From positions 1 to 44,880 of the forward strand of contig CALHAM010000080.1 in NCBI GenBank assembly GCA_937934275.1: a DNA stretch of 44,880 nt, read 5' to 3'. Under the pieces are notes generated by a model. The model was not told where the DNA came from. It made no database searches and saw only the letters and a program-made list of their open reading frames with translations. Shown one piece after another: positions 1 through 44,880 of the stretch. Position 1 is the stretch's first letter. Every line of letters starts with the position of its first letter. The translations under genes and the position numbers were made by a program. This DNA is from an uncultured Saprospiraceae bacterium (GTDB taxonomy: Bacteria; Bacteroidota; Bacteroidia; Chitinophagales; Saprospiraceae).

Positions 1-142
1 GTGAAAAATAACCGTTTGGCGTCCATTGGCTAAAGTTAGGCAACAAAGGTGGTAGCCATGGCGCTAAGGGAGCCTACTTTCGCCAAAGGGTTCGCTTTTA
101 GCGCGGTTTTTCCTTTTTCGAATTAAAAAACAGCCTGTAACC

Positions 143-3100
143 ATGCGTTGGATTGTTTCGCCTTTGGTGTGGGTAGCTGCTCTTGTTGTAGCAGATGCCC
201 AGACGACAGCTACTTCATTTCTGAAGCCCGTTTCGGAGGAGCTCGTGGTTTTGCCGGAAACGGCAGAGCGGAAGCTCATCCCGCTGCGCTATCGCACTTA
301 CGAACTGGACGAGCAGAGCTTGCTGTCGGCACTGAGCTGTGCTCCACGCGAATTTACGCCGGCAGTGCGCCAGTCGCCCTGCGTTATTCGCCTGCCTTTG
401 CCCGACGGCACGGAGGAGGCGTTTCGGGTATGGGAAACCGTTCAGGTGGAGCCGGCACTGGCGGAGGCTATGCCTTCGGCGCGCACGTATGCGGGCGAGG
501 CGCTGAACCGATCGGGCATGACGGTGCGCTTCAGCTACACGTGGCGCGGGCTAAATGCCTGGATTTACTGGCCCGATGCTCGGCTGTCGTTTGTGGAGGT
601 ATACGCTTGGGGCCAAAAGCGCTACTACATGGTTTACGGCGAGCAGGATTTGCCTCAAGAGGCGCGCCCGAGAACAGCCGATGTAGTCTGTGGGTTTTCG
701 GACGACGGTCGGCGACTGCGTGGAAGCGGAGTTGCCGAGCGGGGTACTTGGGCAGGCGCGCCGGTGCAGCTGAAGCAGTATCGCCTCATCATTTCCACGA
801 CGGGGGAGTTTTCGCAAGATCACGGCGGCACGCGCGAGTTGGTATATGCGGCACTGGTGGAGTACGTCAACCGCATCAACGGCATTTACGAGCGCGACCT
901 TTCGATACGCTTCATTTTGGTTCAGGCCACACTGGCTACTATTTTCCTCAATCCGGCTACCGATCCGTTTACAGGCACAGACAACGGGACGCTGGCCGCA
1001 CAAAATCAGCAGGCATTGGAGAGCGCGGGGGTCCCCTTTGCGGCTTACGATGTTGGGCATGTGTTCGCGCGCGGAGGGGGCGGCATTGCCGGGTTGGGCG
1101 TGGTGTGTCAGAGCAGCAAATGGCGAGCTTGCAGCGCCGGCAGTGGTGCCTATGGGTTGGGCTTCACGTACGTGAACTGCCATGAAATGGGCCACCAGTT
1201 GGGTGCCAATCATTCGTGGAATCGATGCGGCGGCTTTGCACCCGACCAACGAGCCGGCACTTCGGCCTACGAACCCGGCAGCGGCAGCACCATCATGTCG
1301 TATGCAGGCGCTTGCGGCCCCGACAACGTACAAGGCGGGGCGGACCTGTACTTCCACGGCGGCACGCTGGGCGAAATCCGAAAATACGTCGATGAAGAGA
1401 GCGGTGCCCAATGCGGCACGTTAACGCCTACGGGCAACCACCATCCCATTGTGTCGTTGCCCTACGCCAACGGATTCTTCATCCCTATTCGCACACCGTT
1501 TGAACTGACCTGTACGGCCACTGATGCCGATGGCGATGCGCTGCTGTACAGCTGGGAGCAGATAGACGTAGGTCCAGAGACGCCGCTAGGCACGCAGTTG
1601 GGCAATTCGCCGCTGTTCCGCTCGCGCCCTGCCGTGGCAGCCCCCAATCGGTACTTTCCGCAGCTGGGCACCGTTATCAACAATGCGACTGACCCGCGCG
1701 AACTGTTGCCCGATACTACGCGCAACCTCACTTTCCGACTCTCGGTGCGCGATGGGCGCGGCGGCGTTGGCTTCGCCAATCTATCGTTCAAGGCTACGGC
1801 TAATGCTGGCCCCTTCACCGTTACATACCCAAACACTTCGGCTGACCGCTGGAACGTTGGCGAATACGCCGAAGTGCGCTGGAATGTGGCTAACACTAAC
1901 CAGGCGCCCGTCAACTGCTCGCACGTCAATATTCGCCTAAGCACAGACGGCGGCCTGACGTATCCTTTCCTCTTGGCCGAGCGCGTCAGCAACGACGGCA
2001 GCCACTACGTAAAAGTGCCCAATTTGCTCACTTCGAATGCGCGCGTCCGGGTGGATGGCGCCGATAACGTCTTTTTCGACATCTCCAACAGCAACTTCAC
2101 CCTACAACAGCCCACACAGCCCTCGCTGACGATAGGCTTAGAACAGGACGATGCCGTCTTGTGTCTGCCCGCTCAACACACGGTGATTATTCGCACGGCC
2201 GGTGTGTTGGGCTTCAACACGCCGGTTGAGTTGGACCTCATAGACCCATTGCCACCGGGCGCAGTAGCTACTTTCAGCGCAACTGTCCTGCAACCCGGCG
2301 AGGACGCTACTCTTACGTTGGACTTTTCACAAGTGGACATTGAGGGTGACTTTATCCTTCAGCTGCGCGCTACGGCTGCGGGTGTGGCGCCTATTGTCCG
2401 GCCCATTACCATTCGCACTTTGCGCAACGACTTCAGCGGCCTAGCACTCTTGTGGCCACCCGACGGAGCCACAGACCAAGATCTGGTGCAAACCCTGCGC
2501 TGGAACAAGGGCTTGGACGCACAAGCCTACGATGTGCAGCTGGCCACCAGCCCTTCGTTCGAGCCGCCTGCGATTGTAGCTTCGGCAAGCAACACGACGT
2601 TGGACAGCTTTCGGGTACAGGCCTTCCTGAACAAGGGTCAGGCCTACTTTTGGCGCGTTCGCCCGCTCAACGCCTGCGGTGCCCACGCCTGGACGGAGCC
2701 GTTCTTCTTTTCCACTGTGGCCGAGCGATGCTTCGTTTGGGAGGCCACCGATCTGCCCAAAAACATCACGGCCAACGGCAAGCCAATCGTTGAGTCGAAG
2801 ATCAACGTCCTTAGTGGCGGCATCATCAAGAATATGGAGGTGCGGCGTCTAAAAGGGTACCATGAGTTTTTCCGCGACTTAGACGTGCGCCTCATTAGCC
2901 CGCAGGGCACCGAAGTAGTGCTGTGGTCGGGGCGCTGCGGCAACTTCAACGGCTTTTTCAACCTGCGCCTGACGGATGCCTCCCCGTTGCCCTTCCCTTG
3001 CCCTCCGCCCAACAACGGCATGCCCTTTCAGCCTCAACAACCGCTAGCAACCTTCAACCACCAAAACGCAACCGGCCTCTGGACGCTGCGCGTGCAAGAC

Positions 3101-3763
3101 ACCCAGGTGGGAGGAGGTGGAACGCTGGAGCAGTTTCACCTGGAGTTTTGCTCGGAACTCACCCTCAACCCGCCCTTTTTGGTCAACAACAATCCGCTAT
3201 GGGTGGAGCCTGGCAACAACCACCCTATCACCCCTGACCTGCTGCTGGCCGGCGACGCCGACAACGGCCCTGAAGAGCTGACCTTTACGCTCCTGACGGT
3301 TCCGCAATACGGGCATTTGAGCAAAAACTGGTCGGCTCCTCTGCAGCCGGGCGACCAGTTTACGCAAGCCGACCTCAACAGCGGGGCAATCCGCTTCTTT
3401 GACTACGGCTTCCGGCGCGACGACGGTTTCCTGTTCATCGTTGGCGATGGCCAGGGAGGCTTTTTCGGCACACCGCGCTTCCGCATTCAGACGCAAACGG
3501 TCAGCGCGCCCGAGGCTAAGGGCCGAGCATTAGACTTTGAGCTGTATCCGAACCCGGCACGCGAAGTGGCTTGGGTTGCCCTAAACACCTCGACCGCACA
3601 ATCGCTAAACGTCCTGCTTTTTGATGGCACAGGCCACTTAATCCAGCGAGCTTTATTGCCTGCCGGCACCACGGCCTTCCCTCTGTCTGTGTCTGGTTTG
3701 GCTGCTGGGCTGTATTTCGTGCAGGTGGAGCATACGGTGAAGAAGCTGGTTTTGCTCAAATAA
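143..3763 (+). CDS. Secreted reprolysin-like zinc metalloprotease with P-domain and T9SS sorting domain
   Basis: A 1206-residue secreted protease. Residues 1-19 form a signal peptide ending ADA-Q. The zinc site is HEMGHQLGANH with H347, E348, H351 and H357, followed by a Met-turn IMSY near M385, which places it with the metzincins, closest to the reprolysin-like M12B-type proteases of Bacteroidota. Downstream come a PKD/Ig-like part (about 430-760), an Fn3-like segment (about 766-860), a proprotein convertase P-domain (about 862-1000), a cadherin-like segment (about 1005-1110) and a C-terminal sorting domain from about 1129, with a YPNPA start and a GLYFVQV core. Known T9SS cargo with this tail crosses the outer membrane and is released or anchored at the surface. 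Substrate unknown. The ATG at 143 is chosen because it begins the signal peptide. Family assignment is confident; the exact domain borders are estimates. Confidence 0.93.
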   Translation: MRWIVSPLVWVAALVVADAQTTATSFLKPVSEELVVLPETAERKLIPLRYRTYELDEQSLLSALSCAPREFTPAVRQSPCVIRLPLPDGTEEAFRVWETVQVEPALAEAMPSARTYAGEALNRSGMTVRFSYTWRGLNAWIYWPDARLSFVEVYAWGQKRYYMVYGEQDLPQEARPRTADVVCGFSDDGRRLRGSGVAERGTWAGAPVQLKQYRLIISTTGEFSQDHGGTRELVYAALVEYVNRINGIYERDLSIRFILVQATLATIFLNPATDPFTGTDNGTLAAQNQQALESAGVPFAAYDVGHVFARGGGGIAGLGVVCQSSKWRACSAGSGAYGLGFTYVNCHEMGHQLGANHSWNRCGGFAPDQRAGTSAYEPGSGSTIMSYAGACGPDNVQGGADLYFHGGTLGEIRKYVDEESGAQCGTLTPTGNHHPIVSLPYANGFFIPIRTPFELTCTATDADGDALLYSWEQIDVGPETPLGTQLGNSPLFRSRPAVAAPNRYFPQLGTVINNATDPRELLPDTTRNLTFRLSVRDGRGGVGFANLSFKATANAGPFTVTYPNTSADRWNVGEYAEVRWNVANTNQAPVNCSHVNIRLSTDGGLTYPFLLAERVSNDGSHYVKVPNLLTSNARVRVDGADNVFFDISNSNFTLQQPTQPSLTIGLEQDDAVLCLPAQHTVIIRTAGVLGFNTPVELDLIDPLPPGAVATFSATVLQPGEDATLTLDFSQVDIEGDFILQLRATAAGVAPIVRPITIRTLRNDFSGLALLWPPDGATDQDLVQTLRWNKGLDAQAYDVQLATSPSFEPPAIVASASNTTLDSFRVQAFLNKGQAYFWRVRPLNACGAHAWTEPFFFSTVAERCFVWEATDLPKNITANGKPIVESKINVLSGGIIKNMEVRRLKGYHEFFRDLDVRLISPQGTEVVLWSGRCGNFNGFFNLRLTDASPLPFPCPPPNNGMPFQPQQPLATFNHQNATGLWTLRVQDTQVGGGGTLEQFHLEFCSELTLNPPFLVNNNPLWVEPGNNHPITPDLLLAGDADNGPEELTFTLLTVPQYGHLSKNWSAPLQPGDQFTQADLNSGAIRFFDYGFRRDDGFLFIVGDGQGGFFGTPRFRIQTQTVSAPEAKGRALDFELYPNPAREVAWVALNTSTAQSLNVLLFDGTGHLIQRALLPAGTTAFPLSVSGLAAGLYFVQVEHTVKKLVLLK

Positions 3764-3885
3764 AAAGGGCTTTTTTTGGAGAAATTGACGCATGTTTGCC
3801 CGCCTTTTGGTGCGAACGAGCGGTGCGCTCCTTCGCATCAAGAAATGGGCGAAAGATGTATTTTCCACTGGTTTCAACGTAAAAG

Positions 3886-6414
3886 ATGAACTGTTTGCGC
3901 ATTTGTTTGGCCGCACTTGTGTTGCGGTGTTTTTGGGTGGTGCCGGCCTTGGCTCAGGCCCCTATCAAAAGCCCGAATGAGTTTTTGCCTCACCGCTTGG
4001 GGGAACAATTCACGCCGCACCACCTGCAGGTGGCCTACTTCCAGTACTTGGCTGAACACTCGCCTCAGACAATGCGCCTGGAGCAATACGGCACGACGTA
4101 TGAGGGCCGTCCGCTGTTAGTGGCGTATTTCTCCTCTCCGGAGAATATGGATCGGTTAGAGCAAATCCGTCAGCAGCACTTGGCGGCCACAGAGCCAGGG
4201 AGGCAAGGGTCTCGAAATGCTCCTCAGCCGCCCATCGCCTTGGTCTGGCTGAGCATGAGTGTACACGGCAACGAACCTTCGGGGTCAGAGTGTAGCATGT
4301 TGTTGGCTTGGCAATTGGCCACTCAGACGGAAGCCGAAGTACAGCAGTGGCTAAAGAACACGGTGGTCATTCTGGATCCTTCGCTGAACCCCGACGGCTA
4401 TGAGCGCTACACGCACTGGTACCGAAGCGTGAGCAACCGACGCAAAAACCCCAATCCCGACGGGCGCGAACACGTAGAACCTTGGCCGCGGGGGCGCACC
4501 AACCACTACCACTTCGATTTGAACCGCGACTGGGCCTGGGCTACCCAAATAGAGACGCAACAGCGCTTAGCGCTCTACTACCGGTGGCGCCCTCATGTAC
4601 ACGCTGACCTGCACGAACAGGGCGTAGATAACCCCTATTACTTCGCTCCGGCTGCCGAGCCTCTACACGACTACATTACGCCTTGGCAGCGCGACTTCCA
4701 GACGCAAATGGGCCGAAACCACGCCCGCTATTTCGACAAGAACGGCTGGCTGTATTTTACCAAAGAAGTCTTCGACCTGTTCTATCCTTCCTATGGCGAC
4801 ACCTATCCGATGTTCACAGGGGCTATTGGCATGACCTATGAGCAGGCCGGCCATTCTACGGCCGGGCGCGCAGTGCTCACCTCCTCTGAGGATACGCTGA
4901 CGCTGCACGACCGCATCTTGCACCACCTGACAACGAGTCGTTCGACCATTGAAATGGCCAGCCAGAATGCCGAACTTTTGGTAGAAAACTTCCGAAAATA
5001 CTTTGAGCGCAACGCCGAAAAGCCACAAGGGCCTTATACGGCCTTCGTCCTTCCGGCTTCGAACAATCCGAACCAGCTCAGTGCCCTGTGCCGCTTACTC
5101 GACCGCCATCACATCCGCTATGGGCGCGCAGGCACCCAAATGCGCGGGTTAAAGGGCTTTAGCTACGTGGCCAATAAAGACACGGTCTTCAACATAGAGG
5201 AACAAGACCTAGTCATCAGCGCCTACCAGCCTAATTCGGTACTTCTGCAGGTGCTCTTCGAGCCAGAACACCGCCTGACAGACTCGCTCACTTACGACAT
5301 CACGGCCTGGGCGCTCCCGTATGCCTATGGGCTGGAGGCTTACGCCCTCAAACAACGAATAGAGCCTAAGGAAGCTTTTACACCCTACCGGGCTCCTGAA
5401 ACATACCTCGAAGCCTCACCTTATGCTTGGTGTGTGCGCTGGCAGTCGCCGGCAGATGCGCGCTTTTTGGCCCGCCTATTGGAGCGCGACGTGCGCGCCC
5501 GCTATGCCCTGCAGCCCTTCTCGCTGGCTGGGCAAAACTTTGAAGTAGGCACCCTGGTCATCAATCGGGCCGATAACTCAAGTCTTGGCGCCGATCTGGA
5601 CGGCATCGTACAAGAGGCAGCGCGCGCAGCTAACATCGAGGCGCACGCCATCTTCAGCGGCTGGGCAGAGAAGGGCCGCGATCTTGGCTCAGACAACTTC
5701 ACCCTTGTCAATCGCCCTGAAGTAGGCCTTATCTACAGCGATGACACCGACGATAACGCCTTTGGGCATGTGTGGTTTCTGTTTGAGCGAGATTTAGATT
5801 ATCCGATTACTCCTATTCCGCTTAGTCGACTGCCGCGCATGCGCTTGAGCAATTACAACGTGCTCATTTTTCCGCACGGCAGCTATAGCCTGCCGGAAAG
5901 TACGCTTAAAATGCTGCAAGAGTGGGTGCGGCAGGGTGGTCGCCTTATCGCCATTGAGGGCGCAGTAAAAGCCTTTGCCGACAAGGAGGGCTTTGGGCTG
6001 AAGACGAGATCGGTGCCTCCGAAAGATACTACAGAGACACTGGCCACGCTGAAGCCTTATCAGCTGCGCGAGCGCGAGCGCATCAGCGAGCAAGTCTCCG
6101 GGGCTGTGGTGCAAGCGATAGTAGACAGCACGCACCCGATGGCTTTTGGCTTGCGAGGCCGATACTTCTCGCTGAAGAACAGCAACCACTGCTACGAATT
6201 GACGGCTGGAGCACATGCGCCTGTGCGATTAGGAGACTCGTTTGCCTCTTATGGTTTTATCGGAAGTCGAATTCGCCCGTATTTAAAAAACACCCCCATT
6301 GTGGCTACGCAACGCATCGGCGAAGGGCAAGCCATCTTCTTTATAGACGACCCCGTATTTCGCTGTTTCTGGGAACAAGGTAAAATGCTGCTCTACAACG
6401 CTTTGTTCTTCTAA
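3886..6414 (+). CDS. Secreted M14 family zinc carboxypeptidase with C-terminal GATase-like region
   Basis: An 842-residue M14-type metallopeptidase. A signal peptide (residues 1-23, ending ALA-Q) is clear. The zinc ligands are H127 and E130 in HGNEPSG and H243 in DLHEQG, and the catalytic glutamate is E319 in MTYEQAG. The C-terminal third, from about residue 605, starts VGLIYSDDTDD and carries NVLIFPHGSY, resembling the glutamine-amidotransferase-like domain found behind M14 domains in Bacteroidota; it probably has no amidotransferase activity. The protein lacks a T9SS tail, so it is probably periplasmic. It lies 122 bp downstream of the metalloprotease on the same strand. Its TAA stop overlaps the stop of the convergent WG-repeat gene (shared CTAA at 6411-6414). 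The ATG at 3886 is the one that opens the signal peptide. Confidence 0.93.
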   Translation: MNCLRICLAALVLRCFWVVPALAQAPIKSPNEFLPHRLGEQFTPHHLQVAYFQYLAEHSPQTMRLEQYGTTYEGRPLLVAYFSSPENMDRLEQIRQQHLAATEPGRQGSRNAPQPPIALVWLSMSVHGNEPSGSECSMLLAWQLATQTEAEVQQWLKNTVVILDPSLNPDGYERYTHWYRSVSNRRKNPNPDGREHVEPWPRGRTNHYHFDLNRDWAWATQIETQQRLALYYRWRPHVHADLHEQGVDNPYYFAPAAEPLHDYITPWQRDFQTQMGRNHARYFDKNGWLYFTKEVFDLFYPSYGDTYPMFTGAIGMTYEQAGHSTAGRAVLTSSEDTLTLHDRILHHLTTSRSTIEMASQNAELLVENFRKYFERNAEKPQGPYTAFVLPASNNPNQLSALCRLLDRHHIRYGRAGTQMRGLKGFSYVANKDTVFNIEEQDLVISAYQPNSVLLQVLFEPEHRLTDSLTYDITAWALPYAYGLEAYALKQRIEPKEAFTPYRAPETYLEASPYAWCVRWQSPADARFLARLLERDVRARYALQPFSLAGQNFEVGTLVINRADNSSLGADLDGIVQEAARAANIEAHAIFSGWAEKGRDLGSDNFTLVNRPEVGLIYSDDTDDNAFGHVWFLFERDLDYPITPIPLSRLPRMRLSNYNVLIFPHGSYSLPESTLKMLQEWVRQGGRLIAIEGAVKAFADKEGFGLKTRSVPPKDTTETLATLKPYQLRERERISEQVSGAVVQAIVDSTHPMAFGLRGRYFSLKNSNHCYELTAGAHAPVRLGDSFASYGFIGSRIRPYLKNTPIVATQRIGEGQAIFFIDDPVFRCFWEQGKMLLYNALFF

Positions 6415-7433
6415 AGCTCCTGCCACACGACCTCGCTTTCGGGGGTGATGTAGCGCCACTTGCCGCCAACGGTAACGCGCGCTAAACCGTGTTCAAAAGG
6501 AGCAGCTGTGTCAAATGTGGGAGCTATGGCCCAGCGGCCATCGGGGTATAGGTAACCCCAACGGCCGTTGTTCTGGGCGGGGGCCAACCCGCCCTTAAAA
6601 GCACCGGCTCGCTCGAACTTGGGAAGAATGACCAGCCGCCCCTGAAGATCTACATAGCCGTAGGCGCCGTTGATCTCGACTAAAGCCAACCCTTCGCTAA
6701 AGCTTTCAGCACGCTCAAACATAGGAGCTATGGCTACCTCTCCCTCTTGGCTAACGAAGCCGTATTTGCCCTGCACTAGCGCTAATGCCATGCCTTCCTG
6801 AAAGCGCACAAAGGACTGGCGAGGTGCAAATTCGAATTGCGGCTCCAGACGCACGGCGCCCTGTCGGTCGATAAGCCCCCAACGGCCCTGTTGAACGACC
6901 ACAGCTACAGGGCCGTCGAAGGGCTGGCAGGCATCCCACTCGGGCGCCAGGGCAAATGACCCGTCGGCAGTGATGAAACCGCACCGACCTTCTACAGCAG
7001 CAGGCGCCAGCCCCTGCCGAAAAGGCCCCGTAGCCGTGTAGTGAAAAGGCAGGGCTGGGCGCCCTTGCAAGTCTATGTAACCCGCACGCCCTTCTACCTG
7101 CACAGCGGCAAGCCCTTCGGAAAAATCGCTGGCGCTGTCGAAACGAACCGAGATGACTTCGTCGCCGCGCTCGTCTACAAACCCCCATAGCCGCACCACC
7201 TGCACGCGAGCCAACCCTTCAGAAAACAGGCCAATAGTGCGGTATAAGCGCTTCATGTACAACCGCCCTAAGGCATCGAGCAGCACCCAGCGATCGTTGA
7301 GGCGCACCCGCGCAAAGCCCTCGTGAAAGTCGGTAACCTCTGCGTATTGAGGCTCAATGACCACTTCGCCGGAGGCATTCATAAAGCCGAAAAGGCCGCG
7401 GCGGCGAATCTTAAACAGTGGGGACGGCGTCAT
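6411..7433 (-). CDS. WG-repeat protein
   Basis: A 340-residue protein made almost wholly of WG repeats of about 34 residues. I count nine full units plus a partial one, each with a core like GRWGYLYPDG or GAYGYVDLQG followed by a FSEGLA-type segment. WG repeats (WG_beta_rep) are common in Bacteroidota and are thought to fold into beta-rich binding surfaces; their function is mostly unknown. The start at 7433 is preferred over the in-frame ATG at 7478. The repeat begins about ten residues after 7433, and a promoter-like TTG-N19-TAATTTTG lies at 7440-7469, which would put transcription start at this ATG. If 7478 is used, the protein gains 15 hydrophobic residues that could pass for a short signal peptide. 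The cellular location is therefore undecided. Confidence 0.85.
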   Translation of the reverse strand: MTPSPLFKIRRRGLFGFMNASGEVVIEPQYAEVTDFHEGFARVRLNDRWVLLDALGRLYMKRLYRTIGLFSEGLARVQVVRLWGFVDERGDEVISVRFDSASDFSEGLAAVQVEGRAGYIDLQGRPALPFHYTATGPFRQGLAPAAVEGRCGFITADGSFALAPEWDACQPFDGPVAVVVQQGRWGLIDRQGAVRLEPQFEFAPRQSFVRFQEGMALALVQGKYGFVSQEGEVAIAPMFERAESFSEGLALVEINGAYGYVDLQGRLVILPKFERAGAFKGGLAPAQNNGRWGYLYPDGRWAIAPTFDTAAPFEHGLARVTVGGKWRYITPESEVVWQEL

Positions 7434-7439
7434 GGACAG

Positions 7440-7469
7440 CAAAATTAGGGCAAGATGCTGCAGGCGCAA
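7440..7469 (-). promoter_or_regulatory. Bacteroidota-type promoter of the WG-repeat gene
   Basis: Read on the minus strand: TTG (7467-7469), 19-base spacer, TAATTTTG (7440-7447), matching the Bacteroidota -33/-7 pattern TTTG...TAnnTTTG. Only six bases separate the -7 element from the ATG at 7433, so the transcript would be leaderless or nearly so. Confidence 0.5.
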
Positions 7470-7543
7470 GCAACACACGCTCCAACACCTTTACAGCTCC
7501 GAACCCATAAGCCCTAAAGCACAGCGCTTATGGTAGGCCGTTT

Positions 7544-10240
7544 TCAGTCAAACTCGACAATGTCGCCGGCTTTGTAGGTCTTTTTGCCGTTGCGACTCGT
7601 TGGGTCAGCTGCTGCCGACGCCTCCACTGGAGCGTCGAAGAGGGTGCCCTGCTGGGTCAGTGGCACTGAGGCCTCACTGGCCGGTGCTTTTTGCTGAGCA
7701 TCGGTATCCACCTCTTGGATGTCGGAAAGGAGCACGTCGCTCAGTTTGTTGCCCACGGCCCTCCAGCCCTTGACGTCTATGAAATCGCTTAGGCTAATCT
7801 CGCCGCTCATGGGCTTGCCTTTCACCCGAAGGGTGTAGCGAATGCGGGGGTTGGGTTTGACGCTGGCAAAAAGCAGTTTTGATTTAGGATGGTCGGTGAT
7901 GTAGGTGAAGTTTTCGCGCAGGCGTGCAGTCTCGATGCGGAAGCGCTTGACCATCGTCCAGCCCTTGTGGCCATCGAAGTGCACGGCACTGACGACGAGG
8001 TCGGGGTGGAATTTGACGATGTGGAGCACTTCTTTTGGCTCGAAGCGCTGCAACAGATCGGTGTCGGTTTGCTCGTAGGAGCCGTTGCGGTAAAGCACGA
8101 GGATTTGGTCTCCGGTGTCGAATTCACCCAGCAGTCGCCCACGCTCTTGGGTGTTGAGGCGGCCGGTGATGTCGTCGTACCAGATTTTTTGGGCGCCGAT
8201 GGTGCTTTTGCCCACTTCTCTTTGCCGAATGCTTTTGACCGGGTATTTGGTCAGGATGTTGCCCTGGGCATCGCGGCCTTTGATGGCCAGTTCGGCAAAG
8301 TCGTAGTCAAACACTTTAATTTTAGCCGAGCAGCCGGAGCTGAGCGTAACGGTAACAACTTCGCTTTCGCCGTTGGGGTTGGCCGTCAAATAGAGGATGC
8401 GCGAGCCTTTGGAGCTGCCGCCTACTGGGTACTCTTTGTCGCGCGTAATGGCCGTTACGTTGAAGCGTTTGACCATTGTGCGGCCCGTTTGGCCGTCTAC
8501 GTAAGCCATGTTGTAGGTGGTGCGCTCGTCGTTCTTTTTCCAAACGGCCACGTGGATGATGTCTTTGCCTACAAAGACCTTTTCACCGATGCGAACGACT
8601 TTCATAATGCCATCGCGGCGAAAGACGATGACGTCGTCAATGTCGGAGCAGTCCTGAATGAATTCGTCTTTCTTCAGACCGTAGCCGATAAAGCCGCCGG
8701 CGCGATCGGCGTAGAGTTTGGCGTTGTTAGCCACTACTTCGGTGGCGCGGATTTCGTCGAAGAGAGCGATCTCGGTTTTACGCTCGCGCCCTGAGCCGTA
8801 TTTCTCCAAAAGGCGGCGGAAGTAGGCGATGGTGTACTCCGTGAGGTGGGCCAAGTGGTGCAGCGTTTCGCGGAGTTGTTCGTTGAGGTGGGCAATTTCC
8901 TCGTCTGCCTTGAAGGTGTTGTATTTGGAGATGCGTTTGATGCGGATTTCGGTTAGGCGTATGAGGTCTTCAGGCGTCAGAGGGCGCAGCAGTTTGATTT
9001 TATCGGTTTTTCGGTGGTAGTTTGGGTCGTCGGGCGTAACGACGTAGCGGCGCAGACCGGTCTCGATGGTTTGCAGCACCGCTTCCCAAGTTTCGCATTC
9101 TTCGATAGCGCGGTAGATGCGTTTTTCGATGAAAATTTTCTCTAACGAAGCAAAGTGGAGTTTTTCCTCAAGTTCGCGGCGCAGGATTTCGAGTTCTTGG
9201 CGCAGGAGGTCTTTGGTGTTTTCCGTAGAGATGCGCAGCAGTTCGTTTACGTCGGTGAAGAGGGGGCGGTTCCCTTGAATGACGCAGCAGTTAGGGCTGA
9301 TGCTGACTTCACAGTCGGTAAAGGCGTAAAGGGCGTCTATGGTTACGTCGGGGCTGATGCCGGGCTGCAATTCGATTTCGATGTCCACCTCGGCGGCTGT
9401 CTTGTCGGTAACGCGCTTGATTTTGATGTGGCCTTTTTCATTGGCTTTTAGGATGGAGTCAATCAAGTCACTGACAAACACGCCATAAGGGAGTTCAGTG
9501 ATGCGCAGCGTTTTTTTGTCCACTTCCTGAATCCGAGCGCGCACGCGCACTCTGCCGCCGCGCGCCCCGCCGTTGTACGCACTGATATCCACCAAGCCGC
9601 CCGTAGGGAAATCGGGATACAGCTCAAAGTGGCGCCCCTCCAAAACGGCGATGCTGGCTTCGCACAGTTCGATAAAGTTGTGAGGCAGCACTTTAGTACT
9701 TAGGCCTACGGCAATGCCCTCAACGCCTTGGGCCAACAGGAGCGGGAACTTTACGGGCAGCGTAATGGGTTCTCGCTTGCGGCCGTCGTACGACATTTGC
9801 CAGCGCGTGGTTTGCGGGTTGAAGACCACTTCGAGGGCAAACTTCGTCAGGCGGGCTTCGATGTATCGCGGGGCGGCTGCAGGGTCGCCGGTGCGGTAAT
9901 CGCCCCAGTTACCCTGGCAATCGATGAGCAGGTCTTTCTGACCCAGATTTACCAGCGCATCGCCAATGGCGGCATCGCCGTGCGGATGGTACTGCATCGT
10001 CTGGCCGATAAGGTTGGCCACTTTGTGGTAGCGCCCATCGTGCTGCTCATACATGGCGTGCAAAATGCGGCGCTGCACGGGTTTGAGGCCGTCCTCAATG
10101 GCCGGCACCGCCCGCTCTAAGATGACGTAGGAGGCATAGTCCAAGAAGTAGTTCTGATACATGCCCGAAAGGGTAACGAGCGGGTGTTCGCCGGCTGTGG
10201 CCGCGGGCGGCACAGAAGGATCTTTTTTCGGACGCGCCAT
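7544..10240 (-). CDS. parC: DNA topoisomerase IV subunit A
   Basis: An 898-residue type IIA topoisomerase A subunit, which breaks and rejoins DNA together with ParE to decatenate chromosomes. The winged-helix region includes GLKPVQRRILHAM (residues 51-63), HPHGDAAIGD (85-94) and the catalytic tyrosine Y126 in AAPRYIEAR. The C-terminal half is a beta-pinwheel without a recognisable GyrA box (QRRGGKG), so ParC is more likely than GyrA. At the position of GyrA Ser83 there is an alanine (A90), which I believe is common in this family and not proof of quinolone resistance. The start at 10240 (MARPKK) is preferred over the in-frame ATG at 10330, because a promoter-like element lies between the two. 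The C-terminal tail is acidic and low in complexity. The next gene upstream on this strand is the glycosyltransferase. Confidence 0.93.
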   Translation of the reverse strand: MARPKKDPSVPPAATAGEHPLVTLSGMYQNYFLDYASYVILERAVPAIEDGLKPVQRRILHAMYEQHDGRYHKVANLIGQTMQYHPHGDAAIGDALVNLGQKDLLIDCQGNWGDYRTGDPAAAPRYIEARLTKFALEVVFNPQTTRWQMSYDGRKREPITLPVKFPLLLAQGVEGIAVGLSTKVLPHNFIELCEASIAVLEGRHFELYPDFPTGGLVDISAYNGGARGGRVRVRARIQEVDKKTLRITELPYGVFVSDLIDSILKANEKGHIKIKRVTDKTAAEVDIEIELQPGISPDVTIDALYAFTDCEVSISPNCCVIQGNRPLFTDVNELLRISTENTKDLLRQELEILRRELEEKLHFASLEKIFIEKRIYRAIEECETWEAVLQTIETGLRRYVVTPDDPNYHRKTDKIKLLRPLTPEDLIRLTEIRIKRISKYNTFKADEEIAHLNEQLRETLHHLAHLTEYTIAYFRRLLEKYGSGRERKTEIALFDEIRATEVVANNAKLYADRAGGFIGYGLKKDEFIQDCSDIDDVIVFRRDGIMKVVRIGEKVFVGKDIIHVAVWKKNDERTTYNMAYVDGQTGRTMVKRFNVTAITRDKEYPVGGSSKGSRILYLTANPNGESEVVTVTLSSGCSAKIKVFDYDFAELAIKGRDAQGNILTKYPVKSIRQREVGKSTIGAQKIWYDDITGRLNTQERGRLLGEFDTGDQILVLYRNGSYEQTDTDLLQRFEPKEVLHIVKFHPDLVVSAVHFDGHKGWTMVKRFRIETARLRENFTYITDHPKSKLLFASVKPNPRIRYTLRVKGKPMSGEISLSDFIDVKGWRAVGNKLSDVLLSDIQEVDTDAQQKAPASEASVPLTQQGTLFDAPVEASAAADPTSRNGKKTYKAGDIVEFD

Positions 10241-10295
10241 AGGGTTGTCTTGTTTTGAACCGTTGGATGGGCAAAGGCTTAGGCCAATGGAGGGA

Positions 10296-10303
10296 CAAAA
10301 GTA
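10296..10303 (-). promoter_or_regulatory. Putative -7 element of the parC promoter
   Basis: TACTTTTG on the minus strand matches TAnnTTTG and lies 55 bases before the preferred parC start. A TTTG (10328-10331) sits 24 bases further upstream, slightly longer than the usual spacing. It also argues against the longer parC start at 10330. Confidence 0.45.
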
Positions 10304-10366
10304 GGATAAATGGGCTTTATTTTGAAACAAAAGTTTTTAAAAATGGGTGTTCAGGGCGTGTCTGCC

Positions 10367-12325
10367 TCAACGTCGACACAAGGCTCGCCACAAAAGAGCA
10401 GCGTCGTGCCAGAGGTTCCAGTTTTTGGCATACAAAAAGTTGAGGCGATGGATTTCATCCTTAGTCAGCTGGCTTTCCGGCATTACCCTGTTTTGAGCCG
10501 AGACTTCGTCGGGCGTTTCTACCAGTGATGCTGGTGAAAATACGGCCGGCGGCAATGGAGGGAGCTGATCCAGTGGATTGGCGGGCACGTAACCCACCCA
10601 GGTTTTGCGACCCAAGAGCACAGACAGTCCGTTTTGAAGGATGCGCTCTCGGTTTGCAGGAGACCCCACCAAGAGCAACCATGGGCTGAGTAGCAACAAC
10701 AGGACGCAAGCGGCCAAATCGAAGGCGCGCTTGGCGCGGCGGTGTTCGGGGCGGGCCAGTCGGAAGGTAGGTGCAGCAGAGTACAGTTCACCGGGGCGGT
10801 CCCTACTGCTACTGCCGATAATTTGGTTGCTGCCTTCGGCCAAGATTTTGTATCGAAGACGGGGGCCGAGGCGCTGCATAGCGTCGAACACATCGCTCAG
10901 GGCCATATCTCGAGTGCAAAAAATGATCTCATCGACCCGGAAGAGGGGTACTAGGAGATTTAAGCGATGCAGTTGGTCGGGGGGCAGTGTGGTGGTCAGC
11001 TGCCAGGCTATTTCGGCGCGCTGGAGCAATTGCTGAGCGCGCTCGCTTTCGGCGGGGCTGCCTACGATGAGGATATTTCGGCGAAGCCCTCGCCCGATGT
11101 TCCAGCTGCGGTACTCCATAAAATAGAGCAGCACGCGCAACAGCAGTAGCCCTGTGGCCGTCCAGATGGCACCCAACAGCAACACGGCGCGCGAGGGGCG
11201 AAAAGCCTGGTCGAGAAAACCATAAACCGCAGCCAACAGGACGGTGCCCACACCCACATTGCGCAGTAGACGAACCAAATCGTAGCGGCGGTCGTAGCTG
11301 CCGCCCAACCACAGCGCCATCAACCACACGCTTACGTAGAGAGGGAAGTTGAACCATAATATAGCCGGCTGGAAATAATCGGGATTTTTGTAGTAGTAAT
11401 GCGCCCAAAAATCCTTGAGCGCTACCAGCCCGCCATACATCAGAGCGGCATCCAGAAGCGGCAACCACGTGCGATGAACAGCCCGAACCAACAGAGCAAT
11501 CAACGCGCGCAGGGCAATGGCGACCTGCAAAACGAGGACCAACAGACCAGCGCCGCGGCGCCGAAAATGCTTCCGGGCAAAGATGATCATGGCCTCGTAG
11601 AAGCGCCGCACGTAGCGAAAATCTTTTTGCGTACTTTCCCCTTTGTAGTGTAAGATGCGCGTTTGAGGGTAGTAGTAGTTGTGAAAACCCGCCTGCCAAA
11701 GGCGATACGACAGGTCAATATCCTCTCCGTACATGAAGAAGGCCTCGTCGAGCAAGCCCGCCCGCTCCAAGGCGGTGCGTCGAATGAACATGAAGCAGCC
11801 GGCCAGCACTTCTACGGGGTGCGTTTGGTGGGGGTCCAAATGGCCCATATAATAGCCGTTAAAACGTTGGCTGCGCGGAAACAGCGCGCCCAACCCTATC
11901 ATTTTGCTAAACGAAACCCAAGGCGTCGGAAAACCGCGCTTGCTCTCGGGCAAGTACTGGCCGCTGCCGTCGAGCATGCGCACCCCTACCGCCCCTGCAT
12001 CGGGGTGAGCCTCCATAAAGGCGAGACAATGCCGAAAAGTATCCTCCTCGACCAGCGTATCAGGGTTGAGCAACAGCACATAATCGCCTCGGCTGCGGCG
12101 AATGGCCTGGTTGTTGGCTGCGGCAAAGCCCACATTCTCCTTATTGGCAATGAGGTTAACTTCAGGGAAACGCCGCCTGACCATGTCCACCGAGTCGTCG
12201 CTTGAGGCGTTATCCACTACCCACACTTCGCCCTCTACGCCCGCTAAGGCGCGTCGCACGGAAAGCAGACACTGCTCCAAAAAAGCGCTGACATTGTAGC
12301 TGACGATGATCACCGACAAGCGCAT
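10367..12325 (-). CDS. GT2 glycosyltransferase fused to a degenerate sugar-transferase-like membrane region
   Basis: A 652-residue membrane glycosyltransferase. Residues 1-235 form a GT2 (GT-A) domain of the rhamnosyl/galactofuranosyl-like kind: LSVIIVSYN at the N-terminus, VVDNASSDDS at 36-45, the NPD metal motif (87-89) in LLLNPDT and the acidic ED at 201-202 in GEDIDLSYR. Membrane helices follow at about 259-283, 326-341, 357-371 and 380-402. From about residue 415 the sequence resembles polyprenyl glycosylphosphotransferases (NILIVGS, then KRAFDLAAC plus a hydrophobic helix, later VLLGRKTWVGYVP). The catalytic block normally between the helix and that last motif is missing. The GT2 half is probably active in making surface polysaccharide; the C-terminal half is probably a structural remnant. 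No other polysaccharide genes are adjacent. Confidence 0.87.
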   Translation of the reverse strand: MRLSVIIVSYNVSAFLEQCLLSVRRALAGVEGEVWVVDNASSDDSVDMVRRRFPEVNLIANKENVGFAAANNQAIRRSRGDYVLLLNPDTLVEEDTFRHCLAFMEAHPDAGAVGVRMLDGSGQYLPESKRGFPTPWVSFSKMIGLGALFPRSQRFNGYYMGHLDPHQTHPVEVLAGCFMFIRRTALERAGLLDEAFFMYGEDIDLSYRLWQAGFHNYYYPQTRILHYKGESTQKDFRYVRRFYEAMIIFARKHFRRRGAGLLVLVLQVAIALRALIALLVRAVHRTWLPLLDAALMYGGLVALKDFWAHYYYKNPDYFQPAILWFNFPLYVSVWLMALWLGGSYDRRYDLVRLLRNVGVGTVLLAAVYGFLDQAFRPSRAVLLLGAIWTATGLLLLRVLLYFMEYRSWNIGRGLRRNILIVGSPAESERAQQLLQRAEIAWQLTTTLPPDQLHRLNLLVPLFRVDEIIFCTRDMALSDVFDAMQRLGPRLRYKILAEGSNQIIGSSSRDRPGELYSAAPTFRLARPEHRRAKRAFDLAACVLLLLLSPWLLLVGSPANRERILQNGLSVLLGRKTWVGYVPANPLDQLPPLPPAVFSPASLVETPDEVSAQNRVMPESQLTKDEIHRLNFLYAKNWNLWHDAALLWRALCRR

Positions 12326-12457
12326 GGCGCAAAAGTGCAGCGCCTTTGGCCTTCGACGTGTAACCTTTCTCTGGATAATGCCCCTCTACCAATGGCCCTA
12401 GCCAATATTAGCACACTCTCAACTTTCAAAATTTTTCCTTTTTCTGCCTCTCGCCCC

Positions 12458-12465
12458 TACCTTTG
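12458..12465 (+). promoter_or_regulatory. Putative -7 element upstream of the ppiD-like gene
   Basis: TACCTTTG matches TAnnTTTG and lies 69 bases before the ATG at 12535, in the 209-bp divergent gap between the glycosyltransferase and the PpiD-like gene. No clean TTTG is seen at -33; the upstream stretch is T-rich. Confidence 0.45.
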
Positions 12466-12534
12466 CGTCTGCTTTTTTAGAAGCGCCTTGTGTTTTCGGT
12501 TTTAAAAATTTGACGATCAACTTTTTGTGACAAA

Positions 12535-14655
12535 ATGGCCTTAATCGGAACGATTCGCAAAAACGGGTGGATACTCATTGTGCTCATGGTCTTGGCTTTG
12601 GGCGGGTTTATCCTAATGGACATTATCAGCAATGCTCAGCGCTACAGCTCTGGCGACATCAATACCATCGGTAAGGTGAAAGGCGTCGAAATTAAGCGCT
12701 CGGAATTCGACACTTACGAAAAACTCATTTACTCCAACCCACAACCCGGCATGGGCTATCAAATCCGCCAGCAAGTGTGGGACTACTTCGTGCAGCGCAC
12801 TTTACTAGAAAAAGAAGCCGAAACCACGGGCCTGGGCGTCGGCAAAGAGGAGCTCTTAGACCTACAATTCGGGCAAAACCTCAGCCCAGTGATCCTCCAG
12901 CGCTTCTCTACACCAGACGGCCAGCCCAACCGCGAACAGCTGAATAACATCAAAAACGCCATCGAATCGGGTAATTTTACAGACCCGATGAATCGCGCTT
13001 TTTGGGCTACTCAGGAAAAAGAAATCATCACCGAACGCTTGCAGGAAAAGTTCAGTGCTTTGATCACAAAGGCCGTATACGCACCCAACTGGCAAGCCGA
13101 AATGGCTTATCGGGAAAGCAACCAGCGCGCCAACTTTTTATATGTGCGCATTCCCTACGACAAAGTGGCCGATAGCGAGATAACGCTCTCCGATGCCGAC
13201 TTTGAGGCTTATTTGAAGGAAAATCCGCGCTTGTACTATCAATTCGACGAGACACGCGTGGTAGAATACGTCGAGCTGAACGTGTACCCCACACAAAGCG
13301 ATAGCGCCGCTGCCTATGAGGCCGCCTGGAAACTGTGGGAGGGGTTGCGCACTGCCGAGGACGATTCGCTCTACACCGTGATGAACCGCGGCACGGTGGA
13401 TAGCCGCTTCCGCAAAAAGGACGAGTTGCCCGCCGCTGCTGCAGACTCGCTGAGTACGGCGCCGGTAGGCACGCTGGTGGGTCCTTTCTACGACCAAGGC
13501 AATTGGGTGGTAGCCAAAGTTTTGGGCCGCAAGCTCGTGCCCGACTCCGTACAAGCGCGACACATCCTCCTGCGCGATGCAACGCCTGAAAACGAAAAGA
13601 AGATCGACAGCCTCATGGAGCTACTGACCTCGAAGAAGGCTCGTTTCGACTCGCTGGCGGTGGCCAACAGCCAAGACCCCGGCTCAGCCTCTAAAGGCGG
13701 CGATTTGGGCTGGTTTCCCGAGGGCGTCATGGTACCGGAGTTCAATGCAGCTTGTTTTTACGACTCCGAAATCGGCAAATACTACAAGGTGTCTACCCAG
13801 TTTGGGTGGCACCTCATCGAGGTTACGGGCAAAAAGTTCTTGAACAACCAAGCCGGTGTTCGGCTAGCCACCCTGAAACAGCCCCTCGAGCCGAGCAAGG
13901 AAACTCAGCAGCGCGTCAAAGACAAAGCGCTGCAGATCCTCCAGCAGGCCAAAACACGCCAAGATTTAATCGAGTTAGCCAAAAAAGAGGGCTACATGGT
14001 CCTGCCTAGTCAGCCATTGAAAGCTACTGACTTCACCCTTAGTGCTTTTGCCCAAGGCGAAGAAGCGCGCGAAATCGTGCGCTGGGCCTTCGAGGCGAAA
14101 ACCAAAGTAGACGCCGTAGCCCAAGAGATCTTCTCTTTCCGAGACCCTAACGGCGGCTATTTCGACAGCAAGTACGTGCTGGTAGCGCTCAAAGACATCA
14201 CACCGGCGGGTCCCGCGACTGTAGCTACCCTCAAGAAAAATCCGCGTGCCGAGATAGAAGTGCGCAATCGGAAAAAGGCCGAAATAATCAAAAACAAGAT
14301 TAGGGCTAAAACTGACCTGAACGCTCTAGCTGCCGAATGGGGCGTCGTTGTGGATACCGCTCAGAACATTACCATCATCCAAACTGCCCTACCCACCGCT
14401 GGCTCTGAGCCGCGCTTAGTAGGTGCTGTATTCCATTTGGCTAAAGGAGGCGCCACTACCAAGCCTATTGCGGGCAATAGCGGCGTTTATGTGGCTCGTC
14501 TGCTCGAAGATATCCCCCAAATGGCTACTCCGCCCGATTTGGCCTTGTTCCGCCGTCAGGCAACGTCTTCGGCTTTGTCGGCCCTCCGTATCAGATGGCT
14601 CACCCTTTGGCGTAAGTACGCCGACATCGACGACTACCGCAGCCGCTTCTTTTAA
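12535..14655 (+). CDS. ppiD: PpiD-like peptidylprolyl isomerase (SurA/PpiD family)
   Basis: A 706-residue membrane-anchored folding factor. A single N-terminal helix (about residues 11-30, NGWILIVLMVLALGG) anchors it in the inner membrane with the bulk in the periplasm. Residues about 35-270 match the SurA_N-like chaperone region. A parvulin rotamase domain lies at about 339-432: QARHILLRD at 340-348, then SKGGDLGWFPEG and FGWHLIEVTGKK. The C-terminal region, 440-706, is poorly defined. The layout matches PpiD, which helps newly exported proteins fold. It is transcribed alone: a promoter-like element precedes it and a hairpin terminator follows. The symbol is by domain architecture; function within Bacteroidota is inferred. 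Confidence 0.9.
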   Translation: MALIGTIRKNGWILIVLMVLALGGFILMDIISNAQRYSSGDINTIGKVKGVEIKRSEFDTYEKLIYSNPQPGMGYQIRQQVWDYFVQRTLLEKEAETTGLGVGKEELLDLQFGQNLSPVILQRFSTPDGQPNREQLNNIKNAIESGNFTDPMNRAFWATQEKEIITERLQEKFSALITKAVYAPNWQAEMAYRESNQRANFLYVRIPYDKVADSEITLSDADFEAYLKENPRLYYQFDETRVVEYVELNVYPTQSDSAAAYEAAWKLWEGLRTAEDDSLYTVMNRGTVDSRFRKKDELPAAAADSLSTAPVGTLVGPFYDQGNWVVAKVLGRKLVPDSVQARHILLRDATPENEKKIDSLMELLTSKKARFDSLAVANSQDPGSASKGGDLGWFPEGVMVPEFNAACFYDSEIGKYYKVSTQFGWHLIEVTGKKFLNNQAGVRLATLKQPLEPSKETQQRVKDKALQILQQAKTRQDLIELAKKEGYMVLPSQPLKATDFTLSAFAQGEEAREIVRWAFEAKTKVDAVAQEIFSFRDPNGGYFDSKYVLVALKDITPAGPATVATLKKNPRAEIEVRNRKKAEIIKNKIRAKTDLNALAAEWGVVVDTAQNITIIQTALPTAGSEPRLVGAVFHLAKGGATTKPIAGNSGVYVARLLEDIPQMATPPDLALFRRQATSSALSALRIRWLTLWRKYADIDDYRSRFF

Positions 14656-14717
14656 ATGGATAGCCCCCTGTTATAACCTGCCTTGCAGCAGCGGCAAGCC
14701 GCTGTGCTCAAATGGCT

Positions 14718-14757
14718 GCGAGGGCGCGGGGACATCCCAGGCGCCCTCGCGGCTTTT
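14718..14757 (+). terminator. Rho-independent-type terminator after ppiD
   Basis: A perfect 10-bp stem GCGAGGGCGC (14718-14727) / GCGCCCTCGC (14741-14750) with a 13-base loop, followed by GGCTTTT. The T-run is short, so strength is uncertain. Confidence 0.6.
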
Positions 14758-14845
14758 AAGAGCCAAAAATGGCACCCTCCCCCTGCGATATTCGTATCTT
14801 CCGCACTTAGAAAAGTAAAGTCCTCCTCACCAAAACATCTTGCTC

Positions 14846-15409
14846 ATGACCTTTACCGAACAAGATTATCTCAACTTTCTGCGCAAGGTAGAGCGCTACA
14901 AGGAGGTGCTTCAAAACACTGAGCGCTATCGCCAGTATTGGGAAGCAGAACTTAAACCCGCTCTATTAGAACACCTGCGCAAGGCCGCCGAATTGGCCCA
15001 GCTGCCCTGCTTGGTAGAGGAGCGCTCCGAAATCCGCAATTTGGGGGCTTTAGTCCTCTCGCTCGGCCACAGCCAAAGCGGCTTAGGCGAACCTCTGGGC
15101 GAAGGGCTGCACCGCGATCTGATCAAACACAATGGCTCGCTGGTCTATCAGCAGCTCTTCAACGGTAAGATCATGGTCATGATCAACTACCCCTACATCG
15201 AACGCTACGGCCAGCCTCAGCCGCCCAAAACCCTAGCCATCTACCGACCCGAGGAAATCAAGGAGCCTTACGTCATCCGGCACTTAGAGACGTTTATTTC
15301 CGAAATTACCTTTTGGGAAGACTACGACGATGACCGGCCTGACGAAAACCAGCGCATCGGCTTCAAACTCAACTTTGAGCGCGCAGAGGTACGCGAAAAG
15401 GAGAATTAG
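14846..15409 (+). CDS. Conserved hypothetical protein
   Basis: A 187-residue soluble protein with no signal peptide or membrane segment. I do not recognise a named domain. The N-terminal third is helical and charged (KVERYKEVLQNTERYRQYW, residues about 14-32). The middle has SLGHSQSGLGEP and GKIMVMINYPYIERYG, and the C-terminus has an acidic WEDYDDDRPDEN stretch. Composition and codon use look like the neighbours, so it is a real gene. The ATG at 14846 is preferred to a TTG two codons upstream. It is flanked by a hairpin on the left (14718) and a poorly defined 198-bp gap on the right, so it is probably expressed singly. Function unknown. Confidence 0.75.
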   Translation: MTFTEQDYLNFLRKVERYKEVLQNTERYRQYWEAELKPALLEHLRKAAELAQLPCLVEERSEIRNLGALVLSLGHSQSGLGEPLGEGLHRDLIKHNGSLVYQQLFNGKIMVMINYPYIERYGQPQPPKTLAIYRPEEIKEPYVIRHLETFISEITFWEDYDDDRPDENQRIGFKLNFERAEVREKEN

Positions 15410-15607
15410 AGAGAACGCGCCCTCCTTGCAGGGTTCGGCTCCGTAGGCCAGGGCAAGAGCAAGGCTATTCCCACACGGGCGGCTAGAGCCTTTAGGCCGT
15501 TGAGGCTAACGCCTTCATCCGAAGTTTTTTTCTTTTAATATAAAAAAAGCAGTGTCCGTCGCAGAGGCCGTTAATCTTGTCGTCCCCTTTGTAAAGCGTC
15601 TCCTTCC

Positions 15608-17068
15608 ATGAAAAGAGTTTTTGTCCAGACGACTGCCCATTGCCCTTTAGCTGCCTTAGTGCTGTTTTTGCAGTGCGCCGTCCCATTAACCTCACAGGAA
15701 ATTTGGAATTTAGAGCGATGCATTCGGCATGCCCAAGAGGCCAACCTGCTCGTTCGTCAGGCGCAGACAAGCGCCCGCGTGGCTATGATGTCGGAGCGCC
15801 AGGCAAAAGCCAGCCGATTGCCCTCGGTCAACGCCAATTCCACTTTAGGCGAGCAGTTTGGGCGCACCATTGACCCGGCAACCAACCAGTTCGTTACCTC
15901 CGGCATCACCTTCAACAGCATTGGCCTGACGGCTAGTGTGCCGCTGTTTGCTGGCGGACAAATCCATCACAGTATTCGACAAGCCTACTGGGACACCCAA
16001 GCTGCCCTAGCAGATGCTGCCCAAACGACCAACAACTTGGCCCTTCAAGTGGCTCAGGCCTACCTCAACGTCTTGTTGGCGGAAGAGCAGCGCGAGATCG
16101 CTCGCCGTCGGGTCGAACAAGCCCGCCTCCAGCTGGAAACCACGGCCAAACTCGTCGAGGTCGGAAGTGCCCCGGTCGCCGACCGCTTCAACGCCCAAGC
16201 CCAACTGGTGCGCGAAGAACAGCTGGCCGTGCAGGCGCAAAACACCCTCGACTTGGCCATGCTCGCCCTCAAACAACTGCTCCAACTCGAACCCGAGTAC
16301 GACTTGCGCATCGAGCGCCCGCGCATCGAGCCTCCTATAGACCCCGCCCCCGAAACCCTATCGCTAACCTCGGTCTATGCTGTAGCTCAAGAGACCCAAC
16401 CCAGCGTTAGAGCTGCCCACTTCCGCGTCAAAAGCGCTCAGGTAGGGGTGGCCTTGGCTAAAGCTGCTTATTACCCCAACATAACGCTGTTTGCCAGCCT
16501 CAACACCAACTACTCCTCCCGGTTTCGCGACTTCAACAATCCCCAAATTTTGGGTACCGTACTCGGCCCCCCCGTTACTGTGCGCATTAACGAGATAGAC
16601 GTACCCGTACAGCAATACGTCAACATCATCGAGTTCCCACGCTTGTCTTATTTTGAACAGATAGAGCGCAACTTCGGCCAAGGCTTTGGCCTCCAAATCA
16701 GCGTGCCCATCTACCAAAACGGCCGCAACCGCCTTAGCGTCGAGCGCGCGCACTTAGGCGTCGTCAGCGCTCAGTTGCAAGAAAACCAGGTGCAACAGCA
16801 ACTGAAAAACGACCTCCAAACGGCCCTAGCCAACGCTCGGGCCAGCCGCTTACAGTTGGAGGCCGCCCAAAAAACCTACGAGTCTATGCAGGCCGCCTTC
16901 ACGAACACGGAACGACGCTACCAACTCGGTGCGGCCAACCTGCTTGAGTTCACCACCGCCCGCAACAACCGCGACAACGCCGAAAATGACCTCCTCATCG
17001 CTCGCTACGACTTCATCTTCCGATTAAAAATTTTGGACTTCTATTTAGGCAGAGAAATCAAACTTTGA
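15608..17068 (+). CDS. TolC family outer membrane efflux protein
   Basis: A 486-residue outer membrane channel protein. The signal peptide covers about residues 1-29 (ending LTS-Q). The two outer membrane efflux protein (OEP) repeats are visible as long alanine- and glutamine-rich coiled-coil helices (ALQVAQAYLNVLLAEEQREI in the first half, ANARASRLQLEAAQKTYES in the second). Glycine-rich strand regions such as LTASVPLFAGGQ and LQISVPIYQNGRN precede each helix pair. TolC forms a trimeric channel and works with a membrane fusion protein and an inner-membrane pump. The next gene is the fusion protein, 74 bp downstream, so the two form an operon. No pump gene follows. The substrate cannot be predicted. 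Confidence 0.93.
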   Translation: MKRVFVQTTAHCPLAALVLFLQCAVPLTSQEIWNLERCIRHAQEANLLVRQAQTSARVAMMSERQAKASRLPSVNANSTLGEQFGRTIDPATNQFVTSGITFNSIGLTASVPLFAGGQIHHSIRQAYWDTQAALADAAQTTNNLALQVAQAYLNVLLAEEQREIARRRVEQARLQLETTAKLVEVGSAPVADRFNAQAQLVREEQLAVQAQNTLDLAMLALKQLLQLEPEYDLRIERPRIEPPIDPAPETLSLTSVYAVAQETQPSVRAAHFRVKSAQVGVALAKAAYYPNITLFASLNTNYSSRFRDFNNPQILGTVLGPPVTVRINEIDVPVQQYVNIIEFPRLSYFEQIERNFGQGFGLQISVPIYQNGRNRLSVERAHLGVVSAQLQENQVQQQLKNDLQTALANARASRLQLEAAQKTYESMQAAFTNTERRYQLGAANLLEFTTARNNRDNAENDLLIARYDFIFRLKILDFYLGREIKL

Positions 17069-17142
17069 GCCTGTCGGCAAAGAAGCCAACAGCGCCCACT
17101 CGAAAACGCAACACTACCCAAACGACTTATCCAAGTATTGTT

Positions 17143-18612
17143 ATGGCCGAATCGATAAAAAACAAAAAAAATAAGAGACTTCTGTACGCAGGATTAGGAC
17201 TACTCCTCCTGATCCTGATTGCCGTCATCGTCAAAGCGCGCCAAGCCCCTAAGGGCGAGCCTGTTACCTTAGAAAAAGTACAGCGGCGCACCATTCGGGA
17301 AGTAGTAAGCGCCAGCGGCAAGATTTTCCCTGAAACAGAGGTGAAAATCAGCTCCGACGTATCGGGCGAAATTGTGGAGCTCTTTGTGCGCGAAGGGGAC
17401 TCTGTAGTAGCAGGCCAGATATTGGCCAAAATTCGACCCGACGAGTATCAAAGTGCCGTAGAACGCGGCCAAGCAGCGCTCAACAGCGCTCAGGCACAGC
17501 GCCAAATCTCTACTGCCGCTTCCGAAAGCACCAGCGCGCAAATTGAGCAGCTGAGAGCGGAAAAAAACCGCGTAGCCGCGCAATTAGACGCCGCCAAAAG
17601 CGCTCACCGACGCAACGAACAACTCTACAACGAGCGCGTCATTTCGCAACAAGACTTTGAGAACTCGCTCAGCAACCTGCGCACCTTGGAGAGCGCCTAT
17701 GCCGCGGCAGAGGCCGCCTTAAAAGCGGCTGAGAAAAACCTCGCCAGCGCCCGCGAAAACATTCGCGTGGCCGAATTCGGCATCTCCAGTGCTCAAGCTA
17801 CGCTTAAAGAGCTGCGCACAAGCCTGCAAAAGACCATCGTGGTGGCGCCGGTGAGCGGCATCATCAGCAAACTTAACATCGAAAAAGGCGAACGCGTTGT
17901 CGGTACCCTCCAAATGGCCGGCACAGAGATGATGCGCATTGCCAACCTCCACTCCATGGAAGTGCAGGTGGAAGTGAGCGAAAACGACATCCTCAAAGTC
18001 TCCGTTGGCGACGAGGCCGACATTGAAGTGGATGCCTACTTAGGCCGCACGTTTAAGGGCCGAGTGTCGGAAATTGCCAGTAGTGCGAGCAACGTGATCA
18101 GTGCTACTGGGGCTGCTACCGTCTCGCTCAACACCGACCAAGTCACCAACTTCATTGTGAAGGTGCGCATTGACCCTAACTCTTACACCGACTTAGTGCG
18201 CGACGGCCGTCGGTATCCTTTCCGGCCCGGCATGTCTGCCTCCGTAGACATTTATACCCATACGGTAGAAGACGCTCTGAGCGTGCCCATCATCGCCGTA
18301 ACCGCGCGCAGCGATGAAAACAGCACCACAGCGGCCGCCTCTTCCTCAAAAGAGGATAACTCAACCGAAAATAAAACAAGCAGCCGCGCGGGCGCAGCCC
18401 TAACACGCGAAGTCGTCTTTGTGGCTGTTGGCGACACTGTCGCTATGCGCGAAGTGAAAACCGGCATTCAAGACAACGACTACATCGAAATTATCTCCGG
18501 TTTGCAAGAAGGCGAATGGGTCGTTACTGGCCCTTACAGTGCTATTGCACGAAAACTTAAATCGGGCAGCCGAATACGCCAAGAAAAAAAGAAAAACAAG
18601 GAGGAAGAGTGA
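17143..18612 (+). CDS. HlyD/MacA-type efflux periplasmic adaptor (membrane fusion protein)
   Basis: A 489-residue adaptor. One N-terminal transmembrane helix (about residues 12-32) anchors it in the inner membrane. A lipoyl/barrel-sandwich half-motif follows (SDVSGEIVELFVREGDSV, about 68-85). Next comes a long alanine-rich coiled-coil hairpin (about 100-225) and the second lipoyl half (VVAPVSGIISKLNIEKGE). Beta-barrel and membrane-proximal domains follow, with a C-terminal RIRQEKKKNKEEE tail. A serine/threonine-rich linker with many acidic residues (about 390-410) interrupts the membrane-proximal part, which is a little unusual. The ATG at 17143 is preferred to a TTG at 17065 overlapping the tolC stop. 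MacA-type adaptors usually precede a MacB ABC permease; here a small membrane protein follows instead. Confidence 0.92.
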   Translation: MAESIKNKKNKRLLYAGLGLLLLILIAVIVKARQAPKGEPVTLEKVQRRTIREVVSASGKIFPETEVKISSDVSGEIVELFVREGDSVVAGQILAKIRPDEYQSAVERGQAALNSAQAQRQISTAASESTSAQIEQLRAEKNRVAAQLDAAKSAHRRNEQLYNERVISQQDFENSLSNLRTLESAYAAAEAALKAAEKNLASARENIRVAEFGISSAQATLKELRTSLQKTIVVAPVSGIISKLNIEKGERVVGTLQMAGTEMMRIANLHSMEVQVEVSENDILKVSVGDEADIEVDAYLGRTFKGRVSEIASSASNVISATGAATVSLNTDQVTNFIVKVRIDPNSYTDLVRDGRRYPFRPGMSASVDIYTHTVEDALSVPIIAVTARSDENSTTAAASSSKEDNSTENKTSSRAGAALTREVVFVAVGDTVAMREVKTGIQDNDYIEIISGLQEGEWVVTGPYSAIARKLKSGSRIRQEKKKNKEEE

Positions 18613-18784
18613 GGAAGAGCCGTGGGTAAAAGCGATAGGGCCGAGCAACGCCGCAGAGCAAGGAATTTGGTCTTGAGCCGCTTTGCTCTTTTCTCAAAAG
18701 TACTGCCGACCTTTGCGGGTCGGAATTTCTTTAGGGTGTTGGCGCCTCAGGAGGCAAGCCAACGATGTTTTGCCGACTCCTTTT

Positions 18785-19291
18785 ATGGAAGAAAATCGCT
18801 CTGCTGCTTCGGATGCTGTACCGCCGCCTGCCAACGGGCGCTCTGGCCCAGTGTTGCTTTCGTCCAACTGGACTTTGTTCTGGCGCGTGTTCCTACCTGT
18901 GTTTGGCACGGTATTCCTCAGCGGTTTTTGGCTGCTGATGTGGCTGACGCCTGCCGATGAGCTCTACTTGCGCTATTCTATCTGGTGGCCGAGAAGCCTC
19001 TCGCTGGGGCTTTGGCTGTTGTGGCTCCTGTACGTCAAGTGGTCGCTCTGGCCGCTCAAGCGCATCGATGCCGACGATGCCTATGTGTATGTCACCAACT
19101 ATTGGACTACCGTGCGCTACTTGTGGGCCGATGTGGAGCGCATCGAGTCGCGCCGCATAGCGGGCAAACGCGCTGCTCTGCTGCACCTCAAAGGCCCTGG
19201 GCGCTTCGGCCAACAAATTCGCTTCCTCCCCGGTTCGCATTGTTTTGAGTGGCTGCGCCAGCGAGGAATTTCGGTAGAAGAGACGCGATGA
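18785..19291 (+). CDS. Small membrane protein with PH-like cytoplasmic tail
   Basis: A 168-residue protein with two predicted membrane helices: LFWRVFLPVFGTVFLSGFWL (about 29-48) and LSLGLWLLWLLYVKWSLWPL (about 72-91). A beta-rich soluble tail follows (DADDAYVYVTNYWTTVRYLW, then IAGKRAALLHLKGPGRFGQQ), resembling bacterial PH/YcxB-like domains. The ATG at 18785 is chosen because the hydrophobic profile starts there; the upstream in-frame residues look non-coding. It follows the adaptor gene by 172 bp with a small hairpin between them, so it may be in the tolC operon or separate. The function is unknown, and the PH-like assignment is from the strand pattern only. Confidence 0.6.
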   Translation: MEENRSAASDAVPPPANGRSGPVLLSSNWTLFWRVFLPVFGTVFLSGFWLLMWLTPADELYLRYSIWWPRSLSLGLWLLWLLYVKWSLWPLKRIDADDAYVYVTNYWTTVRYLWADVERIESRRIAGKRAALLHLKGPGRFGQQIRFLPGSHCFEWLRQRGISVEETR

Positions 19292-19394
19292 GGAAGACTC
19301 CAGTCTGCTGGATTGAGGTCACTAGGCGAGGCTTTGCCACAGCTCGTGGCGTTTGGGAGAGTGCTGCAGTGGCGCTGTTTTGCTGTTTGTGTCT

Positions 19395-20420
19395 TCACTC
19401 TATGGGCAATAGTCGAGGCGAAAACCCGTCTCGAGCCGCTTCTAAAAACTGGGCTGCTGTTTCCCGAATAGTCTGCTGCAACGGCCGATAGGCAAACCCG
19501 CCTACCGAAAGTGATTTAGCATTGCAGTAGGAAAAGCGCCCCATAGAAGCGCGAGCGCTGTCGCGCGTCAGCAAGGGGTCTGTGCCCAGCAACTGCGACT
19601 TTAGCCACTCGACGCGCCAGCCCACCTCAGCCAAGAACGGCGTCACTCGAATGAAGGGCCGACGCACGCCCAAAGCATCAGCGATTTGAAAAAACAGATC
19701 GCGAAACAGCACATCTTGTGCACTCAAGATGTAGCGCTCGCCCTTGATGCCGCGCTCCAAGAGCAAGACGATAAACTCCGCCACATCGCGCACGTCTACA
19801 AAGCCGTTTTGGCCGATGGGGTACAGCTTCATGCCTCGGTATATTTGCTGAAAGATGCGCCCCGTGCCCACATGCCAAAAGCCGCTGCCCAGCACCATGG
19901 AGGGGTTGACGATGGCCACAGGTAGCCCTTCCACATGGGCGCGCCATACCTCTTGCTCCGACAGATACTTGCTGATGGCATAGCGCGTGTTGGTTGAGCT
20001 GTCTACCCAAGGGCAGGTTTCGTCCAGCTGAGGCCGGTTAGGAGCACGTCCAAGCGCAGCAATGCTGCTGACGTGTACAAAATGCTGCACTCCGGCATCG
20101 AGTGCAAAATTGACCATGTTGGCCGTGCCCTCCACGTTGACACGCATCATGCGGCGCTCATCAGCGCTGCGAAACGACACTAGAGCAGCACAATGGCACA
20201 CGTGCGTAACGCCCTGAAAAGCCTCTTCCAAGGCAAACAGGTCGGTAACATCACCCTCTACCCACTCCACCTGGTCCGCCACCTCACGCACCAAATCGAG
20301 CGGGCTGGTAGAACGGCGCAAAGCGCGCACGGCATAACCGCGCCGAAGCAACAAGCGCAGCACGTAAGCGCCAATAAAACCGGTAGCGCCTGTAATCAAG
20401 ACTTTAGCATTTGTCGTCAT
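19395..20420 (-). CDS. NAD-dependent epimerase/dehydratase (extended SDR)
   Basis: A 341-residue extended short-chain dehydrogenase/reductase. The Rossmann glycine motif ITGATGFIG lies at 9-17, an SS pair at 118-119 and the catalytic YAISK at Y147/K151. The shape resembles the dihydroflavonol reductase-like/nucleoside-diphosphate-sugar epimerase group. Substrate not predictable. Its ATG overlaps the stop of the upstream cytochrome gene (ATGA at 20417-20420), so translation is probably coupled. The last residues (DGFSPRLLPIE) are short of other domains. Confidence 0.9.
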   Translation of the reverse strand: MTTNAKVLITGATGFIGAYVLRLLLRRGYAVRALRRSTSPLDLVREVADQVEWVEGDVTDLFALEEAFQGVTHVCHCAALVSFRSADERRMMRVNVEGTANMVNFALDAGVQHFVHVSSIAALGRAPNRPQLDETCPWVDSSTNTRYAISKYLSEQEVWRAHVEGLPVAIVNPSMVLGSGFWHVGTGRIFQQIYRGMKLYPIGQNGFVDVRDVAEFIVLLLERGIKGERYILSAQDVLFRDLFFQIADALGVRRPFIRVTPFLAEVGWRVEWLKSQLLGTDPLLTRDSARASMGRFSYCNAKSLSVGGFAYRPLQQTIRETAAQFLEAARDGFSPRLLPIE

Positions 20421-20752
20421 CTTCGAAGCGTTTCGATGTATTGAGCTACGGCGGAGATTTCCGCTTCTTTTAACGTACCTCTATAGGGCGGCATAGTATT
20501 TTTACCTGAGGCTATCTGATGAATGCGCTCTTCCAGTGAGAGCGTTGACCGAGATAGGTCGGCAGCGCCATTGAGGGCCAAAGTTCCATCGGCACCATGA
20601 CATATTACGCAGTGTTGGCGGTAGAGGGTTTTGCCGTCGATTGCTTTATTTGAGTTGGTAGAAGACTCACCACCGCATGAAACAAGGCTATGCACTGAGA
20701 CCCAAACAGCCAATAATGCTGTAAAACGACCTAACTTCCAATATTTTTTCAT
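20417..20752 (-). CDS. c-type cytochrome lipoprotein
   Basis: A 111-residue lipoprotein: signal peptide with lipobox SLVSC (C26), then a single c-type haem motif CVICH (C48, C51, H52) and a likely distal ligand M87 in NTMPPYRG, which are class I cytochrome features. It would sit on the periplasmic face of a membrane and carry electrons. It overlaps the downstream SDR gene by four bases. No oxidase, reductase or cytochrome maturation genes are in the window. The start codon lies 22 bp from that of the divergent ldhA, so the two share a very short regulatory region. Confidence 0.92.
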   Translation of the reverse strand: MKKYWKLGRFTALLAVWVSVHSLVSCGGESSTNSNKAIDGKTLYRQHCVICHGADGTLALNGAADLSRSTLSLEERIHQIASGKNTMPPYRGTLKEAEISAVAQYIETLRR

Positions 20753-20774
20753 CTAAATAACGCGAGCTTTAAAC

Positions 20775-21773
20775 ATGAAAATTGCTTTTTTTTCGACACG
20801 CTCCTACGACCGCGAATACTTTGAGCGCGAAAACAAACAAGCGCAACACCACATACAATATTTAGAGGTACAGCTCGACGAGGAAAGCGCACCGCTGGCT
20901 AAGGGTTACGAGGCCGTCTGCCTTTTTGTCAATGACCGCGTCAATGCAGCGGTAGCACAACAGTTGGCCATAGCGGGTGTTCGGCTCATTGCCCTGCGAT
21001 GTGCGGGTTATAACCACGTGGATATAGCCGCCGCAGAGCGCTGTGGGCTGACGGTCGTGCGCGTGCCCGCCTATTCTCCACATGCGGTGGCCGAGCACAC
21101 CGTGGCGCTTATCCTGACGCTCAACCGCAAAACCCACAGAGCTTACAATCGCGTGCGCGAGGGCAATTTTGCCTTAGAAAACCTCATGGGCTTCGACTTG
21201 TTCGGCAAGACGGTAGGCGTGGTGGGCACAGGTAAAATCGGTAAAGTCTTCGCTCAAATCACAATGGGCTTTGGCTGCCGAGTGTTGGGCTTCGACCCTT
21301 TTCCAGATGCCGAATTGGCCGCTGCCGGAGTGCAATATGTCTCGTTAGAGGAGCTGCTCCAACGCTCGCACATCGTATCGCTGCACTGCCCGCTAACTGA
21401 GGCTACGCATCACCTCATCAACGCCGACAGCCTTCGGCTTATGCGCCCAGGAGCCATGCTCATCAACACGGGGCGCGGCGCCCTCATCAACACTCAGGCA
21501 GTTATTCAGGCCCTCAAAAGCGGGCACTTAGGCTATTTGGGCTTAGACGTGTACGAGCAGGAGGAAGGGCTTTTTTTCCACGACTTTTCGCACGAAATCA
21601 TTCAGGACGACCTCATTGCCCGCCTCATGACGTTTCCTAACGTCCTCATCACCTCGCACCAAGCCTTCTTCACTCACGAGGCCATGACCCAAATTGCCCG
21701 CATAACCCTTCAAAACGCCACGGCCTTCGAGCGGCAGTTGCCCTTAGAGAACGCCGTGCGCCTCAGCGAATAG
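20775..21773 (+). CDS. ldhA: D-lactate dehydrogenase (LdhA-type 2-hydroxyacid dehydrogenase)
   Basis: A 332-residue NAD-dependent D-2-hydroxyacid dehydrogenase. The NAD-binding GTGKIG is at 151-156, and the catalytic arginine (R234 in NTGRGALI), glutamate (E263) and histidine (H295 in TSHQAFF) are in the expected places. The sequence tracks fermentative E. coli LdhA closely, including EAVCLFVND, IALRCAGYN and RVPAYSPHAVAEHT, so reduction of pyruvate to D-lactate is the best guess. The product is cytoplasmic. It converges on pdxA with only 12 bp between the stops. The divergent neighbour is a cytochrome c/SDR pair 22 bp away. Confidence 0.93.
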   Translation: MKIAFFSTRSYDREYFERENKQAQHHIQYLEVQLDEESAPLAKGYEAVCLFVNDRVNAAVAQQLAIAGVRLIALRCAGYNHVDIAAAERCGLTVVRVPAYSPHAVAEHTVALILTLNRKTHRAYNRVREGNFALENLMGFDLFGKTVGVVGTGKIGKVFAQITMGFGCRVLGFDPFPDAELAAAGVQYVSLEELLQRSHIVSLHCPLTEATHHLINADSLRLMRPGAMLINTGRGALINTQAVIQALKSGHLGYLGLDVYEQEEGLFFHDFSHEIIQDDLIARLMTFPNVLITSHQAFFTHEAMTQIARITLQNATAFERQLPLENAVRLSE

Positions 21774-21785
21774 GCAGTATTGGGC

Positions 21786-22883
21786 CTATTCCTCCGGAAC
21801 ATCCAAGACCTCTTCGTCTTCTCCAGTTTCGTTGACTAAGGCTTTGCGCTTCGATATTTCTAAAGAATTAGCGCGCATTTCGAGGTAGTCGTTGCGGTTG
21901 CGCGCAATGTCGGCAGCCAAGTAGAGCGCCCGAATGAAGGACGTCTCGTCGGCCTCGCCTTTACCTGCGATGTCGTAGGCAGTGCCGTGGTCGGGAGAGG
22001 TGCGCACGGCGGATAGCCCAGCCGTGTAGTTGATGCCTTCACCGAAGCTCAAGGTTTTGAAAGGCCCTAGCCCTTGGTCGTGGTACATGGCTAAGACGGC
22101 GTCGAATTTCCGAAACAGGCCCGAACCGAAGAAGCTGTCGGCTGGGAAGGGTCCATAGGCCAATACGCCGTGCTCTCTGGCTTGCTCAATAGCGGGCTGC
22201 AGGATGGTTTGCTCCTCGCTGCCGATGGCACCCTCATCGCCAGCGTGCGGATTGAGGCCCAAAACGGCTACTGTGGGCTTGTTGATGCCAAAATCCACCC
22301 GAAGCGTCTCGGACAGGATCAAGGTCTTTTTGAACACCTTCTGGAGGGTGATGGCGTTGGGCACTTCGCGCAGGGGTAAGTGGCCGCTCACCAAGCCCAC
22401 GCGCAGCTCGTCGGAAACCAACAACATAACCGACTCTTCGCCGCCCAAGGCTTGGGTGAGGTACTCTGTGTGGCCCACAAAGGGGAAACCCGCCATTTGC
22501 ATGGCTTTCTTGTGAATGGGCGCCGTAACCAGCGCATCTAAGCTACCTGCCTTAAGGTCACTGACGGCGCGTTCCAAAGCCAAATAGGCGCATTTGCCGC
22601 TCACTTCTGTGGGCTTGCCCAGCGTGATGTTGACGTTGTCGGTCCAGCAGTTGATGATGTTGATCCGGCCGGGCTGGGCCTCTTCGGGCGTATTGACGGA
22701 GAAAAATTGAATGTTTTCGGTGGTAATGATGTTTTTGTGGTAGGCCACCACCTTAGTGCTGCCGTAAATGATTAAGCAGAACTGTTGACCCGCTTTTTTA
22801 AGCAAAAGGGCTTTGAGAACGGTTTCCAGACCGATGCCATTAATGTCGCCGCAAGTAATTCCGATGGTTATGCCGTTGTTCAT
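21786..22883 (-). CDS. pdxA: 4-hydroxythreonine-4-phosphate dehydrogenase
   Basis: A 365-residue PdxA, which oxidises 4-hydroxythreonine-4-phosphate in the DXP-dependent route to pyridoxal phosphate. Family markers are GITCGDINGIGLE near the N-terminus and the metal-binding histidines in GHTEYL, LGLNPHAGDEG and MYHDQGLGPFK. The start at 22883 (MNNGITIGI) is preferred to the ATG at 22916, since the family begins close to this point. A highly charged C-terminal tail (GEDEEVLDVPEE) goes beyond the usual family end. It lies 80 bp downstream of leucyl aminopeptidase on the same strand, and the two may be cotranscribed. Confidence 0.94.
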   Translation of the reverse strand: MNNGITIGITCGDINGIGLETVLKALLLKKAGQQFCLIIYGSTKVVAYHKNIITTENIQFFSVNTPEEAQPGRINIINCWTDNVNITLGKPTEVSGKCAYLALERAVSDLKAGSLDALVTAPIHKKAMQMAGFPFVGHTEYLTQALGGEESVMLLVSDELRVGLVSGHLPLREVPNAITLQKVFKKTLILSETLRVDFGINKPTVAVLGLNPHAGDEGAIGSEEQTILQPAIEQAREHGVLAYGPFPADSFFGSGLFRKFDAVLAMYHDQGLGPFKTLSFGEGINYTAGLSAVRTSPDHGTAYDIAGKGEADETSFIRALYLAADIARNRNDYLEMRANSLEISKRKALVNETGEDEEVLDVPEE

Positions 22884-22963
22884 TTTCGTGTGAAAAAGCC
22901 GGTGAAATACGGGCATCTGCAGAGCAGCGCGCAGATGCAGCTCAAAAGAGCAGGTGCGTGGTT

Positions 22964-24403
22964 TTATTGCCGATAATGCTTGAGGAAATCAAACAGTAGG
23001 CGCACCCCCACTCCTGTACCGTCTTTTGGGCGGTAGCCGCTTGGGGTGCGAAGGTACGCTGGGCCAGCGATGTCTAAATGCAGCCAAGGGTAATCTGTGA
23101 AATGTTCTAAGAATTTTCCGGCCGAGATCATGCCTGCTGGGCCGTGGCCCATGTTTTTGAGGTCGGCGATACTGCTTTTGAGGTCTTCGGCATATTCCTC
23201 CCACAGGGGAAGTTCGACTAAGCGCTCGTAAGTGCGCATGCCGCTGGCTTCCAAGGCGCGTTTGGTGCTGGTGTCGGCAGTCCCCATGTAGCAGATGGCA
23301 TGGCTGCCCAGGGCGCGCACGGCGGCGCCAGTGAGGGTGGCCAGGTCGAGCACCAATTCAGGTTGGTAGCGCTTAGCGTAGTGGAGAGCATCAGCCAAGA
23401 TGAGGCGGCCTTCGGCGTCGGTGTTGGTAACTTCCACCGTAGTGCCGGAGTACATGCGGATGACGTCGCCGGGCATGAGTGAGCGGCTTCCTACTTTATT
23501 GTCGGTGATGGGCAGCAAGCCGACGAGGTGGAGAGGCAGCTGCGTTTGAGCGGCGGCAACGAAAACGCCTAAAACAGCTGCTGCGCCAGCCATGTCGCAT
23601 TTCATCATTTCCATGGACTCGGGCGTTTTCAAACTCAGCCCCCCTGTGTCGTACACCACGCCTTTGCCCACCAACACGATGGGGCGCTCGTTGCGCAGCG
23701 CGTCGGGTTTCCATTCCAAAATGCAAAATTGAGGCGGCATCTCGCTGGCTTGGCTCACGGCAAGCAGCGCGCCCATGCCTAAATCGCGAATCTCATCGGC
23801 ACCCATCACTTGCACAGAAAAGCCGTAGCGCTCGGCGGCAGCGCAAATAGCTGCCGTCAATCGGAGCGTATCCAAGTGCGAGTGCGGCTCGTTCACTAGG
23901 TCGCGCGTCAAGAAGACGGCCTCTACTAAGGCATTTAACTCGTCAACAACACCGATAGGAGCAGCATCGCAGGCCCACTGTACGCGAAGGTCAGGAGCTG
24001 CTTTTTTTTGCGGATTAGAATAGTGGTGGGTAAATTGGTAAGTGCTCAGCAGCAGCCCTTCTAAAAAGGCCAGCGCAGTAGAGGTTGGGCAATGACTCAC
24101 CACCGTTACAGACTCTGCTCGGTAGTGTCGAAGGTCGCGCAGCAGCTGACTGGCGGCTTGGCGAGTTTTTTCTAAATGCGCGGCTTCTTCGGCTGCTTCT
24201 TCGAGCAAGCAAACCAACACTAACCCCTCGGCTCGTGGGAAACAGCACATGCTGACGCCTTTTTCGACAGCCTTTTGCAAGAAGAGAAATTCGCTTGGCG
24301 CTAAGGCAGCCGACAGGGCTTCAGAGTTGGAGCGGAAGGCGAGCAAGACGACGTTTTCATGAGCGAGGCAGTTATCGGCAGAGGTTAGGTGTAAATACGG
24401 CAC
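22964..24403 (-). CDS. pepA: Leucyl aminopeptidase (M17)
   Basis: A 479-residue cytoplasmic M17 aminopeptidase, which removes N-terminal residues from peptides. The M17 signature NTDAEGRL (D329, E331, R333) is intact. The other metal and catalytic residues are also present: K247 and D252 in VGKGVVYDTGG and D270 in MMKCDMAGAA. The N-terminal macro-like region (1-160) is divergent, as is usual. The length is typical. A promoter-like element lies 100 bases upstream. Confidence 0.93.
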   Translation of the reverse strand: MPYLHLTSADNCLAHENVVLLAFRSNSEALSAALAPSEFLFLQKAVEKGVSMCCFPRAEGLVLVCLLEEAAEEAAHLEKTRQAASQLLRDLRHYRAESVTVVSHCPTSTALAFLEGLLLSTYQFTHHYSNPQKKAAPDLRVQWACDAAPIGVVDELNALVEAVFLTRDLVNEPHSHLDTLRLTAAICAAAERYGFSVQVMGADEIRDLGMGALLAVSQASEMPPQFCILEWKPDALRNERPIVLVGKGVVYDTGGLSLKTPESMEMMKCDMAGAAAVLGVFVAAAQTQLPLHLVGLLPITDNKVGSRSLMPGDVIRMYSGTTVEVTNTDAEGRLILADALHYAKRYQPELVLDLATLTGAAVRALGSHAICYMGTADTSTKRALEASGMRTYERLVELPLWEEYAEDLKSSIADLKNMGHGPAGMISAGKFLEHFTDYPWLHLDIAGPAYLRTPSGYRPKDGTGVGVRLLFDFLKHYRQ

Positions 24404-24503
24404 AATTCGACAATCGGTTGGGTACCCAAGGCGGTACGGTTCAAAGCCTAATTGGTAAAAGCAGCAGGCGAATCAAGAGCAACTCTTCGACTTGGAGGCT
24501 GCG

Positions 24504-24511
24504 CAAAGGTA
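24504..24511 (-). promoter_or_regulatory. Putative -7 element upstream of leucyl aminopeptidase
   Basis: TACCTTTG on the minus strand, 100 bases before the ATG at 24403, in the 170-bp gap after the cyclase gene. No -33 TTG at the normal spacing. Confidence 0.4.
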
Positions 24512-24573
24512 GTCAAGGTCGCTGCTTCGATGTGAAAGGCAGCAAATAGGGGGCCAAATTAGCCTTGTAAGAC

Positions 24574-26952
24574 CTACAAGGAGCTTTCGACAAAATACAT
24601 GTCGACCAAGCCCTTGTTGTGGACGTTCTTTTTGCCTCTGTAGGTGCAGCGGAAGCGGTGCCGAATGGCCTCGTAGGTGGTTCCGGAGATGTTGATGCGC
24701 CCGGGTTCGCCCAGCATTTCGAGGCGAGAAGCGAGGTTGACGGCATCGCCCCAGATGTCGTAGGCGAATTTGTTCTTGCCGATGACGCCCGCAATGACGG
24801 GGCCGGTGTGAATGCCGACGCGCATTTCTCGGAAAATGGCCTGGGGGTTGGCCCGGTTGCGCTGTTCGAGCCAGGTCATCATTTCCAGGGCAGCGCTGAC
24901 GGCGTCTAAGGGGTGAGTGTCGTTGGGCACGGGTAGGCCGCCGGCGCACATGTAGGCATCGCCGATGGTTTTGATTTTTTCCAGGCCGTAGCGCTCGCAG
25001 ATTTCGTCGAAACCTAAGAAGCACTCGTCCAGTTCGTCGATGAGCTGTTCGGGGGTGAGCTTTTCCGACAAGCTGGTGAAGTTGAGGAAGTCGGTAAATA
25101 CGACGGTGGCGCTGAGATACAGGCGCGGGGTGGCGTAGCCTTGGGTGCGCAGTTCGTGAGCCACTTCGGCAGGTAAGATGTTGAGCAGCAGTTGGTCGCT
25201 TTTGTGGCGCTCTTCTTCAATTTGAGCCTTTTGGCGTTCGATTTCGCGGTTTTGAGCGCTCAGGCGTCGGCTAGCTTGGCGCGCCAAGAACCAGCCTATG
25301 GTCAGTAGGGCCAGGAGTAGGAGGCCCAAGCCGCCTACGGTGTAGACGAATCGGCGGAAGGAGGCTTGCTCGCGCTGCTGGAAAGCTTGATCGAGGCGCA
25401 TCTGCTCCACGCGAGCGCTGTCGGCTTGTCGTTGGGCGAGAGCAATTTGCTCTTGCTGTTTGAGCAGGGCAATGGTGCGCTCTCTTTTTTCGGTTTCCAG
25501 TCGTTGGGCCGCCAATTGCAGTTCGTTGCGCGCTTTGAGGGCCAGGAGGGTTTGCTCGCGCAAGCGGATGCGGTCGGTCTCGCGTTGGGCCAGCAGGAGT
25601 TCTACTTCCTTTTCTTGGCGTTGGCGCTCCAGCTCGAGGTTTTCGTTCTGCAGGCGCAGGCGATCTTGTTCGTAGCGGGCATTTTGGAGTTCAAGTTCGC
25701 GGATATTTTGGCGGATGAGGAGGTACTTAATCTGGTTTTCGGCCGCGTTGAGCAGTGAGCGCTGTTGTTCTAAGCGCTGTTGGCGCTCTTGTTCAGAGCG
25801 GCGCAGTTCGTCGTTGAGCCGGAGGTACTCTCGGTAGGCCTGATAGGCCTTCTCGTACTCATACATTTGGTAGTAGATGTCGGCGGCCGTTCGGTAAGCT
25901 TTGGCCAGTAGATCGAGCTGTTGAGTGGCTTCAGCCAACTGTATGGCCTCAGTGTTGTACTCCAGGGCGTGTTGGGCGTCTCGGTTGCTCAGGTAAATGC
26001 TAGCAATGAGGTGCTTGAGCGATGCCAACGCACCTCGATTGTCTTGCGCCTCCAGTATGCGCGCTGCTTTTTGTAGGTACTCGATGCCTGCGAGCGTTTG
26101 GCCCGTGTTGTGCAGCGCAACCCCGATGTTGGCAAACACGACGCTCAGGTGTTCGCAATCAATCCATTGGCACTGGAGTTCCGCTTTTCGGAAGTACATT
26201 AACGCACGACTGTAGTCGTTGAGCAGGGCGTATTGTTTACCCAAGTTGTTATACATGATGGCGCGTATACTCGGGTTGCCGTGCCGCTCCAGGATGTCTT
26301 CGATGGCCAAATAGTAGAACAGCCCTTTGCTCAAGTTGCCTTCGCTGTTGTAGGCATTGGCCAATTTTTGATAGACTTGAATAAGTTCAGGGTATCTACC
26401 GGTGCTTTTATAGTGGTTAATCAGGCTTTTGTAGGCGACTTCCGCGCTGTCGTATTGCATGCCTTGTAAGAAGGCATCTCCGATTTTTTCCGTCAACCGT
26501 TCGTTGGTTGGCGATAGGCCTAAGGCTTGGCGGTAGTATCGGCGAGCGTTGGCATAGTCCTTTTCTCGGAAGAAGAGGTCGCCTATGCCGGTGTACACTT
26601 CGCACAACACAGCCCTATCCGACACGGGCGGAGGGGTCCGCTCTGTTGGCGTGAGCTTTTCCTCGGCTTCCAGAAAAAACTGAAGGGCCTCCTCGGGCTT
26701 ACCGTTGCGCGCGCGCACCTGAGCCATAAGCAAGTAGGCGCGCGCGATGCCCCCGTCGTAGCGCAGGTCGCGCCCTATAGCTAGAGCCAACTCAGCCAGC
26801 TGGTAGCGCTCTGCATCTGAGCGAGCGGCTCGAGCGCATTCGAGTAGTTCTTCCACTTGCGCTACGGAGTACTCCAGCTCGTCCAGCGTCTGTGTCCACG
26901 ACGGGCTTGGACACAGCGTCAACAGTAGAAGGAGGGAGGCAAGGAGGCGCAT
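24574..26952 (-). CDS. TPR-containing class III adenylate cyclase
   Basis: A 792-residue membrane-bound signalling enzyme. A signal peptide (about 1-20) is followed by an array of tetratricopeptide repeats (about 25-390), a long charged coiled coil (about 390-530), one membrane helix (about 535-560) and a class III nucleotidyl cyclase domain (about 612-792). The sensor is therefore periplasmic and the cyclase cytoplasmic. The metal-binding aspartates are D621 (VVFTDF) and D665 (IGDAYM). K661 (EKIKTIGD) and D732 (YDIWGD) match the adenine-specifying residues, and N739 and R743 (NLASR) are the transition-state pair, so cAMP production is predicted. The same layout is common in Bacteroidota. The patatin gene lies 66 bp upstream on the same strand, but this gene has its own promoter-like element. 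Confidence 0.92.
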   Translation of the reverse strand: MRLLASLLLLLTLCPSPSWTQTLDELEYSVAQVEELLECARAARSDAERYQLAELALAIGRDLRYDGGIARAYLLMAQVRARNGKPEEALQFFLEAEEKLTPTERTPPPVSDRAVLCEVYTGIGDLFFREKDYANARRYYRQALGLSPTNERLTEKIGDAFLQGMQYDSAEVAYKSLINHYKSTGRYPELIQVYQKLANAYNSEGNLSKGLFYYLAIEDILERHGNPSIRAIMYNNLGKQYALLNDYSRALMYFRKAELQCQWIDCEHLSVVFANIGVALHNTGQTLAGIEYLQKAARILEAQDNRGALASLKHLIASIYLSNRDAQHALEYNTEAIQLAEATQQLDLLAKAYRTAADIYYQMYEYEKAYQAYREYLRLNDELRRSEQERQQRLEQQRSLLNAAENQIKYLLIRQNIRELELQNARYEQDRLRLQNENLELERQRQEKEVELLLAQRETDRIRLREQTLLALKARNELQLAAQRLETEKRERTIALLKQQEQIALAQRQADSARVEQMRLDQAFQQREQASFRRFVYTVGGLGLLLLALLTIGWFLARQASRRLSAQNREIERQKAQIEEERHKSDQLLLNILPAEVAHELRTQGYATPRLYLSATVVFTDFLNFTSLSEKLTPEQLIDELDECFLGFDEICERYGLEKIKTIGDAYMCAGGLPVPNDTHPLDAVSAALEMMTWLEQRNRANPQAIFREMRVGIHTGPVIAGVIGKNKFAYDIWGDAVNLASRLEMLGEPGRINISGTTYEAIRHRFRCTYRGKKNVHNKGLVDMYFVESSL

Positions 26953-26976
26953 ACATCTCGTTTAAGGCTTAGCCGA

Positions 26977-27006
26977 CAAAGGTACACTCCCAGTAAAGTG
27001 GGGCAA
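26977..27006 (-). promoter_or_regulatory. Putative promoter of the TPR cyclase gene
   Basis: On the minus strand TTG (27004-27006), 19-base spacer, TACCTTTG (26977-26984), then 24 bases to the ATG at 26952. This fits the Bacteroidota -33/-7 pattern and argues for transcription independent of the patatin gene, whose stop is inside this region's upstream edge. Confidence 0.55.
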
Positions 27007-27018
27007 GCGCAAGCGCTT

Positions 27019-29856
27019 TCATGCCTGCATAGGAGCGCCGATAAGCGCGCGCAGATGGGGCACCGCCTGCTGTCCAATGTAATCGCCGAGTATTCGGTAG
27101 GCTTCGAATTGGCGCTCGTCGAAATATTGGTCGGCCGTATTTTCATGAGGAAAGGCCGGATGGGTGCGTGCATAGTTGCGCACGTAGACGGGCATGATTT
27201 CGCCGTCGGCCAATTTTACCAGCGACGACTTCAAGTACAGGATCCTACCCTCCAGCGCGGCGTTATGTTGGGTGGCTGGGTAGCGAATTTTTCCTATAGC
27301 TAAACAAGCCGTACAACAAGCCCCCGCCTCATTTCCCTCAGGCATAAGCGGCGTCAGATCAATTTCAATGTCGGTGTTGTAGATAGATTTGGCCAAGCGC
27401 AACGCCTGGCTGAAAGCGCCGAAGGAAAACTGCGCATCCTCCTCAAAGTCGGCTACCACAATGGTGCGGCAACGGCGCTGAATCAGCGGGATAAGGCCTA
27501 AATTATCGCCCGTATGCCCGCCGTCCGACACGTACACGCGGCGCGTTTTGGCGCCCAAAGCCCCGGTCATTTCGCGAAACAGATAGAACAGCCAGAACGG
27601 ATAGCGCCGCGTCAGCCGAGAGATGTGCTGCTGCAAGGAGCGCTTAATGGGCAAACCCTCTGCGCTTAGACGCTCTTCCATGGCCTCTTTGTGCAAATAC
27701 CACGGGTTGTCGATCCAGTAGCCCGTGCGCAGGTTGAACAGCGTGAGGTAAAAATTGGAGGCGGCAAAACCCAGGTATCCCATACCGCTCGTAACGGCTG
27801 CGGCCGAAATCGTCATGGCCGTATTGAGTTTCATACCTCCACCTCGGTACCTATCGGTGCGGTAGTAGCCCGTCGTGCGCGAGCCGATAAAATATTTCGA
27901 AAAAATGAAGTGATCGCTCTTCTGAGTCTTCTGCGCCAGGTCTTCTGTGCCCTGCAAATTGAGGGCCGCCACAATGAGGTGATAAGGCCCCTTGCCGTTG
28001 CCCTCGCCCAAGTTGGCCAATTTCAAGTTTTCGTGGTTGCGCAACGTTACATCAAACAGCCCTTTAGGATGCACGCTCTGAGGTTTATCTTTTGAGGGCG
28101 ATACTGGGCCGCGTTGTACCCTTCCTTCCGTGCGCAAAAAAGCCTCCGTCAGGCGATCGCGATAAAAATAGTGCAGTGAAATATCGTTGGCGTTGGCCGC
28201 AAAGCCCAACAACACCAACAAAGCAACCGACACTACCAACATGAGAAGCATCACACCGAAACGCTTCGAAACCTCATCGCCAACCCACCAATCCTCCAAA
28301 GCGAGAAGCGAGGTCGAAACCCAAGCCAAGGTTAGCCCAACGAACAAGAAAATGGACAAATTAAGCAGCGGCTTTTTTAGCGCCCTTAAGATACTGCTCC
28401 ATAGACCGCTCACGCCACTTCTACTGGCAAGGCTCTGGGCCGTAAAGTAGTAGGCCAACGCCACAGGCACAAACGAAAACAGCAAGCGCCCCAATAGCCC
28501 ATGTGCTCCAAACAGCAGCAAGATAACTAACGGAAAAACCAGCGCCACCCCCAAACCTAAAAAAGACGCTCCCTGCATGCCCATGTAGAAGGAGCGATAC
28601 AGCCGGCCGGCCACTTTCTCCCGGCTGTTATTAATAAAAAACAGGGAAATCAGCCCAAGACAAGTGAGCGCTAAGCCAGCGGCAAAAGCCGCAGGCAGGG
28701 CCATCATGACAAAATAGCCCCGCTCTTCAAAATAGTCCAATTGGGCCAATACAATAACTGTTAAGTAGGCCAAGCCAGGGCCGACCAGATAAGCCAACCC
28801 CGTAAAGCGCCGTTCAAAAACACGGGCGACATGGGTAAATAAGTTTTGCCCCCCTGGCCTATCGTAGTAGCGGTCTTTTTCGGGGTCCTTGTATTTCGCC
28901 TCTTCGCCTTCCATCTGTACGACCCGCTCGGGAATTCGACGAGCCACCAACACCGCTATCCATGCCGATACGCAGCCTGCCAAGAAGAAAAGCAGCACCA
29001 ACAGCCAATAGCGCCTTACGGCAAATACGATCAGATAAATTTGTGGCCACAAATGCGTTGAAAACCAGATGGCAAGTTTTTCACTGAAAGGCAGCGCGTC
29101 CCATTCCTGCCCTGAACGAAAAGTTACTGCGACGGCCTGTTTCTCAGCCGGATGGTGTTGGAGGTAAAACGCCAGCGGTTGCTCCAACTGCTCAATAAAC
29201 ATCCCATTGGACATCGCAGCAAAAAATACGTGATGCAACAGCACGATGACCGAAAGCAACAATAAAAACAGCATCAGGTGAATGAACATGCCCGAGACGA
29301 CTGCTCCTATAGCCCGGCTGACGTCCCAGCCAAAGAGGCCGCGGCGCGGCGTGAGGTACTCGCCGTAGCGACGCAGATGCAGCAGTTGGTGCTTCGGGGT
29401 CAGTCGGGTGTGCTCCAAAGGCGCATACTCGTAGTCTATCTTCGGCGATAGCGGGCAGTTGTCCTCATCCAAGCCTACTGCTTCGGCCTGGTAGCGCTCA
29501 TTTCGGTCGGGCATGGAGTTGTACTTTTCCAAGTTACTTGGCTCGCGGCTTAGCAACGACGACAGACAGGCCCCAATGTACCCGCCGCCCGATACGGTGC
29601 TTAGGTAATCGATGTATTTCAGAAGGCCGGCTCGAATAAACGCCTGAAACAAGCCCAGTCCGAGCGTTGCCGAGCGAACTCCGCCCCCCGAAATGGCCAA
29701 TCCCACGAGATTGTCGGCAGTGGGCGGCTCTAGCCCATTCCTTTCGCGCCGCTTCTTCAAATAGCGCTCATGCTCAACGGCCAAAATGTGGTGCGTGCGC
29801 TCGACGTAATCCGGCGGATTGTGGGGGTCAAAGGTTAAAGAAACTGGCTTTTCCAT
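27019..29856 (-). CDS. Patatin-like phospholipase interrupted by a polytopic membrane domain
   Basis: A 945-residue protein with a patatin catalytic core split in two. The oxyanion motif GGGVR (G57-R61) and the nucleophile S89 in TVSGGG are near the N-terminus. About eight hydrophobic segments follow (about 185-212, 272-305, 353-373, 382-408, 428-450, 455-473, 496-520, 533-553). The patatin fold seems to resume from about residue 560, with a SAA-type motif in AMTISAAAVTSG and the catalytic aspartate D778 in VSDGGHTGDN. Patatins are serine/aspartate lipid acyl hydrolases; here the enzyme would be tethered to a membrane. No signal peptide. The physiological substrate is unknown. It is divergent from the small glycine-rich gene, and a promoter-like element lies upstream. 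Confidence 0.9.
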   Translation of the reverse strand: MEKPVSLTFDPHNPPDYVERTHHILAVEHERYLKKRRERNGLEPPTADNLVGLAISGGGVRSATLGLGLFQAFIRAGLLKYIDYLSTVSGGGYIGACLSSLLSREPSNLEKYNSMPDRNERYQAEAVGLDEDNCPLSPKIDYEYAPLEHTRLTPKHQLLHLRRYGEYLTPRRGLFGWDVSRAIGAVVSGMFIHLMLFLLLLSVIVLLHHVFFAAMSNGMFIEQLEQPLAFYLQHHPAEKQAVAVTFRSGQEWDALPFSEKLAIWFSTHLWPQIYLIVFAVRRYWLLVLLFFLAGCVSAWIAVLVARRIPERVVQMEGEEAKYKDPEKDRYYDRPGGQNLFTHVARVFERRFTGLAYLVGPGLAYLTVIVLAQLDYFEERGYFVMMALPAAFAAGLALTCLGLISLFFINNSREKVAGRLYRSFYMGMQGASFLGLGVALVFPLVILLLFGAHGLLGRLLFSFVPVALAYYFTAQSLASRSGVSGLWSSILRALKKPLLNLSIFLFVGLTLAWVSTSLLALEDWWVGDEVSKRFGVMLLMLVVSVALLVLLGFAANANDISLHYFYRDRLTEAFLRTEGRVQRGPVSPSKDKPQSVHPKGLFDVTLRNHENLKLANLGEGNGKGPYHLIVAALNLQGTEDLAQKTQKSDHFIFSKYFIGSRTTGYYRTDRYRGGGMKLNTAMTISAAAVTSGMGYLGFAASNFYLTLFNLRTGYWIDNPWYLHKEAMEERLSAEGLPIKRSLQQHISRLTRRYPFWLFYLFREMTGALGAKTRRVYVSDGGHTGDNLGLIPLIQRRCRTIVVADFEEDAQFSFGAFSQALRLAKSIYNTDIEIDLTPLMPEGNEAGACCTACLAIGKIRYPATQHNAALEGRILYLKSSLVKLADGEIMPVYVRNYARTHPAFPHENTADQYFDERQFEAYRILGDYIGQQAVPHLRALIGAPMQA

Positions 29857-29924
29857 AGAGGGAGATTGAGGAAATGGACAAAGGCAGTAGCGCGCCCCTG
29901 CTTTTCAGAGGCTCTAAAAGGTCT

Positions 29925-29932
29925 CAAAGGTA
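29925..29932 (-). promoter_or_regulatory. Putative -7 element of the patatin gene
   Basis: TACCTTTG on the minus strand, 68 bases before the ATG at 29856. It lies in the 233-bp AT-rich divergent region shared with the small glycine-rich gene. No good -33 match. Confidence 0.45.
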
Positions 29933-30027
29933 CTGCCCGCACTAAAAAAAGAGGTTTCACTCAGATGTCGGCTTGCTTTTTTAAAAAAAATAGGCTAAAA
30001 TCGCATTAAAATATGCTAAAGGGTTGG

Positions 30028-30035
30028 TATTTTTG
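30028..30035 (+). promoter_or_regulatory. Putative -7 element of the glycine-rich small protein gene
   Basis: TATTTTTG matches TAnnTTTG and lies 54 bases before the ATG at 30090. The upstream stretch is strongly AT-rich. Confidence 0.45.
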
Positions 30036-30089
30036 CCTTAGACCGGGAGAATTCTTCTACAATTCACTACAAAACAAAACGACTTGCAC

Positions 30090-30458
30090 ATGAACACCAC
30101 ACTGATTTCTTCCGCTATAACCCTAATAGCCGGTTTTATTGTCAATAAATTTCTACCTGCGGGTTCGGCCACGTGGGCCTTGCCGCTCATCAGCGCTGTT
30201 GCTGGTATTGTGCTCAAGCAAGATCCCAAAATGGGGGCTACTTCTGGTGCGATAGGCGGCGGTGTTTTGGGCATTTTAGCCAGCGTATTGGGCGAAGCGG
30301 GTGGTCCCAGCTTAGGAGGGAATCTTCTAGGCGGTGCCTTAGGGCAAGAGACTGCGGATGGCCTCATTGGGTCGTTGCTCGGTGGCGGTATTTTAGGCGG
30401 AGCCGGCGGTGGCATTGGCGGCTTCTTGCAAGGCATGCTTAACAAGGCAAAAGCATAA
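30090..30458 (+). CDS. Small glycine-rich hydrophobic protein
   Basis: A 122-residue protein I do not recognise. The N-terminal 50 residues form two hydrophobic segments (LISSAITLIAGFIVNKFL, and WALPLISAVAGIVL after a PAGSAT turn). The rest is a glycine/leucine-rich stretch with repeated GG pairs (GGNLLGGALG, LLGGGILGGAGGGIGG), ending in a basic NKAKA. The pattern resembles a glycine-zipper membrane segment. The codon use is ordinary, and it has its own promoter-like element and a strong terminator, so it is a real single-gene unit. The ATG at 30090 is preferred to a TTG two codons upstream. It could be a membrane-inserting peptide or structural protein; nothing here decides. Confidence 0.7.
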   Translation: MNTTLISSAITLIAGFIVNKFLPAGSATWALPLISAVAGIVLKQDPKMGATSGAIGGGVLGILASVLGEAGGPSLGGNLLGGALGQETADGLIGSLLGGGILGGAGGGIGGFLQGMLNKAKA

Positions 30459-30488
30459 GAGTACCCCTCGACAGCGTTACGCGTTCTT

Positions 30489-30532
30489 CCCTTACCAGTT
30501 AGTTCCCGGTCGCTGGTAAGGGATTTTTGTTT
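30489..30532 (+). terminator. Rho-independent terminator after the glycine-rich gene
   Basis: Perfect 10-bp stem CCCTTACCAG (30489-30498) / CTGGTAAGGG (30513-30522), 14-base loop, then ATTTTTGTTT. It ends four bases before the next promoter-like element. Confidence 0.85.
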
Positions 30533-30535
30533 GCC

Positions 30536-30543
30536 TACCTTTG
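30536..30543 (+). promoter_or_regulatory. Putative -7 element of the lipoprotein gene
   Basis: TACCTTTG, only five bases before the ATG at 30549, so the mRNA would be leaderless if this is used. The -33 position falls in the preceding terminator and has no TTG. Confidence 0.4.
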
Positions 30544-30548
30544 CCTGC

Positions 30549-30908
30549 ATGCAAGAGCAAACCTTTTTAACCGTAAGCATGGCCTTAGCGGTGCTTCTGT
30601 TGTCGGGGTGCTCAAACCCGGCGCCCTCCAGTCGTTTCTCCGCCATAGCCGATGCCTACTGCGAGTGCACAACGCCTTTGGCAAGGCTCAACCAGGCCGT
30701 GGATACCCTCGGCCACGAACAGCTGTTGACCCAGTTCAGGCGCATTGAAGCCGCCTATAAACAAGCGCGTGAGTGCATGGTGGCCACCATTGGACAATAC
30801 GGCCCGTTGCAAGCCACCGAACTCGACAGCCTAACGCTACTACTCCAACAGCGATGCCCCGAAGTAGCCCACCAGCGCGACCTACTCGAAGAATTGCTCA
30901 GCCGATAA
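30549..30908 (+). CDS. Small lipoprotein of unknown function
   Basis: A 119-residue protein with a lipoprotein signal: hydrophobic MALAVLLLSG then C21 as the lipidation cysteine. The mature part is mostly helical and rich in charged residues. It has two adjacent cysteines in AYCECTTPLARL and two further ones (ARECMV, QRCPEV). The spacing does not fit a haem or zinc motif I know. The ATG at 30549 is preferred to an in-frame TTG at 30531, which falls inside the preceding terminator's T-tract. An ATG at 30579 would also give a very short signal. It is 37 bp upstream of folB on the same strand. Confidence 0.75.
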   Translation: MQEQTFLTVSMALAVLLLSGCSNPAPSSRFSAIADAYCECTTPLARLNQAVDTLGHEQLLTQFRRIEAAYKQARECMVATIGQYGPLQATELDSLTLLLQQRCPEVAHQRDLLEELLSR

Positions 30909-30945
30909 TCACAGTTTTTCGTTCACTGCAACCACCCCGTTTCCT

Positions 30946-31461
30946 ATGGCCTTTATCGCCATCGAAGGCATGCGCTTTCACGCTTACCACGGCGTCCATG
31001 AAGAAGAGCGGCGCGTCGGCGCCGAATACTTGGTGGATGTGTATGTTCAAACCGACATCACACAAGCTGCTGAAAAAGACGACATCGAGAAAACCATCAA
31101 CTACGAAACCATTTATCGCTTGTGCCAGATCGAAATGAGCCAGCCGCGCAACCTCATAGAAGCAGTAGTAGCAGCCCTGGTGGCGCGCATGAAAAATCAG
31201 TTTGACAACATGATGGCCCTTAGAGTGTGCGTCCGAAAGCTGCAGCCCCCTTTAGGCGGCCAGGTAGCCTCCGTCTACGTGCAAGAAGAAATCAGCTTCA
31301 TCACCGAGTGTCCTCGGTGCAGAAGGGCCTTTATCAGCTATGCGCCCGCCGACTGCTGGGAGCGCTTTCCCAACTTACACCCTGCCACCAAGGAAACGCT
31401 CTTGCGCCAATTTGGCGGCCGATGCCTGTGCGATAACTGCCTCAAGTTCTATGCCGGCTGA
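30946..31461 (+). CDS. folB: Dihydroneopterin aldolase fused to a CWC-like cysteine-rich tail
   Basis: A 171-residue fusion. Residues 1-118 are a FolB domain, which cleaves 7,8-dihydroneopterin in folate synthesis. The catalytic E21 (YHGVHEEERRVG), Y53 (TINYETIY) and K98 (VRKLQPP) match the family. Residues 121-171 hold six cysteines (CPRC at 122-125, CW at 137-138, then C160, C162, C165 in RCLCDNCLKFY). This resembles the cysteine-rich CWC family (CPRC...CWC...CLCP.CL), in which the tail may bind metal. Two of the usual CWC cysteines look replaced (after the CPRC and in the CW), so the tail could be degenerate. The gene converges on mtaB and their coding regions overlap by 13 bp. Confidence 0.85.
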   Translation: MAFIAIEGMRFHAYHGVHEEERRVGAEYLVDVYVQTDITQAAEKDDIEKTINYETIYRLCQIEMSQPRNLIEAVVAALVARMKNQFDNMMALRVCVRKLQPPLGGQVASVYVQEEISFITECPRCRRAFISYAPADCWERFPNLHPATKETLLRQFGGRCLCDNCLKFYAG

Positions 31462-32792
31462 AGCGTTACAGCCCGAACGACTTCGCCGTCGGCAGACAGC
31501 GCCTGCAGCCAAACATCCTGAAGCGCGTTGAACTGGCCGGCCTCTGCCGCTATCTCTATGCGAATGTAATTGTCTGTAAAGCCGCCCAAAAGCGCGGGGT
31601 CTTTGTGGCGCTCCAACAAGACCGGGCGCGCCGTATTCAGGTGCTGCTGATAAAAATACCGGCGCTTCATCTCCGACAGCCCGCGCAGCGCTTGGTTGCG
31701 GCGGCGGCGCTCTTCCATGGGCACAGCGCCCGGCATAGTGGCCGCAAGGGTGTTGGCCCGTTCGGAGTAGGTAAACACGTGCAAGTAGGAAACATCCAGT
31801 TGCTGCAGGAACTGATAAGTCTCCCAAAAATCCGTCTCCGTCTCGCCCGGAAAACCCACAATAACATCGCAGCCGATACAGGCGTGCGGCATCAAGCGCT
31901 TAATCGCCTCTACGCGCGCCGCATACCAGCTGCGCCGATAGCGTCGGCGCATGTCGCGCAGCTGTTTGTCGTTACCCGACTGCAACGGCACGTGAAAATG
32001 AGGCATAAAACGCCGGCTTTGCGCAACAAAAGCGATGATCTCATCCGTGAGCAGGTTCGGCTCAATACTGCTAATGCGAATGCGCGGCACATCTACAGCC
32101 TCATCTAAAGCGCGGATGAGGTCAATAAACAGCGCTTCTTTTTTGGGGCGCTGCCCCTCAATGACCGCCGTGCCGCGACCAAAATCGCCCAAATTGACCC
32201 CCGTAAGCACCAGCTCGCGCGCGCCCTGCTCGGCAAGGCCCCGCGCATTCGCCACCACATTTTCTATCGTGTCGGACCGGCTGGCCCCGCGCGCCTGCGG
32301 AATGGTGCAAAACGAGCACTTGTAATCGCACCCATCTTGTACTTTCAGGAAGGAGCGCGTCCGGTCGCCAAAAGAAAATGCCGCGTGAAACGCATTTACC
32401 TCGCGCACATCGCCTACGCGCACCATGCCCTTGCCCGGCGCCTTCGTCAGGTCGTCCACGTAGTCTAAAATGCGAAACTTCTCCCCAGCCCCCAGCACTA
32501 AATCTACCCCCGGGATGTCGGCAATCTCGTGCGGCTTTAGTTGCGCATAACAACCCGTAACCACCACAAAGGCATCGGGCTGACGGCGCAATGCCTGCCG
32601 AACCACCTTCTTGCACTCCCGATCGGCCTGCTCCGTTACCGAGCACGTGTTTATGATATAAATGTCGGCTTCCTCCTCGAAGCGCACGGGCAAATAGCCC
32701 TGCTGCTCGAAAAGACGCGCCAGCGCCGAAGTTTCTGAAAAGTTCAACTTACAGCCCAACGTATGAAAAGCAACGGTACGCGGCGTAGCCAT
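31449..32792 (-). CDS. mtaB: tRNA t6A37 methylthiotransferase MtaB
   Basis: A 447-residue radical-SAM methylthiotransferase of the MiaB/MtaB family; MtaB turns t6A37 into ms2t6A37 in some tRNAs. The N-terminal 4Fe-4S cysteines are C14 (TLGCKLN), C50 (NTCSVT) and C81 (TGCYAQ). The radical-SAM cluster is C155, C159 and C162 (GCDYKCSFC). The TLGCKLNFSET start and length are typical of MtaB rather than MiaB or RimO. The C-terminal TRAM-like domain is present. The start at 32792 (MATPRT) is preferred to the ATG at 32891 because a promoter-like element lies between them. It is divergent from dnaK. Confidence 0.92.
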   Translation of the reverse strand: MATPRTVAFHTLGCKLNFSETSALARLFEQQGYLPVRFEEEADIYIINTCSVTEQADRECKKVVRQALRRQPDAFVVVTGCYAQLKPHEIADIPGVDLVLGAGEKFRILDYVDDLTKAPGKGMVRVGDVREVNAFHAAFSFGDRTRSFLKVQDGCDYKCSFCTIPQARGASRSDTIENVVANARGLAEQGARELVLTGVNLGDFGRGTAVIEGQRPKKEALFIDLIRALDEAVDVPRIRISSIEPNLLTDEIIAFVAQSRRFMPHFHVPLQSGNDKQLRDMRRRYRRSWYAARVEAIKRLMPHACIGCDVIVGFPGETETDFWETYQFLQQLDVSYLHVFTYSERANTLAATMPGAVPMEERRRRNQALRGLSEMKRRYFYQQHLNTARPVLLERHKDPALLGGFTDNYIRIEIAAEAGQFNALQDVWLQALSADGEVVRAVTLQPA

Positions 32793-32815
32793 GGCGTTCT
32801 TCCTCAAAAGGTGCA

Positions 32816-32823
32816 CAAAGGTA
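32816..32823 (-). promoter_or_regulatory. Putative -7 element of mtaB
   Basis: TACCTTTG on the minus strand, 23 bases before the ATG at 32792. No TTG at -33. Confidence 0.45.
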
Positions 32824-33029
32824 CAGCCTTTCTGCTGGTTATCCCGCCCCTCGCGCCTTGAGCAAACCATGCGCGCGCCATTGGCTGCCAAAAAAGACTG
32901 CTACAAACGGCTAAAATGCCAAAAAGGCAGGTTTTGGACCGTGGCATGTTCATTGATGCGCACAAAAGTCAAATCTCTTTTGCAACAAATAACAAGGTTA
33001 GAACAGACTGCTTAAATCAGTTTTTTATC

Positions 33030-34916
33030 ATGGGAAAAATAATTGGCATTGACTTAGGAACGACAAACTCTTGCGTAGCCGTCATGATGGGCAACGAGCC
33101 GGTAGTGATTGCAAACGACGAAGGCGCTCGTACGACCCCATCAGTAGTCGCCTTCTTAGACAACGGCGAACGCAAAGTGGGCGCGCCGGCCAAGCGTCAG
33201 GCGATTACAAACCCGAAACGCACCATCTTTTCCATCAAGCGTTTCATGGGTATGCGCTACAGCGAGCGCGGCGATGAGATCGCGCGCGTGCCTTATAAAG
33301 TGGTGAAGGGCGACAACGACACCTGCCGGGTGGCTATAGATGACCGCGTTTATACGCCGCAAGAAATTTCGGCCATGATCCTCCAAAAAATGAAAAAGAT
33401 CGCGGAGGACTACTTGGGCGAACCCGTAACGGAAGCCGTCATCACGGTGCCCGCATACTTCAACGACTCGCAACGCCAAGCGACCAAAGAAGCCGGCGCC
33501 ATTGCCGGCCTGGAAGTCAAGCGCATCATCAACGAGCCGACAGCTGCTGCCTTGGCCTACGGCTTGGACAAGCGCGACAAGGAAATCACCGTGGCGGTGT
33601 ACGATCTGGGCGGCGGTACGTTCGATATTTCCATCCTGGAATTGGGCGGCGGTGTCTTCGAGGTAAAAGCCACCAACGGCGACACCCACTTGGGTGGCGA
33701 CGACTTCGACCAGATCATCATCAACTGGCTGGCCGACGAGTTTCAACGCGAAGAGCGCGTGGACTTGCGCAAAGACCCCATGGCCTTGCAGCGCTTGCGC
33801 GAGGCGGCGGAAAAAGCGAAAATCGAGCTGTCCTCGAGCATTGAAACCGAGATCAACCTGCCCTACATCACGGCCGTAGACAACCAGCCCAAACACTTAG
33901 TGAAAAAACTGTCGCGCGCGCAATTCGAGAAAATGATCGACCACCTCGTAGAGCGCACCTTAGAGCCTTGCCGCAAAGCGCTTGCCGATGCGGGCCTGAA
34001 GCCTCAAGACATTGACGAGGTCATCCTTGTGGGTGGTTCTACGCGCATTCCGCGCATTCAGGAGGCGGTAGAGCAGTTCTTTGGCCGCAAGCCCAACAAG
34101 AGCGTCAACCCCGACGAAGTGGTGGCCATCGGCGCTGCTATTCAAGGCGGCGTCTTGAGCGGAACCGTCTCCGACGTACTGCTGCTCGACGTAACCCCGC
34201 TTTCCTTAGGCATCGAAACCCTGGGCGGCGTGTACGACGTCATTATCGAAGCCAACAAGACCATCCCCATCAAGCGCTCGAAAATCTACTCCACAGCGGC
34301 CGACAATCAGTCGCAAGTAGAGATACACGTCCTGCAAGGCGAGCGCCCTATGGCCAAAGACAACCGCTCGGTGGGCCGCTTCATCCTGGACGGCATTCCG
34401 CCAGCACCCCGAGGAGTGCCCCAAATCGAAGTTACCTTCGACATTGACGCCAACGGCATCCTGTCGGTAACGGCCATGGACAAAGGCACCGGCAAAAAGC
34501 AAAACATCCGCATCGAAGCCAGCACTGGCCTAAGCAAAGAGGAAATTGCCCGCATGAAAGCCGAGGCCGAGGCCAACGCAGAGGCCGACCGCATTGCTCG
34601 CGAACGGGCCGAAAAGCTCAACGCGGCCGATACCCTCATCTTCCAGACCGAAAAGCAATTGCGTGAGTACGGCGAAAAAATTCCGCAACACCTGCGCGAA
34701 AACATCGAAAAAGCCGTAGCAGACTTGCGCGAAGCCCACAAAGTGCAAGACTTCAACCGAATAGACACCGCAAGCCAAGCGTTGGAGGCCGCCTGGAGCG
34801 CTGCCAGCCAAGCCATCTATCAGAATGCGCAAGCGGGCAACAGCCAAAACGACGGCGCCGGTGCAACCTCCGGAAGCGGCGCTCAAGACGTAGAATTTGA
34901 GGAAGTGAAAAACTAA
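33030..34916 (+). CDS. dnaK: Molecular chaperone DnaK (Hsp70)
   Basis: A 628-residue Hsp70, the ATP-dependent chaperone that works with DnaJ and GrpE. The nucleotide-binding signatures are intact: [13 protein letters not shown] at the N-terminus, [15 protein letters not shown] in the middle and [13 protein letters not shown] later. The substrate-binding domain carries [17 protein letters not shown]. The C-terminus ends in VEFEEVKN, a common DnaK variant. The ATG at 33030 ([10 protein letters not shown]) is the family start; an upstream in-frame start at 32916 would add 38 unlikely residues. No grpE or dnaJ nearby. No CIRCE operator is seen, and no TAnnTTTG lies in the 237-bp gap before it. 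Confidence 0.98.
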
Positions 34917-34948
34917 GCGCTGTCTACTGAAGGACAGTGCAAGGCTTC

Positions 34949-34984
34949 GGCGCCCTCGAGCGATGCATATCCCTCGAGGGCGCC
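34949..34984 (+). terminator. Stem-loop after dnaK, probably a terminator
   Basis: Perfect 12-bp stem GGCGCCCTCGAG (34949-34960) / CTCGAGGGCGCC (34973-34984) with a 12-base loop. Only TTACCTTTG follows, so the T-tract is poor, and a promoter-like element starts two bases further on. Confidence 0.6.
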
Positions 34985-34985
34985 T

Positions 34986-34993
34986 TACCTTTG
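34986..34993 (+). promoter_or_regulatory. Putative -7 element of the AstE/AspA-like gene
   Basis: TACCTTTG, 13 bases before the ATG at 35007 and directly behind the 12-bp stem-loop. The expected 5' leader is only about five to ten bases. Confidence 0.45.
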
Positions 34994-35006
34994 TGGCGTT
35001 GCAGCT

Positions 35007-35954
35007 ATGAAACGTCTAATAGGACGCTACACCGGGAGCCGGCCCGGTGCCTTGGTGGTCGTAACCGCTGCCCTACACGGCAATGAGCCTGCCGGCGTAC
35101 TTGCCTTAGAGGAGGTTTTCCGACTGTTGGCTCAAGAGCCGCAAGCCAACCCTGACTTTATCTTCAACGGCCGGTTGGTAGGGCTTGTCGGCAATCTGCA
35201 GGCGTATCGAGCGCAGAAACGCTTTTTAGAGCAAGACCTCAACCGAATGTGGACACCGCTGCACCTGCGCTGCCTGCAGCAGATGACCCCCACAGAACGG
35301 CACGCTGAATGGCGCGAACTGCATGGCTTGTTGCAAGCCATCCAAGAAGAAATCCTCAACTACAAGCCGCAGGCACTCATTTTGTTAGACCTGCATACGA
35401 CTTCGGCCGGCGGAGGTATCTTTTGCATCCCGACCGACGACCGCGCCAGCCTGCGCCTAGCTAAGGCCCTGTACGCGCCTGTGGTGTTGGGGCTGCTGGA
35501 CGGCCTGCAAGGAACACTGCTCCATTTCACGGCGGGCAATCACTTCGAAGTAGGTGGATACCCCCATTACTCCGTCGGCGTCGCTTTCGAAGCGGGTCAG
35601 CACGACGACCCACTCTCGGTAGACCGCTCTGTGGCGGCGATCATCCATGCGCTTCGCGCAGCAGGATGCCTTCGCCCCGAAGACGTAGACAGCCGCCACG
35701 AACGCATGCTGCGCGCTTTTTCAGAACCGCTTCCCAAAGTAACGCGCCTCCGACACGTACACCACATCCGCCCGGGCGACACCTTCGGTATGCGGCCCGG
35801 ATACGTCAATTTCCAGCCCATCCGCCGCGGCGAACACCTCGCCGACGATGCCAGCGGCCCCGTACTGGCTCCTGAAGACGGCCTCATCCTAATGCCTCTT
35901 TACCAACCGATAGGATCCGACGGTTTCTTCGTTGTGCAAGAGGTTACAGGTTGA
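35007..35954 (+). CDS. Succinylglutamate desuccinylase/aspartoacylase family deacylase
   Basis: A 315-residue zinc hydrolase of the AstE/AspA branch of the M14 fold. The zinc ligands are H24 and E27 (HGNEPAG) and H130 (LLDLHTTS), and the catalytic glutamate is E195 (VAFEAGQHD). Family members remove acyl groups from N-acyl amino acids or related amides; the substrate cannot be read from sequence. The C-terminal part (about 235-315) is a small beta domain typical of the family. It is followed 72 bp downstream by kbl on the same strand, so a role in amino acid catabolism is possible but not shown. Confidence 0.88.
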   Translation: MKRLIGRYTGSRPGALVVVTAALHGNEPAGVLALEEVFRLLAQEPQANPDFIFNGRLVGLVGNLQAYRAQKRFLEQDLNRMWTPLHLRCLQQMTPTERHAEWRELHGLLQAIQEEILNYKPQALILLDLHTTSAGGGIFCIPTDDRASLRLAKALYAPVVLGLLDGLQGTLLHFTAGNHFEVGGYPHYSVGVAFEAGQHDDPLSVDRSVAAIIHALRAAGCLRPEDVDSRHERMLRAFSEPLPKVTRLRHVHHIRPGDTFGMRPGYVNFQPIRRGEHLADDASGPVLAPEDGLILMPLYQPIGSDGFFVVQEVTG

Positions 35955-36026
35955 GGCCCCCGAAGCCCATGCGCACGCAAAGCGTTTACAGCCCAGACCA
36001 TACCCTTCTTCAAACCCATCGCATTC

Positions 36027-37217
36027 ATGTTTACCAACGTCAAACCTGCTATCGAACGCGAATTAGCCGAGCTGCGCGAAGCCGGCCTCTACAAAGAGGA
36101 GCGCATCATCACTACGCCCCAAGGCCCCGTCATCGACACCACGGCACAAAAGGAATTGCTCAACTTCTGCGCCAACAACTATTTAGGGCTTAGCAGCCAC
36201 CCCGAAGTCATCCAGGCCGCCATCGAGGCCATTCGCACGCACGGATACGGCCTTTCTTCCGTCCGCTTCATTTGCGGAACGCAAGACATCCACCGCGAAC
36301 TCGAACAGCGCATCGCCCACTTCTTAGGGATGGAAGACGCCATCCTGTATGCCGCCGCCTTCGACGCCAACGGCGGCCTGTTCGAACCTTTGCTCACCGA
36401 AGAGGACGCCGTCATCAGCGACGAACTCAACCACGCCTCCATCATCGACGGTATCCGACTGTGCAAAGCCAAGCGCTTCCGATACCGACACAACGACATG
36501 AACGCCCTGGAAGACTGCCTCCAAGAAGCCCATGCTGCCGGCGCGCGCCGCAAACTCATCTTCACCGATGGCGCCTTCTCTATGGATGGAACCATCGCCC
36601 AATTGGACAAAATCTGCGACTTGGCCGAACGCTACGACGCCATGGTGGGCATCGACGAATGCCACGCCACCGGCTTTTTGGGCCAAACGGGCCGCGGCAC
36701 CCACGAGTATCGCAACGTCATGGGCCGAGTAGACATCATTACCGGCACGCTCGGCAAAGCCTTAGGCGGCGCTAGCGGAGGCTTTACGGCCGCCCGCCGT
36801 GAAATTGTGGACATCTTGCGCCAGCGCTCGCGACCCTACTTGTTTTCCAACACTTTGGCGCCCGCTATTGTGGGCGGCAGCCTCAAGGTGCTCGAACTCC
36901 TGAGCAACACCACTGCCCTGCGCGATAAACTGGAGGCCAACACCCGATGGTTCCGCAAAGCCATGACCGATGCCGGCTTCGACATCCTCCCAGGCGAACA
37001 CCCCATCGTGCCCATCATGCTTTACGACGCTCCGCTCGCCCAAACCTTCGCCCGTCGCCTACTCGACGAAGGCATCTACGTCATCGGATTCTTCTACCCC
37101 GTCGTCCCTAAAGGAAAGGCCCGTATTCGCGTCCAGCTCTCCGCTGCCCACGAACCCGAACACTTGGAAAAATGCGTCGCTGCTTTCGCTAAAGTGAAGC
37201 GCGACCTAGGCATATAG
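36027..37217 (+). CDS. kbl: Glycine C-acetyltransferase (2-amino-3-ketobutyrate CoA ligase)
   Basis: A 396-residue PLP enzyme of the alpha-oxoamine synthase family. The PLP lysine is K244 in [14 protein letters not shown]. Other PLP-contact motifs are [12 protein letters not shown] (131-142) and [13 protein letters not shown] (207-219). It closely matches Kbl, which with threonine dehydrogenase (tdh) converts threonine to glycine and acetyl-CoA; no tdh gene is in the window. The ATG at 36027 gives a standard length. It might be cotranscribed with the deacylase upstream. Confidence 0.93.
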
Positions 37218-37329
37218 GCCCGAATTTTGCACCAACGGCAAAACCCGCTTTCAAGCGGTCGGCCGCTTCCTCGCTTACTCCACTCGCTTTTAATCGTTCA
37301 TCCTTTTACCTCCACATGCTCGCTCTGTC

Positions 37330-38040
37330 ATGACTCCTCTGCGCTGCATCATCGTTGAAGACGAACCACTGGCGGCTGAAATTCTGACCGAATACATTCA
37401 GATGACGCCTTTTCTGCAACTGGTGGACGTTTGCCCGGACGCCGTTAAAGCGCTTGAGGTCGTGCGGGAAAAACCCGTAGACGTCATCTTCTTAGACATC
37501 AACCTGCCCAAACTAACGGGTTTAGAGTTCATTAAAAGCTTGCCACAGCAGCCCAAAATCATCATCACTTCGGCTTACCACGAGTTTGCCGTGGAGGGGT
37601 TCGACTTGCAAGTGGTAGACTACTTGCTCAAGCCCATTGAGTTCAACCGCTTTACTAAGGCGGTGAATAAGGTCCTGTATACGCACCGCATTCAGGGGGT
37701 AGCCGCCCAGTACCGGAGGTCCATCTCGCAGCGCCCTTTCTACTTTTTCGCCGTCCAGAAGCGGTCGGTCAAAATTTATCTGGACGAAATTTTGTTCATC
37801 GAAAGCCTAAAAGATGCCGTCATCATCCATACGGCCGACAGCTCGTATGCGACGCATTACCACTTGAACGAACTGGAAGAGTTGCTGCCTCGAGAGTACT
37901 TTCTGCGCATTCACCGCTCTTTTTTAGTTGCCATTGACAAGATCGACTCCTTCTCGGCCGCTGAAGTGGAAGTGGGCGGTCGAACGCTGCCCATCGGGCG
38001 CAAATACAAGGAGCACGTGTCGGAGCGGCTGGAAGCGTAG
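37330..38040 (+). CDS. LytTR-family response regulator
   Basis: A 236-residue two-component regulator. The receiver domain (1-120) has the acidic pair E10/D11, the phospho-acceptor D56 (VIFLDINLP), the switch T80 and the lysine K101 (LLKPIE). The DNA-binding LytTR domain (about 135-236) carries KRSVKIYLDEILFIESL and REYFLRIHRSFLV. A partner histidine kinase (usually LytS-like) is not adjacent, so it is an orphan here. Targets unknown. The gene converges on the LptF/G permease with a 58-bp gap. Confidence 0.92.
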   Translation: MTPLRCIIVEDEPLAAEILTEYIQMTPFLQLVDVCPDAVKALEVVREKPVDVIFLDINLPKLTGLEFIKSLPQQPKIIITSAYHEFAVEGFDLQVVDYLLKPIEFNRFTKAVNKVLYTHRIQGVAAQYRRSISQRPFYFFAVQKRSVKIYLDEILFIESLKDAVIIHTADSSYATHYHLNELEELLPREYFLRIHRSFLVAIDKIDSFSAAEVEVGGRTLPIGRKYKEHVSERLEA

Positions 38041-38098
38041 CCCTCCGGGCAAGCACATGGGCTTTTGCACATACGCCTTCCCTTGGCAAAAAGTGGCC

Positions 38099-39181
38099 TC
38101 ACTTCTGCGCCTTGTACACCAGATAGAGCGCCACAGCGGTGAACAGCACATTGGGAATCCACATCCCGACCAGCGGCGGCACATTTCCACTGGCCGCAAA
38201 CGATATAGCAAACTTAGACATGAGGATGTAAAGGGCACCCACGCCGATGCCGATGGCTAAGTGTAGCCCCATGCCGCCGCGCACTTTGCGAGCTGCCACG
38301 GCCACTCCAATAAGGGTGAGGATGAGTGTAGTAAAAGCATCGGCAGTGCGGCGGTGCAGTTCGATTTCGAACTGCCGAGACGTCAGAAGGCCTCGGCGGC
38401 GGTCGCGTTCAATGGCGGCGAGCAACTCGGGCGTCGTCATTTCCTCGTTGAGGTTGTGAAACCACACGAAGTCCATGGGAGTTAAGTTGAGCAGCGTATC
38501 CAAGGGCAGTTGCCCGTGCTGGAGGGTTTCGCGCAGGCCGTCGAAGGTGCGGATGTAGTACGTGCTCAGGCGCCAGCGCTGGCTTTCCTCTTGCCAAACG
38601 GCCTGTTGGGCGCTGAGCAGGCTGGTAAGGCGGTTGTTGCGAAACTGGTCTACGCGCAGGCCAATGATCGTTTGGGTGTTGGGGTTATAGTCGCGCACAA
38701 AAATGCGCGTATCGGGCGCCACCAGCAAATACACATTGCTGTTGCGGCCTTTGGGGTCCGTCCATACGTAGGTGCGCTCGAATTGTAAACGCGACTTGCT
38801 GCTTTGCGGTACGATAAAGTGGTTGAGGGCCAAGTGCAACAACATGATGCCCCCAGCCGTCAGTAAGTAAGGGCGCAGCAACCGCTGAAAGCTCACCCCA
38901 GCATTCAGAATGGAGAGAATCTCCGCATTGAACGCCATGCGCGACGTGAAGAAAATCACGGCAATCAACACATACAGCGGCAGCAGCAAGCCACCCATGT
39001 AGAAAATGAAGCCCACGTAATAGTCAACCAAAATCTCCTTCAAGGTGCACGGCTTTTCAATGAACGACTTCACCTTCTCGCTGAAGTCAATGGCCATGGA
39101 GATCACCGTGAAGATGAGCAGCGAGAAAAAGAACGTGGAGACGTATTTGCGGATGAGGTATCGGTCAAGTGTCTTGAGCAT
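38099..39181 (-). CDS. LptF/LptG family lipopolysaccharide export permease
   Basis: A 360-residue YjgP/YjgQ family permease. Three helices precede a large periplasmic jellyroll-like segment and three follow it (about 15-33, 62-85, 100-117, then 272-295, 305-325, 332-350). LptF and LptG, with LptB, extract LPS from the inner membrane. The opening MLKTLDRYLIRKYVSTFFF resembles LptG rather than LptF, but I cannot decide. The start at 39181 is preferred to the ATG at 39223. It is divergent from the SRPBCC gene, and their possible leader regions overlap. Confidence 0.88.
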   Translation of the reverse strand: MLKTLDRYLIRKYVSTFFFSLLIFTVISMAIDFSEKVKSFIEKPCTLKEILVDYYVGFIFYMGGLLLPLYVLIAVIFFTSRMAFNAEILSILNAGVSFQRLLRPYLLTAGGIMLLHLALNHFIVPQSSKSRLQFERTYVWTDPKGRNSNVYLLVAPDTRIFVRDYNPNTQTIIGLRVDQFRNNRLTSLLSAQQAVWQEESQRWRLSTYYIRTFDGLRETLQHGQLPLDTLLNLTPMDFVWFHNLNEEMTTPELLAAIERDRRRGLLTSRQFEIELHRRTADAFTTLILTLIGVAVAARKVRGGMGLHLAIGIGVGALYILMSKFAISFAASGNVPPLVGMWIPNVLFTAVALYLVYKAQK

Positions 39182-39266
39182 GAGCGAACGCGGCGTAAGG
39201 AGAGCGCCAATGGATTTTGCCACGGCAAATATCGGTTGCCCACAGCCGGCTTTGTGCGCTTTGTGC

Positions 39267-39295
39267 TTTGATCGAGCGGTTTTCCAATACTTTTG
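39267..39295 (+). promoter_or_regulatory. Canonical Bacteroidota promoter of the SRPBCC gene
   Basis: TTTG (39267-39270), 17-base spacer, TACTTTTG (39288-39295), then 26 bases to the ATG at 39322. This is the clearest -33/-7 match in the window and supports the shorter start of the downstream gene. Confidence 0.65.
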
Positions 39296-39321
39296 CCGGG
39301 CCTTTCAACCGCAATATTCTT

Positions 39322-40407
39322 ATGATAAAACGAAGCGTCTTGGTGCGCCTTTTTCGCTTCTTGCTCTATGGGGTGTTGATTGCCGGCGCACTGCTGGCTT
39401 TATTCGGGCTTTTTGCCAAACAGGAATACCTCATTGAGCGACAGATCGCCATAGCCGCTCCACCGGAGCTGGTGTACGACCAAGTGCGCTATTTTCGCAA
39501 TTTTCGCGTGTGGTCGCCCTGGGCTGGGCTGCAGGCCGATATCCGCTTAGAGGGCGAAGACGGCCTGCCTGGAGCGGCCTACCACTGGTCGGGCGAGGGC
39601 GAAACGGGCAGCGGAACAATGGTACTGAAGGCAGTAGCGCCCCAACGGCTCGACTTTGAAGTAAGCACAACCCGACCCTATCGCAGCACTTCGCCTACCT
39701 GGTTTGTCGTTGCCGCCGACAGCCACCTCACCCGTGTTACCTGGGGCTTTCGCATGCAGATCAGCTATCCGTGGAACGGATTAGCTATGTTTACGGACGT
39801 CAACACCTATGTGGGTAAAGATTTCGCGCGCGGGCTGGAGAACCTCAAGCGCCATTGCGAAGTCATGATGCCTCGCCTATATGCTGGCTACGAAGTGCGC
39901 GAAGAGGAGCGCGACGAGCAGCGCTACGCCGGCCTCCGCCTGAACGTGCCCTTAGAACAGGGAGAGGCGTTTGTGCGAGAACAGCTGGAAAAACTGACCC
40001 TCTTGGTGCGCCAGCGCCGGCTTGTGCCCAATGGGCCTATGGTTGCCCTGTTCTGGACGATAGACAGTCTTGCCGGCCAAACCGACCTCGCTGTAGCAGT
40101 GCCTGTGGCGACAGGGCAGCGAACGCCTCCTCAGCTGCAAGTCTTTGCGCTCGACGGCGGCCAGTACTGTTGGGTGGAAAGCCGAGGCCAGCCTGACCTA
40201 AACACCGCGCAAAAAGCCCTTGCACTGTACTTAGAGGAAAAAGGCCGGATAGGCCTCCCGCCCGTAGTGGTCGAATACCAACGCTATTGGCCAACCGAGC
40301 GGGATACGGCCGAGTGGGCGCTGCGCATCGGCCTCCGCGCTGTAGCACCGCCACCTGACTCAACAGAGGTGGACGGCGGCAAAGCCGACGACAACGGCGA
40401 GCAGTAG
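39322..40407 (+). CDS. Membrane-anchored SRPBCC/GyrI-like protein
   Basis: A 361-residue protein. One N-terminal helix (about 7-28) is followed by an SRPBCC (START-like) domain (about 38-190; note the IAAPPELVYDQVRYFRNF opening). A GyrI-like effector-binding domain follows (about 195-345; GYEVREEERDEQRYAGLRL). In regulators, GyrI-like domains bind small ligands; here there is no DNA-binding domain, so it may sense or hold a hydrophobic or amphipathic ligand at the membrane. The start at 39322 is chosen over the in-frame ATG at 39217, since a canonical promoter lies between them. Only seven bases separate it from the convergent esterase gene. Confidence 0.8.
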   Translation: MIKRSVLVRLFRFLLYGVLIAGALLALFGLFAKQEYLIERQIAIAAPPELVYDQVRYFRNFRVWSPWAGLQADIRLEGEDGLPGAAYHWSGEGETGSGTMVLKAVAPQRLDFEVSTTRPYRSTSPTWFVVAADSHLTRVTWGFRMQISYPWNGLAMFTDVNTYVGKDFARGLENLKRHCEVMMPRLYAGYEVREEERDEQRYAGLRLNVPLEQGEAFVREQLEKLTLLVRQRRLVPNGPMVALFWTIDSLAGQTDLAVAVPVATGQRTPPQLQVFALDGGQYCWVESRGQPDLNTAQKALALYLEEKGRIGLPPVVVEYQRYWPTERDTAEWALRIGLRAVAPPPDSTEVDGGKADDNGEQ

Positions 40408-40414
40408 TGCGCGC

Positions 40415-42259
40415 CTATTGCCGCGCAACCCACTGCAGCTGACTACTCCTGCGGCTACTGATACGCGCCAAATAAAGCCCTGCTGGCAGGTTGGTCAGGT
40501 CGAACGACACTTCGCCTGCCGCGCTTGTCCATTGCAGGCGCCCTAAAGTATCGAACACCTGCAAACGCACCTCAGGGTCTTCGGGGCCATTCAGGTAGAG
40601 GCGGCCAGCGGTCGGGTTAGGCGAAAGGACCCACAAGCCCTGCCCCCTATTCGAGGCATCGGCCGAACGGCTGCTCTTGCACGGAACAAACCCGATGATT
40701 TGATCCCACAGGTCGCTCTCCAGCGTACGCACGCCGCAGGACGAACCCTCAGGCGTAGCCTTCAACTCGAGATAGCAATCGGCAGGGCTTTCGTAGCGCG
40801 GCCAGCCGACCAGCCCCGGGCCGTTGGGGTTGCCGCTGCGCGCAAAGTTAGTCCAATAGCGCAGCGCGTTTTGCTGCATGCTGTCGTCGGCGGGCCGGAA
40901 GAGCGGTCCGCTGCCGAGCGCAGCATTTTCCCAGGTGTTAAACACGTAGAACAGCTCCATGCCGTGATAGGCCCCGAAGGGCTGCAAGAGGGGCACGGTG
41001 TGGCGAAAGGTGAAGAAGTAGCGCCAGACGGGTTCTGTTTGGTTTTTGCTGATGCAATCGGCTACGCGCCGCGCCGGGGCCGTAAACTGCAGGTCGCTGA
41101 CCAAAGCCACGTAGGCGGCGCGCGCCTGCTCGTTGGTGGTGCCGGGCGGGTAGGCGGCCAGCACCTGAGGGCGGTAGAAGGGTGGTATAGTAGCTTGCAC
41201 GAACGCCTGCAACATTTGGGGGGTTACTACTGCAGGCGCGTAGAGGCTCATTTCCTCGCTGTTGGAGCCAACAAGGAGCGGCACGCGGTGGTGCTGGCCG
41301 CTTTGTATGGCCTCGAAAGGGCTTTGCGGAAACCAATAGCCATCCAACACCGGCTGCCACGGCGCCCGCGTAAGGCCGTTGCCTGCAATGGGGCTGGAGT
41401 CGCCGCTGACCAGCGAGTCGGCCGGCAACGCCCGCAGGTAGGCCACTTGCTGTGCAGCAGTGCCGGCGGCGCCGAGTTTTTGGGCGAAGGCGACACCCTC
41501 AGCGCGCGCAGTAGCATAGTCTTTGAGGCGTGGCGAGCCGCTCTGCAAAATGGCGCGGTGAAAAAGCCCTCGAGCCGCCGGCATGACCAGCAGATTGCCC
41601 ACATTGACCGCGCCGGCGCTTTCGCCAAAAACCGTTACCCTCGCAGGGTCGCCGCCAAAAGCCTCGATGTTTTGCTGCACCCATTGTAGCGCAGCCACCT
41701 GATCGAGGGCACCGTAGTTGCCCGCCTTGCCCCAAGCGCTCTCCGCCTCCAAACCCGGATGCACCATAAAACCTAACGCCCCAAGCCGATACTGAAGAGT
41801 AACCACCACTACGTCGCCCCGCTTGGCTAAGTTCTTGCCCTCATAGAGACGCGCACCGCCGCTAACCTGTCCCGTAGCGCCTTGCTGATTGCCGCCCCCG
41901 TGAACAAAGACCATCACCGGCAGCCGACCGCTCAAGTCGGGCGTCCAGACGTTGAGGTACAGACAGTCCTCCTGACCTATCGCCTTGCCGACCGTATCGC
42001 CCGGAGCAAATTCCTTTTGCGGGCACGCCGGCGGAAAAACCTGCGCCAGCCGAACCCCCGACCACCCCAACGGCGCCTCCGGCGGCGCCCAGCGAAACGC
42101 CCCCACCGGAGGACGCGCGTACGGAATGCCCAAAAAAGCATAAACGCCATCCTGAACCAACCCCTGAACAGCACCCTGAGCGGTGTTGACCACCACCTGC
42201 CCCCAAGCCCAAGAGATGGCTCCAACCAACAGTCCGAAAATCAAAGTATTCTTCTTCAT
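40415..42259 (-). CDS. Secreted type B carboxylesterase with T9SS sorting domain
   Basis: A 614-residue secreted alpha/beta-hydrolase. Signal peptide residues 1-20 (ending AWG-Q). The carboxylesterase type B triad is S214 in GESAGAVN, E336 in GSNSEEMS and H432 in AYHGMELF, with the oxyanion GGGNQQG at 121-127. EDCLYLNVW (97-105) is the family signature. The C-terminal 75 residues are a T9SS sorting domain (LSPNPTAGRLYL, ending AGLYLARI...). The natural ester substrate is unknown. The start at 42259 begins the signal peptide; the longer in-frame start at 42409 runs through non-coding-like residues. Confidence 0.93.
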   Translation of the reverse strand: MKKNTLIFGLLVGAISWAWGQVVVNTAQGAVQGLVQDGVYAFLGIPYARPPVGAFRWAPPEAPLGWSGVRLAQVFPPACPQKEFAPGDTVGKAIGQEDCLYLNVWTPDLSGRLPVMVFVHGGGNQQGATGQVSGGARLYEGKNLAKRGDVVVVTLQYRLGALGFMVHPGLEAESAWGKAGNYGALDQVAALQWVQQNIEAFGGDPARVTVFGESAGAVNVGNLLVMPAARGLFHRAILQSGSPRLKDYATARAEGVAFAQKLGAAGTAAQQVAYLRALPADSLVSGDSSPIAGNGLTRAPWQPVLDGYWFPQSPFEAIQSGQHHRVPLLVGSNSEEMSLYAPAVVTPQMLQAFVQATIPPFYRPQVLAAYPPGTTNEQARAAYVALVSDLQFTAPARRVADCISKNQTEPVWRYFFTFRHTVPLLQPFGAYHGMELFYVFNTWENAALGSGPLFRPADDSMQQNALRYWTNFARSGNPNGPGLVGWPRYESPADCYLELKATPEGSSCGVRTLESDLWDQIIGFVPCKSSRSADASNRGQGLWVLSPNPTAGRLYLNGPEDPEVRLQVFDTLGRLQWTSAAGEVSFDLTNLPAGLYLARISSRRSSQLQWVARQ

Positions 42260-42401
42260 GGCGTCAAGTTTTTCTCCAAAACTCCCCTTCCGGCAATGGC
42301 CGCAAAAGCGGAATATCCTTAAGACCCGCCTACAACGCATCCGTTTAAACGGCGCTGAGGTACAAAATAAGGGCACATCGGGCTGCTCTTCGCCTATGCA
42401 A

Positions 42402-42433
42402 AAGGCCACCGGAGCAATACCTCCGATGGCCTT
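42402..42433 (-). terminator. Terminator of the persulfide-dioxygenase/rhodanese gene
   Basis: On the minus strand the stem AAGGCCATCGGAG / CTCCGGTGGCCTT (13 bp with one G-U pair) has a six-base loop and is followed by TTTTGC. It lies 35 bases after the stop at 42469 and before the esterase start. Confidence 0.7.
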
Positions 42434-42468
42434 CGATGCCTTACACCTCTCGGCATTGAAACTATCCC

Positions 42469-43881
42469 TTACAGCTCGGTGATCTGTTCGCGATACTCCG
42501 ACAAGGCCACTTTGCCGGTCGCCTTAATGGCCTTGAAGCCGCCCTCTACGTTGACCATGTTGTCGAACCCGCGGTTTTTGAGAATGCTGATGGCGATGAC
42601 GGAGCGGTAGCCCCCTGCGCAATGCACCAAGTACTGGACGTCTTGGCGCAGCTCCGCCATGTTTTTGTTGATAAAATCGAGCGGGAAGTTCTGAGCACCG
42701 ATGACGTGTTCGGTTTCGTACTCGCTCCTGCGGCGCACATCGAGCACTACCGCGTTGGGGGCCTTCATGCGGCTGACGAACGTCTCTGCGCTGATGCTTT
42801 CGAGGCTGTCTATATCTTTCCCAGCAGCCTGCCACGCGGCAAAGCCGCCTTTCAGATAGCCAAGCGCGTTGTCGTAGCCCACCCGCGCTAAGCGCGTTAC
42901 CGCTTCCTCCTCACGACCAGCCGGGCACACCAGCAATATGGGCTGTTGTAGATCGGGAATGAGCGTACCCACCCAAGAGGCAAATTGGCCGTCTAACCCA
43001 ATGAAAACAGCGCCGGGAATGTACCCCTTGACAAACTCTTGTTCCGAGCGCGTGTCCAAAATAAGAGCGTTTTCCACCTCCGCCACCGCCACAAATTCCT
43101 CTACCGACAGCGGACGAACCCCGCGTTGCAATACCTCGTCAATGCTCTCGTAGCCCATGCGGTTGAGCACGGCATTCTTCGGGAAATACTGCGGAGGCTC
43201 CACCAAGCCCGTCGTTACTTCGCGGATGAACTCCTCGCGCGTCATGTCGGCCCGCAAGGCGTAGTTCAACTGCTTTTGCTGACCAATTGTCGAAACCGTC
43301 TCCTTAGCCATCTTCTTGCCGCATGCCGAACCCGCCCCATGCCCCGGATAAACGCGCACATCGTCGGGCAGCGTCATAATCTTCGAGCGCAGCGAGTCGT
43401 ACAGATAGCCCGCCAAATCCTCCCGCGTCAAGTCCGACTTCACCGCTAAATCCGGACGACCTACATCGCCGATGAACAGTGTGTCGCCCGTGAAAACAGC
43501 TACTTCCTTGCCGTCCTTGTCGAGCAACAAAAAGCACGACGACTCCATCGTATGCCCCGGGGTGTGCAAAACGCGGATTTTTACCTTCCCTACCGGCAGC
43601 TCTTCGCCGTCTTGAGCGATGTATGCCTCAAAGTTGGGCTTCGCCGTCGGGCCATAGACGATTTTCGCCCCCGTCTTCTTGGCCAAATCCAAATGCCCCG
43701 ACACGAAGTCGGCGTGAAAGTGCGTCTCCAGCACGTACTTGATCTTGGCCCCGTCTCTTTCGGCGCGCTCGATGTACGGCGCTACCTCGCGCAGCGGGTC
43801 AATGATGACCGCTTCTCCCTCGCTTTCGATGTAGTAGGCGGCTTCCGCCAGACAACCGGTATACAATTGTTCTACCTTCAT
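42469..43881 (-). CDS. Persulfide-dioxygenase-like metallo-beta-lactamase with two rhodanese domains
   Basis: A 470-residue three-domain protein. The MBL domain (1-230) has the THFHADFVSGH motif (H54, H56, D58) with further ligands H110 and D133, matching mononuclear-iron persulfide dioxygenases, which oxidise glutathione or similar persulfides to sulfite. Cysteine C10 (TGCLAEAAYY) is near the N-terminus, as in CstB-like enzymes. Two rhodanese domains follow, with candidate active-site cysteines C319 (VCPAGREE) and C421 (VHCAGGYRS). The layout resembles CstB, which couples persulfide oxidation to thiosulfate formation. The start at 43881 (MKVEQL) is preferred to 43974. It is probably transcribed alone and is cytoplasmic. 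Confidence 0.9.
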   Translation of the reverse strand: MKVEQLYTGCLAEAAYYIESEGEAVIIDPLREVAPYIERAERDGAKIKYVLETHFHADFVSGHLDLAKKTGAKIVYGPTAKPNFEAYIAQDGEELPVGKVKIRVLHTPGHTMESSCFLLLDKDGKEVAVFTGDTLFIGDVGRPDLAVKSDLTREDLAGYLYDSLRSKIMTLPDDVRVYPGHGAGSACGKKMAKETVSTIGQQKQLNYALRADMTREEFIREVTTGLVEPPQYFPKNAVLNRMGYESIDEVLQRGVRPLSVEEFVAVAEVENALILDTRSEQEFVKGYIPGAVFIGLDGQFASWVGTLIPDLQQPILLVCPAGREEEAVTRLARVGYDNALGYLKGGFAAWQAAGKDIDSLESISAETFVSRMKAPNAVVLDVRRRSEYETEHVIGAQNFPLDFINKNMAELRQDVQYLVHCAGGYRSVIAISILKNRGFDNMVNVEGGFKAIKATGKVALSEYREQITEL

Positions 43882-44208
43882 ACACACAGATATTTTTAGT
43901 TTGAACCATGAGAAAAATAACACACCCAAAGGTGCGGGAGTACGCGCCAAAGCCAACATGACACTTGTCCTCATTTAAAAAATAATTGATCATTGCTTTT
44001 TTGAAAAAAAAGGATTATTGCCTGTAAAAAATCCAAACGCAACTATAAAAAGTACAGGAGCAGCCCCTCATTTTTGCCGCTGCGCCTGCACTCGCGCGCA
44101 CGGGAGCCTCCTTCCGAGAAGAAAAAAGGCCGCTTCCCGTTGGGCGAACGCTCCAAAAAGCCCTCCCGCAACCCGCTATCTTCAAAAAAGACAACCCACC
44201 CCTACCCC
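43882..44208 (+). other. 327-bp intergenic region before the LRR gene
   Basis: The divergent gap between the persulfide dioxygenase-like gene and the LRR gene. The left half is AT-rich with several A- and T-runs (about 43970-44055). CATTTTTG at 44069-44076 is one base off TAnnTTTG, 132 bases before the LRR start. I see no hairpin, tRNA or small gene in it. Confidence 0.5.
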
Positions 44209-44880
44209 ATGTCCGAACTCGCCCTCCAACTCATCGAAAAAAACAAGCAAACCCGCAACCCTGTGCTCGACCTCGGCAAATGCGGTCTCACCCACCTGCC
44301 CGACGAGATCGGCGACTGCACCTGGCTCGAAACCCTCATCCTGAGCAACAGGTGGTGGGAATACGACGAGGAGCAAAAAAAATGGGTAAGCAAAACAAGC
44401 CAGAACAAAGGCGAAGAAAACCGCCTCGAAGCGCTGCCCGCACGCCTTGCCCTACTGAAAGGTTTGAAAAAGTTATTCATTGGTGGTGAACTCTTTAATG
44501 AATGGTCACTGTCTGACCTCAGCCCGCTCAGACAATTGACCCAGTTGAAAACGCTCGACTGCTCCGGCACCTCGGTGAGCGACCTCAGCCCGCTCAGCCA
44601 ATTGACCCAGTTGCAAACGCTCAACTGCTCCTTCACCTCGGTGAGCGACCTCAGCCCGCTCAGCCAATTGACCCAGTTGCAATCGCTCGAATGCTCCCAC
44701 ACCCAGGTGAGCGACCTCAGCCCGCTCAGCCAATTGACCCAGTTGCAAGATCTCCGATGCTCCTTCACCCAGGTGAGCGACCTCAGCCCGCTGAGCCAAT
44801 TGACCCAGTTGCAAACGCTCTACTGCGGCGGCACCCGGGTGAGCGACCTCAGCCCGCTGAGCCAATTGACCCAGTTGCAA
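44209..44880 (+). CDS. Leucine-rich-repeat protein, Roco-like N-terminus (cut by window end)
   Basis: 224 codons are present and the reading frame runs off the window. The start MSELALQLIEKNKQTRNPVL, then LDLGKCGLTHLPDEIG and WLETLILSN, resembles the opening of bacterial Roco (LRR-Roc-COR) GTPases found in Saprospirales and cyanobacteria. The Roc/COR part would lie downstream and is not visible, so that identity is inference. From residue 103 the protein is a tandem array of 22-residue LRRs (DLSPLSQLTQLQTLNCSFTS, then VS), encoded by near-identical 66-bp units. No signal peptide is seen, so it is probably cytoplasmic. The ATG at 44209 is the best start: it gives the Roco-type opening, and the region upstream looks non-coding. 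Confidence 0.8.
   Translation, partial: MSELALQLIEKNKQTRNPVLDLGKCGLTHLPDEIGDCTWLETLILSNRWWEYDEEQKKWVSKTSQNKGEENRLEALPARLALLKGLKKLFIGGELFNEWSLSDLSPLRQLTQLKTLDCSGTSVSDLSPLSQLTQLQTLNCSFTSVSDLSPLSQLTQLQSLECSHTQVSDLSPLSQLTQLQDLRCSFTQVSDLSPLSQLTQLQTLYCGGTRVSDLSPLSQLTQLQ
44515..44880 (+). repeat. 66-bp tandem repeats encoding LRRs
   Basis: Units begin at 44515, 44581, 44647, 44713, 44779 and 44845 (the last is partial). Each unit codes for 22 residues. About 40 bases per unit are nearly invariant (GACCTCAGCCCGCT, CAATTGACCCAGTTG). Changes cluster in codons 13, 15, 17, 18 and 20, with two more in the first unit (codons 6 and 12). The array continues past the window. Confidence 0.95.

Follow-up and report, generated by a model that had tools for sequence, protein, structure and literature searches.

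What kind of protein is encoded at the very end of this stretch of DNA, and why do its nearly identical repeats differ from one another almost only by amino acid replacements? The stretch analysed here (the window, 44,880 bp) is the entire contig C80 of a 3.43-Mb draft genome (G000) that comprises 157 contigs and is estimated to be 99.9% complete. The contig end at position 44880 cuts through an array of leucine-rich repeats (LRRs) where the reading frame is still open, and the remaining units are unreadable. The start of the gene (Table 1) was picked by homology, since relatives begin at the corresponding ATG, and the same frame stays open further upstream. No RNA family scored above its gathering threshold in the window.

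Table 1. Features at the 3' end of the window
Feature	Position	Strand	Basis
Protein-coding gene, 5' portion, encoding the LRRs of a probable LRR-Roc-COR-TIR protein	44209..44880	+	224 codons seen, stop-free translation, LRR_4 E 2e-32
N-terminal cap and irregular repeats preceding the array	44209..44514	+	AlphaFold2 model; alignment with 20 relatives
LRR unit 1 (DLSPLRQLTQLKTLDCSGTSVS)	44515..44580	+	Tandem Repeats Finder and codon table
LRR unit 2 (DLSPLSQLTQLQTLNCSFTSVS)	44581..44646	+	Tandem Repeats Finder and codon table
LRR unit 3 (DLSPLSQLTQLQSLECSHTQVS)	44647..44712	+	Tandem Repeats Finder and codon table
LRR unit 4 (DLSPLSQLTQLQDLRCSFTQVS)	44713..44778	+	Tandem Repeats Finder and codon table
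LRR unit 5 (DLSPLSQLTQLQTLYCGGTRVS)	44779..44844	+	Tandem Repeats Finder and codon table
Partial LRR unit 6, 36 bp, ended by the contig edge	44845..44880	+	Contig ends at 44880
Region upstream of the LRR gene	44010..44208	+	Identity to G072 drops at ~44019 from ~99.5% to ~92-94% (binned alignment and difference list)

Codon variation within the array

Tandem Repeats Finder delineated the array (44515-44880) as a single in-frame run with a period of 66 bp, 5.5 copies and 89% matches, which bears out the five full units and one partial unit recognised in an earlier, sequence-only reading of this DNA. The five full units share a mean pairwise identity of 87%, and adjacent units differ at 3 to 6 codons. 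As that reading had also observed, codon 5 (CTC/CTG) is the sole codon with a purely synonymous difference. Replacements distinguish the full units at codons 6, 12, 13, 15, 17, 18 and 20; the residues originally named for codons 13, 15, 18 and 20 were correct, and variation at codons 6 (R/S), 12 (K/Q) and 17 (S/G) had been missed. The proposed recent expansion is supported, the array having probably grown by duplication of the 66-bp unit.

A minimum-change count over the array yielded 21 changes, comprising 19.5 replacement and 1.5 synonymous changes. With a neutral synonymous share of 0.23, the probability over the whole unit is 0.03 of finding one synonymous change or none and 0.11 of finding two or fewer; taken alone, the array-wide replacement bias is weak. 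The changes are strongly clustered, with 15 of the 21 falling at codons 13, 15, 17 and 18 (p = 1.4e-6 for 14 or more), test sites that were taken from a study of brown-algal LRR-ROCO proteins (PMC11378527) after the variable codons of the window had already been inspected. Positively selected concave-face sites are reported there at positions 14, 16, 18 and 19, which by our own mapping on the LxLxxN motif would correspond to these four codons. Computed between units, the rate was 14.5 replacements over 8.7 sites at the four codons versus 1.5 synonymous changes over 14.9 sites in the whole unit, a ratio of 16.7 (p = 4.2e-5, calculated from 14 replacement and 2 synonymous changes, and with only 21 changes underlying the test). 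In a simulation with the variable codons free and the framework fixed, so few framework changes were seen in none of the 1880 runs counted (from a total of 4200, those with a variable-site divergence within 10% of that observed or above), a procedure that leans towards its outcome through its star tree and its seven variable codons picked from the data.

An AlphaFold2 model based on an alignment with 20 relatives (pLDDT 96.4) predicts, in the N-terminal part, a helix at residues 3-15 followed by irregular strands and short helices, and then one strand per full unit, formed by codons 13-15 in each of units 1-5 (residues 115-117, 137-139, 159-161, 181-183 and 203-205). Within each strand, codon 14 is a leucine with codons 13 and 15 on either side; as is general in LRRs, these two would point towards the concave side, and codons 17, 18 and 20 would be exposed. 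The earlier claim that replacement-biased change occupies positions expected on the concave side is supported: 15 changes cluster at four codons, and the model places codons 13-15 in a strand. Among solved folds, internalin A matched the model best, and the LRR domain of the Roco protein from Chlorobium tepidum (5il7, 6hlu) took ranks 7 and 9. As a separate observation, the third base of codons 17, 18 and 20 is constant (C, C and G, respectively) in all eight regular full units that the window and its best relative, G072, have between them, the first two bases being variable, most of all at codon 18; codon bias or a mutational trace could account for this pattern.

Within 35 arrays of the family, a count that holds the G072 gene twice (L076 and L107), mean residue diversity was highest at codons 13 (0.73), 15 (0.70) and 18 (0.66). 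A family-wide replacement excess obtained from unit pairs picked by low synonymous difference was rejected, this choice being biased and the excess non-significant outside the window once the choice was unbiased. The unbiased test, run without L107 on 34 arrays (that of the window and 33 others), chose unit pairs on codons 1-11 and scored them on codons 12-22, with 5-9 of the 33 other arrays qualifying. At codons 13, 15, 17 and 18, these carried 0.37-0.44 replacements per site versus 0.27-0.42 synonymous changes, and zero lay inside the bootstrap interval for their difference at all three settings; under the same pair choice, the window array showed 0.58-0.63 replacements versus 0.05-0.09 synonymous changes per site. 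The 33 arrays are neither all independent nor all Roco (L056, L078 and L090 contribute two runs, L034 is a near-copy of L035, and short LRR frames make up L040 and L041); arrays with fewer than four consecutive regular units were left out (G038, G027), and G072 was included only through counting degenerate neighbouring repeats, which raises its divergence. The window array is, on this sequence comparison, an outlier and not the family rule, because the other qualifying arrays have no significant excess. For the same reason the claim of diversifying selection, which is the best reading of the data though not a proven one, is kept to the window array, and the suggested likeness to recognition LRRs would apply to this array, with its ratio of 16.7, and not in general.

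The host protein and its relatives

Over residues 1-102, the window protein is 89% identical to that of G072 (L085, a complete frame of 969 aa on the minus strand with its ATG at 8779), and over residues 1-96 it is 79% identical to the G038 protein. The G072 protein contains LRRs, a Roc domain (E 4.7e-19), a COR-A match below the Pfam cut-off (23.9 vs 35.3) and a TIR_2 domain; in the G038 protein Roc was detected with an E-value of 4.3e-20 and COR-A above the cut-off. Within the window's own genome, contig C15 ends in a piece that is 89% identical to the C-terminal part of the G072 protein and matches a profile of eight relatives at model positions 621-920 (E 8e-58). Its sole Pfam domain is TIR_2 (E 2.3e-16), and PADLOC recognises it as ThsB (TIR; E 2.6e-19). 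Judging from these alignments, the two pieces are very probably parts of one gene, the middle of which (the rest of the LRR, Roc and most of COR) is unassembled. Searches of the assembled genome gave no match to COR-A (PF16095) and none to Roc above the cut-off, with two weak Roc matches below it. The C15 piece could instead represent a second gene copy, because its downstream flank differs from that of G072 and the dS to G072 is unequal, 0.07 for the window piece vs 0.22 for the C15 piece. The window gene very probably encodes an LRR-Roc-COR-TIR protein, and the Roco host proposed earlier is supported indirectly, through the domains of L085 and the C15 piece. PADLOC returned no match on the LRR part of the window protein. 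N-terminal matches number only one in the window's own genome and up to 13 in relatives.

Relatives were found in 36 of 42 genomes of the genus at E 0.001 and in 25 of 199 genomes drawn from the family at 1e-25, the window's own genome being included in both counts. The Pfam scan covered 20 relatives or pieces, a subset of those fetched, and all comparisons are between species with one genome each. Apart from the C15 piece and two LRR-only frames, all are LRR-NTPase proteins; of these 17, one has NACHT and the other 16 a Roc domain that exceeds the curated cut-off. Among the 16 Roc relatives, COR-A was below the cut-off in two (L085 and L088), and the effectors comprised TIR_2 in eight, CHAT in one, EAD11 in one above and two below the cut-off, and DUF4062 in one (below the cut-off), with three lacking an effector match, one of them an interrupted frame. 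Six of 58 candidate stretches in named genomes encode relatives, which at 29-39% identity are too distant to help, and a viral origin was rejected, none of the 11 viral-contig stretches that match a pattern encoding a relative.

Several of these loci have features of their own. The reading frame of the G027 relative (L046, about 8281-10959) is interrupted, either as a pseudogene or through a sequence error. Two LRR-only frames, L050 7349-8773 (minus strand) and L058 9892-11334 (minus strand), end near the expected Roc start, suggesting either truncated receptors or a reserve of units. The protein of L091 5592-8861 (minus strand) in G192 has a 14-unit array of CSSTQISDLSPV-type LRRs, with the same 22-residue type, the same type of sensor being joined to a different NTPase, NACHT with NNH5 and not Roc-COR. 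In the window's own genome, L073 4689-5900 (plus strand; G000:C141) encodes a separate protein whose TIR-like start matches the profile of the family (E 1e-32) and precedes a long stretch of charged residues; by eye, the next frame has the look of a formylglycine-enzyme-type domain.

The LRR gene lies away from the window's upstream genes in G038 (same contig, ~195 kb off) and in G027 and G028 (other contigs). The upstream neighbour in the window, 42469-43974 (minus strand), combines a metallo-beta-lactamase fold with rhodanese domains and is presumably a persulfide dioxygenase fusion. Window positions 40851-44018 match L085 8217-12138 (G072:C15) over ~3.15 kb at ~99.5% identity, with 16 differences. 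G072 is placed in another genus, its other listed matches to window positions 24401-44000 are 67-75% identical, and its contig stops where the ~99.5% match stops; the near-identical segment may reflect either a recent transfer or a chimeric contig.

Turnover of units and competing explanations

With moderate confidence, we favour the following explanation as a whole. The window would end within the 5' sensor part of an LRR-Roc-COR-TIR gene that belongs to the AP-GTPase (Roco) conflict class of bacteria, and its array would have expanded recently via duplication of a 66-bp unit; during or after this growth, the concave-face codons would have outpaced synonymous sites, leaving the framework almost fixed. 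The concave face may bind a foreign or self/non-self ligand, binding would move the Roc-COR GTPase between closed and open states, and this shift would turn on the C-terminal TIR, resulting in NAD use, growth stop or signalling. What we infer is that this very gene carries Roc, COR and TIR, that diversifying selection caused the variation, and that the protein is cytoplasmic and serves in signalling and defence.

Both quantities that had been proposed for comparison across related genomes, here of other species, proved to differ. The number of regular units is at least 5.5 in the window, three in G072 and one in G038, and three and at least five in G027 and G028, respectively, which have the upstream gene neighbourhood in common with the window; the residues at the variable codons differ as well. 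Variation in unit number favours recombination, whereby units would be gained, lost and exchanged among alleles or paralogues through unequal crossing-over and conversion, reshuffling a pool with one framework in the manner of fungal NLR repeats. Further points in its favour are AGA at codon 6, common to the first unit of the window and the first units of G072, the GTA AAA end common to the last units of G072 and G038, the rest of which differs, and the small difference in framework DNA. Between the window and G072, synonymous differences per site amount to 0.048 in the framework and 0.070 in the N-terminal part, and between the window and G038 to 0.166 and 0.223, with replacement at six variable codons at 0.42 and 0.47, respectively. 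The dN/dS of the N-terminal part is 0.83 to G072 (few changes) and 0.43 to G038, and constraint on this part does not appear strong between the window and G072. However, the assembled genome holds no second array of this framework that could act as donor: a DNA search with the unit found only itself, and the framework pattern, with at most three mismatches, occurs at six places, all inside the array. Moreover, conversion tracts alone would not hold single codons different around one invariant codon, so that selection would still be needed. As an explanation for the array, recombination is possible, and we judge it somewhat unlikely.

Neutral drift after recent duplication, with the LRR fold holding the framework, the concave positions being free and a small sample inflating the replacements, we consider unlikely. 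It agrees with the 5-9 of 33 other arrays in which replacement is about equal to synonymous change at codons 13, 15, 17 and 18, and with the overall replacement excess of the window, which is marginal by itself. By contrast, the window rate at these codons, ~17 times the synonymous rate (p 4.2e-5), argues against drift, as does the free-codon simulation, where 0 of 1880 runs had so few framework changes, a result favoured by the choice of codons. Relaxed constraint as the only cause is disfavoured for the window array and possible for the family.

It is quite improbable that the gene lacks Roc-COR and encodes LRRs only, or that its product is a surface protein resembling internalins. LRR-only frames do occur among relatives (L050, L058), internalin A is the top fold match, and NCBIfam internalin models match the LRR part, with a best E-value of 4e-24 and scores far below the cut-offs; however, the score for the internalin A model is 84.9 bits vs a cut-off of 1600, on which membership was rejected, and the N-terminal alignment with Roco relatives shows 79-89% identity. 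Slightly less probable still is an assembly artefact, in which the array would be a strain mosaic and the contig end an assembler break, its unit order and number belonging to no real cell. The contig does end inside the array, and 4 of 17 picked N-terminal matches in relatives stop <100 bp from a contig end, but neighbouring units differ at 3 to 6 codons, and G072, G004 and other relatives hold similar arrays within contigs.

Directed mutagenesis by a diversity-generating retroelement or a similar system, the other half of the earlier suggestion of diversifying selection or directed variation, is very improbable and was rejected: although codon 18 is NNC in every one of the eight regular full units from the window and G072, the kind of pattern expected from an AAC template, neither the reverse transcriptase nor the template repeat envisaged earlier was found in the assembled genome (RVT_1 had no matches there, the same search being positive in 3 of 14 control genomes), codons 13 and 15 vary at their third positions as well, and more than one base is affected.

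Known systems and implications

We know of no TIR domain and no near-identical array in the Chlorobium tepidum Roco protein (CtRoco). Its LRR fold (5il7, 6hlu) matches the model of the window protein, and it was solved as LRR-Roc-COR, with the order N-terminal LRR, Roc and COR. The CtRoco LRR is described as folding back on Roc-COR and moving off upon binding of a GTP analogue, and a nanobody on its concave face as incompatible with the closed form (PMC11052575). A concave-face ligand could, by analogy, switch the GTPase of the window protein and free its TIR. In plants and bacteria, TIR domains often act as enzymes producing isomers of cyclic ADP-ribose (PMC10022894).

The receptor class as such was already described in 2021: in bacterial AP-GTPase conflict proteins, COR and LRRs described as fast-evolving are combined with at least 24 types of effector, TIR and EADs among them, and several paralogues per bacterium are possible, with 11 in Haliscomenobacter hydrossis (eLife; PMC8195603). 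The window gene is a striking new member of this class and not a new kind. It resembles the class in its fast-evolving LRR; the class has AP-GTPase-COR and a variable C-terminal effector, whereas the Roc/COR of the window gene is unassembled. The section on the class in that paper contains no codon- or unit-level analysis of the repeats, and no unit-level selection study of bacterial Roco LRRs was found in the literature searched, which excluded most subscription papers. According to a 2019 review, the physiological roles of Roco proteins in bacteria and archaea are barely known (PMC6337361).

Comparable repeat variation is described in two eukaryotic systems. Brown-algal LRR-ROCO proteins (PMC11378527, which cites a 2012 paper of Zambounis et al. 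on them) are likewise LRR-ROC-COR proteins with repeats of conserved frame and variable residues. Unlike in the window, which has a single bacterial reading frame, each of their repeats is an exon, subject to exon shuffling and alternative splicing, and LRR-ROC-COR is given there as the sole domain plan, so that a TIR is not part of it. Fungal NLRs whose internal repeats are highly conserved (PMC4986451) likewise show changes in unit number and positive selection at set positions; they differ in being STAND NTPases with WD, TPR or ANK repeats, and the account given there reports no LRRs. The window array provides a bacterial case for comparison with both systems. Draft assemblies can break in such arrays, as happened in the window and in 4 of 17 picked relatives' matches, and receptor repertoires may consequently be under-counted.

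That replacements fall mainly on the predicted binding face, the framework DNA being almost fixed, suggests a ligand that changes and hence a testable role in recognition. Tentatively, the sensor of some bacterial LRR-Roc-COR-TIR receptors may be renewed unit by unit, a near-fixed 66-bp unit being duplicated or lost and its concave codons replaced far above the neutral rate, so that sister lineages would carry different specificities. If this holds true, such receptors would constitute a bacterial counterpart of the brown-algal LRR-ROCO repertoires, operating without introns and without a reverse transcriptase.
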